From positions 1 to 64,000 of the IMG/VR virus record IMGVR_UViG_3300028571_000830: DNA of 64,000 bases. One strand, 5' to 3'. Under the pieces are notes generated by a model that saw only the letters and a program-made list of their open reading frames with translations, did not search any database and was not told where the DNA came from. Positions 1 to 64,000 of the stretch are shown here, in pieces. The translations under genes and the position numbers were made by a program. Numbering within the stretch: the first letter of the stretch is position 1; each line of letters opens with the position of its first letter. Origin of the DNA: a virus.

Positions 1-1
1 C

Positions 2-952
2 GAAATAGGATTAAGACCTTTTCAATTCTGTAATCTGTGTGATGTAAACGTGAGTGATATAACAGACCAAGAAGATCTTAATGATAGAGTGGCTATAGCA
101 TCATTCTTTGGCACATTACAGGCAGGATTTTATGATTTCCATTACTTACGTCCTATTTGGTCTAAAACTACGCAGAAGGATGCATTACTAGGTATAGGGA
201 TGACAGGTATTGGATCTGGAGAAATACTTAAATATGACTTAACAATTGCTGCTAATACAGCAAAGGTGGTGAATAGTATGATTTCTGAAAAGATTGGTAC
301 TAATGAAGCTGCTAGACTTACATGTGTTAAACCTTCAGGTACAACTAGTCTTGTATTAGGTACAGCATCAGGTATACATGCATGGCATAATGACTATTAT
401 CTCAGAACTATGAGATTTAATAAATCTGAAGACATTGCTACATACATGATGATTAATCATCCAGAACTAGTTGAAGATGATTTGTTACGTCCTACAGATA
501 CAATATGTCTTAGAATTCCTGTTAAAGCACCAGAAGGATCTATATTCAGAACTGAAACAGCTATTGATACATTAGAACGTGTTAAGAAATTTTCTATAGA
601 ATGGATTAATGAAGGACACATCAATGGTGCTAATACACATAATGTTTCTGCTACAGTTTCTATTGATAAAAGTAGAATCTATGAGTTTAAATCATTTAAT
701 CTAGATGAATGGGAAATGGTAGGAGATTGGATGTGGGAGAATAGAGAATTCTACAATGGCCTATCTGTCCTTAACTATGATGGAGGAAGTTATGTACAAG
801 CTCCTTTCGAAGACATATCTGAAGAAGAATACAAGATTCGTGTTTCTCATTTAAAATCTGTAGATTTGACAAATGTTATTGAGATGGATGACACTGTAGA
901 TTTTGGTGCTATTCAAGCATGTGGTGGTGGAGCTTGTGAAGTAAATATTTAA
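2..952 (+). CDS. Class II (B12-dependent) ribonucleotide reductase, C-terminal part
   Basis: Reduces ribonucleotides to deoxyribonucleotides for phage DNA synthesis. The reading frame is open from the left edge, so the gene is 5'-partial; the GTG at 50 is internal. The first visible residues, EIGLRPFQFCNL, look like the end of the NPCGE active-site motif, which would put the catalytic cysteine just outside the window. The segment CVKPSGTTSLVLG followed by GIHAWHNDYYLRTMR is the phosphate-binding/barrel signature of monomeric adenosylcobalamin-dependent reductases. The C-terminus ends CGGGACEVNI, matching the redox-active C-x4-C pair of that family. A hairpin terminator follows. I see no partner subunit, as expected for class II. 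Confidence 0.9.
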   Translation, partial: EIGLRPFQFCNLCDVNVSDITDQEDLNDRVAIASFFGTLQAGFYDFHYLRPIWSKTTQKDALLGIGMTGIGSGEILKYDLTIAANTAKVVNSMISEKIGTNEAARLTCVKPSGTTSLVLGTASGIHAWHNDYYLRTMRFNKSEDIATYMMINHPELVEDDLLRPTDTICLRIPVKAPEGSIFRTETAIDTLERVKKFSIEWINEGHINGANTHNVSATVSIDKSRIYEFKSFNLDEWEMVGDWMWENREFYNGLSVLNYDGGSYVQAPFEDISEEEYKIRVSHLKSVDLTNVIEMDDTVDFGAIQACGGGACEVNI

Positions 953-994
953 TAAAAATAATAAATCGTTTTCCATTGTTGTTTTGTTTAATAC

Positions 995-1026
995 CCCTAG
1001 GAGCTTGTCACTCCTAGGGTTTTTTT
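995..1026 (+). terminator. Rho-independent terminator after the reductase
   Basis: A perfect 9-bp stem (CCCTAGGAG at 995-1003 with CTCCTAGGG at 1011-1019) with a 7-base loop is followed by a run of seven T. It separates the reductase from the recA operon. The 63 bases between it and recA are AT-rich; I see only a weak TAAATTTA element there and no convincing promoter. Confidence 0.9.
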
Positions 1027-1089
1027 ATGCAATTACAACAAATAATTAACAAAAATTTCGTAAATTTATATTCTAAAAACAACTAAATA

Positions 1090-3030
1090 ATGGCAAAAAA
1101 ACAAAAAGAAAATGGTGTTGCTACTACTAACAAATTTCAAGAAGCACTAGACAGGTTAAACAAAACTTATGGTGTAGGATCAATTCTAGAACTAGATAGT
1201 AAGAGAAGTGATAATTATGACATCATTAGTACAGGATCAATTGGATTTGATCACATCACTCTTGGTGTAGGAGGTTTTGTAAAAGGTAAAATGTATGAAC
1301 TACGAGGTTGGGAGGGATGCCTTGCAGAAGACACTTATATTAAGTTTATTAATGTAAGACCTGATGGAATTGTACAAGACTGCAAAGGAGCATCTATTAA
1401 AAATCTTTATGAGAGATTTCATAATAGAACTGATTCAACAAAAGATACGACATTTAATGTAACATCAATTAATGAAGAAAATAAAATCTTTAGAAATGAA
1501 ATTGCAGACGTTGTTAAATCTGGAGTAAAAGAGTGTTTTGAATTAACGACTTCTCATGGATTTAAAATTAAAGCAACTAAAGATCATAAGTTCTTTGTAG
1601 GTGATAGTTATGTAGCTCTTAGTGAATTAAAAGTGGGAGATGTAGTGTACATTCATAAAAATACCCCATATAAAAATGATGAAATTTCTGAAAGAAAAAA
1701 ATATGCAGAAACTACATTAAAATGGTATTATAAAGGGACCCCTAGAGAGATAAATGGTAGTATGTATTATAGAGAAAAAGTTCATAGGCTTATATTTGAA
1801 GCTAATATGAACAATATGTCTTATGAGCAATATACTAATTATTTAAATGGAAATTTACAAGCTAAGCCTGAAGATGGTTGGGATTTTTTGACAATTCCTG
1901 AAGGATATGATGTGCATCACATTAATGAAAATACTAGTAATAATGATATAGAAAATTTACAATTATATAGTAAATCTGAACATGCAAAATTTCATGCTTT
2001 AGATAGACACAATAATCTTAGATTCGTTGTTACAGAAGATACAATAGTTAGTATTACATTAGTAGGAGAAATGGAAACATATGACATTAAATGTTATTTT
2101 CCTTATAATAACTTTATTGCTAATGGAATAGTAGTTCACAACTCAGGGAAATCTACTATATGTGGACATGCTGTAGCTGAGTGTCAAAAGCAAGGAGGTA
2201 AAGTGTTGTATATTGATGGCGAGTATGCTGTTGATAAAAAATACTTCCAACAATTAGGTGTTGACACAACTAAAATGTTAATAGCTCAACCATCATGTGG
2301 TGAAGAAGGTTTTAACATTGCTATGGAAATGATTAACACAGGAGAAATAGATCTTGTTGTTATTGATTCTGATAGTTCATTAATTCCTAAGAAGATGCTT
2401 GATGGTGAGGTGGGAGATTCTACAATAGGTAGAAAAGCTTTATTAAATAGTAATGCTTATCCAAAACTAAAAGGTGCTCTATCACAACATAATGTTTGTG
2501 TTATAGTTATCAGTCAGTATCGTGAGAAGATTGGTGTTATGTTTGGTAATCCTACAACAACTCAAGGAGGACATGCTCTTAAGTTTTATAGTGATTGTAT
2601 TATAGAACTAACTAAAACAGGAGCAAAAGATGGTGATTTTCAATATGGTAATGTTACTAAAGTGAAATCTATTAAGAATAAAATGTTTCCTCCATATAGA
2701 AAATCAGAATTTGAGATTGTATATGGTGTAGGTATTGATAAGTTTAAAGAAATCATGGAGCTTGGTAATGAGTATAACATTTTACGTAAGTATGGTAAAA
2801 CTATCACTTATTCTGATGTTAAATATCAAGCAGACGAATTTGAAGAATTACTATCTGATAATCCTGAGTTCTTAGATTCTATAACTAATGACATTATAGC
2901 TAAGATTAAGCTTATAGATGCTCCAGAAGTGATAGAAATAGAAGAAGAAGAAGAAACAACTATTGTTACCACTGCAACATTTTCTTATAGTAACCAATTA
3001 TCACAACAAGAATTAACTGAAGAATTATGA
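1090..3030 (+). CDS. recA: RecA-family recombinase interrupted by an intein
   Basis: Strand-exchange ATPase for phage recombination and repair. The 646-residue precursor contains a 275-residue intein (residues 77-351); the spliced RecA would be about 371 residues. The N-extein ends GWEG and the C-extein starts SGKST, so splicing rebuilds a Walker A loop GWEGSGKST. Walker B is LVVIDSDSS. The L2-region segment IGVMFGNPTTTQGGHALKFY is RecA-like. The C-terminus is acidic, a common regulatory tail. The gene starts an operon: its stop overlaps the dUTPase start by 4 bases. No activity is expected without splicing, because the insertion splits the ATP site. Confidence 0.93.
   Translation: MAKKQKENGVATTNKFQEALDRLNKTYGVGSILELDSKRSDNYDIISTGSIGFDHITLGVGGFVKGKMYELRGWEGCLAEDTYIKFINVRPDGIVQDCKGASIKNLYERFHNRTDSTKDTTFNVTSINEENKIFRNEIADVVKSGVKECFELTTSHGFKIKATKDHKFFVGDSYVALSELKVGDVVYIHKNTPYKNDEISERKKYAETTLKWYYKGTPREINGSMYYREKVHRLIFEANMNNMSYEQYTNYLNGNLQAKPEDGWDFLTIPEGYDVHHINENTSNNDIENLQLYSKSEHAKFHALDRHNNLRFVVTEDTIVSITLVGEMETYDIKCYFPYNNFIANGIVVHNSGKSTICGHAVAECQKQGGKVLYIDGEYAVDKKYFQQLGVDTTKMLIAQPSCGEEGFNIAMEMINTGEIDLVVIDSDSSLIPKKMLDGEVGDSTIGRKALLNSNAYPKLKGALSQHNVCVIVISQYREKIGVMFGNPTTTQGGHALKFYSDCIIELTKTGAKDGDFQYGNVTKVKSIKNKMFPPYRKSEFEIVYGVGIDKFKEIMELGNEYNILRKYGKTITYSDVKYQADEFEELLSDNPEFLDSITNDIIAKIKLIDAPEVIEIEEEEETTIVTTATFSYSNQLSQQELTEEL
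1318..2142 (+). mobile_element. Intein with nested HNH homing endonuclease in RecA
   Basis: Encodes residues 77-351 of the RecA precursor. It begins with Cys (CLAEDTYIKF, block A), has the block B sequence KATKDHKF with the TxxH pattern, and ends FIANGIVVHN (blocks F/G) before Ser+1 of the C-extein. Between the two Hint halves is an HNH nuclease module: DVHHINENTSNNDIENLQL, with the paired histidines at residues 276-277. It should therefore both splice out of the protein and drive homing into intein-free recA alleles. The boundaries follow from the Cys1 and His-Asn-Ser junctions. Confidence 0.92.
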
Positions 3031-3491
3031 AAATAAAATTTAAGAAAAAAGATGAGCAAAGTAAGTTACCCATAAAGGGTAGCTTACAAGCTGCTGCAAA
3101 TGATGCCTATGCACACACTATTATTACAAGAGAAGATGGTAAAGTTGTTGTAGGTCTTGGGTTCTCTACAGAAATACCTAGAGGTTTTAAAGGAATCATT
3201 GTACCACGTAGTAACTTAACTAAGTATAACTGGGTACTTAATAATTCTTTTGGAGTTATTGATTCTGATTATAGAGGAGAGTGGATGGCTGTATTCACTC
3301 CTATATTATCCTCACCTACTAGTGAAGGAGTATTGGAAAAAGTTTACAATTCAAACTTTCCTTATAATGTAGGAGATAGAGTTTGTCAGATATTCTTTGA
3401 TATAGTATTAGATGTAGAAATTGAAGAAGTAGATGAATTATCTAATACAGAAAGAGGAGTAGGAGGATTTGGTAGTACAGGAATACGATAA
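3027..3491 (+). CDS. dut: dUTP diphosphatase (dUTPase)
   Basis: Hydrolyses dUTP to dUMP, limiting uracil in phage DNA and feeding thymidylate synthesis. At 154 residues it has the usual length of a trimeric dUTPase. All five motifs can be placed: motif 1 AAANDAYA (residues 22-29, divergent from the usual GYDL), motif 2 PRSNLTKYNW (60-69), motif 3 FGVIDSDYRGEW (75-86, catalytic Asp and Tyr kept), motif 4 VGDRVCQ (115-121) and motif 5 ERGVGGFGSTG (142-152). The start overlaps the recA stop in ATGA. Its position beside the reductase and recA fits nucleotide metabolism. Confidence 0.93.
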   Translation: MKIKFKKKDEQSKLPIKGSLQAAANDAYAHTIITREDGKVVVGLGFSTEIPRGFKGIIVPRSNLTKYNWVLNNSFGVIDSDYRGEWMAVFTPILSSPTSEGVLEKVYNSNFPYNVGDRVCQIFFDIVLDVEIEEVDELSNTERGVGGFGSTGIR

Positions 3492-3889
3492 TGTTACCTA
3501 CTAAACTATGTAAAGTAGAAGGATGTAAAATGAAAGCTTGGTCTGGGGGTGTGTGTAAAAATCACACTCCCAAAAAAGCTATTCCATCTACACCAAAACT
3601 TGTCAATAATAGTGATGAGATACTAAAGATGCAAGAGTTCTTTCTATCTATATGGAAGAAAAGACCTCATAAATCTGAAATTAGTGGAATTTATTTAGGT
3701 AAAGAACCCATGAGTACTTATTTCCATCATATTCTTCCAAAAGAAAAATATCCAGAAGCTTGCTTTGATGAAGAAAATATAGTAGTTTTGTCTCTTAATG
3801 AACATTCGAATGTAGAAAACGATATGTATAAATATCCAGAAATAAACAATAGGCGTGAGGTTTTAAAAGTAAAATATACAATTAATTAA
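3491..3889 (+). CDS. Zinc-finger HNH-like protein, possibly NinG-type
   Basis: A 132-residue protein. The N-terminus has a likely zinc site (C7, C12, C22, H25). The C-terminal half contains FHHILPKEKY (H79-H80) and then ENIVVLSLNEHSNVEND, which resembles the His-Asn-His core of small phage junction or homing nucleases such as NinG/Rap. A recombination-related endonuclease would suit the position just after recA and dut, whose stop it overlaps by one base. The family assignment is by motif only; it could instead be a free-standing HNH element or a non-catalytic zinc protein. Confidence 0.5.
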   Translation: MLPTKLCKVEGCKMKAWSGGVCKNHTPKKAIPSTPKLVNNSDEILKMQEFFLSIWKKRPHKSEISGIYLGKEPMSTYFHHILPKEKYPEACFDEENIVVLSLNEHSNVENDMYKYPEINNRREVLKVKYTIN

Positions 3890-3892
3890 ATT

Positions 3893-4258
3893 ATGAATAA
3901 AAGAACCCTAATTAGAATTACAATTATTTGTGCTTTATTAACACAAATAAATCATGCTGCACATGTATTTTACATCTTATCACCTCCTAGCACCTACTCA
4001 TTAATAATGAGTTGGGTGTTTGCTGTAAGTTTAGAAGCAAGTGTATACTTGTTTACAATGTATGGTAGAAAAAATACAGCAATCTTTTTTGGTATAGTTT
4101 CGTGGAGCCTTAACATCTTATATTATTGGTTTGGTGTAGGATTTACACAAGAGTTTGTAGCTATGAATATAATAAGTCCAATTATTCCTATAACAATATA
4201 TTTTTATTCTGAATTAATCCAAAGAGAAAAAAGAACATATAAATCAAAAATACAATGA
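3893..4258 (+). CDS. Small integral membrane protein
   Basis: A 121-residue protein with about four hydrophobic helices: residues 8-29, 36-55, 60-82 and 90-105. The C-terminus is short and basic (REKRTYKSKIQ), which suggests that end is cytoplasmic. I recognise no family. It overlaps the next gene by 4 bases, so it is part of the early operon. A role in the host envelope is possible, such as superinfection exclusion, but nothing in the sequence proves it. Confidence 0.65.
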   Translation: MNKRTLIRITIICALLTQINHAAHVFYILSPPSTYSLIMSWVFAVSLEASVYLFTMYGRKNTAIFFGIVSWSLNILYYWFGVGFTQEFVAMNIISPIIPITIYFYSELIQREKRTYKSKIQ

Positions 4259-4545
4259 AAAATCAATTTGTTTACACAAGAATGCTGGAGGATGAATCTA
4301 GCAATAAAACTATCTATGTAAAAGATAGTTTTAATATTGAAAAGGTGGTACGTACAATCACTATGGATGATGGACGTACACTAGTGTTACTTGATGACTT
4401 ACATGAAAGAGTACAAGAAGTTCCAGATGTAAATCCTAAGACAGGAAAGATGACAGGAATGAAGAGAGAACGTAATACATTCCAAAGTGAGATATATCTT
4501 ACTAAGGAAGATGGTGAAAGATTTTTATTAATTACAGAACTATAA
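4255..4545 (+). CDS. Hypothetical protein
   Basis: A 96-residue soluble protein of alternating short strands with many charged residues (for example TITMDDGRTLVLLDDLHERV). No motif recognised. It starts inside the ATGA overlap with the upstream membrane protein and shares its last base with the start of the GroES-like gene. This translational coupling is the main support that it is real. Confidence 0.65.
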   Translation: MKNQFVYTRMLEDESSNKTIYVKDSFNIEKVVRTITMDDGRTLVLLDDLHERVQEVPDVNPKTGKMTGMKRERNTFQSEIYLTKEDGERFLLITEL

Positions 4546-4835
4546 TGGAAAAAGGATTTAAAACATTGAAGGGTGTCAGAGTGATGCTTTCAATTCCAAA
4601 GAAAGAAGAATCAATTATTCAACTAGATCCAAAAACAAAAAAGGAGATGGATAAAGAATTTGTAGAGAGTTTTAAAAGTCTTGAAGTTTATGCTGTAGGT
4701 GATGCTGTTGACTTTGTCAATGAAGGAGATAAGGTGTATGTTCCTACAGAAGATCTGCAAAAAAGTATACTTGTTACTGTTAATGGTGAGCAAAAACTTA
4801 TTATTAACTCTTTTAGTATAGCAATTATCTGGTAA
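4545..4835 (+). CDS. GroES-like co-chaperonin candidate
   Basis: A 96-residue protein, the length of GroES. Residues 46-66 read LEVYAVGDAVDFVNEGDKVY, similar to the GroES pattern G-V-x-A-V-G...V-K-x-G-D-x-V. The C-terminal KLIINSFSIAIIW parallels the GroES ending VLIMSESDILAIV. Residues 20-44 are polar and charged and could be the mobile loop that binds GroEL. Phages such as T4 encode their own co-chaperonin (gp31) to fold large capsid proteins. The match is by pattern, with no strong diagnostic residue, so another small beta-barrel protein is possible. Confidence 0.5.
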   Translation: MEKGFKTLKGVRVMLSIPKKEESIIQLDPKTKKEMDKEFVESFKSLEVYAVGDAVDFVNEGDKVYVPTEDLQKSILVTVNGEQKLIINSFSIAIIW

Positions 4836-5590
4836 TGAATTATCCTTTCATATCTGCAAAATGCATCACTTATGGAAGAGTGTCTACGTTGGAGGAATCT
4901 ATTTATAGTTTTCTCCAACAAGACTATCCTGGTGAAAAGGAATTGATCATAGTTAATGATTACCCTCTACAGAAATTGATATTTGATCATCCAGAGATTA
5001 AAATAATCAATCTAGATGAAACATTTGATACAATTGGAGATAAAGAAAATTATGCTATTGAATTATGTAAAGGAGAATTAATTGCTGTATGGGATGATGA
5101 TGATGTTGCCTTACCAAATCATTTAAGTAACATAGCTAAATACTGGAAAGAAGATACTAATTTATTACATTGGCAAAGAGGGGTGTATTACAATGCTCCT
5201 AATATTACAGACATTGTATCTATTGGAAACTCAGGAATAGTATATAGCAAGAAAGCTTGGGAGGCTATTGGTAAAAGTCCTATTGAAAATGCAGGAGGAG
5301 ATATGTCTTTAGTAATAAGAATACATAATCTTGGAAGAGAACAAGTTGTTCTTGCATCTCCTCCAGATGATGAAGTGAGTTGGTTTTATAGATGGGGAGG
5401 AATAGATGTGTATCATCAATCAGGACAAGGACATGATGTTCCAGGAACAGCTAATGCTATTCAAAGACATTCTCTATTTATTGAACAGAAAAGACAAAGA
5501 GGACAAATACCAACAGGAGATGTTGTATTAAATCCTAATTGGAAATATGATTATGTACAAATGTTAAAATCGTTCAATGAAAATAAATAA
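4835..5590 (+). CDS. Family 2-type glycosyltransferase
   Basis: A 251-residue GT-A fold transferase. The N-terminus ISAKCITYGR opens a nucleotide-binding beta strand, KELIIVNDYP is the next strand, and WDDDDVALPNHL (Asp 87-90) is the metal-binding DxD region. The protein has no membrane segment, so it acts in the cytoplasm on a sugar nucleotide. It is followed by a methyltransferase and a second glycosyltransferase with tight overlaps. The three may build or decorate one glycan, on phage DNA, virion protein or host surface; the target is not visible in the sequence. Confidence 0.8.
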   Translation: MNYPFISAKCITYGRVSTLEESIYSFLQQDYPGEKELIIVNDYPLQKLIFDHPEIKIINLDETFDTIGDKENYAIELCKGELIAVWDDDDVALPNHLSNIAKYWKEDTNLLHWQRGVYYNAPNITDIVSIGNSGIVYSKKAWEAIGKSPIENAGGDMSLVIRIHNLGREQVVLASPPDDEVSWFYRWGGIDVYHQSGQGHDVPGTANAIQRHSLFIEQKRQRGQIPTGDVVLNPNWKYDYVQMLKSFNENK

Positions 5591-6218
5591 GCTAATAATT
5601 GATTCTACATATTCTGAAACAGAATTGTGTGATTTAGGAGCATTTTATGGAACAGATAAATCTCCTTACAATACTGATGTAAACTTACATAAACATTCAT
5701 ATACAGCTATATATGATTTTCTCTTTGCTTCTTGGAAATATATTCCATTAACATTAGCAGAAATTGGTATTTTAAAGAACAAATCTATGTCATGTTGGAG
5801 ACAATATTTTCCTAAAGCATATCTGTATGGCTTTGAGTTTTTTGAAAGTGAAATACAAAATGCTAAATTAGATAAATTAAGTGATACAGAATACCACTTT
5901 ATGGATATTAAAAGTGAGCATAGTATTAATAAATCTCTTAAAGGTGCAATGAGAATGTACGATATTGTTATAGAAGACAGTACACATGTATTTGAGGATC
6001 AGATAAGATTTATTAATTGTATACATAAATACATGTATCCAGGAGCTGTATTAGTTGTCGAAGATATTTTTAAAAATGCTGATGAAAATCTTTATATAAA
6101 AGAACTATCTCATCTCACTGATGAATTTCACTCTGTTACATTTATAGAAGCTAATCATATTAATAACTTCTCTCCTGGTTGGGATAATGATAAGTTATTA
6201 GTTTTATTTAAAAAATAA
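5577..6218 (+). CDS. SAM-dependent methyltransferase, macrocin O-methyltransferase type
   Basis: A 213-residue class I methyltransferase. The N-terminal YGTDKS (24-29) followed by a His/Tyr pair (HKHSYT) is typical of demethylmacrocin O-methyltransferase-like enzymes that act on sugars. AEIGILKNKS (61-70) is the SAM-binding glycine loop (motif I). DIVIEDSTH matches the catalytic-loop acidic region, where metal ligands often sit in this family. The start lies 14 bases inside the upstream glycosyltransferase gene, suggesting coupled translation and a shared glycan-modifying pathway. Sugar O-methylation is inference from family and neighbours. Confidence 0.72.
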   Translation: MKINKLIIDSTYSETELCDLGAFYGTDKSPYNTDVNLHKHSYTAIYDFLFASWKYIPLTLAEIGILKNKSMSCWRQYFPKAYLYGFEFFESEIQNAKLDKLSDTEYHFMDIKSEHSINKSLKGAMRMYDIVIEDSTHVFEDQIRFINCIHKYMYPGAVLVVEDIFKNADENLYIKELSHLTDEFHSVTFIEANHINNFSPGWDNDKLLVLFKK

Positions 6219-6222
6219 AAAC

Positions 6223-6759
6223 ATGCTCATAAATATTATCACTCCTTGCTCAAGACCAGAAAATTTACATCTAATTGCTAAGAGTATCAATCTACCTAGT
6301 TATGCTTATAGATGGATTGTTGTTTTTGATGCAGATGAAATTCCTGATAACATTCCTGATACATGTGAACCTTATGCTGTAAAAGTGGAAGGTAGTGTGT
6401 TTGGAAACGGACAAAGAAACTTTGCTATAGATCTTATTGAAGATGGTTATTTATATTTCAATGATGATGATACAGAAATGTCTGATAGATTTTGGGAGAA
6501 TGTCAAAGACCTAGATGAAGATTTTATATCATTTGGTCAAATAAACAAAAATGGAACTATAAGACTAGAAGGTAAAATTATTGCTGTAGGATATATAGAT
6601 AGTCATAACTTTCTTGTAAAGAGAGAATGTGTAGGAGATATTAGATGGTCATTATCTAGATATGATGCTGATGGTGTGTTTGCTCATGAGTGTTATAAAA
6701 AAGCAAAGACAAAGAAATACATTCCTAAAACTCTCTCTACATATAATTCTTTAAAATAA
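6223..6759 (+). CDS. Small glycosyltransferase, GT-A type
   Basis: A 178-residue protein starting MLINIITPCSRPENL, like the first strand of GT-A transferases. WIVVFDADEIP and YLYFNDDDTEM (Asp 81-83) give the nucleotide-sugar and metal-binding positions. It is short for a glycosyltransferase but ends cleanly before a terminator, so it is probably complete. It is the last gene of the plus-strand early block and converges with the minus-strand block. Confidence 0.68.
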   Translation: MLINIITPCSRPENLHLIAKSINLPSYAYRWIVVFDADEIPDNIPDTCEPYAVKVEGSVFGNGQRNFAIDLIEDGYLYFNDDDTEMSDRFWENVKDLDEDFISFGQINKNGTIRLEGKIIAVGYIDSHNFLVKRECVGDIRWSLSRYDADGVFAHECYKKAKTKKYIPKTLSTYNSLK

Positions 6760-6761
6760 GA

Positions 6762-6790
6762 AAAGCCCCAGTTAAGGGGCTTTCTTTCTT
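6762..6790. terminator. Bidirectional terminator between convergent blocks
   Basis: AAAGCCCC (6762-6769) pairs with GGGGCTTT (6776-6783) around a 6-base loop. T-rich sequence follows on the plus strand, and a TTTT follows on the minus strand. It lies exactly where plus- and minus-strand genes converge. Confidence 0.85.
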
Positions 6791-6963
6791 TATTTACTAA
6801 GTCTTTTTTGTTTCATAGGCCATTGAGGACTTTTCAGTCTCAATTTTGTATCAGCCTCCTTCATATAATTACCATTGATTGGATTAGGAGGTGCCACTTT
6901 AGGAGCTTTTCTTGGCTTACCAGATTTCTTAGCTTTACCAGCTGTCATATTACTTACAGCCAT
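6790..6963 (-). CDS. Small lysine-rich protein
   Basis: A 57-residue basic protein beginning MAVSNMTAGKAKKSGKPRKA. I chose the ATG at 6963, which overlaps the upstream stop by 14 bases, over an in-frame GTG at 6987. No fold recognised. It is the promoter-distal end of a run of small basic proteins whose shared trait is Lys/Arg richness, consistent with nucleic-acid or capsid binding (inference). Confidence 0.6.
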   Translation of the reverse strand: MAVSNMTAGKAKKSGKPRKAPKVAPPNPINGNYMKEADTKLRLKSPQWPMKQKRLSK

Positions 6964-7249
6964 ATTTGCACTTAGCCATTTTACCACCTTTTTTCATAGA
7001 AGGAACCATAGAAGCAGCAGATCCCCCATATTGCATTTTCTTCATAGCAGCACCATTTTTAGCTTTACCAGCATTTTTCTTAGCACCAGCAATTTTATCA
7101 GCAAATGTAGCTTTATCATAAGGAGGAGCAAGAGCAGCAAATGAACCACCAGATTTAGCTTTAGCCATTCCACCTTTTTTCATCATTGGAGTGGTGTTTG
7201 CCATTCCACCCATCTGCATTTTCTTAGCAGGTTTTTTGATTGCTTTCAT
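6950..7249 (-). CDS. Lys/Gly-rich small protein with repeated x-GG motifs
   Basis: A 99-residue basic protein. It contains several copies of a short Met/Lys-x-Gly-Gly motif: KMQMGGM, MMKKGGM, KSGGS, MQYGGSA and MKKGGK. The same kind of motif recurs in other proteins of this phage, from small basic ones to the 1120- and 493-residue virion proteins. No domain recognised. An unstructured, virion-associated role is plausible but unproven. Confidence 0.6.
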   Translation of the reverse strand: MKAIKKPAKKMQMGGMANTTPMMKKGGMAKAKSGGSFAALAPPYDKATFADKIAGAKKNAGKAKNGAAMKKMQYGGSAASMVPSMKKGGKMAKCKYGCK

Positions 7250-7260
7250 TATAATATTTT

Positions 7261-7404
7261 TTAATTAGATTTAGATTTTTTAACAGAATTATTAATTGCT
7301 TTGTTATTTTTAGGAGCATATTTACCTACACCATCTTGTCTATCTAAAAGATCAGCCATACGAGCATCTGCTTTAGCTTTAGCTTTAGTTTTACTCTTTG
7401 CCAT
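7261..7404 (-). CDS. Very small basic protein (47 aa)
   Basis: Encodes a 47-residue protein starting MAKSKTKAKAKADARMADLL and ending KKSKSN. The start codon shares one base with the upstream gene's stop (TAATG), which supports it as a real, coupled gene despite its size. Lysine-rich and low in complexity; function unknown. Confidence 0.6.
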   Translation of the reverse strand: MAKSKTKAKAKADARMADLLDRQDGVGKYAPKNNKAINNSVKKSKSN

Positions 7405-7709
7405 TACTTTTTAAGCTTACTTGTTAATCTATCTATTCTTTTATTAACTCTACTTTCTTTATTAGCAACTCTATTAGCAATTCTTTCAGACTTATTTTGT
7501 ATTCTACCTGCTATTCTTTTTCCTTTATTCATTAATCTTTCAACACCTTTTGGTGCAGAAGATAAAGAAGAACTTTTCTTAGGTGCACTTGAAGAAGCAA
7601 ATTTAACATTCTTTACTGCTGGAGTTTTAGCAACACCAGTAGTTTTTGTCACTCCTACAGTTTTAGCAGATAAACCTTCTGCAGGGTTAACCCTTGAAAA
7701 AGGAACCAT
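7404..7709 (-). CDS. Basic, Ser/Lys-rich small protein
   Basis: A 101-residue protein. The N-terminal half is Ser/Thr/Ala-rich and probably disordered. The C-terminal half is a strongly basic amphipathic helix with spaced Asn-Lys/Arg repeats (NKSERIANRVANKESRVNKR). This could coil around a partner or bind nucleic acid. No family recognised. Confidence 0.6.
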   Translation of the reverse strand: MVPFSRVNPAEGLSAKTVGVTKTTGVAKTPAVKNVKFASSSAPKKSSSLSSAPKGVERLMNKGKRIAGRIQNKSERIANRVANKESRVNKRIDRLTSKLKK

Positions 7710-7815
7710 TTTTTTTTAGTTTTTGTTTTTGTGTTTTCTTTAACACCATTGGTGAAAGAGGTTTACCTATTTCATCTCTTCTGTTGTAATCTGTAATTTT
7801 AGGTTTAATAGCCAT
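7687..7815 (-). CDS. Very small basic protein (42 aa)
   Basis: Encodes MAIKPKITDYNRRDEIGKPL... ending KKNGSFFKG, 42 residues. It overlaps the downstream gene by 23 bases. Upstream of the ATG is AT-rich sequence without a Shine-Dalgarno site, as for most genes here and as usual for Bacteroidota. Function unknown. Confidence 0.5.
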   Translation of the reverse strand: MAIKPKITDYNRRDEIGKPLSPMVLKKTQKQKLKKNGSFFKG

Positions 7816-7835
7816 TTTATTTTAAATTTTAATTG

Positions 7836-8117
7836 TTAACAATTCCATTTACGTAAAGATTTATTAATTCTGCTATTTGGATCATTAGCTGTTTTAGCAG
7901 ATGTTAATTTCTTTTTCATACCTGACATTCTACTACAAAATGACTTACGTCTACTTGCAGCTTTACTACCAGGTTTAAGTTTAGAGGGTTTAGTAGTGAC
8001 AGCAGTCTTTAATTTACTACCAGGATTAGCTCTTCTATATGAAGCCACTCCCTTAGCGTTTAATCCTCCAGAAGGATTTTTACCTTCTTTTCTTTGCCAT
8101 GCTTCAGATTTAGCCAT
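7836..8117 (-). CDS. DUF6321-like conserved phage protein
   Basis: A 93-residue protein. The chosen ATG at 8117 gives MAKSEAWQRKEGKNPSGGLN, the conserved start of this widespread small phage family; a longer in-frame start at 8162 would lie deep in the upstream gene. Conserved features are EGKNPSGGLNAKG, RRKSFCSRM and the C-terminal LRKWNC. The two cysteines at conserved positions suggest a small metal site or disulfide. The family occurs in many tailed phages of aquatic bacteria and has no known function. I name the DUF from memory. Confidence 0.7.
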   Translation of the reverse strand: MAKSEAWQRKEGKNPSGGLNAKGVASYRRANPGSKLKTAVTTKPSKLKPGSKAASRRKSFCSRMSGMKKKLTSAKTANDPNSRINKSLRKWNC

Positions 8118-8736
8118 TCTCTTGTTTATTAATATTGTAATAAAATGAATCAGAGTTTTCACTCACCCATCTATCAGAGTGTGATTCTACAGATTCAAGC
8201 TTAGTATCCACCTTTATTTGTTTTACATCTAATGGAAAATCTTGTGTCACCCAATTACTATCCTTCCAATATATTCTATTGTTTGGTTGGCATAGTAAGT
8301 ATCCATCATCAGCAACTAGTATATGTCCACATTTATAATCTGTGGGTTCATCTGAATAGGGGTTGTTAAACCAATCAACAGTGAACATGTATGTAGCCCA
8401 TATTTTAGTTCCATCTTTAAGAACCACTTGACATCTCTTTTCATTGAGATATTCAAACTTTGTAACTGTAACATTTTCTGAGAAGCAATCCCAGAGTTGT
8501 TTATAATGTGAAGGAATATCTTCTAATGGTTTTTTAATAAAGATTTCACTAATAGGAACTCTACTTCTTAACATCCCATAAGATGTCATAATATGAAATG
8601 TGAGTATCTTTGCTGTTATTGATTGGATTCCAAAAGCATAAGCCTCGTGATATTCATCTTTGTGTTGATCATTTTTTGTTAAATGTTCAACTCTTACGTA
8701 ACACTTAAATGAATGTACACTTCTATTTAATATCAC
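8110..8736 (-). CDS. Hypothetical protein, 208 aa
   Basis: A soluble, mixed alpha/beta protein with a normal residue composition, which makes it stand out among its lysine-rich neighbours. It is rich in aromatics in the C-terminal half (VDWFNNPY, DGYLLCQPNNRIYWKD). I recognise no domain. The start overlaps the next small gene by 4 bases, and the stop overlaps the DUF6321-like gene. Confidence 0.6.
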   Translation of the reverse strand: MILNRSVHSFKCYVRVEHLTKNDQHKDEYHEAYAFGIQSITAKILTFHIMTSYGMLRSRVPISEIFIKKPLEDIPSHYKQLWDCFSENVTVTKFEYLNEKRCQVVLKDGTKIWATYMFTVDWFNNPYSDEPTDYKCGHILVADDGYLLCQPNNRIYWKDSNWVTQDFPLDVKQIKVDTKLESVESHSDRWVSENSDSFYYNINKQENG

Positions 8737-9002
8737 TTTTTCTTAACGCAATTATTGACTGTTTTACCACCTTTTTTCTTAGTGCCTTTCTTAACATATC
8801 CTGTCCAGCACTTAATTTTACCACCATTCTTTAATGTGCTTCCTTTAAATGGGCCTTTCTTTTTAATAAGAGGACCATTAGGAACAGGTGTGATAGATCC
8901 TTTAATAGAAGTGAGGGTGTCACCATTTCTAAGAACACCTTTACCAACATAAGCTGTTGCTTTTTGTGGATTCCAAGGACCTGCTTTCTTAATATTTGCC
9001 AT
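8733..9002 (-). CDS. Basic small protein with LKNGGK motif
   Basis: An 89-residue protein, very rich in Lys and Gly. It contains STLKNGGKIKCWTGYVKKG and KKGGKTVNNC, again Lys-x-Gly-Gly motifs, plus two cysteines near the C-terminus. The start codon overlaps the upstream stop by one base. Probably flexible and nucleic-acid or capsid associated; function unknown. Confidence 0.58.
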   Translation of the reverse strand: MANIKKAGPWNPQKATAYVGKGVLRNGDTLTSIKGSITPVPNGPLIKKKGPFKGSTLKNGGKIKCWTGYVKKGTKKKGGKTVNNCVKKK

Positions 9003-9157
9003 TATTTAGCTTTTCTTTTAGCAGCCATAGCTTTAAATGTTTTAGCTAATGCTTTTCTTTTTGGTGTGCACGTAACCTTGGTCATAGGGGTGCAATATCC
9101 TTTATGTTTTGGATTTACAGCTTTCTGTATCCAATTTTTATCCTTAGCCTTTGGCAT
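9002..9157 (-). CDS. Small basic conserved phage protein (51 aa)
   Basis: Encodes MPKAKDKNWIQKAVNPKHKG... ending KAMAAKRKAK, 51 residues. The WIQKA start and the helix TPKRKALAKTFKAMA resemble a small family of basic phage proteins that I have seen in aquatic phages. Two cysteines (KGYC, VTC) flank a short loop. One-base overlap (TAATG) with the downstream gene. Confidence 0.62.
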   Translation of the reverse strand: MPKAKDKNWIQKAVNPKHKGYCTPMTKVTCTPKRKALAKTFKAMAAKRKAK

Positions 9158-9159
9158 GA

Positions 9160-9657
9160 TTATTTCTTTTTCATCTTACCACCACCAGCTTGTTTTCTTT
9201 CAGTTCTAGAAGCATCAAGTTCTTTATCTTTCTTTAATACAGCTTTACCTCTAGCACCAGCTAATGTTTTCTTTTGTACTTTAGTCCAAGCACCATTAGG
9301 ATCTACAGGACCCACTCTTTTAGTAGATGCTTTAAGTCCAGATAGACTTCCACCATTTTGCATCTTTTTCTTAGGAGCTGGTTTTTCATTTTTACCTTCA
9401 TATCTACCCATTCTACTTACAGGACTTTCTCCAGGATAAGCATTTACACCTTTTTTTCCTAAATTATAACCAGCTTTATAAGCCATACTATCTTGTTTAG
9501 TAGGTTTTATTCCTTCTTTTCTATATCCACTTCTTTCTTCTTCTTCAAGACTTACACCCAGAGGTAAGTTTTTATAAGTGGGTTCTCCTTTTTTAGGAGT
9601 CATTTTTGGTTTAACCACAGCTTTAGCTTTAGGTTTAGGTTGTAGCATCTTTGCCAT
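9160..9657 (-). CDS. Basic protein with KKKMQNGGSL motif
   Basis: A 165-residue Lys-rich protein, the largest of the basic cluster. N-terminal Pro/Lys repeats (PKPKAKAVVKPK) suggest disorder. The middle has a helix-like DSMAYKAGYNLGKKG segment. Then comes KKKMQNGGSLSGL, the phage-wide x-GG motif. The start overlaps the next gene by 23 bases. No catalytic features; DNA binding or an internal virion role is an inference from charge. Confidence 0.6.
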   Translation of the reverse strand: MAKMLQPKPKAKAVVKPKMTPKKGEPTYKNLPLGVSLEEEERSGYRKEGIKPTKQDSMAYKAGYNLGKKGVNAYPGESPVSRMGRYEGKNEKPAPKKKMQNGGSLSGLKASTKRVGPVDPNGAWTKVQKKTLAGARGKAVLKKDKELDASRTERKQAGGGKMKKK

Positions 9658-9844
9658 TTCTTCTGAATGTTATATTAGGTTTAACAATTATGTCACGATG
9701 CGTAAACTGCCAAAGCTCACCAGTTTCGTTAATTATAATAGTGTAGATTGTATCAGTTTCGTGACCTAGCTCTGTAACTAGCCACACTATACCATCTCCT
9801 TTAGGAGTGGTTACATCAAGCCTATTAGTAGGCTCGAAGATCAT
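9635..9844 (-). CDS. Hypothetical protein, 69 aa
   Basis: A small beta-rich protein (GIVWLVTELGHETDTIYTIIIN) with a polar C-terminus. Its composition differs from the basic genes on both sides. The start is coupled to the upstream 48-residue gene by an ATGA overlap. Function unknown. Confidence 0.55.
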   Translation of the reverse strand: MIFEPTNRLDVTTPKGDGIVWLVTELGHETDTIYTIIINETGELWQFTHRDIIVKPNITFRRNGKDATT

Positions 9845-9987
9845 TTTCCTTTAGCTTTGATTTTCTTTTCTTGCTTAAGCATTGCAGCTGTAGGCTTTTT
9901 TCCAGATCCCTTAGCAGCTCTGATATTATCCCAAAGTCCTCTTTGAGAAACAGAACCATCAGCACGTTTTATCATTTGTTTTGCCAT
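9841..9987 (-). CDS. Small basic protein of the GLWDNIRA type (48 aa)
   Basis: Encodes MAKQMIKRADGSVSQRGLWD... ending EKKIKAKGK. The motif GLWDNIRAAKGSGKKPT is shared with small conserved proteins of many marine and freshwater phages, where a similar GLWDNI...K..GSG pattern occurs. The function of that family is unknown to me. ATGA overlap with the downstream gene. Confidence 0.65.
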   Translation of the reverse strand: MAKQMIKRADGSVSQRGLWDNIRAAKGSGKKPTAAMLKQEKKIKAKGK

Positions 9988-9999
9988 CTTTTTATAATT

Positions 10000-10227
10000 T
10001 TATTCTTCTACCACTTCAATAGCAACACCATCGTTAACAGCTCTTTCCACCATCTTCTCAATGATTTCATTAGCTTGATGAGCTAACATAATTCTACTAG
10101 CTTCTGGTGTTCCTAATACAGCTCTTAAGCTATTTAAAATAAGACCAAATTCATCACCTTTAAGACTGAATTGATCCTCTGGACCCCATGTGTACTTTTT
10201 TTGTGGGTTGTAAATGTTGTTTGACAT
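10000..10227 (-). CDS. Hypothetical protein, 75 aa
   Basis: A small acidic protein. YTWGPEDQFSLKGDEFGLIL is followed by an amphipathic helix with EASRIMLAHQANEIIEKMV. It resembles short conserved proteins of phages of aquatic Bacteroidota and Pelagibacter, with no known role. The promoter-like element upstream (TATATTTA) is one base off the -7 consensus and lacks a -33 match. Confidence 0.58.
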   Translation of the reverse strand: MSNNIYNPQKKYTWGPEDQFSLKGDEFGLILNSLRAVLGTPEASRIMLAHQANEIIEKMVERAVNDGVAIEVVEE

Positions 10228-10259
10228 AATTATAGTTTTTGGTTTAATTTGTAAATATA

Positions 10260-10547
10260 CTAATTATCTAAAGTTATTTGAAAAGAAATGGTAGCTGATG
10301 CTTTAATGCTTTTTGATAAATCTAATTTAATTTGAAACATGTTGTGAAACTTTAATATTTCTTCCAATAACATTGAGTTATACTTAGGTAGACTAGGTGC
10401 TAGTCTAAATATATAAGCATTGGGCCCTTTAGTTATTTCTAATGTAGATAGTTCATCTACTGAATCTATTATTCCTTCTAAATGAGAAAAATACATTTCT
10501 TCATTATCTGGAAGTATTTCTGGAAAAAACTTTTTACTTATTTGCAC
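10260..10547 (-). CDS. Hypothetical protein, 95 aa, GTG start
   Basis: A soluble protein with no recognised motif. No in-frame ATG lies near the 5' end; the frame is closed by TGA upstream, so the best start is GTG at 10547. That GTG sits inside one copy of a 15-bp direct repeat (10536-10550 and 10559-10573), so the start region appears to have been duplicated. Confidence 0.5.
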   Translation of the reverse strand: MQISKKFFPEILPDNEEMYFSHLEGIIDSVDELSTLEITKGPNAYIFRLAPSLPKYNSMLLEEILKFHNMFQIKLDLSKSIKASATISFQITLDN

Positions 10548-10573
10548 AATAATTTCTCACTTATTTGCACAAT
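10536..10573. repeat. 15-bp direct repeat at a start codon
   Basis: ACTTATTTGCACAAT occurs at 10536-10550 and again, identically, at 10559-10573, with 8 bases between. The left copy includes the GTG start of the 95-residue gene on the minus strand. The ferritin-like gene ends just after the right copy. Confidence 0.85.
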
Positions 10574-10574
10574 T

Positions 10575-10988
10575 CTAAGAAAGTGTTAATAGATATTTAG
10601 TTTTAGCTGCTTCTCCTGATAATGCATCTGCTAAGTTACATATGTCATGAAACTTATTAGCTTCACCATATGCTTTTAAATCAGAAGCAAACATACCTAA
10701 ATCTTTTACAACATCCATAGAGGATGCATTAGATAGAGGATCAATCTTAAATACACCAGGACGTTTACCTAAATATCCCATAAGCTTCTCTACTACATCA
10801 TCTTTAAAATCTTGTACATATTCATACAATTTTCCTAAAGCTTTATGTGTAGCATACGAAGTTGTTTGCCAGTGCAATAGATGTAATTGCTCATGAAAAT
10901 ATGTAAGCTTTCCAGCTATAGTTTCTAATGTCAATTCTTCAGAGGATGATGCTTTCATCATCTCTTCTGGAAAGAATGATTTTGCCAT
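10575..10988 (-). CDS. Ferritin-like/Dps-like protein (DUF5856 type)
   Basis: A 137-residue helical protein. FHEQLHLLHWQTTSYATHKAL followed by LYEYVQDFKDDVVEKLMGY has the helix-pair pattern of Dps/ferritin-like proteins: HxxHW, then a D/E-rich second helix. Phage homologues are often grouped as DUF5856. In Dps these residues bind iron and the proteins shield DNA. Here the role could be iron or oxidant control during infection, or a structural helical bundle. Whether the full ferroxidase ligand set is present cannot be decided by eye. Confidence 0.65.
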   Translation of the reverse strand: MAKSFFPEEMMKASSSEELTLETIAGKLTYFHEQLHLLHWQTTSYATHKALGKLYEYVQDFKDDVVEKLMGYLGKRPGVFKIDPLSNASSMDVVKDLGMFASDLKAYGEANKFHDICNLADALSGEAAKTKYLLTLS

Positions 10989-10993
10989 AGTTT

Positions 10994-11236
10994 TTATCCT
11001 CCTATAGTGGTGGTAGTAGTTGTTGTAGGAGCTACAGTTGTAGTGGTTGTAGTAGTTGTAGGAGCCACTGTAGTAGTTGTGGTGGTGGTATAATTACAAC
11101 ATTCATATGCTGTAATTTCTTGCCAATTACCCACTTTAGGTTTATTTTTTCTAAGAATAAGAGATCCTGCTACCACTCTACCAGTTCCATCAAATCTTAC
11201 ATACGCTTTTAAGCGTTGATTGTTACCATTTGCCAT
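10994..11236 (-). CDS. Small virion-type protein with poly-Thr tail
   Basis: An 80-residue protein from the ATG at 11236 (MANGNNQRLKAYVRFDGTGR); the longer frame to 11311 would add an unlikely hydrophobic leader. The N-terminal 50 residues form a small beta-rich domain. The rest is Thr tracts separated by VAP: seven or eight Thr, VAP, and again. Such Thr/Pro stalks are typical of exposed, possibly O-glycosylated segments. The Thr codons are mixed, so selection acts on the protein as well as on the DNA repeat. Confidence 0.65.
   Translation of the reverse strand: MANGNNQRLKAYVRFDGTGRVVAGSLILRKNKPKVGNWQEITAYECCNYTTTTTTTVAPTTTTTTTTVAPTTTTTTTIGG
11006..11090. repeat. G/T-rich repeat encoding a poly-Thr tract
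   Basis: Imperfect GTAGTTGTAGTGG repeats on the plus strand encode Thr runs on the minus strand. The segment GTAGGAGCTACAGTTGTAGT is shared almost exactly with the tract near 12400, so the loci could recombine. Confidence 0.8.
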
Positions 11237-11328
11237 TTTAATTTTTTTTTTTTTAATTTGTGAATAAAAATTTTCTTTATGTATATAAATTAAGATGAAG
11301 ACTTCTAGCAACCAGGGCTACAAAATCT

Positions 11329-12351
11329 TTATTCATATTTAAGGTTGTATTTCTTCTTTAATTCAAGAAGTTGTTGTAGATAATAATGATTGCAATGTTT
11401 TTTAGAAATGTCATTATTTAATACATCTTGCAAATGAGGATCATCAAATGGATCTTTACCAGTGTGATATGTTCCTTTATAAAAAGCTGGATAGCTTCCT
11501 CCCATAAATGGATCAGTTATTCCTGCATTATGTAATATAGTTGTTCTTTCAAGTTTCTCAATAGGATCAGAACTCCAAGCAAATTCCATATCTGGAGTGA
11601 TTATTGTTTGTCCTTCTCTTTTCCAGATGTTCCAAAGTACAGCCCACATATCAGCACACCAACTTTGAAATCCTTTATTCTCATTTTCAAAGAACTCTTG
11701 ATTGATATTTCTTAAGTGTGTACGTATAAGTAAACAACTTGTCATTACATCACTCCAGAATTTTTCATCTACATTCTTTAATAGATATTGAGCTCCTCCT
11801 GAATGTAAGTTATTAGCTTCTGCTATTTCTCTTGATATACCATTTAGAGATGTAATCTCTTGTAGTATGTCTCTTTCTTTATAAGCTTCTAGTTTATCTG
11901 GAAGGACATCTTTTATCTTACTATCAAAATATGAAGCATTGATGTAACTGTTTGTATCTGATAGATAACTTATATCATCATCTATATACTTATCAATATT
12001 GAATTTCTCTGTAAAAACTATATCGCTATCACAATAGAATACAGCTTTATCTTTCATTTCAGGATGGTCTCTAAAATATCTCATTAGAACATAAGGTCTA
12101 ATGATTGGTATATAGATGCCTAGAAGTTTACTCACTTTATCTACATCTTTATAGAAAACAAATTCTGTTTCTGGATATAGGTTAATAACCTGTTCCCATC
12201 TAGTATTCTTTTCTCTAAAGTCAGGGATGTATATTAATACAGTGGCTTTATTTGAATGCCCAAGTTTTTTTAAACTTTCAAGCCATAAATGCACCTGCCA
12301 TGTGTAATAGGTGTCATCTGGTTGGGCACAAAGAAATCTTAATTCCTTCAT
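11329..12351 (-). CDS. Glycosyltransferase with CDSD motif
   Basis: A 340-residue soluble GT-A type protein. The sequence runs from FLCAQPDDTYYTWQVHLWLE through RPYVLMRYF to VFYCDSDIVF (CDSD at 107-110), the metal/nucleotide-sugar site. Later signatures are HSGGAQYLLK and the Trp-rich WCADMWAVLWNIW. A C-terminal ILHNAGI may bind the acceptor or metal. The gene sits between two genes for Thr-tailed proteins, which makes those proteins candidate acceptors (inference). I cannot assign a sugar or a CAZy family with confidence. Confidence 0.72.
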   Translation of the reverse strand: MKELRFLCAQPDDTYYTWQVHLWLESLKKLGHSNKATVLIYIPDFREKNTRWEQVINLYPETEFVFYKDVDKVSKLLGIYIPIIRPYVLMRYFRDHPEMKDKAVFYCDSDIVFTEKFNIDKYIDDDISYLSDTNSYINASYFDSKIKDVLPDKLEAYKERDILQEITSLNGISREIAEANNLHSGGAQYLLKNVDEKFWSDVMTSCLLIRTHLRNINQEFFENENKGFQSWCADMWAVLWNIWKREGQTIITPDMEFAWSSDPIEKLERTTILHNAGITDPFMGGSYPAFYKGTYHTGKDPFDDPHLQDVLNNDISKKHCNHYYLQQLLELKKKYNLKYE

Positions 12352-12378
12352 ATATGTAGTTATTGGTTTATTACAAAA

Positions 12379-12576
12379 TTATAAAGTTGTTGTAGTAGTA
12401 GTTGTAGGAGCTACAGTTGTAGTTGTAGTGCTTGTACTAGTACTGCTGCTAGTTGTAGTAGTGGTAGCAGGAATGTTCCTACCCATCACTCCTGTTAAAG
12501 CTTCTAATTGCTTAGATATCTGCCAAAGTAGTTTAGCCTTTTGGCTCCAGCCAATTTGTTGAGAAGGTATTGCCAT
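12379..12576 (-). CDS. Short Thr-tailed protein with IGWxxxxxLLWQISKQLE module
   Basis: A 65-residue protein. The N-terminal 30 residues, IPSQQIGWSQKAKLLWQISK and onward to QLEALTGV, form a helical module shared with the next gene (12586-13095). The C-terminus is a Thr/Ser tract with VAP. This looks like an attachment helix carrying a stalk with no head domain; it may be a decay product of a longer fibre or a genuine short decoration. Confidence 0.62.
   Translation of the reverse strand: MAIPSQQIGWSQKAKLLWQISKQLEALTGVMGRNIPATTTTTSSSTSTSTTTTTVAPTTTTTTTL
12385..12468. repeat. G/T-rich repeat encoding a Thr/Ser tract
   Basis: Imperfect GTAGTTGTAG repeats, including the GTAGGAGCTACAGTTGTAGT segment also found near 11040. 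Confidence 0.78.
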
Positions 12577-12585
12577 GTTATTATT

Positions 12586-13095
12586 TTAAGCTATTTCGTA
12601 TGTTCCTGAGATATCAAAATGACTTGTTACAGTAGTTCCTCCCACTGGTGTATTGAATTTCCAGTTTAAATCTGTTGTAGATCCTGAATAATATAATTTA
12701 TGTATTGTTGGACTAACTACTACATCTGTAACACCAGCGATGTGATATAAAGAATTCCCAGTTGTTTGATGCAACGTACCATTAGCTTGCCTCATTGTTT
12801 CTATAGATGGAAAAGGTAATGTTATTTGATATTGTAATGTACCAAAGTTAGTACAACCAGCAAAGTCTACATACACTCTAAAATAGCAAATCTTTGATGC
12901 TATCATTGTATATGAACCTGTTGCTGTAACACCAGCCAACGTTCCAGAAGCATCTGTAAACAATGGATTAAACGATTGAGGTATTGTATTTTGTGAATTA
13001 TAAGTCACCCTTGTAAGATATTCTAATTGCTTAGAAATTTGCCATAAAAGGTTTTCTTCTGTTCCCCAGCCTATTTGTCTATTTGGTATTGACAT
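12586..13095 (-). CDS. Short tail fibre or decoration protein
   Basis: A 169-residue protein. Residues 1-30 repeat the IGWGTEENLLWQISKQLEYL helix of the downstream neighbour. Residues 45-169 are beta-rich with Gly/Thr (TDASGTLAGVTATGSYTMIA) and look like a compact beta-sandwich receptor-binding or decoration head. The two genes thus share an attachment helix but differ in the part beyond it. A TACTTTTG promoter element and a palindrome lie upstream. Confidence 0.65.
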   Translation of the reverse strand: MSIPNRQIGWGTEENLLWQISKQLEYLTRVTYNSQNTIPQSFNPLFTDASGTLAGVTATGSYTMIASKICYFRVYVDFAGCTNFGTLQYQITLPFPSIETMRQANGTLHQTTGNSLYHIAGVTDVVVSPTIHKLYYSGSTTDLNWKFNTPVGGTTVTSHFDISGTYEIA

Positions 13096-13126
13096 TGTTT
13101 TTTATTTAAAAAAATATTACTAAATA

Positions 13127-13178
13127 CAAAAGTATAGTAAATTATGTAACATTTAATAATATTACGTAATTTACTATA
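13127..13178 (-). promoter_or_regulatory. Promoter -7 element with adjoining 17-bp palindrome
   Basis: TACTTTTG (13127-13134, minus strand) fits the Bacteroidota -7 consensus TAnnTTTG. An inverted repeat with one mismatch (13133-13149 and 13162-13178, 12-base loop) covers the position of the -33 region, where no TTTG is present. The palindrome may be an operator or an AT-rich hairpin ending the upstream transcript. The rest of the gap 13096-13215 holds nothing else that I can see. Confidence 0.5.
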
Positions 13179-13215
13179 ATGAAATAGATTAGAATATCTC
13201 TAATCAAATTAATTA

Positions 13216-13347
13216 TCATCTTCCTTGACCTCTATATTTAGAGCTAGGAGATGAATGTTTATTGGTGGTTTTAGAATGTTTTCCTATACGTCTTTTACCA
13301 AACGTCACCTTTATATTTTCTTTTGCAGAATTTGCTTTCTTTGCCAT
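13216..13347 (-). CDS. Very small basic protein ending KYRGQGR (43 aa)
   Basis: Encodes MAKKANSAKENIKVTFGKRR... ending SSKYRGQGR, 43 residues. The C-terminal Tyr-x-Gly-Gln-Gly-Arg ending occurs in a family of tiny basic phage proteins that I have seen elsewhere. It follows the lysis enzyme in the same direction with a 4-base gap. Confidence 0.62.
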   Translation of the reverse strand: MAKKANSAKENIKVTFGKRRIGKHSKTTNKHSSPSSKYRGQGR

Positions 13348-13351
13348 TGGG

Positions 13352-13942
13352 TTACTTTATATCTGAAGATTCAATTAAAGTGTATGTGAATGAATTGCCA
13401 TGTATATCTTTAGCTTTTCTTATGATAGCCATAAATTCATCAAAATCAGCAGCCTTCTTAAATACTTGGCATCCTTCTGACCAATTTTCTACATAGGTTG
13501 AATCAGCTCCAGCTTTATGGATGTTAATACCAAACACACCTTCTTGAATTTTTGATTCATCATAAGTCATGTCTTTATTAGCATCACGATAAACCTTAAC
13601 TTCTTTAGCTTGTTTTAAGGCTTCATATTTACCTTGATGTAAACCAATTACATGAGAGCCTCTATATTGCCCTTCAACAAGCCTTGCCACTCCTGCAGCA
13701 TTATGAAACTCTTTAACGCCTTTAGTACCAGGATCTGTTGTTGCCATCCATGAATGGAATTTCCATTTACCATCTACCTTGTAAGATAATGTCATAACAT
13801 CATCAAATACGTTTGTAACTTTCTGATCTGTTGCAGAATTTCTTACACCTACAATATTAACATCAAAATCTTTATCTCCCTCAAACCAAACATACCCTTT
13901 TGCCTTTACTGATTCTTCTATTTGTTCTTTAGATAGTTTCAT
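13352..13942 (-). CDS. L,D-transpeptidase-like cell wall enzyme, candidate endolysin
   Basis: A 196-residue protein. GVFGINIHKAG (H142) followed by NWSEGCQVF (S155-C158) matches the His...Ser-x-Gly-Cys active-site arrangement of YkuD-type L,D-transpeptidases, with Cys158 as nucleophile. The middle has FHSWMATTDPGTKG and GQYRGSHVIGLHQGKY, typical of the phage/Bacteroidota members. YkuD enzymes act on peptidoglycan stem peptides, so a cleaving (carboxypeptidase or endopeptidase) role in lysis is likely. It lacks a signal peptide and therefore needs a holin; holin candidates sit directly upstream. Start overlaps the upstream gene by 14 bases. Confidence 0.7.
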   Translation of the reverse strand: MKLSKEQIEESVKAKGYVWFEGDKDFDVNIVGVRNSATDQKVTNVFDDVMTLSYKVDGKWKFHSWMATTDPGTKGVKEFHNAAGVARLVEGQYRGSHVIGLHQGKYEALKQAKEVKVYRDANKDMTYDESKIQEGVFGINIHKAGADSTYVENWSEGCQVFKKAADFDEFMAIIRKAKDIHGNSFTYTLIESSDIK

Positions 13943-14153
13943 TTTTCTTCTTAAATATTTTTTCAGCAGATGTTAAACCTAAGCAACCAAAAGCCAACAA
14001 GGCTACTGACTCAACCAATATTGCAGATGGTGCGGTATGTTCCTCACTAAAGGAGTTATGATACATAGTCACACATAAAGCTATAACACAAAGCAATCCG
14101 CATAAACGCTTCATGCTTAGACTTCCACTTTCATCACAAAAAAACTGTTTCAT
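13929..14153 (-). CDS. Two-helix membrane protein, holin candidate
   Basis: A 74-residue protein. A short polar start (MKQFFCDESGSLSMKR) is followed by hydrophobic helices at about 17-32 and 43-62, then a charged tail KIFKKKNETI. This is the size and topology of a class II holin. It lies immediately upstream of the lysis enzyme gene and overlaps it, as well as the lipoprotein gene. Confidence 0.6.
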   Translation of the reverse strand: MKQFFCDESGSLSMKRLCGLLCVIALCVTMYHNSFSEEHTAPSAILVESVALLAFGCLGLTSAEKIFKKKNETI

Positions 14154-14488
14154 TGTACTGTATCCTTTTTACTTTTACCCCAGAAGTTTTTCTTTTCTGT
14201 AACAAAAACAGTATCCCTAACAGTATCAATTTGAATTTGTACTCTTGGATTTGCTTTTATTTCAGCTACCTCACTAAACAATTGTTTAATCTGTTTTTTA
14301 TCCTCAATAATACTTTCAACAGTTTTGTTAATTATTTTAGCTTCTTTCTTTGTAGCCTCAACAATACTACTATCCATCTTTAATTGACTTTTAGCAACTT
14401 TTAATAGTAAAGTATCGTATTTTTTTACCTGCTCGGGTTCAGTTGTTGTACACGAACTTATGAAAAGTATGAATACTAAATATCTCAT
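14150..14488 (-). CDS. Lipoprotein, spanin-like candidate
   Basis: A 112-residue protein. A short hydrophobic leader ends in the lipobox FISSC, with Cys13 as the lipid-anchored residue. The mature part is a heptad-like coiled coil rich in Lys, Glu, Ile and Val, ending WGKSKKDTVQ. Lipid anchor plus coiled coil inside a lysis cassette suggests a spanin component that fuses the membranes of the Gram-negative host. No Pro-rich Rz1-type region is seen, so the exact spanin class is uncertain. Confidence 0.6.
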   Translation of the reverse strand: MRYLVFILFISSCTTTEPEQVKKYDTLLLKVAKSQLKMDSSIVEATKKEAKIINKTVESIIEDKKQIKQLFSEVAEIKANPRVQIQIDTVRDTVFVTEKKNFWGKSKKDTVQ

Positions 14489-14784
14489 TTGATTTTCTGA
14501 ATTTTACCTAATGATTCCAATGTGCTTAACTTTGCAGATGCTCCACTCATTGCACCTTCGCACTTAATTAATGATTGACTCATAGCATCCATTTTAGCTT
14601 CAAGTTTCTCGATTTTTGCTCCTTGATTATCAATTTGCTCATGAAACGTGCTTCTAATATCAATGTATAAAGCACTAATGCCAATGATTACTAAGAACAT
14701 TGTACCCACCACTGGGTTTTTACTAAAATCCTTAAAATTTATTGGTAAAGGATTTGTTAAATTTACTTTTTCTTTGATTGCCAT
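14485..14784 (-). CDS. Single-pass membrane protein with coiled coil
   Basis: A 99-residue protein. It has a cytoplasmic N-terminus, one transmembrane helix at about 25-44 (VVGTMFLVIIGISALYIDI) and a long helix with heptads (IDNQGAKIEKLEAKMDAMSQ). This is the layout of an inner-membrane spanin or a one-helix holin. It overlaps the lipoprotein gene by 4 bases; an inner/outer spanin pair would be a natural reading. Confidence 0.58.
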   Translation of the reverse strand: MAIKEKVNLTNPLPINFKDFSKNPVVGTMFLVIIGISALYIDIRSTFHEQIDNQGAKIEKLEAKMDAMSQSLIKCEGAMSGASAKLSTLESLGKIQKIK

Positions 14785-14786
14785 AA

Positions 14787-15323
14787 TTATAATTTTAATG
14801 AATAACCTACTGAATAACCACTCATTCCATACCCAACGCTAAATAAACCTTTCTTACGTGTCTTTAGACTTAATGTGATGTTGTGATTTATATTGTTATA
14901 ATCTATGCTCACATCGCTTCTTATTCCTAAATACAGAGCAGCTTTAGGTTTGGATTCTATATTGTTTGTAATTGTTATCGTTTTTTCTTGTACTTGTGCT
15001 TTAAATGATCTCCCAATGATTCTATTTTGATTGATGGTATCTTTGATAACAAAGAGGTTACTATCTTGCTTAATGCTGTCTATATATTCTTTAACTTGGT
15101 TATAGTCTTTAACAATATAAATTGTATCATGAACAGTTGTATCTGTATAAATAGTATCTAAAACTTTAAAAGGTATGTTGTTCCCTTTAGTATATTTAGT
15201 TAAAGTTTTAGTAGTGACTATTGTATCTACATTAGTTTTAGTGAGAGTCTTTGTTGGAATTCTAAATTCAAACAAAAACAAAGACAATAAAATCAAAATA
15301 AATATTATTCCATTCTTTATCAT
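14787..15323 (-). CDS. Membrane-anchored periplasmic protein of the lysis cassette
   Basis: A 178-residue protein with an N-terminal signal anchor (IIFILILLSLFLFEF). Thr/Asp-rich beta repeats follow (VDTIVTTKTLTKY, DTIYTDTTVHDTIY), then a C-terminal region rich in Gly/Tyr/Ser (GLFSVGYGMSGYSVGYSLKL) resembling an outer-membrane-protein end strand. Function unknown. It could be part of the lysis system, or a surface-exclusion protein made late in infection. Confidence 0.55.
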   Translation of the reverse strand: MIKNGIIFILILLSLFLFEFRIPTKTLTKTNVDTIVTTKTLTKYTKGNNIPFKVLDTIYTDTTVHDTIYIVKDYNQVKEYIDSIKQDSNLFVIKDTINQNRIIGRSFKAQVQEKTITITNNIESKPKAALYLGIRSDVSIDYNNINHNITLSLKTRKKGLFSVGYGMSGYSVGYSLKL

Positions 15324-15487
15324 TTGATTTTGTTTGTTGCTTTAATGTAATACCTAATCGCAAAAATTCCACTTATTATAGCTACCACAGAAGCTATTAA
15401 AGTTACCATTGGTTGTATATCAGCAATACTTAGCATTGCACCTGATACACTTACTACTGTCGCTAAATCAGCGTTATTATTTGTCAT
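15320..15487 (-). CDS. Small one-helix membrane protein, holin candidate (55 aa)
   Basis: Encodes MTNNNADLATVVSVSGAMLS, then an amphipathic/hydrophobic stretch including VTLIASVVAIISGIFAIRYY and a short basic tail KATNKIK. It is the first gene of the lysis transcript, 50-60 bases below a well-formed promoter, and overlaps the next gene in ATGA. Similar small proteins appear at lysis loci of Bacteroidota phages. Either this or the 74-residue protein is the main holin; the other may be an antiholin. Confidence 0.62.
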   Translation of the reverse strand: MTNNNADLATVVSVSGAMLSIADIQPMVTLIASVVAIISGIFAIRYYIKATNKIK

Positions 15488-15543
15488 ATTTTAATTTGGG
15501 GATTTACTATTACGTGTAGAAAGGCAATTTACACTATGAGTAA

Positions 15544-15575
15544 CAAAGCTAAGTATTAGTTTTGAGAATTGCAAA
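15544..15575 (-). promoter_or_regulatory. Bacteroidota-type promoter of the lysis operon
   Basis: On the minus strand TTTG (15575-15572), a 20-base spacer and TAGCTTTG (15551-15544) fit the -33 TTTG / -7 TAnnTTTG consensus. Transcription would start near 15537 and give a leader of about 50 bases before the first lysis gene. Confidence 0.75.
15557..15564 (+). promoter_or_regulatory. Divergent promoter -7 element for the glycosyltransferase gene
   Basis: TAGTTTTG on the plus strand matches TAnnTTTG. No TTTG lies at the right distance upstream, so it would be weak or activator-dependent. It overlaps the TTG at 15562, which argues that translation starts at the ATG at 15592 instead. Confidence 0.5.
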
Positions 15576-15591
15576 TGTTTTTTTACATTTG

Positions 15592-18573
15592 ATGAATAAA
15601 ACCAATTCTTATATGTCATCTGATATAAAATTTGAAAAAGCATATGTATTATATGCAAATGCAGCTTATTTTGAAACAGTGCTATCTTGTGTAAAATCTA
15701 TAAAGACATTTAGTGATGTTCCTATTATTGTTTACATGCTTAACTCTAAGTTAAAGATTGATGGAGCTCTTACAATAAATTGGGAATGTGACGTAGATAT
15801 CATTCATAAACAGAAATATATAGATAGAACGAATGATAAAGTGTACAAGCTGTTGATACAACGTCCACTTATTGTTAAAGATGCTCTAATGAATTATGCC
15901 AAATCTGTTGCTTATATAGATGCAGATAGTGTAGCTACAAAATATGTAGACAATATATTTACAATGTTTGATAATGATTCTACTCATCCATATTTTGTAG
16001 AAGGTATGTATGACTATTTATTAATTAATGGTAGAGGTGGGGCAGTTAGTAGAAAAGATCTATCTACAACATTAGAACATCCAGCATGTGAGTTATTTAA
16101 TGTTAACCAATATGTAAGACAGAAATATAGACAAACTGGTTATTTTGTATCTGGACAGAATTGTGTAGAGTTTTTAAATGAGTGGTATGCTATGTGCGTT
16201 CATCCAGAAGTGTTAGCTAATTCTTCACATTATGCTCCCTATCACGAAGAAACTATTGTTAATGTTTTATTGTGGAAGAAGAATATACATGTAGGTCTTC
16301 CATACATGTATATTAATGGATCATATGATACTATCAATGAAGTGTATGACACTATTGGATTTAATGGTAGAGACAACACTGTTAGAGAATGGGTAAAGAT
16401 TCCTAAGACTAAATCAAATTTATTATTCTTTCATGGAGAAAAAAATGGTACAATTATGAATAAAATGATAGCTAAACTAAATAGTAAATTAAAAATATTA
16501 TTTCTAGCACCTCACTTATCTACAGGAGGAATGCCAGCATTCTTATTGAAAAGAATAGAAGCTTTACAAACCTCTGGTGATGTTGATATATTTGTTGTAG
16601 AGCATCAATGTTATAGTCTTGATTATGTTGTACAGAGAGAGCAAATTAAAAACCTTGTTCCTGTTCATACACTATATGAAGATAAGAATGAACTATTTCA
16701 AATTATACAACAGTTCAAACCAGATGTTATTCATATAGATGAAATGTCTGAAAGATTGGATAGGGAAATGATCGTATCATTATACAATCAAAACAGATCA
16801 TATCGTATCATTGAAACTTGTCATGATGTATCATTCAATCCAAATGATAAAATATTTCATCCAGATGCGTATGCTTTCTGTACACCTCATCACTTAAAGA
16901 CATTCAATAACACAGATTCTTATAAACAAGTGATTGAGTTTCCAATAGAGCATTTGAAGAATAAAAAATGTATATGGGATGAAGCTATGTTTGATCTAGG
17001 ATTTGATTTCTCAAAAGAACATGTTGTAAATGTTGGACTGTGGACTTCAGGAAAGAATCAGAAAGAAGCTGTTGAACTAGCAAGACAAATGCCTGATGTA
17101 CAGTTTCATTTTGTAGGAAACATGGCTCCCAATTTTAAAGAATACTGGCAGCCAATACTTTTAAATCTTCCAGATAATTGTAAAATATGGGGAGAACGTG
17201 ATGATGTTTATAAATTCTTAATGGCTTCAGATGTATTTATGTTTAATAGCACTTGGGAATGTAATCCTTTAGTTATTAGGGAAGCTATTGGTCATGAGTG
17301 TAAAATCTTAGCAAGAAATCTACCACAATATTGTGGAATGTTTGATGAATACATTACACCAATAGGTGATAACTTAAAAGAACAATTAGAAGAAGCTTTA
17401 GAACAGCCTGTTACATACACTATTCCCACTGATGGATTTGTAAATTTTAGAGATGATCATATTACTTTATATAAACAAGTGGTTAGTAATGCTACCCAGA
17501 TGAGTAATGTAACTATTGTTCATCATTTTGTTAATAATCCATTTCTTGAAATAAAAGGAATTTCTGATAGTGTATTTAAAATATGTTTTTACGATGAACA
17601 TGATGTTCTACAATACCAGAACACTGTAAAAGCTAATCATTGGGTGAGGCTAAATAGACAATGGTATACCAAGTGGACAACTAAAGTGTGGGAGAATGAT
17701 GAGTTGATATTTAATCAATCTCTTGATTTATCTAATAAGAGAGTGTATATAGCCTTTGGTAGCTCCTCTCTTGGAGATAGTATAGCCTGGATACCTTATT
17801 GTTTAGAGTTTAAGAATAAACATAATTGCGATGTTATTGTAAGTACATTCCATAACTATTTATTTGAGAGTGTATATCCAGAACTTGAATTTGTATCTAA
17901 TGGAAGTGTTGTAGAAAACATATATGCTCAATACAACTTAGGGTGGTATTATAATCTGGATAAAGAACCTGTGACACCTCCTAATATAATACCATTACAA
18001 CAAACAGCTACAAACATATTAGGTCTTGAATACAAAGAGATTAAGCCTAGAATTGCATACACTCCTGGTAAGAATATATACTATAAGAAAACTGTTACAA
18101 TAGCTACCAACTCCACAGCTGGGTGTAAGTTTTGGACCAAAGAAGGATGGCAACAATTAATAAATCATCTATATAGTAATGGGTACGATGTAGTGAATAT
18201 ATCCAAAGAGGAAAATCCTTTTGATAATTGTTATCAGATTGTTGATAAGTCTATAGAAAATACTATGAATGTAATACATCATAGTGAGTTCTTTATAGGA
18301 CTATCTAGTGGATTAAGCTGGCTAGCTTGGGGAATGGGTAAACAAGTGGTGATGATTGCTAACTTTAGTGAAAAAGACCATGAGTTTAGTTGTATCAGGA
18401 TAACAAATGATAAATTGTGTCATGGATGTTGGAACAATCCTGATTATAAATTTGATAAGGGGGATTGGGATTGGTGCCCCAAACACAAAAATACCCCTAG
18501 ACATTTTGAATGCCATAGGGGTATATCTGCAAAACAAGTGATTGATAGTTTAGTCTTTCTTAAACACTTGTAA
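15592..18573 (+). CDS. Three-domain glycosyltransferase ending in TibC-like O-heptosyltransferase
   Basis: A 993-residue cytoplasmic protein. Domain 1 (about 10-295) is a GT-A/GT8-like transferase with YIDADS near 108. Domain 2 (about 298-640) is a GT-B, GT4-like transferase: it opens ILFLAPHLSTGGMPAFL and has NSTWECNPLVIREAIG near 549. Domain 3 (about 650-993) matches autotransporter O-heptosyltransferases of the Aah/TibC type: GSSSLGDSIAWIPY, FIGLSSGLSWLAWG and a four-cysteine cluster (C943, C946, C962, C974) with the C-x2-C-x15-C spacing of the TibC iron finger. Such enzymes transfer heptose to protein Ser/Thr. It is the only plus-strand gene right of 6.8 kb, with its own promoter element, so it looks like a separately regulated insert. 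Confidence 0.82.
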   Translation: MNKTNSYMSSDIKFEKAYVLYANAAYFETVLSCVKSIKTFSDVPIIVYMLNSKLKIDGALTINWECDVDIIHKQKYIDRTNDKVYKLLIQRPLIVKDALMNYAKSVAYIDADSVATKYVDNIFTMFDNDSTHPYFVEGMYDYLLINGRGGAVSRKDLSTTLEHPACELFNVNQYVRQKYRQTGYFVSGQNCVEFLNEWYAMCVHPEVLANSSHYAPYHEETIVNVLLWKKNIHVGLPYMYINGSYDTINEVYDTIGFNGRDNTVREWVKIPKTKSNLLFFHGEKNGTIMNKMIAKLNSKLKILFLAPHLSTGGMPAFLLKRIEALQTSGDVDIFVVEHQCYSLDYVVQREQIKNLVPVHTLYEDKNELFQIIQQFKPDVIHIDEMSERLDREMIVSLYNQNRSYRIIETCHDVSFNPNDKIFHPDAYAFCTPHHLKTFNNTDSYKQVIEFPIEHLKNKKCIWDEAMFDLGFDFSKEHVVNVGLWTSGKNQKEAVELARQMPDVQFHFVGNMAPNFKEYWQPILLNLPDNCKIWGERDDVYKFLMASDVFMFNSTWECNPLVIREAIGHECKILARNLPQYCGMFDEYITPIGDNLKEQLEEALEQPVTYTIPTDGFVNFRDDHITLYKQVVSNATQMSNVTIVHHFVNNPFLEIKGISDSVFKICFYDEHDVLQYQNTVKANHWVRLNRQWYTKWTTKVWENDELIFNQSLDLSNKRVYIAFGSSSLGDSIAWIPYCLEFKNKHNCDVIVSTFHNYLFESVYPELEFVSNGSVVENIYAQYNLGWYYNLDKEPVTPPNIIPLQQTATNILGLEYKEIKPRIAYTPGKNIYYKKTVTIATNSTAGCKFWTKEGWQQLINHLYSNGYDVVNISKEENPFDNCYQIVDKSIENTMNVIHHSEFFIGLSSGLSWLAWGMGKQVVMIANFSEKDHEFSCIRITNDKLCHGCWNNPDYKFDKGDWDWCPKHKNTPRHFECHRGISAKQVIDSLVFLKHL
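18486..18524 (-). terminator. Minus-strand terminator inside the glycosyltransferase 3' end
   Basis: Read on the minus strand, a 9-bp stem (arms 18516-18524 and 18491-18499, 16-base loop) is followed by TTTTTG. It would end the transcript of the 89-residue gene that converges here. It overlaps codons of the plus-strand gene. Confidence 0.7.
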
Positions 18574-18819
18574 CATTTGTCCTTTAGCTAATATAGTAAG
18601 AGATTCATTTTCTTTAATAAAGGTTTTAATAAGCTCTTGATCAGACGTATCTAGATCAATAATTTCTCCTTTATTTAAATTCAATGCCATTTCCCAAAAC
18701 TTCATAGCATCTCCTTTTGATGATTGTACTAAAGATGTTGCTAATAATTTTCCTGCATTAGCATTCTCAATCTCTTTACCATCTAGATCAACAAGATTAA
18801 AATTAAAATTTAATTTCAT
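18550..18819 (-). CDS. Hypothetical protein, 89 aa
   Basis: A small acidic alpha/beta protein starting MKLNFNFNLVDLDGKEI. It reads like a conserved phage protein with a beta hairpin and helix (GDAMKFWEMALNLNKGEII). Its 3' end overlaps the end of the convergent glycosyltransferase by 24 bases. It has its own promoter and a terminator, so it is probably a single-gene transcript. Function unknown. Confidence 0.6.
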   Translation of the reverse strand: MKLNFNFNLVDLDGKEIENANAGKLLATSLVQSSKGDAMKFWEMALNLNKGEIIDLDTSDQELIKTFIKENESLTILAKGQMLQVFKKD

Positions 18820-18845
18820 AATGATTTTTTGTTAGTTTTTATTGA

Positions 18846-18876
18846 CAAATATAAATAATAATTTATTTAATTACAA
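18846..18876 (-). promoter_or_regulatory. Bacteroidota-type promoter of the 89-aa gene
   Basis: On the minus strand TTG (18876-18874), a 20-base spacer and TATATTTG (18853-18846) fit the consensus. The -33 part lies in the last codons of the upstream tail gene. Confidence 0.7.
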
Positions 18877-19264
18877 CATTTTCTGTAGTTGTAGATGTTG
18901 TTGTAGTGGTGGGTTCAACTATTGGCTCAACAACAGGAGCCCAAGGTAAAGGTAAAGTAACCTCCACAGGATTAATTTGTAAAGCAATATTAGCTTCTAA
19001 TCCTAATTTCATATCTTCAACAGGCAATATTTTCTCTAACCAACTTATCACTTCCTCTTCCGTTACATCTTCATAAGGTATAAAGTTTTGAGGATTAGGT
19101 TGTGATACGCTTGAAGAACCATAAATGTCTGCAAAATATGTCTTATCGCCATCTACTTTTGTGGCGTTATATCTCCAATGTATTACATTAATAACATTTG
19201 GTAATCCTTCTGATTCTACTACACAATTTAGTTGGGCAATTACCCATTGAAAGTTTGTTTCCAT
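18863..19264 (-). CDS. Tail-associated protein with Thr-rich end (DUF7936-like)
   Basis: A 133-residue protein. The N-terminal domain, METNFQWVIAQLNCVVESEG followed by VIHWRYNATKVDG and TEEEVISWLEKIL, resembles a small domain common in phages of aquatic bacteria next to tail fibres, which I recall as DUF7936. The C-terminus is Pro-rich (LPLPWAPVVEPIVEP), then Thr/Ser (TTTTTSTTT), matching the stalk style of the fibre genes. It follows the 815-residue fibre gene with a one-base gap. Confidence 0.6.
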   Translation of the reverse strand: METNFQWVIAQLNCVVESEGLPNVINVIHWRYNATKVDGDKTYFADIYGSSSVSQPNPQNFIPYEDVTEEEVISWLEKILPVEDMKLGLEANIALQINPVEVTLPLPWAPVVEPIVEPTTTTTSTTTENVVIK

Positions 19265-19265
19265 A

Positions 19266-21713
19266 TTATTTTATTAATGTTTTTAATTCTTCTATTTCTG
19301 CTTTTAATTCTTGAATTGCCTTGATGTATACTGCATGAAGCTGATCATAATTAATACCCATTTTATCAGTTGATGGAGTTGTAAATACTGCTTCTGGTAT
19401 TATTTCTTCAATTTCTTGTGCTATATTACCATTCTGTCTACCTTGACCAAAGTTTTTGTATTCATCAACAAATTCAAACCAAATAGGATTCATTTTCATG
19501 ATTTCATGTAATCCGTATCCAATAGGCTTAATATTTTGTTTTACAGATATATCAGAAACTGGAGCAGATAAATTACCACTTGCATCTGCTAATACTGCTC
19601 TGCTTCCCGTGCCTGCTAAATTCACTATTGTAACTACGCCATCCGAATCCATTGAGAATTTTTCATTGCCTTCTTTGTAAATTCTAAAAATATTAGATAC
19701 TACAGCAAGCGAGTAATTATTAGCACCTTGTGTTAATACTAATCCCGAATTACTACCATTTGAAATATTTAAAACCCTTGCAAGTCCTGGGGGATTAGAG
19801 ATAGTTGAACTTCCTATTCCGACATCACCACCTGATGTGATACGCATACGTTCTGAAAGTGTTGATGCTGTTACTGTAAGAAACGTTAAATATCCAGAAG
19901 TTTTTGAAGCTTCAAGTGCCCCTAAAATTGCCGCACCTGTTGTAGGTACAGAACTCCCATTTAATGCTCCTAATCTAATATATATTCCTGCATCAGAAGC
20001 GGTACTAAAATTTCTATAAACACCTAATCCTTCTGCATCATTATTATCTAATATAGTTAAACGTTGATTAATATTAGAATTTGTTCCTATACCTACGTTA
20101 CCATCCCTTGCAACAGTAAGACGATTTAATCCTGCCGTTACTAAGTTTATAACACCACCCGTAACATCTCCTGCGTTAATATCTATTCTTCCAGTTCCTA
20201 CTGCTTCATTACCAAAAAGGTTAATTCCTGCACCTCTATCTGAACCCCTTGCACCACCCCCGTTTATAGATACAAATTTATTGTCAGAGCCGTCTGTTGT
20301 GTTTGAAACTATACCTCTGTCTGTTGTGTCGAATATTACATTCCCACTAAACGTAGCACTTGTACCTACTAATGCTCTGCTCACCAATGTAACAGTAGTT
20401 CCATCATCAGTGATAGCACTATCGCCTATTGTACTTGCACCTGTAAATTTAGGTAGAGTGTTTGTTGTGCCTGTTCCTGTTATTTGATTTACAGGTGTTG
20501 TTCCACTACTTCCTGATGTTCCTGAACTACCACTTGTTCCTGTTGAACCTGAAGTTCCGCTAGTTCCTGAAGTACCGTCTGTTCCACTAGTACCTGATGA
20601 GCCACTAGTACCTGTTGTTCCTGAAGTTCCACTAGTTCCAGAAGATCCTGTTGTACCAGAGGTGCCAGATGTACCATCTATTGCAGAGGTTCCACTTGTT
20701 CCTGTGGTACCACTTGTGCCTGATGTACCTGATGTACCTGTAGTACCAGATGTTCCAGTGGTACCAGATGTACCATTTGTACCATCTCCACCAGAAGCAC
20801 CATCAAGATTTACATACCATATAGGGAAACTTCCTGATCCAACAGTTCTTGTAGGAGCAGCAAATATTAATATTCCTGTTAAAGGATCATAAGATATCAC
20901 TTCACATTCTTGGAAGTTATTAGCATCTCCTGCTATAATTATAGATTGTGCTACTGAGTAAGACAATCCTAAACCCACTGTTAATGTTCCTGCGTTACCT
21001 AAAACAAAACTTGTTACAGAAGTGGTGGCATATCTATCTCCTTGTATTCCTGAGCTTCCTGATGTACCAGATGTAGCAGAAGAACCACTTGTTCCAGTGG
21101 TGCCTGATGTAGCAGATGATCCACTAGTACCTGATGTAGCAGACGAACCACTAGACCCTGATGTTCCACTAGTACCAGAGGTAGCAGAGGTTCCAGAGGT
21201 GCCTGTTGTACCACTAGTTCCTGTTGTTCCAGAAGTACCTGTGGTTCCACTTGTACCAGATGTTCCATTTATTCCACTAGTACCAGAAGATCCACTAGTA
21301 CCTGTTGTACCACTTGTTCCACTGCTTCCATTTGTACCATCTATTCCACTAGTTCCACTTGTTCCATCTATACCACTTGTTCCACTGGTTCCTGAAGTTC
21401 CTTTTGTACCTGAAGATCCACTTGTACCTGTAGTACCAGATGTGCCACTTGTACCTGTTGTACCTGACGTACCAGAAGTTCCTGTGGATCCAATAGATCC
21501 ACTAGTTCCAGAACTACCAGAAGATCCAGAAGATCCTGATGTTCCACTAGTACCAACAGCAATAGCTCCAATAGCAGCATCAATTTTTTGAAGAGCTAAT
21601 TGAAGATTGTCGTTAGTATTAATTCCTGTATATACTAAATTAGCTCCTTCGTAATGTACACAAAGAGCATTTAGTATGACAGGACAAGGAATAGCTTGAC
21701 AAAGAGTATTCAT
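19266..21713 (-). CDS. Collagen-like tail fibre with S74 intramolecular chaperone
   Basis: An 815-residue fibre. Residues 1-50 are a Cys-containing adaptor (LNALCVHYEGANLVYTGI, then LQLALQKID) shared with other fibres here. Residues about 54-221 are Gly-X-Y triplets of Gly, Thr and Ser (GTSGTSGSSG). A beta domain (222-303) is followed by a second triplet array (304-407). A long beta-rich shaft/head follows, with DGNVGIGT-type repeats. Residues about 718-815 are a peptidase S74 domain (VSDISVKQNIKPIGYGLHEI, NIAQEIEEIIPEAV), which trimerises the fibre and cleaves itself off. The triplets are collagen-like but lack Pro; Thr/Ser at X and Y could be glycosylated. Confidence 0.85.
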   Translation of the reverse strand: MNTLCQAIPCPVILNALCVHYEGANLVYTGINTNDNLQLALQKIDAAIGAIAVGTSGTSGSSGSSGSSGTSGSIGSTGTSGTSGTTGTSGTSGTTGTSGSSGTKGTSGTSGTSGIDGTSGTSGIDGTNGSSGTSGTTGTSGSSGTSGINGTSGTSGTTGTSGTTGTSGTTGTSGTSATSGTSGTSGSSGSSATSGTSGSSATSGTTGTSGSSATSGTSGSSGIQGDRYATTSVTSFVLGNAGTLTVGLGLSYSVAQSIIIAGDANNFQECEVISYDPLTGILIFAAPTRTVGSGSFPIWYVNLDGASGGDGTNGTSGTTGTSGTTGTSGTSGTSGTTGTSGTSAIDGTSGTSGTTGSSGTSGTSGTTGTSGSSGTSGTDGTSGTSGTSGSTGTSGSSGTSGSSGTTPVNQITGTGTTNTLPKFTGASTIGDSAITDDGTTVTLVSRALVGTSATFSGNVIFDTTDRGIVSNTTDGSDNKFVSINGGGARGSDRGAGINLFGNEAVGTGRIDINAGDVTGGVINLVTAGLNRLTVARDGNVGIGTNSNINQRLTILDNNDAEGLGVYRNFSTASDAGIYIRLGALNGSSVPTTGAAILGALEASKTSGYLTFLTVTASTLSERMRITSGGDVGIGSSTISNPPGLARVLNISNGSNSGLVLTQGANNYSLAVVSNIFRIYKEGNEKFSMDSDGVVTIVNLAGTGSRAVLADASGNLSAPVSDISVKQNIKPIGYGLHEIMKMNPIWFEFVDEYKNFGQGRQNGNIAQEIEEIIPEAVFTTPSTDKMGINYDQLHAVYIKAIQELKAEIEELKTLIK
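20492..20800. repeat. Collagen-like 9-bp repeat array (fibre 815 aa, array 2)
   Basis: Degenerate 9-bp units on the plus strand (like CCACTAGTT, CCTGATGTA, CCAGAAGTA) encode Gly-Thr-Ser/Gly-Ser-Ser triplets on the minus strand. Confidence 0.85.
21049..21552. repeat. Collagen-like 9-bp repeat array (fibre 815 aa, array 1)
   Basis: About 56 triplets of nine-base pairs of residues encode the first Gly-Thr/Ser-Ser stalk. Codons vary, so the array is old or under protein-level selection. Confidence 0.82.
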
Positions 21714-21723
21714 ATTTTATATA

Positions 21724-22377
21724 TTATAAAATAGTATAGGTGAAGTTGAAATAAAAGGTGGTGGGGGAAGTGGTTGTAGTTATACCTTTTAATATTGCTT
21801 GGTTATTAAGCACATCTGCTTCAATGTATCCAAAATTAGTTAGTGCTGGAAGTCCAAGATAGGAAATAGCCATTCCACTAACATCTGTTAATGCTACAAG
21901 AGATGATGATATTGGTAGAGCTATAATTAATTCAAAAGCTCCAATTATTGTTGTTGAAACATCTAACGATCCTTGAACACTCACTTGGCCTTCTGTTCTC
22001 ATATAATGAGAATTATAAGATGCTGCTGAAGCTACGTTTAATACAGCCACTGTTACAGGTGTGTATATGCCTGAACTTGTGTTAACAGGAGTGGACGCAC
22101 CAAGTGCCACCCAATCATTAACACCAGTTCCTATAGATTCAGCAAAATATAATGTAGGAGCAGATGTATCTAGATACAACTGTCCTAAGTAAATAGCACT
22201 ACCTACAGGAGGAACTGTTCCTGTAATAGGAACTAAATTATCATTAATCTTTATAATTGCTGTCTCAACAGAATCTAATGGAGTTATGTCTGTGTTGGTT
22301 AAATAATCTCCATTATATAAAACACACAATGCGTTTTCAAAGGTGGAGCATGTTGGGCATATAGAAGCTGTACGCAT
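21724..22377 (-). CDS. Tail fibre protein with shared Cys adaptor
   Basis: A 217-residue protein. The N-terminal 50 residues (ICPTCSTFENALCVLYNGDY, then SVETAIIKIN) are nearly the same as the start of the 580-residue fibre, so both should attach to the same site. The middle includes a short GQLYLDTSAPTLYFAES linker found in many fibre proteins. The C-terminal 120 residues are a Thr/Ser/Ala-rich beta domain ending FYFNFTYTIL. No collagen array and no S74 domain, so it is a short fibre. Confidence 0.7.
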   Translation of the reverse strand: MRTASICPTCSTFENALCVLYNGDYLTNTDITPLDSVETAIIKINDNLVPITGTVPPVGSAIYLGQLYLDTSAPTLYFAESIGTGVNDWVALGASTPVNTSSGIYTPVTVAVLNVASAASYNSHYMRTEGQVSVQGSLDVSTTIIGAFELIIALPISSSLVALTDVSGMAISYLGLPALTNFGYIEADVLNNQAILKGITTTTSPTTFYFNFTYTIL

Positions 22378-22417
22378 AATATTTTATTTGAATTTATTTA
22401 ATTTTTTAATAATATAA

Positions 22418-23233
22418 CTAGCAATCAATTCCTGTATCAGAAGTTAATTCTCCTGTTCCTGAGTTCATATAGTAAATATCTGGTGAACCTGATGCACGTA
22501 CTACATAGTCAAAGCCTGTCACTGGATTTGTAAGAGCAGTATCATAGAATATAAAGTCACCACTAGTTAACAATATACTACTTGAGTAAACTGTATAACT
22601 AGGGTCTGTACATATGGTTCCTAAATTATTACTAGGTCTTACTACATAAGTATAATATACTGGAGGAGGAGGAGTGGTAGTAGTTGTAGTTGTTGGAGGA
22701 ACGATAGTGGTGGTGGTAGTTGTTGTCGAACCACAACATTGTGTACTAAGATTAAATGATGAATTTGAAGCAAAAATTTTAGTTATTTCTAATGGAGAAT
22801 CGTAATAATATAAATAAGGGTCAGGTGTAGGTATTGCAAATGAATACACACAAATAACATCGTTATATATTCCAGAACTTGGGAACGTATATGTTGCTGT
22901 TACTGCACCTGCTCCAGCACAAGTAAAATAATCAGCATAAACAGTTAAGTTATATGATGCTCCAATATCTAAAGAAGATATTGTGAATCCATAGTATTCA
23001 CAATTACAAGAAGCCGCAACTAAGTCTGATTTAACCACTAATTGATTACTAGCCTTTGCTGCATAAGGAGCATAGCCAGTATCTATATTAACATAATATG
23101 CAGCTTCTGCTTTTGTTATTTGTTTTGTACCTGCAGGTATAGTATTTATTAAAGTAAATACAGAAGTGTTTACAGCATCCTGTAAATTATTAAGTGATAC
23201 GCATTGATTAGATGCTATTCCTGCCCAACTCAT
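22418..23233 (-). CDS. Tail fibre protein with internal Thr/Pro stalk
   Basis: A 271-residue protein. The start, SWAGIASNQCVSLNNLQDAV followed by ITKAEAAYYVNI, is an N-terminal module that I know from fibres of Bacteroidota phages. A beta domain with CNC and CC pairs follows (about 75-165). Then comes a Thr7-IVPP-Thr7-Pro4 stalk (about 170-190) and a second small beta domain with Ser/Thr/Tyr-rich strands ending DTGIDC. The stalk joins two separate heads, unlike the C-terminal tails in other genes. Confidence 0.65.
   Translation of the reverse strand: MSWAGIASNQCVSLNNLQDAVNTSVFTLINTIPAGTKQITKAEAAYYVNIDTGYAPYAAKASNQLVVKSDLVAASCNCEYYGFTISSLDIGASYNLTVYADYFTCAGAGAVTATYTFPSSGIYNDVICVYSFAIPTPDPYLYYYDSPLEITKIFASNSSFNLSTQCCGSTTTTTTTIVPPTTTTTTTPPPPVYYTYVVRPSNNLGTICTDPSYTVYSSSILLTSGDFIFYDTALTNPVTGFDYVVRASGSPDIYYMNSGTGELTSDTGIDC
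22662..22727. repeat. G/T-rich repeat encoding a Thr/Pro stalk
   Basis: GTAGTTGTAG- and GTGGTGG-type repeats encode two runs of Thr split by Ile-Val-Pro-Pro. Confidence 0.75.
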
Positions 23234-23234
23234 A

Positions 23235-24977
23235 TTAGTTTAACTTAGCTTTTAGTTCCCTTATCTCTTGCTGTAACTGAGCAATTAATATAGTGTGTAC
23301 ATCTAAATATTTAACTGAGGTTACATCCCTGTCTGTTAGTTCAGGCATTAATAAATGTATCTGCTCTGCAGAATAACCATATCTTACATCCTTATTTACA
23401 TCAGTTTTACGTATATATTGTATAACATCTAAATTAAGATTAGTTGATGGATTTGTTTTAAGTATATTTTTTCCTGCAACGCTTGAACTTTCAAAGAATG
23501 CTGAGGCAGTTACACTGCTACTAAATGAAGCAGATGTACCCCCTAGAGCACCAGTTAATGTTCCACCACTTAATGGTAAATATCCACTAAGAGCAGCTGA
23601 TGTTATAAATCCTGCAGGATTTGAAGAATCATATGGAGTGTATCCAAGAGCACTTGTAACTTGTCCAGATGTAAGTGTTAAAGTTCCTCCTAACGTTAAT
23701 GATCCAGATGTACTTACTGAACCTGAAAGTGTAATTCCACTAACAGTGCCTGTTCCAGATATAGATGTAACTGTACCAACATTCCAAGTTCTATCTGCAG
23801 AAAGTGTTTGAGCATTTCCATTTATTGTAAGAGTTCTTGATGTAGGTACACCACCTAGTCCTGCTAATGTGTAATTAGGAACATTTAATACATTACTTAA
23901 TAATGTAGCAGCTCCACTATTTCCAGTGGTAGTTAAACTTCCTAATAGCCCACTTGTACCTGATGTACCTGAAGTACCAACAGCTCCTGAAACTCCTGAC
24001 GTGCCACTTGTTCCTGATGTACCAGTGGCTCCTGGTGTACCAGCAGCTCCACTAGTACCTGATGTACCACTTGTTCCTGTATTACCATTAACTCCACTAG
24101 TTCCAGAGGTACCTCTTGTACCTGAAGTACCACTAGTGCCTGTGGTTCCACTAGTGCCTGTGGTTCCACTAGTGCCTGAAATTCCACTCGTACCTGTTGT
24201 ACCAGAGGTTCCATTAATACCAGAGGTTCCATTAATACCAGAAGTACCACTTGTTCCATCTCCTCCCGAAGCACCTGCTAAGTTTACTATCCAAGCTGAC
24301 TGTGTACCAGATCCCACTGTAGTAGAAGGAGCACCAAATTGTAAAGATCCAGTTCCAGGATTGTAAGCAATAACACTAGATTCTTGATAATTACTTATAT
24401 TATAAGCAATAATTATAGTTTGTGCAACACTATATGCTAATCCTAAATCAACTGTGATTGTTCCAGCATTTCCTAAAGTGAATGATGTAACTGATGTTGT
24501 ATAATATTTATCTCCTGATTCACCTGAAGTACCTGTAGTTCCACTACTACCTGATGTACCACTAGTGCCTGTAGAGCCACTTGTACCACTGGTGCCACTT
24601 GTTCCTGTTGTGCCAGAAGATCCACTAGTACCACTTGTACCACTTGTTCCACTACTACCTGATGTTCCTGTTGTACCACTTGTTCCACTACTTCCACTGG
24701 TTCCTGATGTACCATTAACACCAGATGTACCATTGATTCCTGATGTACCATTGATTCCAGAGGTGCCATTAACACCAGAGGTGCCAGAACTTCCTGATGT
24801 ACCTGAAGTACCAGCAGTTCCATTATATGAATCAAATGTATTATTGATTTTTATTAAGGCTTCCTCAAGGGAATCCATAGGATCAACATCTATATTAGAT
24901 AAGTATTCTCCATCATATAACACACATAGAGCATTCTCGTATGTGGCACATGTAGGGCATATAGCTGCGGTTCTCAT
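23235..24977 (-). CDS. Collagen-like tail fibre with S74-type C-terminus
   Basis: A 580-residue paralogue of the 815-residue fibre. I start it at the ATG at 24977, matching the MRTA(A/S)ICPTC start of the 217-residue fibre; a TTG nine bases upstream overlaps a TAAATTTG element. The order is: Cys adaptor (1-50), Gly-Thr-Ser triplets (about 53-154), beta domain (155-235) closely like that of the 815-residue fibre (TTSVTSFTLGNAGTITVDLG), second triplet array (236-346), shaft, and an S74-like end (RYGYSAEQIHLLMPELTDRD, then a C-terminal helix). The S74 part is shorter than in the paralogue. Confidence 0.82.
   Translation of the reverse strand: MRTAAICPTCATYENALCVLYDGEYLSNIDVDPMDSLEEALIKINNTFDSYNGTAGTSGTSGSSGTSGVNGTSGINGTSGINGTSGVNGTSGTSGSSGTSGTTGTSGSSGTSGTSGTSGSSGTTGTSGTSGTSGSTGTSGTSGSSGTTGTSGESGDKYYTTSVTSFTLGNAGTITVDLGLAYSVAQTIIIAYNISNYQESSVIAYNPGTGSLQFGAPSTTVGSGTQSAWIVNLAGASGGDGTSGTSGINGTSGINGTSGTTGTSGISGTSGTTGTSGTTGTSGTSGTRGTSGTSGVNGNTGTSGTSGTSGAAGTPGATGTSGTSGTSGVSGAVGTSGTSGTSGLLGSLTTTGNSGAATLLSNVLNVPNYTLAGLGGVPTSRTLTINGNAQTLSADRTWNVGTVTSISGTGTVSGITLSGSVSTSGSLTLGGTLTLTSGQVTSALGYTPYDSSNPAGFITSAALSGYLPLSGGTLTGALGGTSASFSSSVTASAFFESSSVAGKNILKTNPSTNLNLDVIQYIRKTDVNKDVRYGYSAEQIHLLMPELTDRDVTSVKYLDVHTILIAQLQQEIRELKAKLN
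23940..24270. repeat. Collagen-like 9-bp repeat array (fibre 580 aa, array 2)
   Basis: Degenerate 9-bp units such as CCACTAGTG and CCTGAAGTA encode Gly-Thr-Ser triplets; locally exact tandem copies occur near 24135-24180. Confidence 0.83.
24514..24820. repeat. Collagen-like 9-bp repeat array (fibre 580 aa, array 1)
   Basis: Same unit type as the other three arrays; near-identical 18-bp units encoding GTSGIN occur near 24715-24775. Confidence 0.82.
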
Positions 24978-24983
24978 AATATG

Positions 24984-24991
24984 CAAATTTA
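24984..24991 (-). promoter_or_regulatory. Possible -7 element before the 580-aa fibre gene
   Basis: TAAATTTG matches the -7 consensus, but no -33 element is found and the leader would be only a few bases. The rest of the gap 24987-25048 is AT-rich with no other signal. Confidence 0.3.
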
Positions 24992-25048
24992 TTTATTTTT
25001 AATGTATAATTGATTGTTTATCTGTATATAGTTGACATAATATAGCTA

Positions 25049-28000
25049 TCATCTCTGCCTTGATTGGGTTGTAACTCTAATGCCTAATTCTTTAGCTAGT
25101 TCTGGGTTTAGATAAGGAAGAACCTCTGTTTGTAATTGAGCTCCTATAGGAATCATGTTCAGGAAGTATTTGATAGGATAGTTTTTGTCAATCATCTCTG
25201 GGTCATCAATAACATATCCAGCCACCTCTTTACTAAAGGCTTCTCCAAATGTAAAAATTTTACTACCAAGACCTAGTGCAGGTATTAAAGATCCTCTAGT
25301 AATAGAGTCTGCTGATGCTGGATTGTAATAAAAACTAATCTCATCTGAGATTTTGTTAATCATTTTAGCCCAGAATTTATATCTATTTTTTTCAAGATCT
25401 GTAGCATCTTCAGGAGGTTCTGCTGCTTTGGCTGCAACTAATAATCCAAGCATACCAAATAGAACACCAAACTCTTTCATTTGATTACTTATTTGAGTTC
25501 TAATAAGATCGTTAAATTCTTCCTGAGTTATTTGCAGTTCCTGTCCTGTTTTCTCAAAATAATCTTGTTTTTTAGATGCTAAAAGTTCTTCTAGTAAAGC
25601 AAGACCTTCAACACTACCATTAGAGATTTGAATCATTTTATTGACATTCCAATTACATAAAGCAATCCATGTCTTAAAGAATACCCTAGCTCTACCATAT
25701 TCCCACTCTCCCAGCTCTACATCTTTTTTAATATCTCCAGTACGTACATATACTTGTTTAGGAATCCAGTGTTTGAACATCATGAAAGAACTAAATATAC
25801 TATCTCTTCTGTACCCTGCTTTATTACTCTCACTCATCTGTCCATTCAACTTTCTTCCAAATTCTACAATCTTTGTACGATATTTAGCAAGCTCCTGTGT
25901 ACTAACTCCAGGAATAGAAGCTCCATCTTCATTAACTTCTACTACATGTATTAATGCAGACTTGTCTTTTAATTCTAACACTCTTTTCTCAAAAGATTTT
26001 TCTAACTCTTGACGTTCTGGAACTGAAAGTTTTTCCCTAGCTAGTCTATCTTGTGCTCTTAAATGCTGTCTAATATTAATTATTTTACCATCTACAACCA
26101 TAGAGTTATCTAAAAAACTTAAAGCATTTGTAAGTTGTAGTCTTTTTTCAGGAAAGGAGTTGGTAGACATCATTACATCTGTAAATGTCCAGGAGCCTAT
26201 AAAGTCTAGGAAAGATTTTTTTCCTGCTAGTTCTTTTATTTTTTCTCCAGCAATATCCTCGTTTAGAGGCACAAAGATGTTAATAAGAGCTTTCTCTTTA
26301 GTCGAGAGACCTGCCACCACTTTTACATGGTTCTTCATAAACTCTTTGTAGTTGTACATATTACCCCCATTGATTAATGCTTGGAAGTTATATCCTGCCC
26401 AGTTGGCAATAGCAATAAGTGGCTTTAAACCCACAGCAAGAGCTCTAACTAATGTATCAGCATTTTTTAATGCTTTCTTACTAGACACTACTCTTTTCTC
26501 TACAGCCTCTTGATCCTTAGATAGTTTACCTACAAAGGATGTAAGTTGGATGTTACCAAGAGAGTTTAGATTCTCTTTAATACCATAAAGATCGTCATCA
26601 ATAATAGTTTCTAAAATGTCTGCGTTTTTATTAGTGGCTTCATTAACTCTTGGTTTCCCTCCTTCAAATATTACATTATTGTTTTCATCTAAAACAAGGC
26701 TTCCTTTAGCTTTCTCTACAGCTTGTAAAGTGAGAAGAGTGTTTTCCATGTTTTTAGAAGCCTCATAGTTTAACAAAGATTTCATCCATAGTATACCCAC
26801 TTTATTCAAATCTCTGGAAAGCTGGTCTGCAGCTTTTTCTGATCTCTTAAAGTATCTAGGGATTTGTTTTACAATTTTACCTGTCTCCTTATCTTTCACA
26901 CCAAAACCCTGTTCTTCATCCACCTGTGCTGTGTAAAGTTCTTTAAAGAAGTCAGAAGACTGTGCAAAGAAATCTCCTCTTTGACCAAACTTTTCAAGAG
27001 TGGTGGCTTCTATTAGAGGGAAGAATGAAGATCCTTCTTTTTCCAAATAACCCAAGTTTTTAGCTTTCTGGTTTAGAGCTATGAAGAAATTCCATACAGC
27101 TAATGCAGCATCACTCTTACGCATTTCTTCATACTCCTGAGAGTAATGACCTTCCTCTTTCATAGTTCTGTTAAATAGATAACTAAAGGTGAAGTCTTCA
27201 TAACCATTAAAGGAAGAGCTATTTATTTCTAGAGAATCTTTGAGTTTTTTAATTATATAAGCTTTTTGTCCTGCGTCTGCCTCTGGGTCAGAAAAAAATT
27301 GTATACGATTAATTTCATCCATCCCCTTTTTAATAGCTTCTTCAGATAACTTATTGTACTCTTCAAGATCTATATTTTTTATCAAAAACTCTTTATCTCT
27401 AACTTTTTTAGCTTTATTAATAGCCTCCCAAAAAGTTGGATCAATTTTTTTTATAAGTTTTAATTTACCATTAGTCACTGTACCAATCATGTCAAAAGCT
27501 TTTTTACCTTTAGCTCTTGCTTCTTTTTCTAGTGGTAATAATATTTTTTCAAACTCTCCTACAGCTTTGGATAGAATTATATCCACCTCGCTGCGTACAT
27601 TAATAACTAAATTAGACGCAGCCTTAATAAGCTTTGGAGAAAGCTTAGAACCTTCAATAAAGTTTTTTTCTAGCATAGACACTTCTGCCTCAGCAGCTAG
27701 TGCAGTCATCTTATCTGCTTCTGTTGTAACTCCTTGTCTTAAGGCAAATTCCACAGCAAACTCTCTTTGTAGTTCTAAGATTTCATTATCCATCCTTTTA
27801 GTAAAAGTGGATATATCCTCTAAAGAAGATAACACTTTTTTATCTTCAACACTAAGTCCTTCTTTAGGAAACACAGATAGGAATATAACATCTAAGGCAC
27901 TAAACTTATCTGCACTATTTTGGTAGGAAATAAGTTCTTTAAGTTTTATTTCTATTTCTTCTTTAGAAAGATCTGAAAACTTAGTTTTCTTGATATTGTC

Positions 28001-31000
28001 TATTGCAAGTCTGGCATTTTTAATAAATGTTTTACCAACGTTTACAAGAGGTTCAAAGTCCAACTTAACATGTAGCTGTCTGATAGCTTTACTGTATTCA
28101 GAAAGCCTTAGTCTTTTTGCCATTTGCTGTTCTGCAGGTACATACTGACTTTGCAGCTTATCATACTCTGTCCTCATTGCACTTAATAAGGAATCCACCT
28201 TTTCATTACCAGTAGATTCACTATTTACAGGTACAGGTAGAAGATATAGAGTGGTTTCTTTAAGACTATCTAATTTACCAATCTCTACAGATTTAGCAAT
28301 TAAAGGACTTTTTCTATCATTAGGAATAGAGTTTTCATAATTAACTATGAAAGGAATCATTCTGGCTTTCCTAAGTTGATTAGGCTTTAGTCCATAGTTG
28401 TATAAGATTTTGGTATATTCCCCCATCTGCTCTTTCCATTCTTTCTGCTTGAACCAAGGAACATCTTCTTCTCTACGTTTGTCTATACTACTAAACTTCC
28501 AATCTAGAATATCCACTTTAATATCTGATGTGCCATCAGCTTTTGTAATAGGCTCTATAGCCATAAAGTCCACAGTAGAAGCAAGAAGTCCTTTTACTTT
28601 TTCATTGATCACCATCTTCTCAAGTATAAACCTAGTACCAGGAGCATAAGAGTTTATAAGCTCTACAGCAAACCTCTCCACTTTATCTACAATATCTTTA
28701 GAGAGAGATGTAGTGATAACTTCGCCAGATACAGGTGTAGGTCTTTTATATCCATTCTCATCAATTAATACATTACTAATGTATTTCTCAAGATATCTAT
28801 GTCCATCTAAACCCCAATCTCTCTTTTGCTCATCCACCTTCTTTTGCTCTTCAGTTCTTTCAGGACCTTTATAAGCTTCTTTAATCTTTTGTGTAACTGA
28901 TTTAAGCACTCTAATTGCCTTGTACATATAATATCTATCCTTTGGGTCTGCATCATTTAATACTAAATCTGCATCCTTTTCCAGAATAGTGTTGTACATT
29001 TGATCTACTAAAGGATTTTCCTGCACTTGGAAAAATACTTCATCACCTATTACATCAGTGACAGGCCCTATTTCTCCTGCTACAATTTGAGAAGCTACAT
29101 CCTTAAACAAATCAATATTTGCCTTTCTATAAAGACTCTTAATAAAATCTAGGATACTAGTCCACCATGAACGTACTTGATTAACATTTTCTTCTTGTCT
29201 AAGTTCAGGAAACTGATCTGGATTCTGACCATCATTAATAATGAGTTCTGCTATGAGTTTATCTACAGCTTCTTTCTTAATCTTACGAATGTTTGGTTTA
29301 CCATTAGGAAGTTGATAAGCTTTTAACTTGCTATACTTATCCAAGACAACTTTGTATATCTTGAACTTATCAATCTTAGATATTAGAGTGGTGATTATTT
29401 CAGGAGAAGTTTGTTCAATCATAGCTGTAGCTATATGGACCACTTCTTCTGTAATAGCTTCTCCTTCTTTACCTGTAGCAATGGCAATAGTTTTTTGGGC
29501 TAGATCTGCAACAGCATTAATTCCTGTAGAAGGTATGTCAGGATTACCTTTTAAATAGTCAGAAAGATCTTGAAGACTAACACCCATTTTAGTAGCCACC
29601 TCTTTCATTCTATCTATAACTTCTTTATTAGCTGTAGAAGAGAGTACTCCTGTGGATTGTAATAAGCTAGTATCTGAAGACTTAATAAACTCTTTAAAAC
29701 CTTCTATATCTTGTTTGTTTCCTAGTATATGAATTTGTTCTGGTTCAAATACTGCAAGTTCATCTCCTAATACACTTTCTTTTTCAAAATAACTATCAGC
29801 ATTAGGATAATTATCTTTATAAAATTGCTCACCCTCTTCTAGTTGAATAGGATTCCGCATATTCAATAAATTAGCTATTACTTTACCATAATCTTTAGCT
29901 TGATTATAAGATGTAGTAAAATGAACAGCTCCATACTCTCCAGTATTATATTTTTCAAAAGTATCTCCTTTAGTACCATGATAAACAATATCCTTCACTT
30001 TACTATCAGGAAATATAGTGTCTAAGTATTGAGAGTATAGTTGTAAAGCTTGTTGTTTTTGTTGTGGGGTTATTTGAGGTTGTTGAAAAAAAGCTTCTTC
30101 AGAATATGCTATTACATCTTCTAAAATAGAAGTGTTTGTAAACCCCAGTATTTTAGCAACAGCATCTACAAAATCTTTAAATAAGTTAGATTTTTTACCT
30201 TCTGTAGGTATTTCTTTAAGTATATTTATTAATTCAGGGTTTGTAAATACTTCAGAAATAAACTCATGTAAATCTGTTTCAGATTCAGTATAATTTGTTC
30301 TTATAAAATAATCATAAGTACCAAACCCTCTATCTTGTTTTTGTATCCTATCTTTATTTTGTTCTACATAAGATACTACTTTGTTTCTTATTCTAACTAA
30401 GTTGTCTAAAGCTTCTATCTGAGATTTACTCAAATCAACAGGTTTTATATAACCTTGTCTTATATTATCTTTATTATACTTATCATTAAAATCTATAACC
30501 CCTTTTAAATTTTGGTAGCTGTAAATAATATTATCAGTAACAGAATGTAATAATTCATGTCCTATTTTTTTAGCAAGAGTAGACTTGTTTCCTCCCTGTG
30601 CTTCTATTTTTTTAAGATTAGGTTTCCATATACCATATTCTAATCCACCTAAAACAATATCTGTTTCATTTATTTTAGGTAAAAATCCTCCATTTAATAA
30701 TTTTTTAATTAAAATAGAACTAGGAATATTATTTCTTTCACCAGAAGTCAATTCTTCTATTACATCAAAATTTACTAATTCCCCATCTATAGCTTTTCTA
30801 CCTTGTAATTTTGTAGTAGGTGTTTCAAACCCTAAAGCGTCATATACTTGATTAGCTAACTCAGGATTAGAATCAAATAGTTCTTCCACTCCTGGTTTAA
30901 TTTCTCCTGCAGGAGCTACTTGATAAAAGAAACCCTTGGCATTGTCAATAGCTTTGAAGGCTCTCTTGTTAGGAACAGCCTTTGTACTGTCGTTCTCTTC

Positions 31001-31177
31001 AGAGAATAGTCTTTCCTGTACTCCATACCTTTCTTTAGCTCTGTCAGAAAATATAGTGTTATATTTTCTAAAAGCATTCAAGTCTAGAATATTAAGAAAT
31101 TTATCTATAATATTTCTAGTACGCATCCAAGCTTTTGTAGAAGCTTCTGCTGTTTTAAATTCGCAACTACTTGCCAT
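25049..31177 (-). CDS. 2042-aa multi-domain internal virion protein
   Basis: A giant protein with several enzyme-like domains. Near residue 207 is GHELLHSV, an intact HExxH zinc-peptidase motif. Residues 398-490 (VYHGTKGDTFEKYNTGEYGA) resemble an ADP-ribosyltransferase-type domain of polyvalent phage proteins. Around 577-581 is TEEVVHIA, a decayed zincin-like helix. Residues about 800-930 carry a RecB-type PD-(D/E)XK nuclease pattern (STVDFMAIE with D870, VDILDWKF with D892 and K894). A hydrophobic segment near 1890 (EFGVLFGMLGLLVAAKAAE) could cross a membrane. It directly follows the RNA polymerase gene, and is probably co-packaged and injected. Domain calls are by motif; activities are inferred. 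Confidence 0.7.
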   Translation of the reverse strand: MASSCEFKTAEASTKAWMRTRNIIDKFLNILDLNAFRKYNTIFSDRAKERYGVQERLFSEENDSTKAVPNKRAFKAIDNAKGFFYQVAPAGEIKPGVEELFDSNPELANQVYDALGFETPTTKLQGRKAIDGELVNFDVIEELTSGERNNIPSSILIKKLLNGGFLPKINETDIVLGGLEYGIWKPNLKKIEAQGGNKSTLAKKIGHELLHSVTDNIIYSYQNLKGVIDFNDKYNKDNIRQGYIKPVDLSKSQIEALDNLVRIRNKVVSYVEQNKDRIQKQDRGFGTYDYFIRTNYTESETDLHEFISEVFTNPELINILKEIPTEGKKSNLFKDFVDAVAKILGFTNTSILEDVIAYSEEAFFQQPQITPQQKQQALQLYSQYLDTIFPDSKVKDIVYHGTKGDTFEKYNTGEYGAVHFTTSYNQAKDYGKVIANLLNMRNPIQLEEGEQFYKDNYPNADSYFEKESVLGDELAVFEPEQIHILGNKQDIEGFKEFIKSSDTSLLQSTGVLSSTANKEVIDRMKEVATKMGVSLQDLSDYLKGNPDIPSTGINAVADLAQKTIAIATGKEGEAITEEVVHIATAMIEQTSPEIITTLISKIDKFKIYKVVLDKYSKLKAYQLPNGKPNIRKIKKEAVDKLIAELIINDGQNPDQFPELRQEENVNQVRSWWTSILDFIKSLYRKANIDLFKDVASQIVAGEIGPVTDVIGDEVFFQVQENPLVDQMYNTILEKDADLVLNDADPKDRYYMYKAIRVLKSVTQKIKEAYKGPERTEEQKKVDEQKRDWGLDGHRYLEKYISNVLIDENGYKRPTPVSGEVITTSLSKDIVDKVERFAVELINSYAPGTRFILEKMVINEKVKGLLASTVDFMAIEPITKADGTSDIKVDILDWKFSSIDKRREEDVPWFKQKEWKEQMGEYTKILYNYGLKPNQLRKARMIPFIVNYENSIPNDRKSPLIAKSVEIGKLDSLKETTLYLLPVPVNSESTGNEKVDSLLSAMRTEYDKLQSQYVPAEQQMAKRLRLSEYSKAIRQLHVKLDFEPLVNVGKTFIKNARLAIDNIKKTKFSDLSKEEIEIKLKELISYQNSADKFSALDVIFLSVFPKEGLSVEDKKVLSSLEDISTFTKRMDNEILELQREFAVEFALRQGVTTEADKMTALAAEAEVSMLEKNFIEGSKLSPKLIKAASNLVINVRSEVDIILSKAVGEFEKILLPLEKEARAKGKKAFDMIGTVTNGKLKLIKKIDPTFWEAINKAKKVRDKEFLIKNIDLEEYNKLSEEAIKKGMDEINRIQFFSDPEADAGQKAYIIKKLKDSLEINSSSFNGYEDFTFSYLFNRTMKEEGHYSQEYEEMRKSDAALAVWNFFIALNQKAKNLGYLEKEGSSFFPLIEATTLEKFGQRGDFFAQSSDFFKELYTAQVDEEQGFGVKDKETGKIVKQIPRYFKRSEKAADQLSRDLNKVGILWMKSLLNYEASKNMENTLLTLQAVEKAKGSLVLDENNNVIFEGGKPRVNEATNKNADILETIIDDDLYGIKENLNSLGNIQLTSFVGKLSKDQEAVEKRVVSSKKALKNADTLVRALAVGLKPLIAIANWAGYNFQALINGGNMYNYKEFMKNHVKVVAGLSTKEKALINIFVPLNEDIAGEKIKELAGKKSFLDFIGSWTFTDVMMSTNSFPEKRLQLTNALSFLDNSMVVDGKIINIRQHLRAQDRLAREKLSVPERQELEKSFEKRVLELKDKSALIHVVEVNEDGASIPGVSTQELAKYRTKIVEFGRKLNGQMSESNKAGYRRDSIFSSFMMFKHWIPKQVYVRTGDIKKDVELGEWEYGRARVFFKTWIALCNWNVNKMIQISNGSVEGLALLEELLASKKQDYFEKTGQELQITQEEFNDLIRTQISNQMKEFGVLFGMLGLLVAAKAAEPPEDATDLEKNRYKFWAKMINKISDEISFYYNPASADSITRGSLIPALGLGSKIFTFGEAFSKEVAGYVIDDPEMIDKNYPIKYFLNMIPIGAQLQTEVLPYLNPELAKELGIRVTTQSRQR

Positions 31178-31180
31178 ATA

Positions 31181-34100
31181 TTAACATTCAAATGGGTCTT
31201 GTGATTCGTTAGTTTCTGATGTCCAATCTTTATCTGTTATTGATAAATCTTTTCTTACTTCAAGTTCTTTAGATAGATCTATTGTAGGTTTAATAATAGT
31301 AGATGGTTGAGAAGTTTGAAGAGCATCATTTAATTGTTCTCTCCAATTTGAGTCAGCCATATTAATTGCAGGAATACCTTTTCTTCTAGCCATCTCTACA
31401 GCTTGTCCAGTTCCACCTTTAGGTCTAATACCTGATGTTTCTTGTGCATAGAATAAAACAAAGTCCACAGGAGTATTAAGATTATCACCAAATATTTGAT
31501 TTGTATTTCTAGCCATTAGTTTAAGAGCTCCTGGAGATAATGCTCCTGGATTAGGATGCAACTCTCTAGCAATGTTTTGTTCTTTAGGTCTACTTCCTTG
31601 TTTCTCAGGAGAGAACAAATTCTTTTTATTTGTTCCTTTAGAAAATGCTGCATCAGCACCCTCTTCTCCACCACGGAATGTAACTCCTGTGTTAAGTGTA
31701 TATCCTTTAGATGTTAGTTCTTTAGCTACTTGTGTCATTTGATTTAACACTTCTTGAGGAGTTTGTCTACTACCAATACCAGCATAAGTCATAGTTGGAA
31801 CTTCTGATTTAGAAGGAAGTTTATTAAACTCTGTCATATTTGGAGATTCTTGAATAGGTGCCTCTTGCAAAGGTATGGAAGTTGGTAGAAATTTCCTAAT
31901 TTCTGCATCAGTTCTTTCTGGAGAAGTGTAAATAGTTTCTTCTAATACATCCCCAAAGAAGTTGTATTGTTTAATGTAAGAACCTTTTTGTACAGGAATG
32001 AAATCATTGTCAAATACAGAAGGTCTTTCTGTGTCATAGAATTCATTAGCCCTAAATCCATCTCCCCAAGCATTTACCATTTTGTAAACAAAATTTTCAT
32101 ATTGTTTCTCTCTAAGGACTACAGGATCAGTTTTTAAATCATCATTATACACTTTAACAAATAATCCTCTTTTAATGAAAGAATAGTCTCTTATCTTACG
32201 CATTTCCTGTTTTTCTTTCTTACTAAGATTTGCTTCCCAAGTGTATACAATTGCATCTGATTGTGTAGCTCTAGAACGTGTAGATAGTTTTATAAGCTGT
32301 GGTATTTGTCCATTTGCAATGGCTGTTTTGATTGTATCTTTAAAAGATACCATTGGCATATTGTAATACCATCTTCCCGAAGCACTTATCCCTCCTCTAG
32401 CCTTTTCATGAGGAACAATTGTATTATCAGACCAGTTATTTCTTTGAAGAACATTGAGCTTGTAGTAATCCATTAAGTCAATATCTGTACGTTCTTCTAA
32501 ACTATTTATTACATCTCCATATACATCTTGGAAATCTTCATATGGAAGAAGGGATGTAAATGAATAAGGTGTAACTGAAAGCCCTGATTGTAGAATAGAC
32601 ACTGCTACAATCTTTTTGTAGGTTTTTAGATCCCCTATAGAAATAAAATAATTTCTCATCTCCCTAAAAGAGTATATGATTTGATCTTGATCATAAATCT
32701 TATTGTCTTTATTATCTATAGATAGATTGTTGGCTCTACCTGGTCTATCTGATGATTTTAGTACTAAGATACCTTTCTTACCAACAATATGATTATCATA
32801 TAGAGGATGGGTGGGATCTTGTGCTATATCATTTTTTAGATTAGTAATTTGTGTAGGAGCATTGTCATCTGATAATAATATAAGTTTAAGAAATTGATTT
32901 CTTTCATCTGTAAGTTGTACTGCCCAATCAAAGAAGTCATTAATAGCTTTTCTTGAAATCTTTAAGAAGTCTCTATCATTAGTAGTCAAAGTGTAAGGGC
33001 TTAATACGTCTTCTAGCACTTGTCTCACTTTACCTCTATCAGATAAGAAAATGGTATCACCTAAAGCACTTCTCATCTTTTCCACCCTATCTACAGTCTT
33101 TCTAATAAAGGAGTTTTCTAATAGAAAATCTGCAGAAGAAATGATAGATTTCTTAGCTCTTTCTAACTGTTCTGATTTTTTAAATACCAAGAAAGGGTCT
33201 CCAAGACTGGCTGTATCATAGTTGGTTCCTTGAGTTACGTAAAGCAACTGTTCAGACATCTTGGCATATTTCAAGAATTCAGTTAAAGCCACTTGTTGAA
33301 CAGCTTTGTCTTCAGGGGTAAATTCCTTGGCACCTACAAGTTCTCCTAGTTTAATAGTACTTGGTAGTTGATTGGGAAGAGGAGTGGAAGTTTTATACTT
33401 CTCTTGAGCTGCTTCTACAAATGAGTCTATAAATAGATATGAATATCCTGCATTTTCAATTTCTTGTAAGTAATCTAAAATGATAGGCTGGTTCATAAAG
33501 AAAGCCACTGTATCTATTGGCACTCCCAACTTAACTAAGAATAAAAACGTAGAAGCTACATTAGGCTTGGCTCCAAGTTGCATGATCCAAGGACCCTTTG
33601 AAATGTCCACATATCCATCAATGAATTGACCAATAATATCAGAAATATGTTGTCCTTTTGGATATTTTTTACTTCTTTCAGCATTTTTAATCATAGATAA
33701 AGTGGGTACTTCCTTACCGTTGATTTTTATCTTATTATATTCAGGAAGTTTAATAGTCATATCTACTGGATTCATAGAGCCTCCTGTCAACCAGAATTTA
33801 TCTTGTTTATCTAAATTTGCAAATCTAGACTCATCAATATAAATAGGTTGTCTTTGATTTAAGGAATGGTTTGTCTGAGCCACAGCCGCAATACCAATTG
33901 CATACTTACCTCTAACAAATGCATGTCTTAAAGTATCCATGAATGTTCTATCCAACATATTACCTACAGCATCACTTTCAAAAGTTTTTTCTCCTAGCTT
34001 TTTAGTAATATTATCTGCAAGATCTTTTAGTTGCTTTGCAGAATTGGGTTTAATTAGTTGTTCATAATTTGCTTCACTCGATACTAAATTCTGAAGAGAT

Positions 34101-37100
34101 TGAATGTAAGCATTCTCTAAAGACTTTCTGTACATTCTATCTGCAAGAACATCATAGTCATCCTCAATCTTATCAAGATCTTTATTTCTTTCTCCTAGAA
34201 GAACATATTCAATATCCTCTTTTATAATAAGATCTTTAATCTTTTGTTTAGCCTGATCCCCTATTCCAAAATAAGGAACTATCTTAAGATCTCCTTTAGC
34301 AGTGGTGTAGACATTCTTAAAGTAGATACTCAACTTGTCAATATCAAAGTCAGATCCCACTTTTCTAACAAGGGCAGAAGGAACTACAACAGAATCTCCA
34401 AATTCTTTTGGTAAGAATTGTTTAATTACAAAAGAATCAATTGAGTTTTGTTTCTGTGTAGGAATACGGAATGCAATTCCAGATAAAATCTTTTGTCCTT
34501 CAGGAGTGTTATTTAAGTATTCAAGAAGTTTCTCATCAGACATATTAGTATTAAACCATCTGCCCACCATAATCTCTGCTACACGTTTACCATCTTTCTC
34601 ATAAAACTTCAATACATCAGAAGTGTATCCCTCTTTACCATTGATAGAAGTTTTTTCAGCTCTTATTTCTTCAAGACCTGTAGAAGGAATTTGCACCTTT
34701 AAGCCTCCAGAAATCTTAGGAGAAACAATATACTTATCTACTAATGAGTAAAGAATACTTTTAATTTGGCTGTAAGCAGGGGTGGCTTCTAGTGCAGATT
34801 TGTCACTTAAGAAATCTTTTAAGGCTTGAACAATGTTTGAGTTCACCTCTCTTCTTAAGATTTCATCATTAAGAGCTTTTCCAGCTTTAGACTTATCCAC
34901 TATAACATAGGTGTCATCCTTTTCTTCTATGCCTAATTTGTTAAGAAGAGTTTGATATCCCATCTCTGTCATTTCTTCAAGAAGCATTTGATTATCTTGA
35001 ATCTCTCTAAACAGTGGGGATGTAGTTCTTCTTTCTTCATTGGACAACTTGCTCCATTCATCATATCCTTTCTCATAATCTATAGGTACTCCTGCATTCA
35101 TGAAGTCCATAGTTACAAGTTTGGTCACCTGAGATCCTCTAGTAACAAAAGGTTCTTCTTTTGAAGGCACATCAGATTGAATACTCATAATTGCAAAAGG
35201 CACTTTTATCTTCCCTTTATATGGAGTTGTATTAAATTTACCATCTGCATCATAGAATGGATTAGGAGATTCTGCTCCCACCTTTCTAGCAGTGTTAAAT
35301 ACAACATAGTCTATATTCTCTAGTTGCATTTTATCATAGAGCTTTAAAAGATTGGAAGAAACTCTTCCACCATTCTTAGCTATCTCTTTCTGCACACGAT
35401 AAGACAGAGGGTATAAAGCAAACTTATCTAAGATGACATCATTGTAAGGTCTGCCATTACCCTTGTTACCAGCAACAATAGGCTTTTGAGCAGTGTAAGT
35501 ACTAGTAACTCCAGGATTTCTTTTTGCTAACAGATCCATCTCTTCTTGAGAGAGAGGGATTTTCCTGTCTCTTTTTTCCCAAGCTACATCATACCTATAC
35601 TGAAGTTCTTCCATATCATTCCAATTACTAGCACGTATTCTTAAATTACGATAAGCTTTCATAGAAATCATACCACCACCATCTCCTTCATCCCAAGGCT
35701 CATAGTCTGGAAGATCAATAACTCCTTGAACATCTTCTAAAGTGGTGGATGTAAAATAATCTTGAGTAAAATCTGTATAACCAATATCTCCAGGCTCATA
35801 TCCTTCATTCCAAACTCTATTCATAACAGAGTTCATTTCACGAGAATTATTAATGATAGCTTGCCTAGGTGACAAGAAGTTCTTGATACGTTTTAACTCC
35901 TCTGAATATTGATATGGATCAGAGTATAATACTTTATGGAATTCAATATTATTAATAATGTAATTAGCAGTGAGTGTAGATAGAGCTAAGTCTAAATTTG
36001 CATTGGAGATTATTCTATTTTGGGCAAATGCCAAACTTTCTACATTATGAGTTTCTCCATCATCTGATTTAGAAATAATACTATACTTCTCTAATACATC
36101 ATATACCTTTTCAGACTCTGTTTTAATAAATTTTTCAACAGCAGAGTCTATTTTAGATTTATACTTATTATAGATTTCTTCTGGTGAAATAGTTTTATCT
36201 GAAAGAACAGTTTTAGATAATTCCTCTCCAAGAATAGCTTGCATAAATCTTAACTCACTATTCTTTCTCTTCTTAGCAACAGGACGTTTTTCTCTTACAA
36301 GATTAATCTCATCAATTAAGTATCCTCTAAATATATTATGAATTTGGGTATAGCCCATTCTCATATCTTCTTTAGTAATAGGATTACCCATGTAAGTCAT
36401 ATATTCTCTAGAGGCATCTCCTGCTACAAGATTGTAGTAGTAGCCATCTAAATTCATATTTATCTCTTGCACCATACGTTCTTTAAAGTTTAAAGAACTA
36501 GAAGCCTTCTTCTTACCCTTACCCTGATCATTCGTACCATCAGCAGCAGCAGGTTTTAATAGTTGATCTACATCTCCTCCAGTTCTTTTTGATCCTGTTT
36601 TTGTTTCTGGATCAATATTGAAAATGGAGTTCAGAAGAACAGAGTTTTGAGCAAAAGAATCTGTATACAAATAACTGTATTGAGGACTATCTTTCAAAGA
36701 CTCATAAGTAGGATATGCAGACAAAGCCTTGTATAAATCAGAACTAGGATTGGTACCAATAAAGGTTTGACTCTTCTCTCCATTAATAGCATAGAAAGTA
36801 CTGGCAAAGTCTGGGTTTTCAATCTTAGCTTTAATAGAAGCTAAAGTGAGAAGTCTGCTGTTAATATCTAAAGCCCTGCTACCAATAGTAGCGATTTTTT
36901 TTCTTTCAGTCATACTGGTTTTAATACCAGTGGTAGCTATATTAAACTTCTCAAACAAACTAGGATTGGTTATCTCTAAGTCTCTAAGATCTGAAGCATC
37001 AAACTCAATACCCAGAGAGGCTAAAAATTTAACCTTTTCTTCCAGAGTATTAATCTTTACACCATTGAAAGCTTTTTCCTTAGCTATATAAGCCTTTTGC

Positions 37101-40100
37101 TTAGTGTTGTATTCAAAATAAGGATTTTTAGGATTGTTAAATAATGCCCTCAAACCATTAATAAATCTAGACTCAATTTGTCTAGTAGCAGTGCTTAGGT
37201 TAGAATCCCCCACTTGCACATCTTCGTTTGCTAAAATGTTTAACATTTTAACATCAGGATTTTGTTTGTTAAAGGCAGTACTAAATGCAGCTATTAATTG
37301 TACATCATGTCTTTTTAGTAAAGACCAATCAATCTCATCAGAAGAACTCACCTTCGTCAGCCTTTTAAATAGAGTTTCATAGTTAGGGTCTTCTTTAGCC
37401 ATAGTCCTAAGCTTTTCAAGCATATCATCTGTAGATAATGCATCATGAACATTACTCATTACAGACACCCATGCTTCGCTTAGAGGTATTAGTTGTACAC
37501 CCCCTATAGATGTAGGTTTAGGCTTCCCATCTTGATTAAGTACAGGAAGTGTAGATAATAATAACTTAGTAGCACTATTAAGTTTTCTAAAGTGGTCAAT
37601 CTTATCAGCACCATCATATTCTCCTTTACCAGTTTTATCTGGATCATTAAGGTTTATACTATCATTATCATCAAACTCTACATCATATTTCTTAAGATAG
37701 ATCTCATGGGTTTTTAGAAGTTCTTCCCAATTTAATATAATAGAGTTAAATAAAGATTTGTACTTAGCAGTTTCTTTGTCTGCAGAAGCTTTTTTAGAAG
37801 CTTTTTTAGAAGCATCTTTTTCAGCTTCAGCTTCAGCTTGTGCAATATTAGACAAGCCTTTAATCTTTTCTCTTAAGTTAGCTTGTATTTTACCATACAG
37901 TTCTGTCTTATTAATAGGGGTCACTGCAAAAAGACTTTGATCATCTCTCTGCAAATAACCTAGAGTGAGAAAAGTCATATGCTGCATAATCTCATGTATC
38001 TGAGAATTAGTAAGTCCAGGTATTTCACTAAGTTCTGAACCTAAAACTATTTCAGCGTTCTCTATGTCAATGATTCCATCTTTAGCAAAAGATAGTGTAG
38101 ACTCCTCAGGGATGAATGTTTTGTAATACCCTGAACCAATTCTCTCAAATAGTTGTTTAGTATTATTAGATGCACTATCTCCAGTGAAGAAGTTCTTAAT
38201 AAAAGCTACAAGTTCTTTGAACAATCTAGAAATCAAAGACTGACCTTCCACCTTTGTGGTGGGAAGAATTCCATTATTAATATATGCTCTAAATTCTTCT
38301 GCTAGTTCTTCTTTAGCTTGTTGAGGAGTGGCTTCAGAATATTTAATTGTCTTACCTAACACTCTATCTACAAAAGAACCAGGACGATTTTTAAACTCTG
38401 AAAGTATAAGAGCCTGTTCTTTTGGATCAGTAAACATTTTCCAAATAGCCTCAAACACTTCATGATAAGCTGTACCCACTTCTGCATTTCTATAAACATA
38501 GATGGCCCCTTGGCTAAACATACCCCAGGCCTGCTTACCATTAGTAGATCTTAAAACATTCTTAACTCTATATACAGGGATGTTTGCTGGCAACACTTTC
38601 TTTAAGAAAGCCTCCACTTTATTCCAATCTTCTCCTTCATACTGATCCATAGTTTTGGAAACCATTTCACGAAGTTCTGGATCATCCGCATTTCCTTCTG
38701 TAGAATCCCAAGCATCATCTAATTGTTGATCTACAGCTGGTGTGATTTCTTCTGTAGTGATTTCTGCTTTAACTTCAGGGGCAGCTTCAATAACTGGAGC
38801 TTGGGCTGCAGCTTCTTGTTTAGCTTGTTCTAAAGCTGCAACATCTTTTGCTATCTCATTGAAAGTGTATTTAATAAGGGCAGCATTAGTTAATGCTTCT
38901 TTAGCTGTTTCCTCAGAAATAGTTTCTTCTCCAGCTCTATCAGAAATGTATTTATCAACAGCCTCTTGAGTTAAAGTTTTTTTGTAATTATCTTTAACCT
39001 TAATATCCACTTCAAAGTCTTTTAAAGTGTCAGGAGTGGCAGGATCATAAACAAATTTAATATTACCATCAAGTTTTGTTAGAGTGATGGTATTTGGAGT
39101 TTCTCCATCTAATACAAATTTTCCTTTAGGAGTTTCTGCTACAGGGGCTTTTTCTACAGGTTTTGCAGGTGTGCCAGGGGTTTGTATAGTGATGGCTTTT
39201 CCTTCAGGAGCTACATCTGTAGCCTGCTTATCAAAGTCTTTAGTATCAATGAAGAAATATATACCTGCCCTATTAGGTTGTCCCTCTTTAACAGGAGCCA
39301 TGTAAGTAGTTAGAGGAATATCTTCTGAAGCTCTATTTAAAGATAGTTTACCAGTGGCATCAGGAGCTTTATTAGACAATAAGTATGTTTGATAGTTTGG
39401 CCATACAACTGACTCATATTGTCCTTCAGAAGTTACAGAAATGATTTGCTCATATCTTTGATTGTAATAAGTGCTATCTGTTAATTTAGAATTTGTATTA
39501 GCATACATTTTCTGTAACAACATAGTGATGGTCCCTTTGTTTGCAGCTAGGTCAGTGGGTGTAAACTCTGAAACAGCCACCTCTTTACCAGACATAAAGA
39601 GTTTAAATCCTTCTGCAGTTTTATCAAACCATAAACTATTGTAGCTAGGATTTTTACCCTCTCTAGGAGTGCCCCAGTGAGTGACAGTTCTTAACCAATC
39701 AATAAGACGCATTGCTTCAGGAGAATCTGAAAGAACGAATTTACCTTTTGTGTTCTCTTCTACAATAACAGTGGCTAAACGCTGTAAGGCATCATAGATA
39801 GCATTAGCTTCTTTATCAGTGTGTTGTCTATTGTTTAAAGGTTGATAAGCATTCTTAAGTCTCAAGAAAGGTCTACCTAAAGCTTTTGAGAAAGATGTTG
39901 AACCTAAAGATATTTTCTCTTCCTGAGTGGGAACATATACCACTGGACTCTGTCTCAAGTCAGAATCTGTAATTAGTCCTGCGTCTTGTGTAGAAACTTT
40001 TGCATCATAGTCTGTTACAAATTTCTTTTTATCATCATCCCATTTTTGTACAAACTCAGGAATACCAAAAGATGCTTGTACATCATATCCTTTTAGAGAT

Positions 40101-43100
40101 GAGGAAGCTAGAGCTTCTTCTCTCCATTTAGTATAATTATAAGCACGTTTTATAACAGTCTCTTTGTTTACACTCTCTGAAAATAAGTTTTGTATACTAA
40201 GTGGGAATACCTGAAAAATCCCTTGATTATAAAGTCTCTCTACAAATTCTTCTTGGGATTCTCCTTTTTCTTTTGTTAAAGGCTTACCATTTTCATCCAC
40301 TGGAGTATATGTACCATTCTTGTTTTCAATAGCCATAACAAGAGAAACAGTTGTAGAACTATCCACATCTTCTTTACCTTGTTTTAAAAACTCTGTTAGT
40401 CCAGGAATAATTTCATCTTGGTTTGTAGAATTAACTACCACACCTTTAATTTTATTTCTGTTTGGCAAAGTGTTTAGTTTAATACCAAATTGATTTGCTC
40501 TTGCATGATAAGGAGCTTCTTCTTCCTGAGTTTCTTTAAAAGATCTTTTAGAAGGAACTATAGTGGCTCTATCAACAAGTTGTTCTGGCTTTTTAGCATC
40601 TGGTTCATAAGCCTTATCATATTGAGTATTTTGAGTACCTTGATTCAAGGTGCCCAGTATTTGTTTTACAATAGCTTCATTGTTTTTTATAAGGGCTTCT
40701 TCTGCTAGTTTTTGTTTATAAGCTTTAGCTACTGATTCAAACCTATCTAGAATAAGTTGTTTTGCTACAATCTCTTTCTGTAGTTCTACAGCATCTTTTT
40801 GGATAATATCTAAGTGTTCATTTAAATCTTTAATTCTTTGTTCATTGATAGATATATCTCCATCTTCAACATTAGTAATGAGATCATCTAGTTCAGAAAG
40901 TTCTTCTCTGTAAAGAGGTTTAACTTTTAAGAAATTAGGATTAATCTTTAAGAAATCTACAAATTCCTGTCCCATAATACGTGGAACATTTGGATACTTA
41001 GCTTCAAACTTACTAATTAAATTTGTTAAAAAATCTACAGCAGAGTCTATTGCTTTTTCTGTTTCCTTAATTAATTTTACTACTACAGAAATTTGGGCTC
41101 CTGTTTTTTCTTGAAGAAGTTCAAGGTCTAACACTTGATTATTTATCTCTTCTAAAAACTCAGAACTTTCTGTAGGGAGCACATCAATATTTTGAGCTAA
41201 GTCTGCTACATAGGCTAAGTTAAATTCAATTTCATCTTTGTCTGAATTTAAAGTTTCCATTTCTCTCTCTAGTTGCGTTTGCATTCTAGAAAGTTTCATA
41301 GCAGAAGAAAGTGCAGTTTTAGTTGCAGATTTAAAACGTACAGTGTTTTTAGATCTTTTATCTATCTCTGCGTTTGCTATTTCCTCCTCTAAAAGAGCTA
41401 AGTCTTTCTTAATTTTTGTAATTTCTTCTTGCTTTTTCTTGATTAAAGAATCTGTTTTTTCTTGATTAGAAGATAGTTCTTCAAATAAATCATTTAGGAT
41501 TTGTAATCTAAACTCTCTCTTTGCTCCAAGTCTATCATCCACTTCAGAAATAAATTCTTCTAGTACGGTCTGTTGTGCAGGAGTTAAGGTTTCTACTGAA
41601 GTGATCATAGCTTGTTTATATCCTTTTTGTGGAACAAACTGATCTCCAGTCACTTCTATAGTTTTTAGTTGTCCTTTTTTGTTGGTATAGACAAATAATA
41701 AAATACGTCCTTTTGGGTCATATTCTAATCTACCTTTAACTTTATTTCCTTTACCAAAGTTAAATTCAAATACAGTGTTTATATTTTTTAAGAAAAAATT
41801 AGCTTTCTTGTTGTTAATAGTGTCAGACACCTTTCCAAGTTTGTAGTCTGCCAATTCTTCTTTGGAGATGTTCTTTAAATTTCCCTCAGGAGTTTTTATT
41901 TGAATTGTACCATCTTCATTTTCACCTATAATAGATATAACAGGAAATCTATACACTGGATTTCCTTCAGCATCATATTTTATAGTTTTACCTAAGAAGT
42001 ATTCTGTACCTATTTCTACATCTTCTACACCATCTGCAGTTTTTAAACTGACAGTGTTTTTTTCCACCTCTCCTGTTTCTGGGTTTATTTGAGGTTCCAC
42101 TTTTACAGGCTCTATCTCCTTAAACTTTTTAGGAGAATTTTTAATATCATTATATTGATTTATAAATTCTTTTCTTAATATAGAAGCTCTTGCTAAATCT
42201 TTTAAATCTTGTAAAGAACTATCAGAATCTATATTTTTACTATCAGTTAATGTAGCTATTGCTTTATTATACTCACTATCATTATCATTTAATAAATCAT
42301 CTATAATAGTATCTGTATTTATTATTCCTGAATTATTAAGACTCATGGAAAGCTGAGGTATACGTACATCATAGTCTGCCACTTTACTTGCAGCATAAAC
42401 CATTTTGTCCATCACCTCAGAAGAATATAATTGTTTACCATCTTTATCTACAAGATTACCATATCTTAGATTTAAAGATTGATATAAAGATTTAACATTT
42501 CCAGCTGTTTGTTCTAAACTAGAAATTCTTTTTAAATATTTTTCTCTAGTATCTTCTTCAAGAACTTTTCCTTCTGATTGTAATTGAGCAAAACCTTCTT
42601 CTGTACTAGCAAGAGCTTTGTAGTCAGCAATATCTGACATTACTAAATCATATCTACCATACTTTATTCTAGGAGATAAGTAATTTATAATGTAATCAGT
42701 TTCTTTATCTTTACTTCCTGCTACATCCCCTTCTTTTAAAAGACCTTCTCTTTCTTCTTGAAGTATAGTTCCTCTATTAACAGAGTCAATAGTTTCTTTG
42801 GTAAAATCTGAAAGTTTAAACTTATTAAATTTTTGAATAGCATCTGCTGTATTTAAGGCTTTTTGTCCAGATTCTCTAAATCTACCCCTAGCTGTCATTA
42901 TAGATCCAGATAATCCACCAATCAAAACATTCTCCATACCCTCATCTGTACCCAGAGTTTGAGTAATTCCTTGGGATAGACTTTCTAAGAAATCTGTAGC
43001 ATCTCCTTTATATTTTTTATCATAATAATCATTCACACCTTTACCAATTGCAAATTGAGATCCTTCTTCAAAAGCCTCTGTTCCTGAGAATGAATATTTT

Positions 43101-44317
43101 CTAACTGTATCTAATCCTGATAAAACTTTACCAAAACCTTTCTTAGACACTTGTTCAGCGTATTCTCCTACACCAATTGTAGCTATATCTTTTATTTCTT
43201 TAGATAATGAATTGATAGCTCCTTTTTCTGCTGTATAAGTAGACCCTAATATTTTAGGAAACTGAATATAGTTGGTTGCAGATAGTAGTCCTACGTTAGC
43301 TAAGAAAGAAGCATTACCTACACTATCCGCAGCTTCATTAATTTCAGCTAAATCTGCTCCTTGAGGTTCTTGTCCAAAATTGTTTTCTTTGAACTCTCTA
43401 ATCTTTTGTTCTCTAAATTCATTTAGATTTTGAAAAGCTTCAAACCCTGCTTCTCCTGTAGTAGCTAGTCCTGCTACTAAAGCTCTTCCTCCTGGATTTA
43501 AAACATTATAACTACTTATAAACTTATCAGAAAGAGATCTTATCTTTCCATATGTATCTGCCACTTTACTCACACCTAGCAGTCCTTGTTCTGTAGCAGC
43601 TAAAGCTTCTGCAGCTTTACCCACTGAGAATAATCTAGCAGTGAGAGGAATAGCTTTTAAGCCTGCTGCAAAAGCTCCACCAGATAAGGCAGCTCCTGCT
43701 GCAAAACCTAAGTTCTTAATAATACCATCCCATAAAAAGTTAGCACTAAATAATTTTGTAGGTGAATACCATCTAGCATTCTTTTCTACATCTGTATAAT
43801 AATTAGGGGCAATGTCTTCTGCTTTTTTATTTATATCATCAACCCATCTATTTAAATCATTATCATAAAATGAAGCAGCTCTTCCATCAGCAAAACCTCT
43901 AGCAACACCATTAACTAGACCCACTGTTGATTGTAAGAATGTAGTACCTGTAAGTAATAGTCCTTTACCTACACTGTTAACCATTTTCTCAGTCCATCCT
44001 TGTCCTTGAGCATAGGCATCCTCATTATTATAATCTCCAGGAACAAAGTTATCATACCTAGGAGAACTAAGTTCTGAAAGACTTCTTTGAATAGATCCTC
44101 CAGTCATTTTTCCATCACTAGGTTTTTTAGAAAATAAAGAATTTTCTATAGCAGTTAATGAAGACACTGGTGCCTCTCTATTACCACTAGTTTTAGGCAT
44201 AGGATTATCTAAACCTCTAAATGCAACATTTGGAAGATCAGGAGAAGCTTGGGGAATATTAACATTATTAAATTGATTCTCTAATGCTGCTCTATCTACT
44301 AAAGGTTCGTCTACCAT
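31181..44317 (-). CDS. Giant crAss-like virion RNA polymerase (4378 aa), multi-domain
   Basis: Single-chain DNA-dependent RNA polymerase of the crAss/YonO type, presumed packaged and injected to transcribe early genes. VRKVGSDFDIDKLSIYF holds DFDID at residues 3323-3327, the metal-binding loop of the beta'-like double-psi barrel; a polymerase-like IPTQKQNSIDSFVIKQFLPK precedes it. TRGSQVTKLV (R3060, K3066) fits the beta-like barrel. Other parts: hydrophobic Gly/Ala helices near 205-230, coiled coil about 930-1205, a zincin-like AYHEVFEAIW (H1952) with the last His replaced by Glu, and a C-terminal SLOG domain (MTYAGIGSRQTPQEVL at 4176, then TGVTFRGGEEGADAAF). Related phage polymerases known to me are about half this length. 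Confidence 0.85.
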   Translation of the reverse strand: MVDEPLVDRAALENQFNNVNIPQASPDLPNVAFRGLDNPMPKTSGNREAPVSSLTAIENSLFSKKPSDGKMTGGSIQRSLSELSSPRYDNFVPGDYNNEDAYAQGQGWTEKMVNSVGKGLLLTGTTFLQSTVGLVNGVARGFADGRAASFYDNDLNRWVDDINKKAEDIAPNYYTDVEKNARWYSPTKLFSANFLWDGIIKNLGFAAGAALSGGAFAAGLKAIPLTARLFSVGKAAEALAATEQGLLGVSKVADTYGKIRSLSDKFISSYNVLNPGGRALVAGLATTGEAGFEAFQNLNEFREQKIREFKENNFGQEPQGADLAEINEAADSVGNASFLANVGLLSATNYIQFPKILGSTYTAEKGAINSLSKEIKDIATIGVGEYAEQVSKKGFGKVLSGLDTVRKYSFSGTEAFEEGSQFAIGKGVNDYYDKKYKGDATDFLESLSQGITQTLGTDEGMENVLIGGLSGSIMTARGRFRESGQKALNTADAIQKFNKFKLSDFTKETIDSVNRGTILQEEREGLLKEGDVAGSKDKETDYIINYLSPRIKYGRYDLVMSDIADYKALASTEEGFAQLQSEGKVLEEDTREKYLKRISSLEQTAGNVKSLYQSLNLRYGNLVDKDGKQLYSSEVMDKMVYAASKVADYDVRIPQLSMSLNNSGIINTDTIIDDLLNDNDSEYNKAIATLTDSKNIDSDSSLQDLKDLARASILRKEFINQYNDIKNSPKKFKEIEPVKVEPQINPETGEVEKNTVSLKTADGVEDVEIGTEYFLGKTIKYDAEGNPVYRFPVISIIGENEDGTIQIKTPEGNLKNISKEELADYKLGKVSDTINNKKANFFLKNINTVFEFNFGKGNKVKGRLEYDPKGRILLFVYTNKKGQLKTIEVTGDQFVPQKGYKQAMITSVETLTPAQQTVLEEFISEVDDRLGAKREFRLQILNDLFEELSSNQEKTDSLIKKKQEEITKIKKDLALLEEEIANAEIDKRSKNTVRFKSATKTALSSAMKLSRMQTQLEREMETLNSDKDEIEFNLAYVADLAQNIDVLPTESSEFLEEINNQVLDLELLQEKTGAQISVVVKLIKETEKAIDSAVDFLTNLISKFEAKYPNVPRIMGQEFVDFLKINPNFLKVKPLYREELSELDDLITNVEDGDISINEQRIKDLNEHLDIIQKDAVELQKEIVAKQLILDRFESVAKAYKQKLAEEALIKNNEAIVKQILGTLNQGTQNTQYDKAYEPDAKKPEQLVDRATIVPSKRSFKETQEEEAPYHARANQFGIKLNTLPNRNKIKGVVVNSTNQDEIIPGLTEFLKQGKEDVDSSTTVSLVMAIENKNGTYTPVDENGKPLTKEKGESQEEFVERLYNQGIFQVFPLSIQNLFSESVNKETVIKRAYNYTKWREEALASSSLKGYDVQASFGIPEFVQKWDDDKKKFVTDYDAKVSTQDAGLITDSDLRQSPVVYVPTQEEKISLGSTSFSKALGRPFLRLKNAYQPLNNRQHTDKEANAIYDALQRLATVIVEENTKGKFVLSDSPEAMRLIDWLRTVTHWGTPREGKNPSYNSLWFDKTAEGFKLFMSGKEVAVSEFTPTDLAANKGTITMLLQKMYANTNSKLTDSTYYNQRYEQIISVTSEGQYESVVWPNYQTYLLSNKAPDATGKLSLNRASEDIPLTTYMAPVKEGQPNRAGIYFFIDTKDFDKQATDVAPEGKAITIQTPGTPAKPVEKAPVAETPKGKFVLDGETPNTITLTKLDGNIKFVYDPATPDTLKDFEVDIKVKDNYKKTLTQEAVDKYISDRAGEETISEETAKEALTNAALIKYTFNEIAKDVAALEQAKQEAAAQAPVIEAAPEVKAEITTEEITPAVDQQLDDAWDSTEGNADDPELREMVSKTMDQYEGEDWNKVEAFLKKVLPANIPVYRVKNVLRSTNGKQAWGMFSQGAIYVYRNAEVGTAYHEVFEAIWKMFTDPKEQALILSEFKNRPGSFVDRVLGKTIKYSEATPQQAKEELAEEFRAYINNGILPTTKVEGQSLISRLFKELVAFIKNFFTGDSASNNTKQLFERIGSGYYKTFIPEESTLSFAKDGIIDIENAEIVLGSELSEIPGLTNSQIHEIMQHMTFLTLGYLQRDDQSLFAVTPINKTELYGKIQANLREKIKGLSNIAQAEAEAEKDASKKASKKASADKETAKYKSLFNSIILNWEELLKTHEIYLKKYDVEFDDNDSINLNDPDKTGKGEYDGADKIDHFRKLNSATKLLLSTLPVLNQDGKPKPTSIGGVQLIPLSEAWVSVMSNVHDALSTDDMLEKLRTMAKEDPNYETLFKRLTKVSSSDEIDWSLLKRHDVQLIAAFSTAFNKQNPDVKMLNILANEDVQVGDSNLSTATRQIESRFINGLRALFNNPKNPYFEYNTKQKAYIAKEKAFNGVKINTLEEKVKFLASLGIEFDASDLRDLEITNPSLFEKFNIATTGIKTSMTERKKIATIGSRALDINSRLLTLASIKAKIENPDFASTFYAINGEKSQTFIGTNPSSDLYKALSAYPTYESLKDSPQYSYLYTDSFAQNSVLLNSIFNIDPETKTGSKRTGGDVDQLLKPAAADGTNDQGKGKKKASSSLNFKERMVQEINMNLDGYYYNLVAGDASREYMTYMGNPITKEDMRMGYTQIHNIFRGYLIDEINLVREKRPVAKKRKNSELRFMQAILGEELSKTVLSDKTISPEEIYNKYKSKIDSAVEKFIKTESEKVYDVLEKYSIISKSDDGETHNVESLAFAQNRIISNANLDLALSTLTANYIINNIEFHKVLYSDPYQYSEELKRIKNFLSPRQAIINNSREMNSVMNRVWNEGYEPGDIGYTDFTQDYFTSTTLEDVQGVIDLPDYEPWDEGDGGGMISMKAYRNLRIRASNWNDMEELQYRYDVAWEKRDRKIPLSQEEMDLLAKRNPGVTSTYTAQKPIVAGNKGNGRPYNDVILDKFALYPLSYRVQKEIAKNGGRVSSNLLKLYDKMQLENIDYVVFNTARKVGAESPNPFYDADGKFNTTPYKGKIKVPFAIMSIQSDVPSKEEPFVTRGSQVTKLVTMDFMNAGVPIDYEKGYDEWSKLSNEERRTTSPLFREIQDNQMLLEEMTEMGYQTLLNKLGIEEKDDTYVIVDKSKAGKALNDEILRREVNSNIVQALKDFLSDKSALEATPAYSQIKSILYSLVDKYIVSPKISGGLKVQIPSTGLEEIRAEKTSINGKEGYTSDVLKFYEKDGKRVAEIMVGRWFNTNMSDEKLLEYLNNTPEGQKILSGIAFRIPTQKQNSIDSFVIKQFLPKEFGDSVVVPSALVRKVGSDFDIDKLSIYFKNVYTTAKGDLKIVPYFGIGDQAKQKIKDLIIKEDIEYVLLGERNKDLDKIEDDYDVLADRMYRKSLENAYIQSLQNLVSSEANYEQLIKPNSAKQLKDLADNITKKLGEKTFESDAVGNMLDRTFMDTLRHAFVRGKYAIGIAAVAQTNHSLNQRQPIYIDESRFANLDKQDKFWLTGGSMNPVDMTIKLPEYNKIKINGKEVPTLSMIKNAERSKKYPKGQHISDIIGQFIDGYVDISKGPWIMQLGAKPNVASTFLFLVKLGVPIDTVAFFMNQPIILDYLQEIENAGYSYLFIDSFVEAAQEKYKTSTPLPNQLPSTIKLGELVGAKEFTPEDKAVQQVALTEFLKYAKMSEQLLYVTQGTNYDTASLGDPFLVFKKSEQLERAKKSIISSADFLLENSFIRKTVDRVEKMRSALGDTIFLSDRGKVRQVLEDVLSPYTLTTNDRDFLKISRKAINDFFDWAVQLTDERNQFLKLILLSDDNAPTQITNLKNDIAQDPTHPLYDNHIVGKKGILVLKSSDRPGRANNLSIDNKDNKIYDQDQIIYSFREMRNYFISIGDLKTYKKIVAVSILQSGLSVTPYSFTSLLPYEDFQDVYGDVINSLEERTDIDLMDYYKLNVLQRNNWSDNTIVPHEKARGGISASGRWYYNMPMVSFKDTIKTAIANGQIPQLIKLSTRSRATQSDAIVYTWEANLSKKEKQEMRKIRDYSFIKRGLFVKVYNDDLKTDPVVLREKQYENFVYKMVNAWGDGFRANEFYDTERPSVFDNDFIPVQKGSYIKQYNFFGDVLEETIYTSPERTDAEIRKFLPTSIPLQEAPIQESPNMTEFNKLPSKSEVPTMTYAGIGSRQTPQEVLNQMTQVAKELTSKGYTLNTGVTFRGGEEGADAAFSKGTNKKNLFSPEKQGSRPKEQNIARELHPNPGALSPGALKLMARNTNQIFGDNLNTPVDFVLFYAQETSGIRPKGGTGQAVEMARRKGIPAINMADSNWREQLNDALQTSQPSTIIKPTIDLSKELEVRKDLSITDKDWTSETNESQDPFEC

Positions 44318-44328
44318 TATATATTATT

Positions 44329-46944
44329 TTAAAAAGGTTTTTTAGATGCATTCTTCACTCTGTTTAAATCTGCAGAGGTGGGAGCTTTATCATTGATTAA
44401 TTCATACATAGCAGCATCATTTAAGTTAATTAATGCTTCTGCTATTCTGTCTTCACTTAAAAGACCTGTACGTGGGTATGCAAGATTATCTTGCCATTGT
44501 TTTGTTTCAGGATCAAAGCCACTAACTCTAATAGAATATCCTCCATTATATTGTACTATGTTTGCTTTAACTCCATATATACTTACACTTGGAAAATCTA
44601 TAGAATTTAAAAAAGCGTTTGTATGAGAAGATTGTCCTGGAGAATATGCAGTACTATTACCTCCCATTTTTCTCATTTGTTCAAGATAGGGTTTTACCAT
44701 TTGTATTGCAGGAGAAGAATCAAACCTATTACCAAACATGGCTTTTTTTTGTTCAGGAGTCATTCTAACTTTTGTAGAACCATCCTTTCCTGTATAACTC
44801 AATTCATACATTGAAGGCTCTATTTCAGATCCCTCTACCACTTTTATAGATCCTGTTAAATTAGGATCTAAAGCTATATCTCTTGCAATACCTGGATCAA
44901 ATCCAGGAGAATTAGCAATACCTCCTTTTTGAGATTCTGCTAAGTCAGCAAATCTAGTTAAGGATGTAGCAAAACTACTTCTCTGAGCTCCAGTTCCTGT
45001 AGGAATTTCGTAATCCATAGCTTGAGAAGCTGTAAGTCTTTTTGTTACTTCTTGAGCTGTAAAATTATTTATAGCTGTTAGTTTTTCACGATAAGGTTGA
45101 TTTACAGTTTTAAAGTAATTATCTGCATTGTTTACTATTATTTTTTCATATTCAGATAAAGGTTTACTTTGTTGTTTCTTTTTATATATATTATATAAAT
45201 ATAACTCTTTATCTGATAACTCTGATTTAGCTTTATCATCATCAAAAAACAAAGACCCACTTCCTCCTGGTCCTGCTGGACCTAAATACTTACTGTATTT
45301 ATTAAAAGTTTGATTGAAGTCAACAAAATCTTTAGGAGAAAAAGAATAAGATACATTAGACATTTTTACATTAATGTTAGGAGCATTTCTAGGAATTAAA
45401 TCTGTAATGCTACCATAAGGTCTTCCTGTTTTTGGATCTATTTGTTGAGAAGCTAGTTTATTGATATCTCCAACCATAATCTTATTAGCATCTAATCTTC
45501 TTCTTTGGTTTTCTGTATTATTAAAATGTGCAGCAATACCTGGATCAACACCATTAGGATTTTTATCCCAAGCTACTTTCTGTAAGTCTAACCAGTTTTG
45601 ATCTTTACCTTCTTGTTGTAAAAAAGATCTATCTGAATTAACTATAGCTTTTTCTCCTTGCTCAATCTCTACTACCACTCTACCTAAGTTGTATTGAGGA
45701 ACATCTGAAACATCTCTACCCCCTGGCAATCCTCCATATCCAGCATCTCCTTCTGCTTTTAATCTATTAGCCTCCACCTTAGTGCCAATGTCTAACATTT
45801 GCAGTTCACGATCTTGCCTCATCTTTCTCTCATCTTGCTCAAGATTCATAACAGCTATTTTCCAAGTCTGTTCTTTAACCTCTCTTTGCATTTGCATATC
45901 TGCTAGTTCACTCTTTTCATAAGTCTTAGAAGTCTCAGTAAAAGAAAAAGCTTTTGAAAAACCATTTATGAAATTAATTGTTTCAAGTTTTGCTTTTGCA
46001 GATTCTACATCTCCCTTAGCAAATGTACTTGTTACATTTTCATATTCACTTTTCATGCTAGCCAACATTTTATCTATAGAATCTACTTGAGCTTTTAAGG
46101 TATTTTTTTCAACGTTTGAGCTAGTCTGAGAAATGGCTGCTAAGATTTCTTCTTTTTGAGCCATGAAAGATGTTTCTTTAGATTTATAAGAATTCTCAAT
46201 ACTTTGAATAAACTTATCATCAGGAATATTGGCATAGTTATACCTACCATCTATTTCCATTTGTTTAAAGTCTGCAGGGCTAAGTCCAACCATTAATGCT
46301 TGTTGAATTCTTTCTGGAGATATACCAGCCATTTTTTGACGAACAACAGCATCTGCAATTACAAGATTTCCTTTTTCATCCATTTTAAATGCATTCTCTG
46401 TAATTGTAGAATCTCCTGTTAATTGTTTAATTACTTCTAAAGCATTCTTTTTATTATTTGTATATGGAGTGTAAGAACCAGAAAAAGAAGCGTTAACATC
46501 TTCATTATTTAACCACTTACTTGCATCTTGTTTAAATATTGCATCATTAGAGGGAGAAGATTTACCTTCCTTCTGAGCATTCTGCATATCTGCCATACCT
46601 CTTCTATAAACATTTGTAGAAGACACAGCACTTTGAATAGTAGTATCTTTACCAATTTGTTTTGCCATCCCCCCTACAGAATTAACTAATTGATAATTAG
46701 AGAAATCTCCAGCAGCAACTGTTTTAAGTTTAGATCCTAGTTGATTGAGTTTAGATTGAAGATATGCTTTGTCTACATCTCTAACAACATCAAGTCCTGC
46801 AACATTATCAATGCTAGTTTGAATCTTTTCGACACCCTCATCATAGCGTTTTTGTTTTTCCATACCAACTTGAACCATTGCCTCTATAGGCAATTGTTGG
46901 ATGTATGGATTAAACTTTGGGGCAATATCTGTATATGAAGCCAT
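44329..46944 (-). CDS. 871-aa internal virion protein upstream of the polymerase
   Basis: A largely helical, polar protein without transmembrane segments. The N-terminus, FNPYIQQLPIEAMVQVGMEK followed by YDEGVEKIQTSIDNVAGLDV, is a conserved opening that I recall from proteins next to the crAss-like RNA polymerase. Heptad-like segments lie around 270-330 and 340-400. No enzyme motif seen. It is the first gene behind a well-formed promoter and is followed by the polymerase after 11 bases, so a capsid cargo or polymerase-partner role is the simplest reading. Confidence 0.62.
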   Translation of the reverse strand: MASYTDIAPKFNPYIQQLPIEAMVQVGMEKQKRYDEGVEKIQTSIDNVAGLDVVRDVDKAYLQSKLNQLGSKLKTVAAGDFSNYQLVNSVGGMAKQIGKDTTIQSAVSSTNVYRRGMADMQNAQKEGKSSPSNDAIFKQDASKWLNNEDVNASFSGSYTPYTNNKKNALEVIKQLTGDSTITENAFKMDEKGNLVIADAVVRQKMAGISPERIQQALMVGLSPADFKQMEIDGRYNYANIPDDKFIQSIENSYKSKETSFMAQKEEILAAISQTSSNVEKNTLKAQVDSIDKMLASMKSEYENVTSTFAKGDVESAKAKLETINFINGFSKAFSFTETSKTYEKSELADMQMQREVKEQTWKIAVMNLEQDERKMRQDRELQMLDIGTKVEANRLKAEGDAGYGGLPGGRDVSDVPQYNLGRVVVEIEQGEKAIVNSDRSFLQQEGKDQNWLDLQKVAWDKNPNGVDPGIAAHFNNTENQRRRLDANKIMVGDINKLASQQIDPKTGRPYGSITDLIPRNAPNINVKMSNVSYSFSPKDFVDFNQTFNKYSKYLGPAGPGGSGSLFFDDDKAKSELSDKELYLYNIYKKKQQSKPLSEYEKIIVNNADNYFKTVNQPYREKLTAINNFTAQEVTKRLTASQAMDYEIPTGTGAQRSSFATSLTRFADLAESQKGGIANSPGFDPGIARDIALDPNLTGSIKVVEGSEIEPSMYELSYTGKDGSTKVRMTPEQKKAMFGNRFDSSPAIQMVKPYLEQMRKMGGNSTAYSPGQSSHTNAFLNSIDFPSVSIYGVKANIVQYNGGYSIRVSGFDPETKQWQDNLAYPRTGLLSEDRIAEALINLNDAAMYELINDKAPTSADLNRVKNASKKPF

Positions 46945-46960
46945 AGTCTTTAGGGATGAG

Positions 46961-46991
46961 CAAATTTAACTTAAAGTATTATATCTTACAA
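46961..46991 (-). promoter_or_regulatory. Bacteroidota-type promoter before the polymerase gene cluster
   Basis: On the minus strand TTG (46991-46989), a 20-base spacer and TAAATTTG (46968-46961) match the consensus. Transcription would start about 10 bases before the 871-aa gene. Confidence 0.75.
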
Positions 46992-47032
46992 GTATAATAA
47001 CTGTTTTAGGTAATTTGCTATAATTGAATTAA

Positions 47033-50000
47033 TTATAAATTTTTAATTGCTTTGACAATTGAACCATTTCTACTCTTAACATTTTTAGCAGATTTTGCTT
47101 TTTTCTCTTGTGCTTCTTTAATAGTAGCCATTGCTTCTAGTTCTTTTGGTGTCATTGACTGTATATCTAAATCAAATTGAGCCAAAGGATTCATGTTAAT
47201 TGCTCTTCCAGATTTATCGTATCTGTAATTGTATAGATTTTCCATAACACCTAATTGTCTGTTCTCAAGTTTGTTTTGAGCATACTTAGAAGCAATAGAA
47301 TTTAAAGCTTCTTGTGTTGTAGCTTTTGTAGCACTCTTTGCTGCTTCTTGTCTTTGTTGTTGAGTATCGTATATTTGCAAGTTTTGCAACTTAGCTTGGT
47401 TTAATGCATCTATATTACCAGCATATGTTTGTGCTCTTTGTCCTTGGTTGATTCTCATTTGTTCTCCTAAGATTTGATTCTTAGCCATAGTAGCTTGTCC
47501 ATATATAGCAGCTAATGCTTCTGGATTATTTCCAGCAAGTCTTTCAGCTTGTCTAGTTTGAGCAGTGATTTCATTTAACTGATCTTGAAGAGATATATCA
47601 TATGGGGTTTGTAGTTGTGGTTGGAATGTTTGTGCTTGCACTGGTTCTAACTGATTATTAGATAGTGCATACATCTCACCCATCAACTGTCTAGGATCCA
47701 ATTGTTCAGCATCAGTGGGTCTTAAGAATGGAAGCACTTGATTAAAGGCACCTATTCCTTGTTCCAACCAAGAAGACTTTGGTGCTTCTCTTTCTTTTAA
47801 ATCTTTCATATTAGCTAGGAGAGTTTTTAACTGCTCATCTTGAGTACGTTTAGTTAACTTAGCATAATTATCATTAGAAGGAAGTGATCCAGGCTTAAGA
47901 GGTGTACCATAATCTAAAGGATTTGCTTGATACAAAAAGTCTTTAACATTATATGCAGCTCCTAACATATCATCAATCTTAACATCCTCAGTTCCATAAA
48001 GTTCTTTATTTTTAGATTTTATTAGGGCAGCTCTTTTAGGATCTTTTAGTAAGAACTCTTGAAATTCTTTGTTTCCTTTTCCAGTAAAACCTAAAGACTT
48101 TGCAATATTATCCAATTGCTCTGCATTATATGCAGATTTGGTTTTTTGTCCAAGAGCATCTTTATTACCCTCCCAAGGTTTTAAACCATACTTGCTAGTA
48201 TATCCCTTTTGAGCCATAGGAATAGAAGCACCAAGTTTAGCTTTCTTTATCTTACCTTGTGCAAGATCATCAGCAACTAAATTGTATTCTTCTGCTGTAT
48301 CATTAATAGCACTTTGTAAATCAGCTGCATCTTGTTTCTTTCCAGCAATATCTTTAAGTTTCATATTACCACCCATTAAGTTTGCTTGAAGAGCAGACAT
48401 CTTTAATTTATCAAATGAACTATTAACATCAAGATTGTCTAACATATCTGTAGAATTATCTATAAGCTTATTTTGTTTAGCTTCAATTTTAGATAAATCA
48501 TTTACATAGTTTTTAAACTTCTGATTCTTTAGTTTAGGATTTCCTAATATGTTAGCACCTTCTTTATTAATCTTAAGATTACCAAATACAACCATATTAT
48601 CTTCTCCAGATCCACCATCTCTTAGTTTAACAGCAGGTTCACCACCTTCCACTTCTACAGGACTTTGTCCATAAGATATAGGCATACCACCATTCTCATG
48701 AGAAGGTCCTCTAAACATTACAGTTTCTCCTCCATCTGGAAGATATGGATTATTTGATATTGGTTCTGCTTCTCCTCTATACACTTGTAACTCTCCACCC
48801 ATAGCATAGGTTTGCATAGCTCTTTCACTAGGAGGTGTATAACTTTTTAGATGTCCACCAGCTCTTAACATATCTGCATCAGCAGGAGGGTGCAATAAAT
48901 CTTTTACATCATACTCTCCAAATTTAGCAATCACTTGTGGCTGCCAATCATTGCTCACCCATCCACCATCTTCCATTACATTACCAAACTGTTGAGGAAT
49001 ATAGTTACCCATCATTCCTGCTATATTACGATTAGATATGTCATCATATTTTTCTATGTTCCTACCACTTTGATCTATAAGACTTCCAATAGCTTGTCCT
49101 GCAAATTTACCTACAGCAGCTCCAACAGGACCTCCAAAGTATGTACCTGCTGCTGCACCCACTCCACCACCTATTTTAGAACCAGCACTAGGACCTCTTC
49201 CTTTATTAATAAGCATGTTACTAATATTTCCAAGAGCTTCACTTCCACCTTGATTGTTCATAGCATTACCAAATCCTCCTTGATTGATGGCTGTAGAGAA
49301 TCCTGAAGCAGCCATAGGTATTCTACCACCATGATAGAAAGCTTTAATCTGATCACTATCATTTAAAGGCTCATATCCTAGATCATCATACAGAGTGTTA
49401 GGAGCATATGTATTTTGTATCTCTGCACCATATTGTGCAATTATATTTCCTCCATCTTCTCTAGTAGGAACTGCTTTATATCCTTTACTAAAATCTTGTG
49501 CAAAGTTAGTAGCACCTTTTACCACTTTACTTGTTCCTTTCTTTATGGCTGTATTTGTTTTTCCTGCTAGTGGACCAATCATTTTATTAAGAAGAAGATT
49601 GGTTACAGCATCAGATGCTTGTACTGCTGTATTCATTCCCCTGTCTGGATTACCAGCTCTAGTAGCCATTAATTGTTCATCAGTGGTATATGGAATAAAT
49701 CCCATAGAATTTTCATTAAGCCAATCTGCGGCTCTAGGACTAACTCCTTTTACAGCATCTCCTATAGCACTTCCTCCAAACGTTGATACTGCATTTAAAA
49801 GTCTTGTGTTAAGATCTGTAGCCCAATTAGGAACAACTTTTCCATTTTGTGCAGAAAGAATATTAGTTCCTACACCATAAGAAGGAGACAGTTGATCAGG
49901 TTGAATGATTGTATCTTCTGGTCTAGTATAATAATTTTTTAATGGTTGTCTTCTTTGACTAGCAGCTGCATCAGCTTGCACTCCTGTTAACAAAGAATTT

Positions 50001-50395
50001 TGTTTAGCTTCTTTAACAGCTTTGTTCTGATCTTTAATCATAGACACTCCTTCTACAACATCCATTCCTGCTTGAATATAACCAGCAGCTCCTCCTCCTC
50101 CTTTAATACCAGGAACTTTATAAGCATCTAATGTAGCTGGGGTTTTAGGCATTCCTCCCATAGTATTTGTAGCACCAATAGTTTTAGCTAAAGGTATAAC
50201 TTCTCCTCTTTGTGCAATAGGTGGATTACCAAAATCACTTAACTGATGAAGTTGTTTTTTCACCATAGAAGCACCCATAGCAGCTTTCTTAAAAGCTTTA
50301 CCATGCATCTTCATAAATGCTTCTTCTGTTGGGAATTTTTTGTAAAAGCTCTTCTCATCTTTTACACCTGCTAGTTTTAAAATTTCACTCTTCAT
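47033..50395 (-). CDS. 1120-aa internal virion protein with repeated x-GG motifs
   Basis: A large protein with Ala/Gly-rich patches. Residues about 403-440 (GAAAGTYFGGPVGAAVGKFAG) form a glycine-zipper-like hydrophobic segment able to insert in or line a membrane channel. Around it lie many short segments with Gly-Gly or Gly-Ala next to Met/Gln/Asp: MEDGGWVSND, IAQYGAEI, LRAGGHLKS, KLGASIPMAQKG. The C-terminal half is Gln/Ala-rich helix (LNQAKLQNLQIYDTQQQRQE). The position between virion transglycosylase and polymerase suggests an ejected internal protein, perhaps part of a DNA-delivery channel. No catalytic motif recognised. Confidence 0.62.
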   Translation of the reverse strand: MKSEILKLAGVKDEKSFYKKFPTEEAFMKMHGKAFKKAAMGASMVKKQLHQLSDFGNPPIAQRGEVIPLAKTIGATNTMGGMPKTPATLDAYKVPGIKGGGGAAGYIQAGMDVVEGVSMIKDQNKAVKEAKQNSLLTGVQADAAASQRRQPLKNYYTRPEDTIIQPDQLSPSYGVGTNILSAQNGKVVPNWATDLNTRLLNAVSTFGGSAIGDAVKGVSPRAADWLNENSMGFIPYTTDEQLMATRAGNPDRGMNTAVQASDAVTNLLLNKMIGPLAGKTNTAIKKGTSKVVKGATNFAQDFSKGYKAVPTREDGGNIIAQYGAEIQNTYAPNTLYDDLGYEPLNDSDQIKAFYHGGRIPMAASGFSTAINQGGFGNAMNNQGGSEALGNISNMLINKGRGPSAGSKIGGGVGAAAGTYFGGPVGAAVGKFAGQAIGSLIDQSGRNIEKYDDISNRNIAGMMGNYIPQQFGNVMEDGGWVSNDWQPQVIAKFGEYDVKDLLHPPADADMLRAGGHLKSYTPPSERAMQTYAMGGELQVYRGEAEPISNNPYLPDGGETVMFRGPSHENGGMPISYGQSPVEVEGGEPAVKLRDGGSGEDNMVVFGNLKINKEGANILGNPKLKNQKFKNYVNDLSKIEAKQNKLIDNSTDMLDNLDVNSSFDKLKMSALQANLMGGNMKLKDIAGKKQDAADLQSAINDTAEEYNLVADDLAQGKIKKAKLGASIPMAQKGYTSKYGLKPWEGNKDALGQKTKSAYNAEQLDNIAKSLGFTGKGNKEFQEFLLKDPKRAALIKSKNKELYGTEDVKIDDMLGAAYNVKDFLYQANPLDYGTPLKPGSLPSNDNYAKLTKRTQDEQLKTLLANMKDLKEREAPKSSWLEQGIGAFNQVLPFLRPTDAEQLDPRQLMGEMYALSNNQLEPVQAQTFQPQLQTPYDISLQDQLNEITAQTRQAERLAGNNPEALAAIYGQATMAKNQILGEQMRINQGQRAQTYAGNIDALNQAKLQNLQIYDTQQQRQEAAKSATKATTQEALNSIASKYAQNKLENRQLGVMENLYNYRYDKSGRAINMNPLAQFDLDIQSMTPKELEAMATIKEAQEKKAKSAKNVKSRNGSIVKAIKNL

Positions 50396-50401
50396 AATGT
50401 T

Positions 50402-51883
50402 TTAATTGTATTTGGATAACCAACCACCATTTTTCTTCATAGGATACTCTGTAACAGACTTTCCTTTAAACTTGTATTCTTGACCAGGTTGCATCATTTG
50501 CGTGTCTCCTGTGTCACTTATACCCAGTACGTTGTAAGGAACTCCCTGCATAGTTATTTGGTTGGAGTTTATCTTAGTTATCTCTCCTGGGTATTTTAAT
50601 TGTCCTCTATCATCTTCAATAATTACTCCCTCTTCATATTTATTTAACCATCCTCCATCCTTAAATTTACTAGTTGCTACACTATCCACATAATTCCTAA
50701 ACGCTTTGTTTTCATCTGACATTAGAATTTCTTTTTCTTTAGCCACTTTATTTGGATAGTCAGGATCCCCATAATTATACCCCCTAATAAATGTTCCTTT
50801 TTTAGTCTTATCATTTATAGTTTTCATTTCTCCTTGAAATGGGTATTGTAATATAGAATCATAATATTTTTTAGCCTTATTATACACTCTTGCTGGTACT
50901 TCATTACCAATAGTCCCTAAGTCTTCCCTATTCAAACCCTGATTCATAAGCTCCCAATTTGAAAAGATAGAACTTGGCCTAGTTTCTTCTACTCTAGCCT
51001 TATTATGTATTCTTCTATCACTATAATAACCTATTCCAGTTTCTCTTTGAGCAATAGCTAAAGCTGTATAAGGGTCTATTTTACTCTTAACAGCAGCTTT
51101 GACTATATCATCTAATATAGCAGTATTCACTCTTTGATTATGTCTTGTGTTATATTTTGTATCTTTAATATTTATAAATTTTTTATTTGCAGAATATTTC
51201 ATCTTGGCATCCCTCTCTGCATCATTATATGTATTTTGAAGCTGATCAAATTCTTTACGAGAGTAGGGTAAATTGCTATTACCTGTCAACTTAATATTTA
51301 TATTTCTTTGATTTGTAATTGTATCTAAAGGATTAGCACTAGATAATTGCTGAAGATTAGTATTTACAACTGTGTTATCCTGTTTAGAATTAAAGTTTTC
51401 TTTTAATAAACTAGGTAAACTGAATTTTTTATATTCTCCTTTTACAGTTTTAGCTGTTTGAGCTTTACTTAATTTTCCACCATCCCTACTAATGTTCTTT
51501 GGTTTCCAATCTAGTCCCTCTTGGTAGAACTTCATCTCTTGTCCATTCTGTGCAGAAGCTTTTGTCTTCTTAGCATAAGGACCATTACTAGGAGCAGGAT
51601 CTTGTGTACGTGCGTATGTGAATCCTACAGAACCAGGAAGACTTCCTCCCATTGCCATTGTTCCCCCCCATGCACCATTGTAATTGAAACCTTTGTCTGT
51701 TAATCCAGCCATAGTTCCTTCTATACCATTCTGTGCTTCAGGAGCATCAAACTTATCTAACCATCCACCATCTTTCATAGAATTATCTTTACCACATTGA
51801 TGGCAAATATACATATCCTTCTTACTGGAATCTGATTTATTCCATGACCAGCCACATGTACATTTAACTTTACTGCTCATCAT
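50402..51883 (-). CDS. Virion protein: zinc ribbon plus transglycosylase-like domain
   Basis: A 493-residue protein. The N-terminus has a zinc ribbon (VKCTCGWSW...YICHQCGKDN: Cys-x-Cys and Cys-x2-Cys). Directly after it is MKDGGWLDKFDAPEAQNG, and the related KDGGWLNKYEEG (about 410) and KKNGGWLSKYN (C-terminus) repeat this motif. Residues about 262-330 (KSKIDPYTALAIAQRETGIG, Glu281) look like the catalytic helix of a lytic transglycosylase/lysozyme fold. A virion muralytic enzyme that opens the host wall during DNA entry is likely. The start overlaps the upstream gene in ATGA. Confidence 0.68.
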   Translation of the reverse strand: MMSSKVKCTCGWSWNKSDSSKKDMYICHQCGKDNSMKDGGWLDKFDAPEAQNGIEGTMAGLTDKGFNYNGAWGGTMAMGGSLPGSVGFTYARTQDPAPSNGPYAKKTKASAQNGQEMKFYQEGLDWKPKNISRDGGKLSKAQTAKTVKGEYKKFSLPSLLKENFNSKQDNTVVNTNLQQLSSANPLDTITNQRNINIKLTGNSNLPYSRKEFDQLQNTYNDAERDAKMKYSANKKFINIKDTKYNTRHNQRVNTAILDDIVKAAVKSKIDPYTALAIAQRETGIGYYSDRRIHNKARVEETRPSSIFSNWELMNQGLNREDLGTIGNEVPARVYNKAKKYYDSILQYPFQGEMKTINDKTKKGTFIRGYNYGDPDYPNKVAKEKEILMSDENKAFRNYVDSVATSKFKDGGWLNKYEEGVIIEDDRGQLKYPGEITKINSNQITMQGVPYNVLGISDTGDTQMMQPGQEYKFKGKSVTEYPMKKNGGWLSKYN

Positions 51884-52746
51884 TTGAAAGAGATTTGAGA
51901 TGGAACAACTATGAATTGGCTCACTATATGTATCTCAGAATTGTTATCTAATATATGTCTTATCTTTAAATCTTTAGCCCTAAATGTATCTTTCTTGAAT
52001 GACATGGTTGTGTAATTCATATTGGCTTGATTTATAATTTTATCTATAGATAGAGATTCACAACTTCTTACAAACAAGGGAACACTCTTATCTTTAACCA
52101 AAGACCAAAATGTATTGTATTGATAGAAGTTATCACTCTTAGTATATGTAATAGTTTTACTATCTGTGTTATATATTGGATATTTTAAATATGCACTTAA
52201 GTTATTAATTGGTTTAGGTACAAGTTCTAATATTCCTGAAGATTGTTGATCGTTGTACACTAGAGCTTTATTAAACCAAAAGTTATATACAGCTATTTTA
52301 TCACATTCGTCAGAAACAAAATCAACATCACGAAGATATCTATACACTTTGGAATAATCTTTTACATTTTGTAATATCTCATCTTGATATTGATATGCAA
52401 AAGGGTATTCAATAATATAAGGTTCTATGTTATTATAGAAATAATTGTATACAACAGGATTTTTTAAATGTCTCCATATGCATGCATTACTACTAGGAAC
52501 AAATTTTGTACTAGCAATTTCACTCGGATAAACAGTACCAACAGGAAAGTTGCGTTTATTCTTACATTTTCCTAAAGATTCAATAGATATAATAGTTACA
52601 TCATTTTCCACTGAATATCCCATACCTGCTATTAATTCATTCTTACTAACAAGAGCATCTATAACATCTCCATTCTGAGCATTAGTCACTTTGAATGGAC
52701 CCGCTTTAATAGAAGAAGAAATAAGTTTTATAAATATAGTTTTCAT
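51880..52746 (-). CDS. Adaptor-fused protein resembling a muzzle C-terminal part
   Basis: A 288-residue protein. Residues 1-62 (IKLISSSIKAGPFKVTNAQN, then KNELIAGMGYSVENDVTI and a Cys) form the same adaptor module as the N-terminus of the tail protein at 62470-63075. From about 90 on (NPVVYNYFYNNIEPYIIEYP, YQDEILQNVKDYSKVYRYLR, KALVYNDQQSSGILEL) it resembles what normally follows the SYLPN segment in muzzle proteins of crAss-like phages, as I remember the family. The upstream muzzle gene stops before this part, so the muzzle appears split in two genes. Confidence 0.55.
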   Translation of the reverse strand: MKTIFIKLISSSIKAGPFKVTNAQNGDVIDALVSKNELIAGMGYSVENDVTIISIESLGKCKNKRNFPVGTVYPSEIASTKFVPSSNACIWRHLKNPVVYNYFYNNIEPYIIEYPFAYQYQDEILQNVKDYSKVYRYLRDVDFVSDECDKIAVYNFWFNKALVYNDQQSSGILELVPKPINNLSAYLKYPIYNTDSKTITYTKSDNFYQYNTFWSLVKDKSVPLFVRSCESLSIDKIINQANMNYTTMSFKKDTFRAKDLKIRHILDNNSEIHIVSQFIVVPSQISFK

Positions 52747-55700
52747 TAATATGTCGTTACATTTATTGTATTTGTAGCTCTTGTATATACAAATGTGAGT
52801 ATTAAATTACCAACACTTGTTCCAACAGTGCCATTAGCTCCAGATATAACATTAGAACTCCATGGTGTAGGTGTAGGCCCTCCTGCTGGAGTAACCGATG
52901 GAATATAGCTTCCCAATGATCCTGTCATTGTCATTGTTTGATTTGGAAATTTTAATGAATATTCACCTGAAACAGCAGCAGAACTTGCAGCTCTACCTCT
53001 TACTTGTAGTGTAAAAGTAGGATAGGTCGTTTGGTTTGGGTATTCAAAATGCAATCTATTAATGTTCCATTCAAATCTTCTTGTTAAAGAAGGACTGGGA
53101 ACTATATTATCTGAAGATAAAAGATAAGCATTAGCAGCAGCATCTCCTGGTACATAAAAATTCAAAGCTCCCACAGCTGAAACAATATTACTTGATGGTG
53201 TCACTCCCAAAGTATCTATATAAGCACACACATCTAAAGAAGTATTATCATACATATCTACAACTAATATAGATATCTGTGTAGGGCTTTGTGTTGTAGT
53301 GGTGGTTGTAGTGGGTTCAATTGTTGTTGTAGTGGTGGTTGTAGTGGGTTCAATTGTTGTTGTAGTGGTGGTTGTGGTAGGTTCTAATGTTGTTGTAGTG
53401 GTGGTTGTGGTAGGTGCTACAGTTGTAGTGGTGGTTGTAGTTGGTGTAGGAACTTCTTCTGCTGTTCCACCTAAATCACAATATAACACTGTTGTAGTGG
53501 TAGTGGTGGTTGCAGGAAGTTCTGCTGTTCCTGCTAATTCACAATTATAAGCCACCACTGTTCCTGCTAAACGACAATCTATAGCAATGGTGGTAGTTGT
53601 AGTGGTGGTGGGTTGTGGAACCAATTCACCTACAATAGCATCAATTTCACTACAGCAATCATTAAGTCCTGAATAGAAGAAGTTATTTTCAGCTACATAC
53701 CAATTAGGTAAATAACTATGGAATGAAATCCAACTCTTTGTATTAAAGTTAAATGAAACTGACCAAGACTTATTACAGAAGTAATCAAGATCTGTAAGAT
53801 ACACTTGTGTTAATATCTCCACATCATTCACTATTTCTTTTACATAGTATTCTTTTGTAATTGAATCATATATAATGTTATTTGTTTTTGGAATATAGTC
53901 AAGCTTTGTAATGATTATTCTATCATACTTGCTATCAAATACACCATGTAATCCTACACCAGTGAAATGATTATCTGTATCCACTTCTGGAAAGTATTTT
54001 ATAATCTCAAAAGCTAAATGATCTGTAAACCATCTATTCATACCAGAACCAAAACCTGTTAAATCTGTAGCTTGGTTACCAGCAATTAAGAACACTTGTC
54101 CTCTCTTAGCATCTATTGTTATTTGTCCTTGTGGAATCTTTAACAACATCTTGTTTTGAGAACCTACATATCCAAGATCTGTTTCTGCAAAATCAATAGC
54201 AGGGGAAGATTCAAATAGTCTACTATTACCTACGTAAGCAGCTTGGGGATTACTTGTATTGATTGTTAATAAAGTGTTATATAATAAACTCTTATTATCA
54301 AATCTAGCAAGAACAGCTTTGTTCTCAATACCATCTAATGATGTAAGATTACCATAATTCTGAGGAAAATCAAAATAAGAAACAGCTCTATAAATTAACC
54401 AATTATTTACTATATTACCTACAGTGCTTATCTGAGGATCAGAATAAATTGCTCTAAATGGAAACACTGTTTTACATAAGTCAGGAGTCCAGTTAATAGG
54501 AAGATGACTAAAGAAGTTTTCTGTATTTTGTTTAGAGAATGTAGTGTTATAGTAATATGTATTATCTTGAGCAATTGTTACATTGCTTTCTTGTACCCAA
54601 TCATCAGGTATATCTGTGCTAACATGAGGCCAGAAATCTCCTTCTTTATTATTAAAGGCTTGACGTAAGTCTACATTATATCCTGATTCACAATAGAAAT
54701 AAGGAATACCATAAGCAAACAAATACATCTTACCATCATAGAAAGTTCTTCCTGGATTAGTTTCAGGAGTTTGACTGTTAGGACAATCTAGATTGTGAGC
54801 TTTAATTGATATAAAGTTTCTTAGATTTATACCATCTACAGAAACATCACTAAGAACAGATCTTGCTGAAAACCAATACTCAGGATATGCAACATTTCCT
54901 ATCTCATCATAATATATATCAGAATCATCAGGAGCTCCCACTCTATTATCTATAAAGAAAGGAAGTTTAGTTTTAAAAGCAAACTTACTAATAAATGTAT
55001 CACCACCAAACACTGTATCATACACTGGTGCAAGGATGGGTGTAATATCTCTTTGGAATCCAGTATCTATTGTATCATATGAATAGATTTGTCCCCATTG
55101 ATTTACAAATTGATTCTTTAATGAAGCGTAATAAGAAACAACAGAAGTGGAAGATATTTCTTCAGGTTTACTACAATCTTTTTCAGATAGAACAAATCTT
55201 GAATCATCTGTAACCATAGGTATTCCACTAGGAGCTATAGATGGTGTTTTATCTGGAAATGGTAATGGTGGTTTAGCATCATCAGTTTTTAAATAAACTG
55301 AAGATTCTCTTTGCCAGTTGTTTATATTTTTATCATCACCAACACTCTGTACACCAGGAATTAAATACTGAGCAATATCAAGAGTTCTTTGTTTAATACC
55401 TAATACACCATCTGCACTAGTAGCTGCATTATCAATATACCCACTATAGTCATAACTACCTATTGAGTTAAATGAATAAGCATAGTTACGTCTAGTTATA
55501 CCATTGATATAAATAGTTAGATATGATTGATATGCTGCAAATAAAACAGAAGCATCTAATGATCCTGTTATAGAAGCAATATCAGTGGAGCTCTTTAATG
55601 CATCTTCTTGAGCTTCTCTACTAATCATTTTATAAAGAGCATTCTTTCTCACTTGAACAAAATGAGCCCTACCAGCTCCAAACATTACATTTTCAAGTTT

Positions 55701-58202
55701 AAGAATATCTCCTAAGAATGGTTGACCAAAAGAAGTTTCTGGAGAGTTGAATACATGTCTATATTTAGAACCATCTGTATTAAATCCATCTAAGTTTTTA
55801 GGAACACAGATATCATAACCAACAGATCCCACTTCAACAATAGTATAATTCTTAGCTCCTCCTACTACCCATTCAGGAATAACTAAAGAATTAACTCTAG
55901 TGGCTCCTGTCACTCCTATTAAAGTTTTATTAGGAGGTTGTGTACAACAATCCACTGATGGGGCAGCATCTATACTGCAATAAGCACAAAGAGAAGGATA
56001 AGGTGCAGGACTTCCACAAGTAAAGCCAGGTTTTTCCCCTATAGTGGGAAAGTGTATATTAAAACTTGCAGAAAAAGAACCAACAGGAAGGATTTCATAT
56101 ATCTTATATGTATGACATTCAAAGCATCCCTTACCACTAATAATTTTTGGAGAAGGAAAATCAAGACAACAGAAGTTTAAAGTTTCTCCTACAGATGTAG
56201 CTTGTTTTGTAACGATTGTATTTGTATAACAATCTATATATTCAACTGTGAATATACCAGCACTGAGTTCTGTAACAGTTACACTAAAGTTTCTACATAT
56301 GGCATTACCACCATCTTTTGCATTTGCTGTATAGGCATTGTTTTGAGCTAGTAAGAATGGATCTATAGAAAGATCATTATAAGGATAGTTAGGATAGTAG
56401 TATTCTGTTCCTTCTCTATCATACTTACCAACATTTCTAAGAATACCTTTTGCAACAATAGATCTGTTTGTATTTCTATTACCTCTTACAATCTTAAAGC
56501 CTTCTATATTATCTTTTTCAGTTTGTGAAAGACCTGATTGACCAATCAATGCTGTTATTTGTGATAAGTCTACACTTACACCAATAGGATATATAGCATC
56601 CTTTTGTACAGTCATTGCTCCTGGAGAGGAGAATATAGCTGACTCATAAATAGGACTTATAAGAGCATCTGGAAACTTATGATGTCTAATTGGTTGGTTT
56701 GATAAGTCTCCCCAAACTAATTCATTACATGGATAGGTTTCTGTTGATTCCCAATAAGCAAATTCACCATATTGGTAATTACCTTTATAGCTAGTTGATG
56801 TGTTATACTCTGGAGAAAATCCTGTTACAGTGGCACTGTTATATATCTTCCACCAAGGACTAGTTCCTGTAAGAGGATCTGGTTCTCCTATAAAATCATT
56901 GTTGGTAGGAGATACAGGAGATAAGTCATTACCATTTGCACTTCTGCCTGGAATATGAAAACCATCAGTTTGTTTACCATTTTTTAATAAGAATACAATT
57001 TCAAATGCATACACCTCATCACGCATGTACCCACGAAGGTTAGTTGCGTTAAGTCCATCAGCATAAGTTTCTGTATTAGGAATTCTATATGATTGCCATT
57101 GAAGAGTTATTTGATTTGCTATTCTTTGGTAATTAACTTTATCTATAGATGTTAATTGATCCCACACAAGAATGTCTCTCACCGTTGTAACATCTTGAGC
57201 TATTTCATAATATGGAAACTTCTCAAAAATGTCTTGTAGCGTTAGTCTTATTTGTTCTTGATTTTGTCCAGTGTAAGTTATCACTGTTGAAACTTCATCA
57301 ATAAAATATGTACCAATTAATTCTACAGATGTAATAGCGTTAATAGTCTTTATAACAGCTAAGTTATAATATTGCCATTGTCCTGTTACATCTAGATTAG
57401 ATATAGTGAGGTCAATAGATCTACCCACTGGATAATTAAAATTAGGAGTGGTGAGTTGTGGATCAGAAATAGGTGTGGGATTGGTTACTGAATAATAAGA
57501 AGAATAACCAAATCCTATAGCATCTGAATATTGAATAGCAAATTGATATGTACCAGCAATTAAGTCTCCACCACTATTGATGTCAGTGATCTCTAACTGA
57601 GGAATAGAAAAATTAGGTTGAAGTAATAATTGATTACAGTCAAGTTCTTCAGTAAATTGTGGATCACATAAATCTGAAAAATAAGTTTGAATGTAAGGAA
57701 TATTATCTATATCTAGATATCTTCTAGGATTTAATCCATCAGTCCAATAAATTTCTGTAGTACAGTTTGTTATCTTGTGTACTGATTTATGAATAGGATT
57801 GTTAATATTAAAGTTTAAACATTTAGCATTAACAAGAGTGCGATATACACAATCATTGTTATCCATATATCCTATTTCAGAATCTTCTGTTTCAGGATTT
57901 ACAATAAAGAATATATGTTTATTTTTTTCAAATATAGAATGAGTACCAATCAGTTGATATCCTTCAGGAAAATTAAAGCAAAGCTCATTCCCTGGTTCAT
58001 TTTGATAATTAACAGAATTTGCATCAAAGTTTTCTACAGCAGCATTTAAAGCATACGTAAGACTGCCTTTGTTAATCTGATTAATAGATTGATCTAAATT
58101 TAATCCAACAGTGGCACTGTTATATTCTTGATTAACAGAACTACTATCAGGACTAACTAAATTCTTTATTTTGCTAACTATATTATTGTTATCTTCTGCC
58201 AT
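52746..58202 (-). CDS. crAss-like muzzle (stabilization) protein with Thr stalk
   Basis: An 1818-residue structural protein of the tail. The N-terminus (DQSINQINKGSLTYALNAAV, then NYQNEPGNELCFNFPEGYQL) is the signature of the crAss-like stabilization/muzzle family. Beta-rich repeats continue to about 1512, ending at SWISFHSYLPNWYVAENNF. Residues about 1521-1639 are unusual: seven poly-Thr runs split by VAP, LEP and IEP, and three Cys-Leu-x-Gly-Thr cassettes (CRLAGT, CELAGT, CDLGGT). Residues 1640-1818 form an Ig-like beta domain. The extension probably projects from the tail tip as a host-binding or decoration element. It overlaps the next gene by one base. Confidence 0.78.
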   Translation of the reverse strand: MAEDNNNIVSKIKNLVSPDSSSVNQEYNSATVGLNLDQSINQINKGSLTYALNAAVENFDANSVNYQNEPGNELCFNFPEGYQLIGTHSIFEKNKHIFFIVNPETEDSEIGYMDNNDCVYRTLVNAKCLNFNINNPIHKSVHKITNCTTEIYWTDGLNPRRYLDIDNIPYIQTYFSDLCDPQFTEELDCNQLLLQPNFSIPQLEITDINSGGDLIAGTYQFAIQYSDAIGFGYSSYYSVTNPTPISDPQLTTPNFNYPVGRSIDLTISNLDVTGQWQYYNLAVIKTINAITSVELIGTYFIDEVSTVITYTGQNQEQIRLTLQDIFEKFPYYEIAQDVTTVRDILVWDQLTSIDKVNYQRIANQITLQWQSYRIPNTETYADGLNATNLRGYMRDEVYAFEIVFLLKNGKQTDGFHIPGRSANGNDLSPVSPTNNDFIGEPDPLTGTSPWWKIYNSATVTGFSPEYNTSTSYKGNYQYGEFAYWESTETYPCNELVWGDLSNQPIRHHKFPDALISPIYESAIFSSPGAMTVQKDAIYPIGVSVDLSQITALIGQSGLSQTEKDNIEGFKIVRGNRNTNRSIVAKGILRNVGKYDREGTEYYYPNYPYNDLSIDPFLLAQNNAYTANAKDGGNAICRNFSVTVTELSAGIFTVEYIDCYTNTIVTKQATSVGETLNFCCLDFPSPKIISGKGCFECHTYKIYEILPVGSFSASFNIHFPTIGEKPGFTCGSPAPYPSLCAYCSIDAAPSVDCCTQPPNKTLIGVTGATRVNSLVIPEWVVGGAKNYTIVEVGSVGYDICVPKNLDGFNTDGSKYRHVFNSPETSFGQPFLGDILKLENVMFGAGRAHFVQVRKNALYKMISREAQEDALKSSTDIASITGSLDASVLFAAYQSYLTIYINGITRRNYAYSFNSIGSYDYSGYIDNAATSADGVLGIKQRTLDIAQYLIPGVQSVGDDKNINNWQRESSVYLKTDDAKPPLPFPDKTPSIAPSGIPMVTDDSRFVLSEKDCSKPEEISSTSVVSYYASLKNQFVNQWGQIYSYDTIDTGFQRDITPILAPVYDTVFGGDTFISKFAFKTKLPFFIDNRVGAPDDSDIYYDEIGNVAYPEYWFSARSVLSDVSVDGINLRNFISIKAHNLDCPNSQTPETNPGRTFYDGKMYLFAYGIPYFYCESGYNVDLRQAFNNKEGDFWPHVSTDIPDDWVQESNVTIAQDNTYYYNTTFSKQNTENFFSHLPINWTPDLCKTVFPFRAIYSDPQISTVGNIVNNWLIYRAVSYFDFPQNYGNLTSLDGIENKAVLARFDNKSLLYNTLLTINTSNPQAAYVGNSRLFESSPAIDFAETDLGYVGSQNKMLLKIPQGQITIDAKRGQVFLIAGNQATDLTGFGSGMNRWFTDHLAFEIIKYFPEVDTDNHFTGVGLHGVFDSKYDRIIITKLDYIPKTNNIIYDSITKEYYVKEIVNDVEILTQVYLTDLDYFCNKSWSVSFNFNTKSWISFHSYLPNWYVAENNFFYSGLNDCCSEIDAIVGELVPQPTTTTTTTIAIDCRLAGTVVAYNCELAGTAELPATTTTTTTVLYCDLGGTAEEVPTPTTTTTTTVAPTTTTTTTTLEPTTTTTTTTIEPTTTTTTTTIEPTTTTTTTQSPTQISILVVDMYDNTSLDVCAYIDTLGVTPSSNIVSAVGALNFYVPGDAAANAYLLSSDNIVPSPSLTRRFEWNINRLHFEYPNQTTYPTFTLQVRGRAASSAAVSGEYSLKFPNQTMTMTGSLGSYIPSVTPAGGPTPTPWSSNVISGANGTVGTSVGNLILTFVYTRATNTINVTTY
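53287..53455. repeat. 33-bp tandem repeat encoding Thr8-(I/L)EP units
   Basis: On the plus strand the unit GTTGTAGTGGTGGTTGTAGT plus 13 bases (33 bp, 11 codons) is repeated about 4-5 times; the first copies are identical or nearly so, the later ones diverge. Such arrays change length easily. Confidence 0.85.
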
Positions 58203-58210
58203 GGTTAATT

Positions 58211-59185
58211 TTAGTTATTTCTTCTTCCGAATCTATTAGTTCTATTAGGAAGTTCATACATATTAAACCTATTCAGATCATTTTTAATTCTTCTCTGTTT
58301 AGTCCAAGCATCTTGTTTCTTTATTTCAATATCAGCCATGATGAATGCCTCATCACAAAGTTGTTTATAATAAAGCATCTTTTGCTGTATCTGATTAAAT
58401 GTTTCATCATTGATTTGGTTAGATAAAGTTTCAAAAACTTTATACTTAATAAATGCCTCAACAAATTCTCTAATACGATAGTTATCAGGAATCATTTGAT
58501 TACCTCCACTATCATATTCTGTAGCATACATAATTAAATGTACAATACCATTTCTAAAATTAGTTACAAACTTATTATCTCTAACATCAAATGAATCATA
58601 ACTAGAAGATCCTGGAGTAAAGTTTCTATTATTAGTAGATGTATTTTCTGTAAGTGCCCAAGCATTTGTGTACTCTACACTACAGTTTTGTCTTGCAGAA
58701 ATATTACCTGGTTTTAATAAATATTGTCTTTGATAAGATCTTGGAGTAGAACTATTAGTCTTGTAAACAGCTTGAATAAGTTCAGGCATACAATTGCCAT
58801 CGCACTCAGGATTACGACATGATGGACTGTTACAAGGTGTACCTCCTATAGTTAAAGGAGCCACTTGAATAGTGGTGAGTGAAGCAGCTTGAGAATAAAA
58901 TGAACTAGCATCTTGATAAGGTCTCATAGAGATTTCAGCACACATCCAAGCTTCTCTAACAGCAAAAAAGTTATCTGGTAGTCTAGCTTCAAAATCTTCA
59001 ATTACTAAAGCTTGTTCACTTATAACATAAGTGGCTCTTCCTAGTTTTCTAAGACACTTATCAAGATAGGTGGGAAACATTAAGTCATCCACAGCACCTG
59101 TATCCATATATGACTTAAGTTCTTCTTTTACTATACTATATACAGGTTCAGGAGAAACAAAATTATATTTATAATAGTAACTCAT
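58211..59185 (-). CDS. crAss-like ring protein candidate (324 aa)
   Basis: A 324-residue virion protein. SYYYKYNFVSPEPVYSIVKE and DLMFPTYLDKCLRKLG open a helical tail-connector-like domain; LPDNFFAVREAWMCAE follows. Residues about 118-135 hold a cysteine cluster (CNSPSCRNPECDGNC) that may bind zinc. The C-terminal half is helical (IREFVEAFIKYKVFETLSNQ, then KQLCDEAFIMADIE) with a basic tail. Its place one gene before the muzzle and its style match the ring proteins of the crAss-like tail. Which ring it is cannot be decided here. Confidence 0.62.
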   Translation of the reverse strand: MSYYYKYNFVSPEPVYSIVKEELKSYMDTGAVDDLMFPTYLDKCLRKLGRATYVISEQALVIEDFEARLPDNFFAVREAWMCAEISMRPYQDASSFYSQAASLTTIQVAPLTIGGTPCNSPSCRNPECDGNCMPELIQAVYKTNSSTPRSYQRQYLLKPGNISARQNCSVEYTNAWALTENTSTNNRNFTPGSSSYDSFDVRDNKFVTNFRNGIVHLIMYATEYDSGGNQMIPDNYRIREFVEAFIKYKVFETLSNQINDETFNQIQQKMLYYKQLCDEAFIMADIEIKKQDAWTKQRRIKNDLNRFNMYELPNRTNRFGRRNN

Positions 59186-59194
59186 AATATTAAA

Positions 59195-59671
59195 TTATTT
59201 TTTCCACTCTTGATAGAGATATTGATATTTATCCTCAATTTTAAGGAAATGTGATAGTAGTCTTGATGTAGCTCTTGAAGGTTTAAAGTACCATAGTTCT
59301 AGATGTTTGAATCTAGCTGTATCTTTAAACCACATCCATCCAAAGAAGTAGCCTTCTGTATGGTAGTTGAAGTTATAAATTACTTTACCCTTCTCTTTAG
59401 TCTTTTGCCAATCTATAGGAAGATTGATAAACTCTTTACCGTTTATACCTTTAATTTTTTTTCTTTTCTTTTTGTTAATGGAGAATTCTCCAAATCCAAA
59501 AGGAAGTTTTGCTCTTTCACCAGTTTCTAGAATGTATTCTTTATAAGATTCATTAAATGCATATATTATAACTTTCCATTCATCAAATGATATCTTTATA
59601 GAACTATGTTTCTTACAAAAGTTGTTATAATTATCTTTGCTAGAACTTCTCCAATCAACTCTCGTTCTCAA
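59195..59671 (-). CDS. Conserved crAss-like head-tail/ring protein (158 aa)
   Basis: A basic, aromatic-rich protein. ILETGERAKLPFGFGEFSIN, then INLPIDWQKTKEKGKVIYNF and NYHTEGYFFGWMWFK are strongly patterned and recall a small structural family seen in crAss-like and other phages near ring and muzzle genes. No enzyme motif. A role in the tail or the head-tail joint is inferred from neighbours and family resemblance. Confidence 0.58.
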   Translation of the reverse strand: MRTRVDWRSSSKDNYNNFCKKHSSIKISFDEWKVIIYAFNESYKEYILETGERAKLPFGFGEFSINKKKRKKIKGINGKEFINLPIDWQKTKEKGKVIYNFNYHTEGYFFGWMWFKDTARFKHLELWYFKPSRATSRLLSHFLKIEDKYQYLYQEWKK

Positions 59672-59677
59672 GTTATA

Positions 59678-60406
59678 TTATCTTGTTGGTGGTACATTGG
59701 CAGCCTGACCATCTAGATTATCTGATGTAATGTCAGTTTTTAATTGGAAGTAGGTGGACAAGAGCTTTTGTGATGTTAACTCTAACACTTGCTTCTCTAG
59801 ATATCCTGGAAGAGAAAATGGTTTATCCAATGGATTCATACACCAATCTTCATCAGATGGTCCACAACCCCCACATCCAGTTTCAGGATACATAAGTTCA
59901 TTAGGAACTTCTTGTTCAAAACAAGCAGCAAGTCTAATTGCTTGAAGCAATGGGTTATTTACATATAGATAATCATTTAATATCCAATAGTATTCTTCCT
60001 TCTTTATAATTGGAAGCTTTATCAGATTTGTATATCTGTTGATAGTTATCTCTTTTAGTTTAGTTCCTGTGCCTCCCATAGCATTAATAGAATAAACTCC
60101 TTGAATAAGATATTGATAATTTCCTTCAGATATACGAGGAATTTTGTATTTAGTTCTAGCAACGTTACAAGGATCTTGATAATCACAACATTCAGAAATA
60201 GGAACTTCAATCATTTCAAGACATGGGATAGTAGTGAATAGAGTACTAGTAGCCCAAAGTTTTCTAAGATTAGTCTCTCTCTTAATCAATAAGATACTAT
60301 TATTACGTATCTCAGAAGCAATAGCTCTATCTGTCAGTAAACTATCTGTTGATAGGATTTTATGCATAGAACGTACATCTGAAACTAACTTTCTTAATGT
60401 TGCCAT
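59678..60406 (-). CDS. crAss-like ring protein candidate (242 aa)
   Basis: A 242-residue protein. LRKLVSDVRSMHKILSTDSL, then RETNLRKLWATSTLFTTIPC and EVPISECCDYQDPC are features I associate with a conserved crAss-like tail-ring family. A Cys-rich loop (ETGCGGCGPSDEDWC) lies near 178-192. It is the first structural gene after the phosphoesterase, with a 3-base gap, and reads toward the other ring genes and the muzzle. Confidence 0.6.
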   Translation of the reverse strand: MATLRKLVSDVRSMHKILSTDSLLTDRAIASEIRNNSILLIKRETNLRKLWATSTLFTTIPCLEMIEVPISECCDYQDPCNVARTKYKIPRISEGNYQYLIQGVYSINAMGGTGTKLKEITINRYTNLIKLPIIKKEEYYWILNDYLYVNNPLLQAIRLAACFEQEVPNELMYPETGCGGCGPSDEDWCMNPLDKPFSLPGYLEKQVLELTSQKLLSTYFQLKTDITSDNLDGQAANVPPTR

Positions 60407-60409
60407 TAT

Positions 60410-61609
60410 TTACAATCTAAATTCAAATTCACTTATTTTTCCTAAAGTTTTATCATAAACTAAAGCTAACCCAGCTCTAATTGAATGTACAAAATTATTA
60501 TCTAAATGCCATCTATCAGTTCCTGAAAGACTAGGCATTTGTTGTATTCTCACTCCTTTAACTTCTTTAGCCATATAGTGATGTTTATCTCCTGTATGCA
60601 CTTCTCTATATTTAGCATTACCAAAATCTTGGCTATATTGAGGATGTGTTGCAAATAGTAGAGGAAGATCTTCCACTTTACAATTACCATGATGATAACC
60701 AATAAAAGTGTTTCCTAATACAACAGTTTTAACTACACTATGTTCTCTATCAAAATAAATATTATCATCTTGAGCGAAATAAACTTGGAGGGCGTGTGCT
60801 AAATAATATGATTTAGTTCTATCATGATTACCTTGAACTAATACAATGTGCAGTTTACTACACACCTTTTTCATCATAGTGATTGTATCTACAAGTAGAG
60901 CAAATCCCAATTCATACTCATCAGCATAATTAACAATAGTATCTTGTGGAGTACCATTAGTAGTTTGGTTTTGGTAGTTATCTGTGTGAAAGAAATCATT
61001 AGACACTGGAAATACAATTGTATCTATATCATAAACTGCTTTTACATCATAGACTAATGTTGTAGCTGCTGAAAAATATCTATTACATCTTGTAGTCATA
61101 GAATTATCCCCATCTACATGACTTTTAGCCAAATGATAATCAGACAAAGATATTTCAACATCAACTGTTCTATCAATAAAATTAAGTTTAGGTTGTATTT
61201 GTTCTTTGTAATTAGACTTATAATTTTCTAAAAACTTTGCAAAATCTTCAGGAGTATAATCGTTTGGTTTTTTAAGTTTGGAAAATACTGAAGATGTAAA
61301 TTTTCCATTGGGAAGTAATTTAGACCAATAGTTTGTAATGATATATTTATCTAAATTAATCTTATGTAATCTAGCTAACTCAATATCATTTTTAGGTTCA
61401 TAACTTAGTATTAATGTACTTTCTATTGTTCCTGTTTCATTGTTCACTTTACGAGTTGATTGATAATCTACATTATTGTTTTTCAACTGGTTAAGTAAAT
61501 TATTAACTTCCATCTCACTAATTCCAAGCTTTTTGGCATAAAAACTTTTACTTCCTTTTTGCTTCAACAGTCTTTTTAACTGATATAGAAGCTCTTGGTT
61601 TTCAGACAT
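60410..61609 (-). CDS. Calcineurin-like metallophosphoesterase with N-terminal HTH
   Basis: A 399-residue protein. Residues about 15-45 (GSKSFYAKKLGISEMEVNNL) look like a helix-turn-helix. The catalytic part has the metal-binding signatures in order: SDYHLAK (156), SNDFFHTD (203), GNHDR (260), YHHGN (305) and HTGDKHH (338), a complete two-metal set although the first Asp motif is SDYH, not GDIH. Substrate may be DNA, nucleotide or phosphoester; family members include nucleases such as Mre11/SbcD-type enzymes. It leads the structural operon behind its own promoter. Confidence 0.78.
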   Translation of the reverse strand: MSENQELLYQLKRLLKQKGSKSFYAKKLGISEMEVNNLLNQLKNNNVDYQSTRKVNNETGTIESTLILSYEPKNDIELARLHKINLDKYIITNYWSKLLPNGKFTSSVFSKLKKPNDYTPEDFAKFLENYKSNYKEQIQPKLNFIDRTVDVEISLSDYHLAKSHVDGDNSMTTRCNRYFSAATTLVYDVKAVYDIDTIVFPVSNDFFHTDNYQNQTTNGTPQDTIVNYADEYELGFALLVDTITMMKKVCSKLHIVLVQGNHDRTKSYYLAHALQVYFAQDDNIYFDREHSVVKTVVLGNTFIGYHHGNCKVEDLPLLFATHPQYSQDFGNAKYREVHTGDKHHYMAKEVKGVRIQQMPSLSGTDRWHLDNNFVHSIRAGLALVYDKTLGKISEFEFRL

Positions 61610-61637
61610 ATATAGTCGAGTTTAGATAAAAATTTAG

Positions 61638-61670
61638 TAAAGATACAAAATAGTTTTTTAAAATACCAAA
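61638..61670 (-). promoter_or_regulatory. Promoter of the phosphoesterase-structural operon
   Basis: On the minus strand TTTG (61670-61667), a 21-base spacer and TATCTTTA (61645-61638) match the consensus except for the last base. Nothing else is visible in the gap 61610-61736. Confidence 0.62.
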
Positions 61671-61736
61671 TAATTTAAACCAACTACGTTATTGTCTATA
61701 ATCAAATTAGTTATAAAATAAAAAACTCCTGAGAAA

Positions 61737-62351
61737 TTAAATAATTTGTATTTTTTCTATATATGCTTTTTTTATAAATTTTTGTATAGAGTTATAATAT
61801 TCTACACAAATAGGGTGAGAAAATTTATTTCTTTTTTTAACATTTTCAGATGCAGGTAACAGTTGAAGATTGCTTAAGCTATTAATTAAGTAAACAGGAG
61901 TTTCTTTAATAAACCAAGACACAGGTACTTTATGATCTATATGATAATTTTCTGGAATATTTCCAAATTTAATAACAAAGCAAGACTTAGTCCATCCTAA
62001 ATAATCTTTAGATAATTTAAGTTTAGATTCATTTTTATAATTTAAAGTTCTCCAAACAAGATTATTAATAGATTTAATTTCTTTAGTATTATTAGTTGTT
62101 CTTTCTATTTTAGGTTTTATTGTATAATATTTATGTTGATTTTTTATATTGTACTCTTTTAAATATTGTTTACGACTAGGAGTAATAATTCTTTTATAGG
62201 ATGATTGGTATAGTTTTCTATTATAGTTTTTACTTTTGTAATACTCTTGTCTACAAAGTTTACAATAACAATCTAAACCATCTTTACTGTTTTTCCTTTT
62301 ACCAAAGTCAAGGTTAGGTTTAAGAGTTTTACATTTTATACAATTTTTCAT
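61737..62351 (-). CDS. Free-standing HNH homing endonuclease
   Basis: A 204-residue, very basic protein. The N-terminal zinc site is Cys4, Cys7, Cys30, Cys33 (NCIKCKTLKP, YCKLC). The middle is a Lys/Asn-rich linker. The C-terminal nuclease core is NYHIDHKVPVSWF and NLQLLPASENVKKRNKF, the HNH pattern with its His-Asp-His and Asn positions. The AT content is higher than in its neighbours and it sits in an intergenic site in front of the phosphoesterase promoter, as mobile HNH genes often do. Confidence 0.82.
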   Translation of the reverse strand: MKNCIKCKTLKPNLDFGKRKNSKDGLDCYCKLCRQEYYKSKNYNRKLYQSSYKRIITPSRKQYLKEYNIKNQHKYYTIKPKIERTTNNTKEIKSINNLVWRTLNYKNESKLKLSKDYLGWTKSCFVIKFGNIPENYHIDHKVPVSWFIKETPVYLINSLSNLQLLPASENVKKRNKFSHPICVEYYNSIQKFIKKAYIEKIQII

Positions 62352-62367
62352 TTTATGTTAAAATAAT

Positions 62368-62399
62368 AAGCCCCCAGTAATTTTCATACTAAGGGGCTT
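62368..62399 (-). terminator. Hairpin (terminator or attenuator) before the HNH gene
   Basis: AAGCCCC/GGGGCTT (62368-62374 with 62393-62399) plus an inner AGTA/TACT stem, followed on the minus strand by ATTATTTT. It lies between the tail gene at 62470 and the HNH gene start. Confidence 0.6.
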
Positions 62400-62400
62400 G

Positions 62401-62453
62401 ATTTAGTAAGAAAACCAACAAACTTACTAAATAATTACTGTAAAACCAACAAA
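62401..62453 (-). promoter_or_regulatory. Promoter overlapped by a palindrome and direct repeats
   Basis: On the minus strand TTG (62449-62447), a 20-base spacer and TAAGTTTG (62426-62419) match the consensus. A perfect 10-bp inverted repeat (62401-62410 with 62423-62432) overlaps the -7, and a 12-bp direct repeat AAAACCAACAAA occurs at 62411-62422 and 62442-62453. This looks like an operator. Confidence 0.55.
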
Positions 62454-62469
62454 ACAGGATTTTTGTATT

Positions 62470-63075
62470 TTAAAAACAATCTGTTTGACCTGATATTACT
62501 AATGTATTACTATAATATGCTGTATATAAATCAGTTGGATTTGACCCTAATGAATACGATAGGTATTTATTATATGCTGCTGTATCATCAAATGGAACTA
62601 ATAGACTACTATCATTAAAGAATTGTGTCACTCCTAAAGAAGTAGTAGATACTGCATACACTGCTAATTGTGGAGATCCATATGAAACCCAACCTGACCC
62701 TGATTGATTACAAGCCTCTCCTGAAATGTCACCATATCCATATAATCCATATAAAGTTCCCTCTACTGGTAGAGTAGTTGTTGTAGTTGTAGTGCTAGTG
62801 GATGTTGTACTAGATGTTGTACTAGATGTTGTACTAGATGTTGTAGTGGTGGTAGTGCCACCAACAATTAAATCAATGTAATTAGTACATATAGAATCAG
62901 ATTTCACTCTTATCACTATAGTTCCATTTGGAACTAAAGAAGAAGTGTATCCTGATACTAAAGAAGCTTTAGGTACATTATTTTCAAAAGGAACTACAAA
63001 TCCATCTACATCTGAATACAAATCAAATGGTCCTGTATCAGAACCTGCTATTGTTAATGTTATTAATACTGTCAT
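62470..63075 (-). CDS. Tail protein with GPF adaptor and Thr/Ser stalk
   Basis: A 201-residue protein. Residues 1-72 (TLTIAGSDTGPFDLYSDVDG, then VPKASLVSGYTSSLVPNGT and a Cys) are the GPF adaptor module also seen at 51880-52746. A stalk of Thr/Ser follows (about 74-100: Thr6, then SSTT repeats, then Thr7). The C-terminal 100 residues form a Gly/Ser/Tyr-rich beta head (LYGLYGYGDISGEACNQSGS) ending SGQTDCF. A fibre or decoration protein displayed on the virion is likely. Confidence 0.66.
   Translation of the reverse strand: MTVLITLTIAGSDTGPFDLYSDVDGFVVPFENNVPKASLVSGYTSSLVPNGTIVIRVKSDSICTNYIDLIVGGTTTTTTSSTTSSTTSSTTSTSTTTTTTTLPVEGTLYGLYGYGDISGEACNQSGSGWVSYGSPQLAVYAVSTTSLGVTQFFNDSSLLVPFDDTAAYNKYLSYSLGSNPTDLYTAYYSNTLVISGQTDCF
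62766..62855. repeat. Thr/Ser stalk repeats with 12-bp tandem units
   Basis: Three exact copies of the 12-mer GATGTTGTACTA start at 62801, 62813 and 62825, with a partial fourth at 62837, inside a wider GTTGTAGTNGT repeat. They encode Ser-Ser-Thr-Thr. Confidence 0.85.
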
Positions 63076-63108
63076 AATTTTTTATTTTTAGTTTTAATTA
63101 AAAACTTC

Positions 63109-63615
63109 TTATTGCTCTACTTCTTGTGCAACACCCGCTAAATTACAAGATAGCACTGTTGTGGTGGTAGTGGTTGTAGGTGTTTGAGTAGTGGTGGTGG
63201 TAGTTGTGCTTGTACTTGATGTAGTAGTTGTAGTTGGTGCTACAGTAGTTGTGGTAGTAGTAGTTGTTGGTGCTATTGTAGTTGTTGTAGTAGTTGTGCT
63301 ACTAGTGGAAGAAGATGTTGTTGTTGTAGTAGGTGTAATAGAACAAGAAGCTACTAATTGACAAAAGTATGCCTGAAGAAGAGGAGTGTTCTCAATTGTA
63401 TCTATAATATGTGCTATAAATTCATCAGAGCACATTCTATTATCTATCTTTTGTAAAGCCACCTCTAGATTATCTTTTGATTGAATTCCTGTACAAGGTA
63501 AATTTGGACCATTGTATATAATTTGAAAACTAGATATACAAGGATCATTACATGCAAATGGAAATGCAATTCTATAAGCATCATTGTAACAAGGCATTCC
63601 TGGTAAACAAGACAT
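63109..63615 (-). CDS. Tail protein with Cys adaptor and long poly-Thr tail
   Basis: A 168-residue protein. Residues 1-70 include SFQIIYNGPNLPCTGIQSKD and LEVALQKIDNRM, the same adaptor pattern as the collagen-like fibres. A helical segment follows (DEFIAHIIDTIENTPLLQAY). From about 95 on it is Thr/Ser with VAP/IAP and QTP breaks, ending VLSCNLAGVAQEVEQ. That ending copies the VLYCDLGGTAEEVP cassette of the muzzle stalk. It may be a short stalk that exchanges tips with the muzzle gene. Confidence 0.63.
   Translation of the reverse strand: MSCLPGMPCYNDAYRIAFPFACNDPCISSFQIIYNGPNLPCTGIQSKDNLEVALQKIDNRMCSDEFIAHIIDTIENTPLLQAYFCQLVASCSITPTTTTTSSSTSSTTTTTTTIAPTTTTTTTTVAPTTTTTSSTSTTTTTTTQTPTTTTTTTVLSCNLAGVAQEVEQ
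63157..63330. repeat. G/T-rich repeat encoding poly-Thr tail
   Basis: Imperfect GTAGTTGTAGTNG repeats, including GTTGGTGCTA-type spacers also seen in the muzzle array near 53410. Confidence 0.8.
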
Positions 63616-63624
63616 AGTATAAAT

Positions 63625-64000
63625 TTAAGGAAGGTATATAATATAATTAGTTGCCCATGCTGGCTGAAAATTTGGATGTGATAAACCACCACCTGCATTC
63701 TGTATATTTACAGATACACCATCTTGTGCAGAACTACTTTTACCTAAAGTTGGTGTTATAGTAGATAACATCATCTCATAATCTAAATCTGATCCAGGAA
63801 CAGCTCTAGCTCTTGCAACATTATTTGTAGCATTCACTACTTGTCCAATAGTTGAATTTACATCTGTAGTATACATGAAGTGTGTATGAGGAGTGACTGT
63901 TACAGTGTTTGTATGTGTGTGTGCAGGAATTTGTGTTGTAGTTAAAAGTACATTGTTTGTGCCATTCACTGAGTTTAATGTATACGTAGGATTACCAAAT
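63625..64000 (-). CDS. Tail fibre/collar-like protein, C-terminal part
   Basis: The frame is open to the right edge, so the N-terminus is missing; the GTG at 63969 is internal. Visible are LTTTQIPAHTHTNTVTVTPH with repeated His-x-His pairs, then GGGLSHPNFQPAWATNYIIY at the end. This His-rich pattern with a terminal N-x-Q-P...Y-I-I-Y motif is the head domain of tail-collar/short-fibre proteins, in which His pairs bind metal along the trimer axis. It belongs to the same transcript as the next tail gene (gap of 9 bases). Confidence 0.72.
   Translation of the reverse strand, partial: FGNPTYTLNSVNGTNNVLLTTTQIPAHTHTNTVTVTPHTHFMYTTDVNSTIGQVVNATNNVARARAVPGSDLDYEMMLSTITPTLGKSSSAQDGVSVNIQNAGGGLSHPNFQPAWATNYIIYLP

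Follow-up and report, generated by a model that had tools for sequence, protein, structure and literature searches.

A giant crAss-like virion RNA polymerase fused to its neighbour, and terminal cysteines that may couple ejected phage proteins end to end

The 4378-aa open reading frame (ORF) found in a 64,000-nucleotide stretch of viral DNA (hereafter the window; positions 1 to 64,000 of the 116,917-base record IMGVR_UViG_3300028571_000830) encodes a virion-type crAss-like RNA polymerase. The polymerase itself is of normal size and, as in many crAss-like phages, is joined to its neighbour in one giant gene. Comparison with related phages makes it probable, in our judgement, that besides this fusion to a g067-like protein, terminal cysteines couple the ejected proteins C-end to N-end, most likely by a disulfide. 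The features discussed are listed in Table 1.

Table 1. Features of the polymerase gene block in the window
Feature	Position	Strand	Details
1120-aa protein	47033..50395	minus	zero Cys; 15 expected, P 3e-7
871-aa protein	44329..46944	minus	zero Cys; 11.7 expected, P 8e-6
Giant fused g067-like + virion RNA polymerase (g066-like) gene	31181..44317	minus	4378 aa; sole Cys is the final residue
N-terminal module, g067-like	42128..44218	minus	residues 34-730; homologous to phi14:2 g067, cr111_1 gp32, phi17:2 gp39 and the Leptolyngbya phage 1552-aa protein
Pro/Ala/Glu-rich linker, low conservation	38648..39220	minus	residues ~1700-1890; former junction of two proteins
Zincin-like motif HEVFE	38450..38464	minus	residues 1952-1956
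RNA polymerase core as modelled	33218..36730	minus	residues 2530-3700
RGSQVTK, conserved GSQxxK of first barrel region	35120..35140	minus	residues 3060-3066
DFDID, catalytic metal-binding loop	34337..34351	minus	residues 3323-3327
SLOG / DprA-like tail	31310..31792	minus	residues 4176-4336; phrog_768 E 3.6e-42
C-terminal cysteine codon, proposed coupler to next protein	31184..31186	minus	residue 4378
Downstream protein, g065-like	25049..31177	minus	2042 aa; last member of the proposed chain
N-terminal cysteine codon of 2042-aa protein, proposed coupler	31163..31165	minus	residue 5
ART-PolyVal-like stretch	29795..29989	minus	residues 397-461, variable head of 2042-aa protein; Pfam PF18760 E 9e-6, under curated cut-off

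The ORF is real: its 4378 codons are open without interruption, and at its 33% G+C so long a stop-free run has a chance probability of ~1e-161. A sequence-only reading of the window had taken it for a crAss-like single-chain polymerase with a DxDxD loop, and the two motifs on which it relied, DFDID and RGSQVTK, are both found where it had placed them. Among 68 aligned sequences, DFDID is invariant (68/68) bar one I/V change, with the catalytic aspartates fully kept, and Q3063 and K3066 of GSQxxK are invariant as well; the context YRIPTQ...GSDFDIDK is common to the 4378-aa chain, phi14:2 and gut crassviruses. The cr108_1 polymerase gene is interrupted precisely within DFDID, with ~290 bases between the parts (L001:17581-17893), probably a self-splicing intron.

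Three comparisons bear out the assignment: (i) tblastn with the polymerase core matches crAss-like phages, including phi14:2 g066 (E 1e-15); (ii) a profile of 34 relatives run against the whole PDB has a single match, 6VR4 (E 3.4e-28), with GSDFDIDK aligned on GSDFDIDK; and (iii) the AlphaFold model of the core (pLDDT 82, pTM 0.77) has 6VR4 as its one significant match in the PDB (E 6.7e-33, TM 0.67 by query length). 6VR4 is phi14:2 gp66 (g066), a characterised virion RNA polymerase. Structure prediction and profile comparison had been suggested as checks by the sequence-only reading, and the whole-core match points to a two-barrel polymerase fold predicted to lie in one chain. The T7-like single-subunit fold of the N4 type was not matched, 6VR4 being the sole significant PDB chain in both the profile and the fold search. 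With the single sequence as query, a Pfam search of the 4378-aa chain returned nothing convincing, phmmer found no match in the PDB, and a search for relatives found none, whereas an alignment as query found hundreds; profiles were needed. By homology to phi14:2 and crAss001, the polymerase of this uncultured virus would enter the virion, be ejected together with the DNA and transcribe the early genes (PMC7886860, PMC10172136).

The portal protein matches 146 phage records, and the best among the matches listed are crassviruses (E to 1e-54); the large terminase subunit (TerL) is closest to those of Leptolyngbya phage Lbo-JY46 and crAssE-Sib; and the candidate capsid ORF has a single tblastn match, again in Lbo-JY46 (E 1e-32). 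Among isolates, this cyanobacterial phage (PP438436.1, L091) comes nearest in terminase, capsid candidate and large tail protein, and portal and terminase similarity groups the virus with Crassvirales and their outer relatives. Elsewhere in the window (1090-3030), a UvsX-like recombinase of 646 aa matches an HNH nuclease at residues ~266-312, which is likely to be an intein or some other inserted element.

The chain had been described as twice the usual size, with about 2900 residues of extra cargo in front of the enzyme and 1000 behind. Neither description holds. Of the IMG/VR contigs scanned, 475 are confirmed to carry relatives, and the 67 complete environmental relatives measure 3735-4744 aa (median 4280), 16 of them being at least as long as the 4378-aa chain. 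The gut crassvirus versions reach 4328 aa (cr109_1), 4551 aa (cr1_1) and 5801 aa (cr130_1), and recoded TAG codons are read through in two of these three. In phi14:2, the same block consists of three proteins of 1797 (g067), 2180 (g066) and 1421 (g065) aa. The N-terminal module matches g067-type proteins, by family HMM (E 1e-59 to 2e-51 against cr111_1 gp32, phi17:2 gp39 and the Leptolyngbya phage 1552-aa protein) and by blastp against phi14:2 g067 (E 3e-6). Most of the residues outside it fall within regions shared with phi14:2 g066, where sequence similarity is weak. Because the module is of g067 type, the chain is g067 plus g066 joined through the linker; in one relative (L026), the g067-like and g066-like proteins are encoded by separate, overlapping genes that meet at about the linker position. 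The polymerase thus lies between the fused g067-like part and the g065-like protein, after the tail and cargo genes, and the lineage-specific cargo is the SLOG tail only (~200 aa). Fusion and large multidomain proteins have previously been described in this gene block (PMC7886860). Identity along the chain is uneven, suggesting a mosaic history: the N-terminal module (42398-44317) is up to 67% identical to that of L028, versus about 49% in the polymerase core (33218-36730), and among the relatives of the core are some whose N-terminal regions are just 14-15% alike.

Smaller parts had also been proposed within the chain (coiled coil, zincin-like and SLOG). The SLOG part stands; this tail is little occupied in the alignment, and most relatives do not have it. 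As for the zincin-like part, its motif stands, with H and E invariant in the 68 sequences. The model of the region is poor (pLDDT 70, pTM 0.41) and a fold search with it gave no match, which limits the zincin assignment to the motif. At the third ligand position, 53 of the 68 sequences have E and 15 have H, i.e. HExxE or HExxH, and this is possibly an altered or dead peptidase. Polyvalent proteins (Iyer et al. 2017) unite multiple effector or enzymatic domains, zincin, ART and SLOG types among them, in a single injected phage chain; of these features, the SLOG tail is clear here, the ART-PolyVal-like stretch falls under the cut-off and the zincin is a motif. The next protein resembles g065 (blastp E 1e-4) and cr108_1 gp52 (family HMM E 5e-63). 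Its conserved part is separated from the conserved polymerase end by a variable stretch of 107-905 residues (25049-32005 here, and the same place in L011-L090). This stretch holds exchangeable modules (i.e. SLOG types, NADAR, DUF7831, histidine phosphatase, ART-PolyVal and MuF-C) or, instead, whole genes (CAAX-type protease, GIY-YIG).

The sequence-only reading had further suggested that such a chain may be cleaved after packaging. A polyprotein cut by its own zincin-like part, or by another protease, into g067- and polymerase-sized pieces would suit the low-conservation linker, at which L026 and phi14:2 have separate proteins, and the invariant HE motif. However, the linker is poorly conserved and its alignment, inspected short of an in-depth search, has no conserved cut site; HE..H motifs also occur in phages with separate proteins (LMMB, phi14:2 g065); the third zincin ligand is mostly Glu and the fold is unrecognised; and the fused polymerase of P23-45 is found at full size in virions (PMC10770324). 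We found nothing in support of cleavage itself, regard it as very improbable, and note that the cysteine pattern described below argues for linking rather than cutting.

The virus's other ORFs predict 59 cysteines in a chain of this length, against the one found (P about 1e-24). The two upstream proteins devoid of cysteine (871 and 1120 aa) are, from their gene position, probably ejected cargo. We noticed a cysteine rule, after the fact, in the first set of relatives, taking the first ATG as the start codon and counting the six residues at each end. The polymerase has a cysteine in its last six residues in 67/67 cases and in its first six in 0/67, and the next protein has one in its first six residues in 64/65 and in its last six in 0/65. 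At the polymerase C-end, cysteine occurs 67 times versus 0.2 expected, and the next most enriched residue, lysine, 50 times versus 29. Cysteine is the only nearly invariant column in each of the end alignments, where mean identity is 12-13%.

A second scan, seeded with phi14:2 after the rule had been stated, gave 80 contigs, phi14:2 itself excluded, in which the eight residues at each end were counted. Cysteine is present at the N-end of 55/55 unfused polymerases, at the polymerase C-end in 70/71 cases, in 61/62 next proteins and in 47/50 preceding proteins. The sole failure at both the C-end and downstream is L182, whose polymerase ORF ends 120 residues past the motif and is probably an interrupted gene. 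When the complete unique chains of both sets are pooled, all unfused polymerases have a cysteine at both ends (53/53), and 49 of these 53 have no further one in 2090-3046 residues. Fused polymerases have the C-end cysteine in 77/77 cases and the N-end cysteine in 0/77; downstream proteins have it at the N-end in 116/117 and preceding proteins at the C-end in 42/46. In the sole downstream exception (L016), the start is likely wrong and MATCPN follows a short way after it; other deviations are cysteines 12 (L126/L127) and 32 (L113) residues from the end. These counts do not represent independent events, since each set is made up of related sequences. Both scans relied on patterns surrounding the polymerase motif; motif-less phages are therefore represented by phi17:2, the Leptolyngbya phage and crAssE-Sib only.

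Three downstream proteins also have a cysteine at the C-end. Two are known extra ORFs that precede the usual next protein. The third, an 1167-aa protein of L167 with cysteines at both ends, predicts a further member with an N-end cysteine, and the next ORF (1308 aa) has its sole cysteine at position 4. The CAAX-type protease and GIY-YIG nuclease genes inserted at the junction in other contigs are without the cysteine pair. Among 178 control ORFs, 29 have a cysteine in the first eight residues and 22 in the last eight. Of the latter, 21 contain other cysteines as well, and many of these ORFs are downstream genes on the opposite strand; the remaining one (L169) is a first member missed by the filter, which leaves no lone end cysteine outside the series among the 22. 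At least 11 of the 29 have a three-cysteine fibre-type start. In the window, such a start (near residues 5, 10 and 18) occurs in a collagen-like or other fibre-region protein (19266-21713), and it recurs in fibre-region proteins of L011, L032, L039, L043, L046, L051, L062, L072, L074, L080 and L088. It differs from the end-coupler pattern and is possibly a trimer cross-link.

We tallied cysteine positions with protein length in CHARACTERISED phages; every junction has one of two forms, peptide bond or cysteine pair. Those of phi14:2 are 1797 of 1797 residues in g067, 3 and 2179 of 2180 in g066 and 3 of 1421 in g065; those of phi17:2 are 1957 of 1957 in gp39, 4 and 516 of 517 in gp38 and 3 of 1914 in gp36. 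In crAss001, gp47 (2339 of 2341), gp50 (5, 1334 and 2404 of 2412) and gp49 (5 of 1349) keep the rule even though gp47, the first gene, lies on the strand opposite to the other two. The Leptolyngbya phage has Cys 1552 in its 1552-aa protein and Cys 4 in its 2748-aa protein; its coupler pair is thus present, and its two largest block proteins contain no convincing DxDxD motif. Fpv3 has gp32 (4286 of 4287) and gp33 (3 and 1461 of 1596). In crAssE-Sib, a 2208-aa protein (Cys 2208) and a 752-aa protein (5, 339, 475 and 751) are followed about 8 kb on by a 281-aa ORF (Cys 5). This ORF overlaps an 1885-aa remainder (L107:31086-37488), presumably one interrupted gene, and the coupler rule points to it as the true gene start. 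LMMB, cr3_1 and cr271_1 have a first protein with a C-end cysteine and a polymerase with the N-end but without the C-end cysteine; length, together with the LMMB annotation, suggests that this polymerase is fused to the last protein. The C-end cysteine is likewise present in the fused chains of Suoliviridae (that of cr10_1 lies 10 residues from the end), and the next protein has the N-end one wherever that protein was available. Middle members with cysteines at both ends are phi14:2 g066, phi17:2 gp38, the extra ORFs of L023 and L030 and the separate polymerase of L026. Internal cysteines are scarce in the environmental chains (L011-L090, L109-L187) and number 5-26 in several gut phages (among L001-L007 and L094-L102), crAss001 and cr1_1 being gut phages without such high counts. 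A lone end cysteine with no evident partner occurs in three proteins of the cargo regions, i.e. an 861-aa protein of LMMB (Cys 860; L004:1156-3741), Fpv3 gp30 (Cys 5; L103:29912-31708) and a 674-aa protein of the Leptolyngbya phage (Cys 5; L091:27334-29358).

At the level of predicted proteins, these tallies demonstrate (i) a polar series, here starting with the 4378-aa chain, in which the first member has a cysteine at the C-end only, middle members at both ends and the last at the N-end only; (ii) a swap between fusion and cysteine pair, the end cysteines of a junction being absent where its two members are peptide-fused; and (iii) a short supply of other cysteines in the environmental members. 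The end cysteines might instead be the by-product of a nucleic-acid signal, DNA or RNA, at the junctions of genes (a recombination site or start/stop context), since they adjoin the gene ends. We give this hardly any credence: their distance from the protein end varies (0-5 residues), TGT:TGC usage at the two sites (55:12 and 56:8) equals the background (116:24), and the rule is kept with genes on opposite strands in crAss001 or ~8 kb apart in crAssE-Sib, which argues against a DNA-junction motif. Another explanation, unlikely although by a smaller measure, is an ordinary fused polymerase whose end cysteines, like those of its neighbours, serve each protein alone, in capsid, portal or membrane anchoring or in homodimers of like ends. 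The fusions and large multidomain proteins already described in the block (PMC7886860) agree with it, as do the few cargo proteins whose lone end cysteine has no obvious partner, but it predicts neither the polarity of the series nor the loss of junction cysteines on fusion (0/77 fused N-ends).

The chemistry of the junction can be narrowed from the same ends. Histidines average 0.07 per protein in the last 20 residues and 0.13 in the first 20. Paired end thiols that hold a metal ion or cluster, perhaps shared by two parallel chains, would couple the proteins non-covalently with the same pairing pattern, and two side-by-side chains would supply four cysteines (two + two); within one chain, however, a usual zinc site needs more than a single cysteine at each end and histidine is scarce, so we consider this improbable. 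Native chemical ligation was set aside, as the N-end cysteine lies at position 2-8, usually 3-4 and never 1. A disulfide fits best because there is one thiol per end, histidines near the ends are few, the N-end cysteine is off position 1 and virion disulfides are known in crAss001, where they link tail hubs, ring proteins and the gp57 dimer (PMC10172136).

If so, the terminal cysteines would join neighbours C-end to N-end with one disulfide per junction, formed in the virion, and the set would be packaged and threaded through the narrow tail as a single chain of about 725 kDa (492 + 232 kDa here). The host cytoplasm would then reduce the disulfides, and the freed parts would refold. Loss of other cysteines would avoid wrong disulfides. 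Peptide fusion would be the equivalent of a disulfide junction and serve the same end, because proteins linked C-end to N-end all run in one direction, like a single long polypeptide. In its full form, the proposal is that the ejected proteins of Crassvirales and their relatives are one reducible chain, its terminal disulfides made in the virion, undone in the host cytoplasm and interchangeable in evolution with fusion, and that nearly all other cysteines were shed to allow it; we hold this tentatively, at a little under an even chance. In crAss001, the cargo proteins have been argued to need partial unfolding to pass constrictions below 50 Å (PMC10172136). Its gp47, gp50 and gp49, whose published masses add up to ~694 kDa, were identified in published work by mass spectrometry after digestion, which is silent on linkage; mass spectrometry of crAss001 virions has covered reduced as well as non-reduced samples (PMC10172136). 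Several points stand against coupling: the bond is inferred from sequence alone; gut phages keep the end cysteines despite little oxygen, and several hold 5-26 internal ones; a few proteins (L126/L127, L113) deviate in the position of the cysteine; certain cargo proteins that are not part of the series carry a single end cysteine with no evident partner; and the ejection proteins of N4 are cysteine-free and yet ejected, so the shedding of internal cysteines may be common to ejected proteins.

End-to-end bonds that last outside the cell and open inside would partly answer how proteins of hundreds of kDa pass, in order and in a fixed ratio, through a tail channel narrower than the folded protein. 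They would also account for genes that occur fused in certain phages but as individual genes elsewhere. The pattern extends across very diverse phages, including the cultured phi14:2, phi17:2, crAss001 and Fpv3, and provides a simple sequence rule by which members of the ejected set, inserted extra ones included, and broken gene models can be recognised. Searches of an open-access library gave no paper on terminal cysteines in crAss-like phages; earlier mention elsewhere is possible.

So far, end couplers appear in Crassvirales and their relatives only. The N4 virion RNA polymerase gp50 has a T7-like polymerase fold. It is likewise a giant ejected polymerase, and the ejected proteins gp50, gp51 and gp52 are free of cysteine (0 in 3500, 644 and 150 aa); unlike the proteins described here, they have no end cysteines. 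Another giant virion protein with a DxDxD polymerase is P23-45 gp96 (PMC10770324), in which, by contrast, the polymerase is at the N-end and fused to the tape-measure protein. The fused Suoliviridae polymerases cr1_1 gp76, cr109_1 gp53 and cr130_1 gp79, and also Fpv3 gp32, are single chains of 4287-5801 aa that have the C-end cysteine and are followed by a protein with the N-end one, the chains of cr109_1 and cr130_1 being annotated as DprA-like. These chains differ in being only 22-26% identical in the matched parts, and several have internal cysteines; in Fpv3 gp32, a search for the strict SDxDxD pattern did not find it, and the polymerase there is putative. The closest likeness to a characterised polymerase is to phi14:2 gp66 (6VR4), with a homologous core and DFDID loop, the same gene order and the same pattern of end cysteines; the difference is that g067 and g066 are separate in phi14:2, whereas here they form one chain with a SLOG tail.
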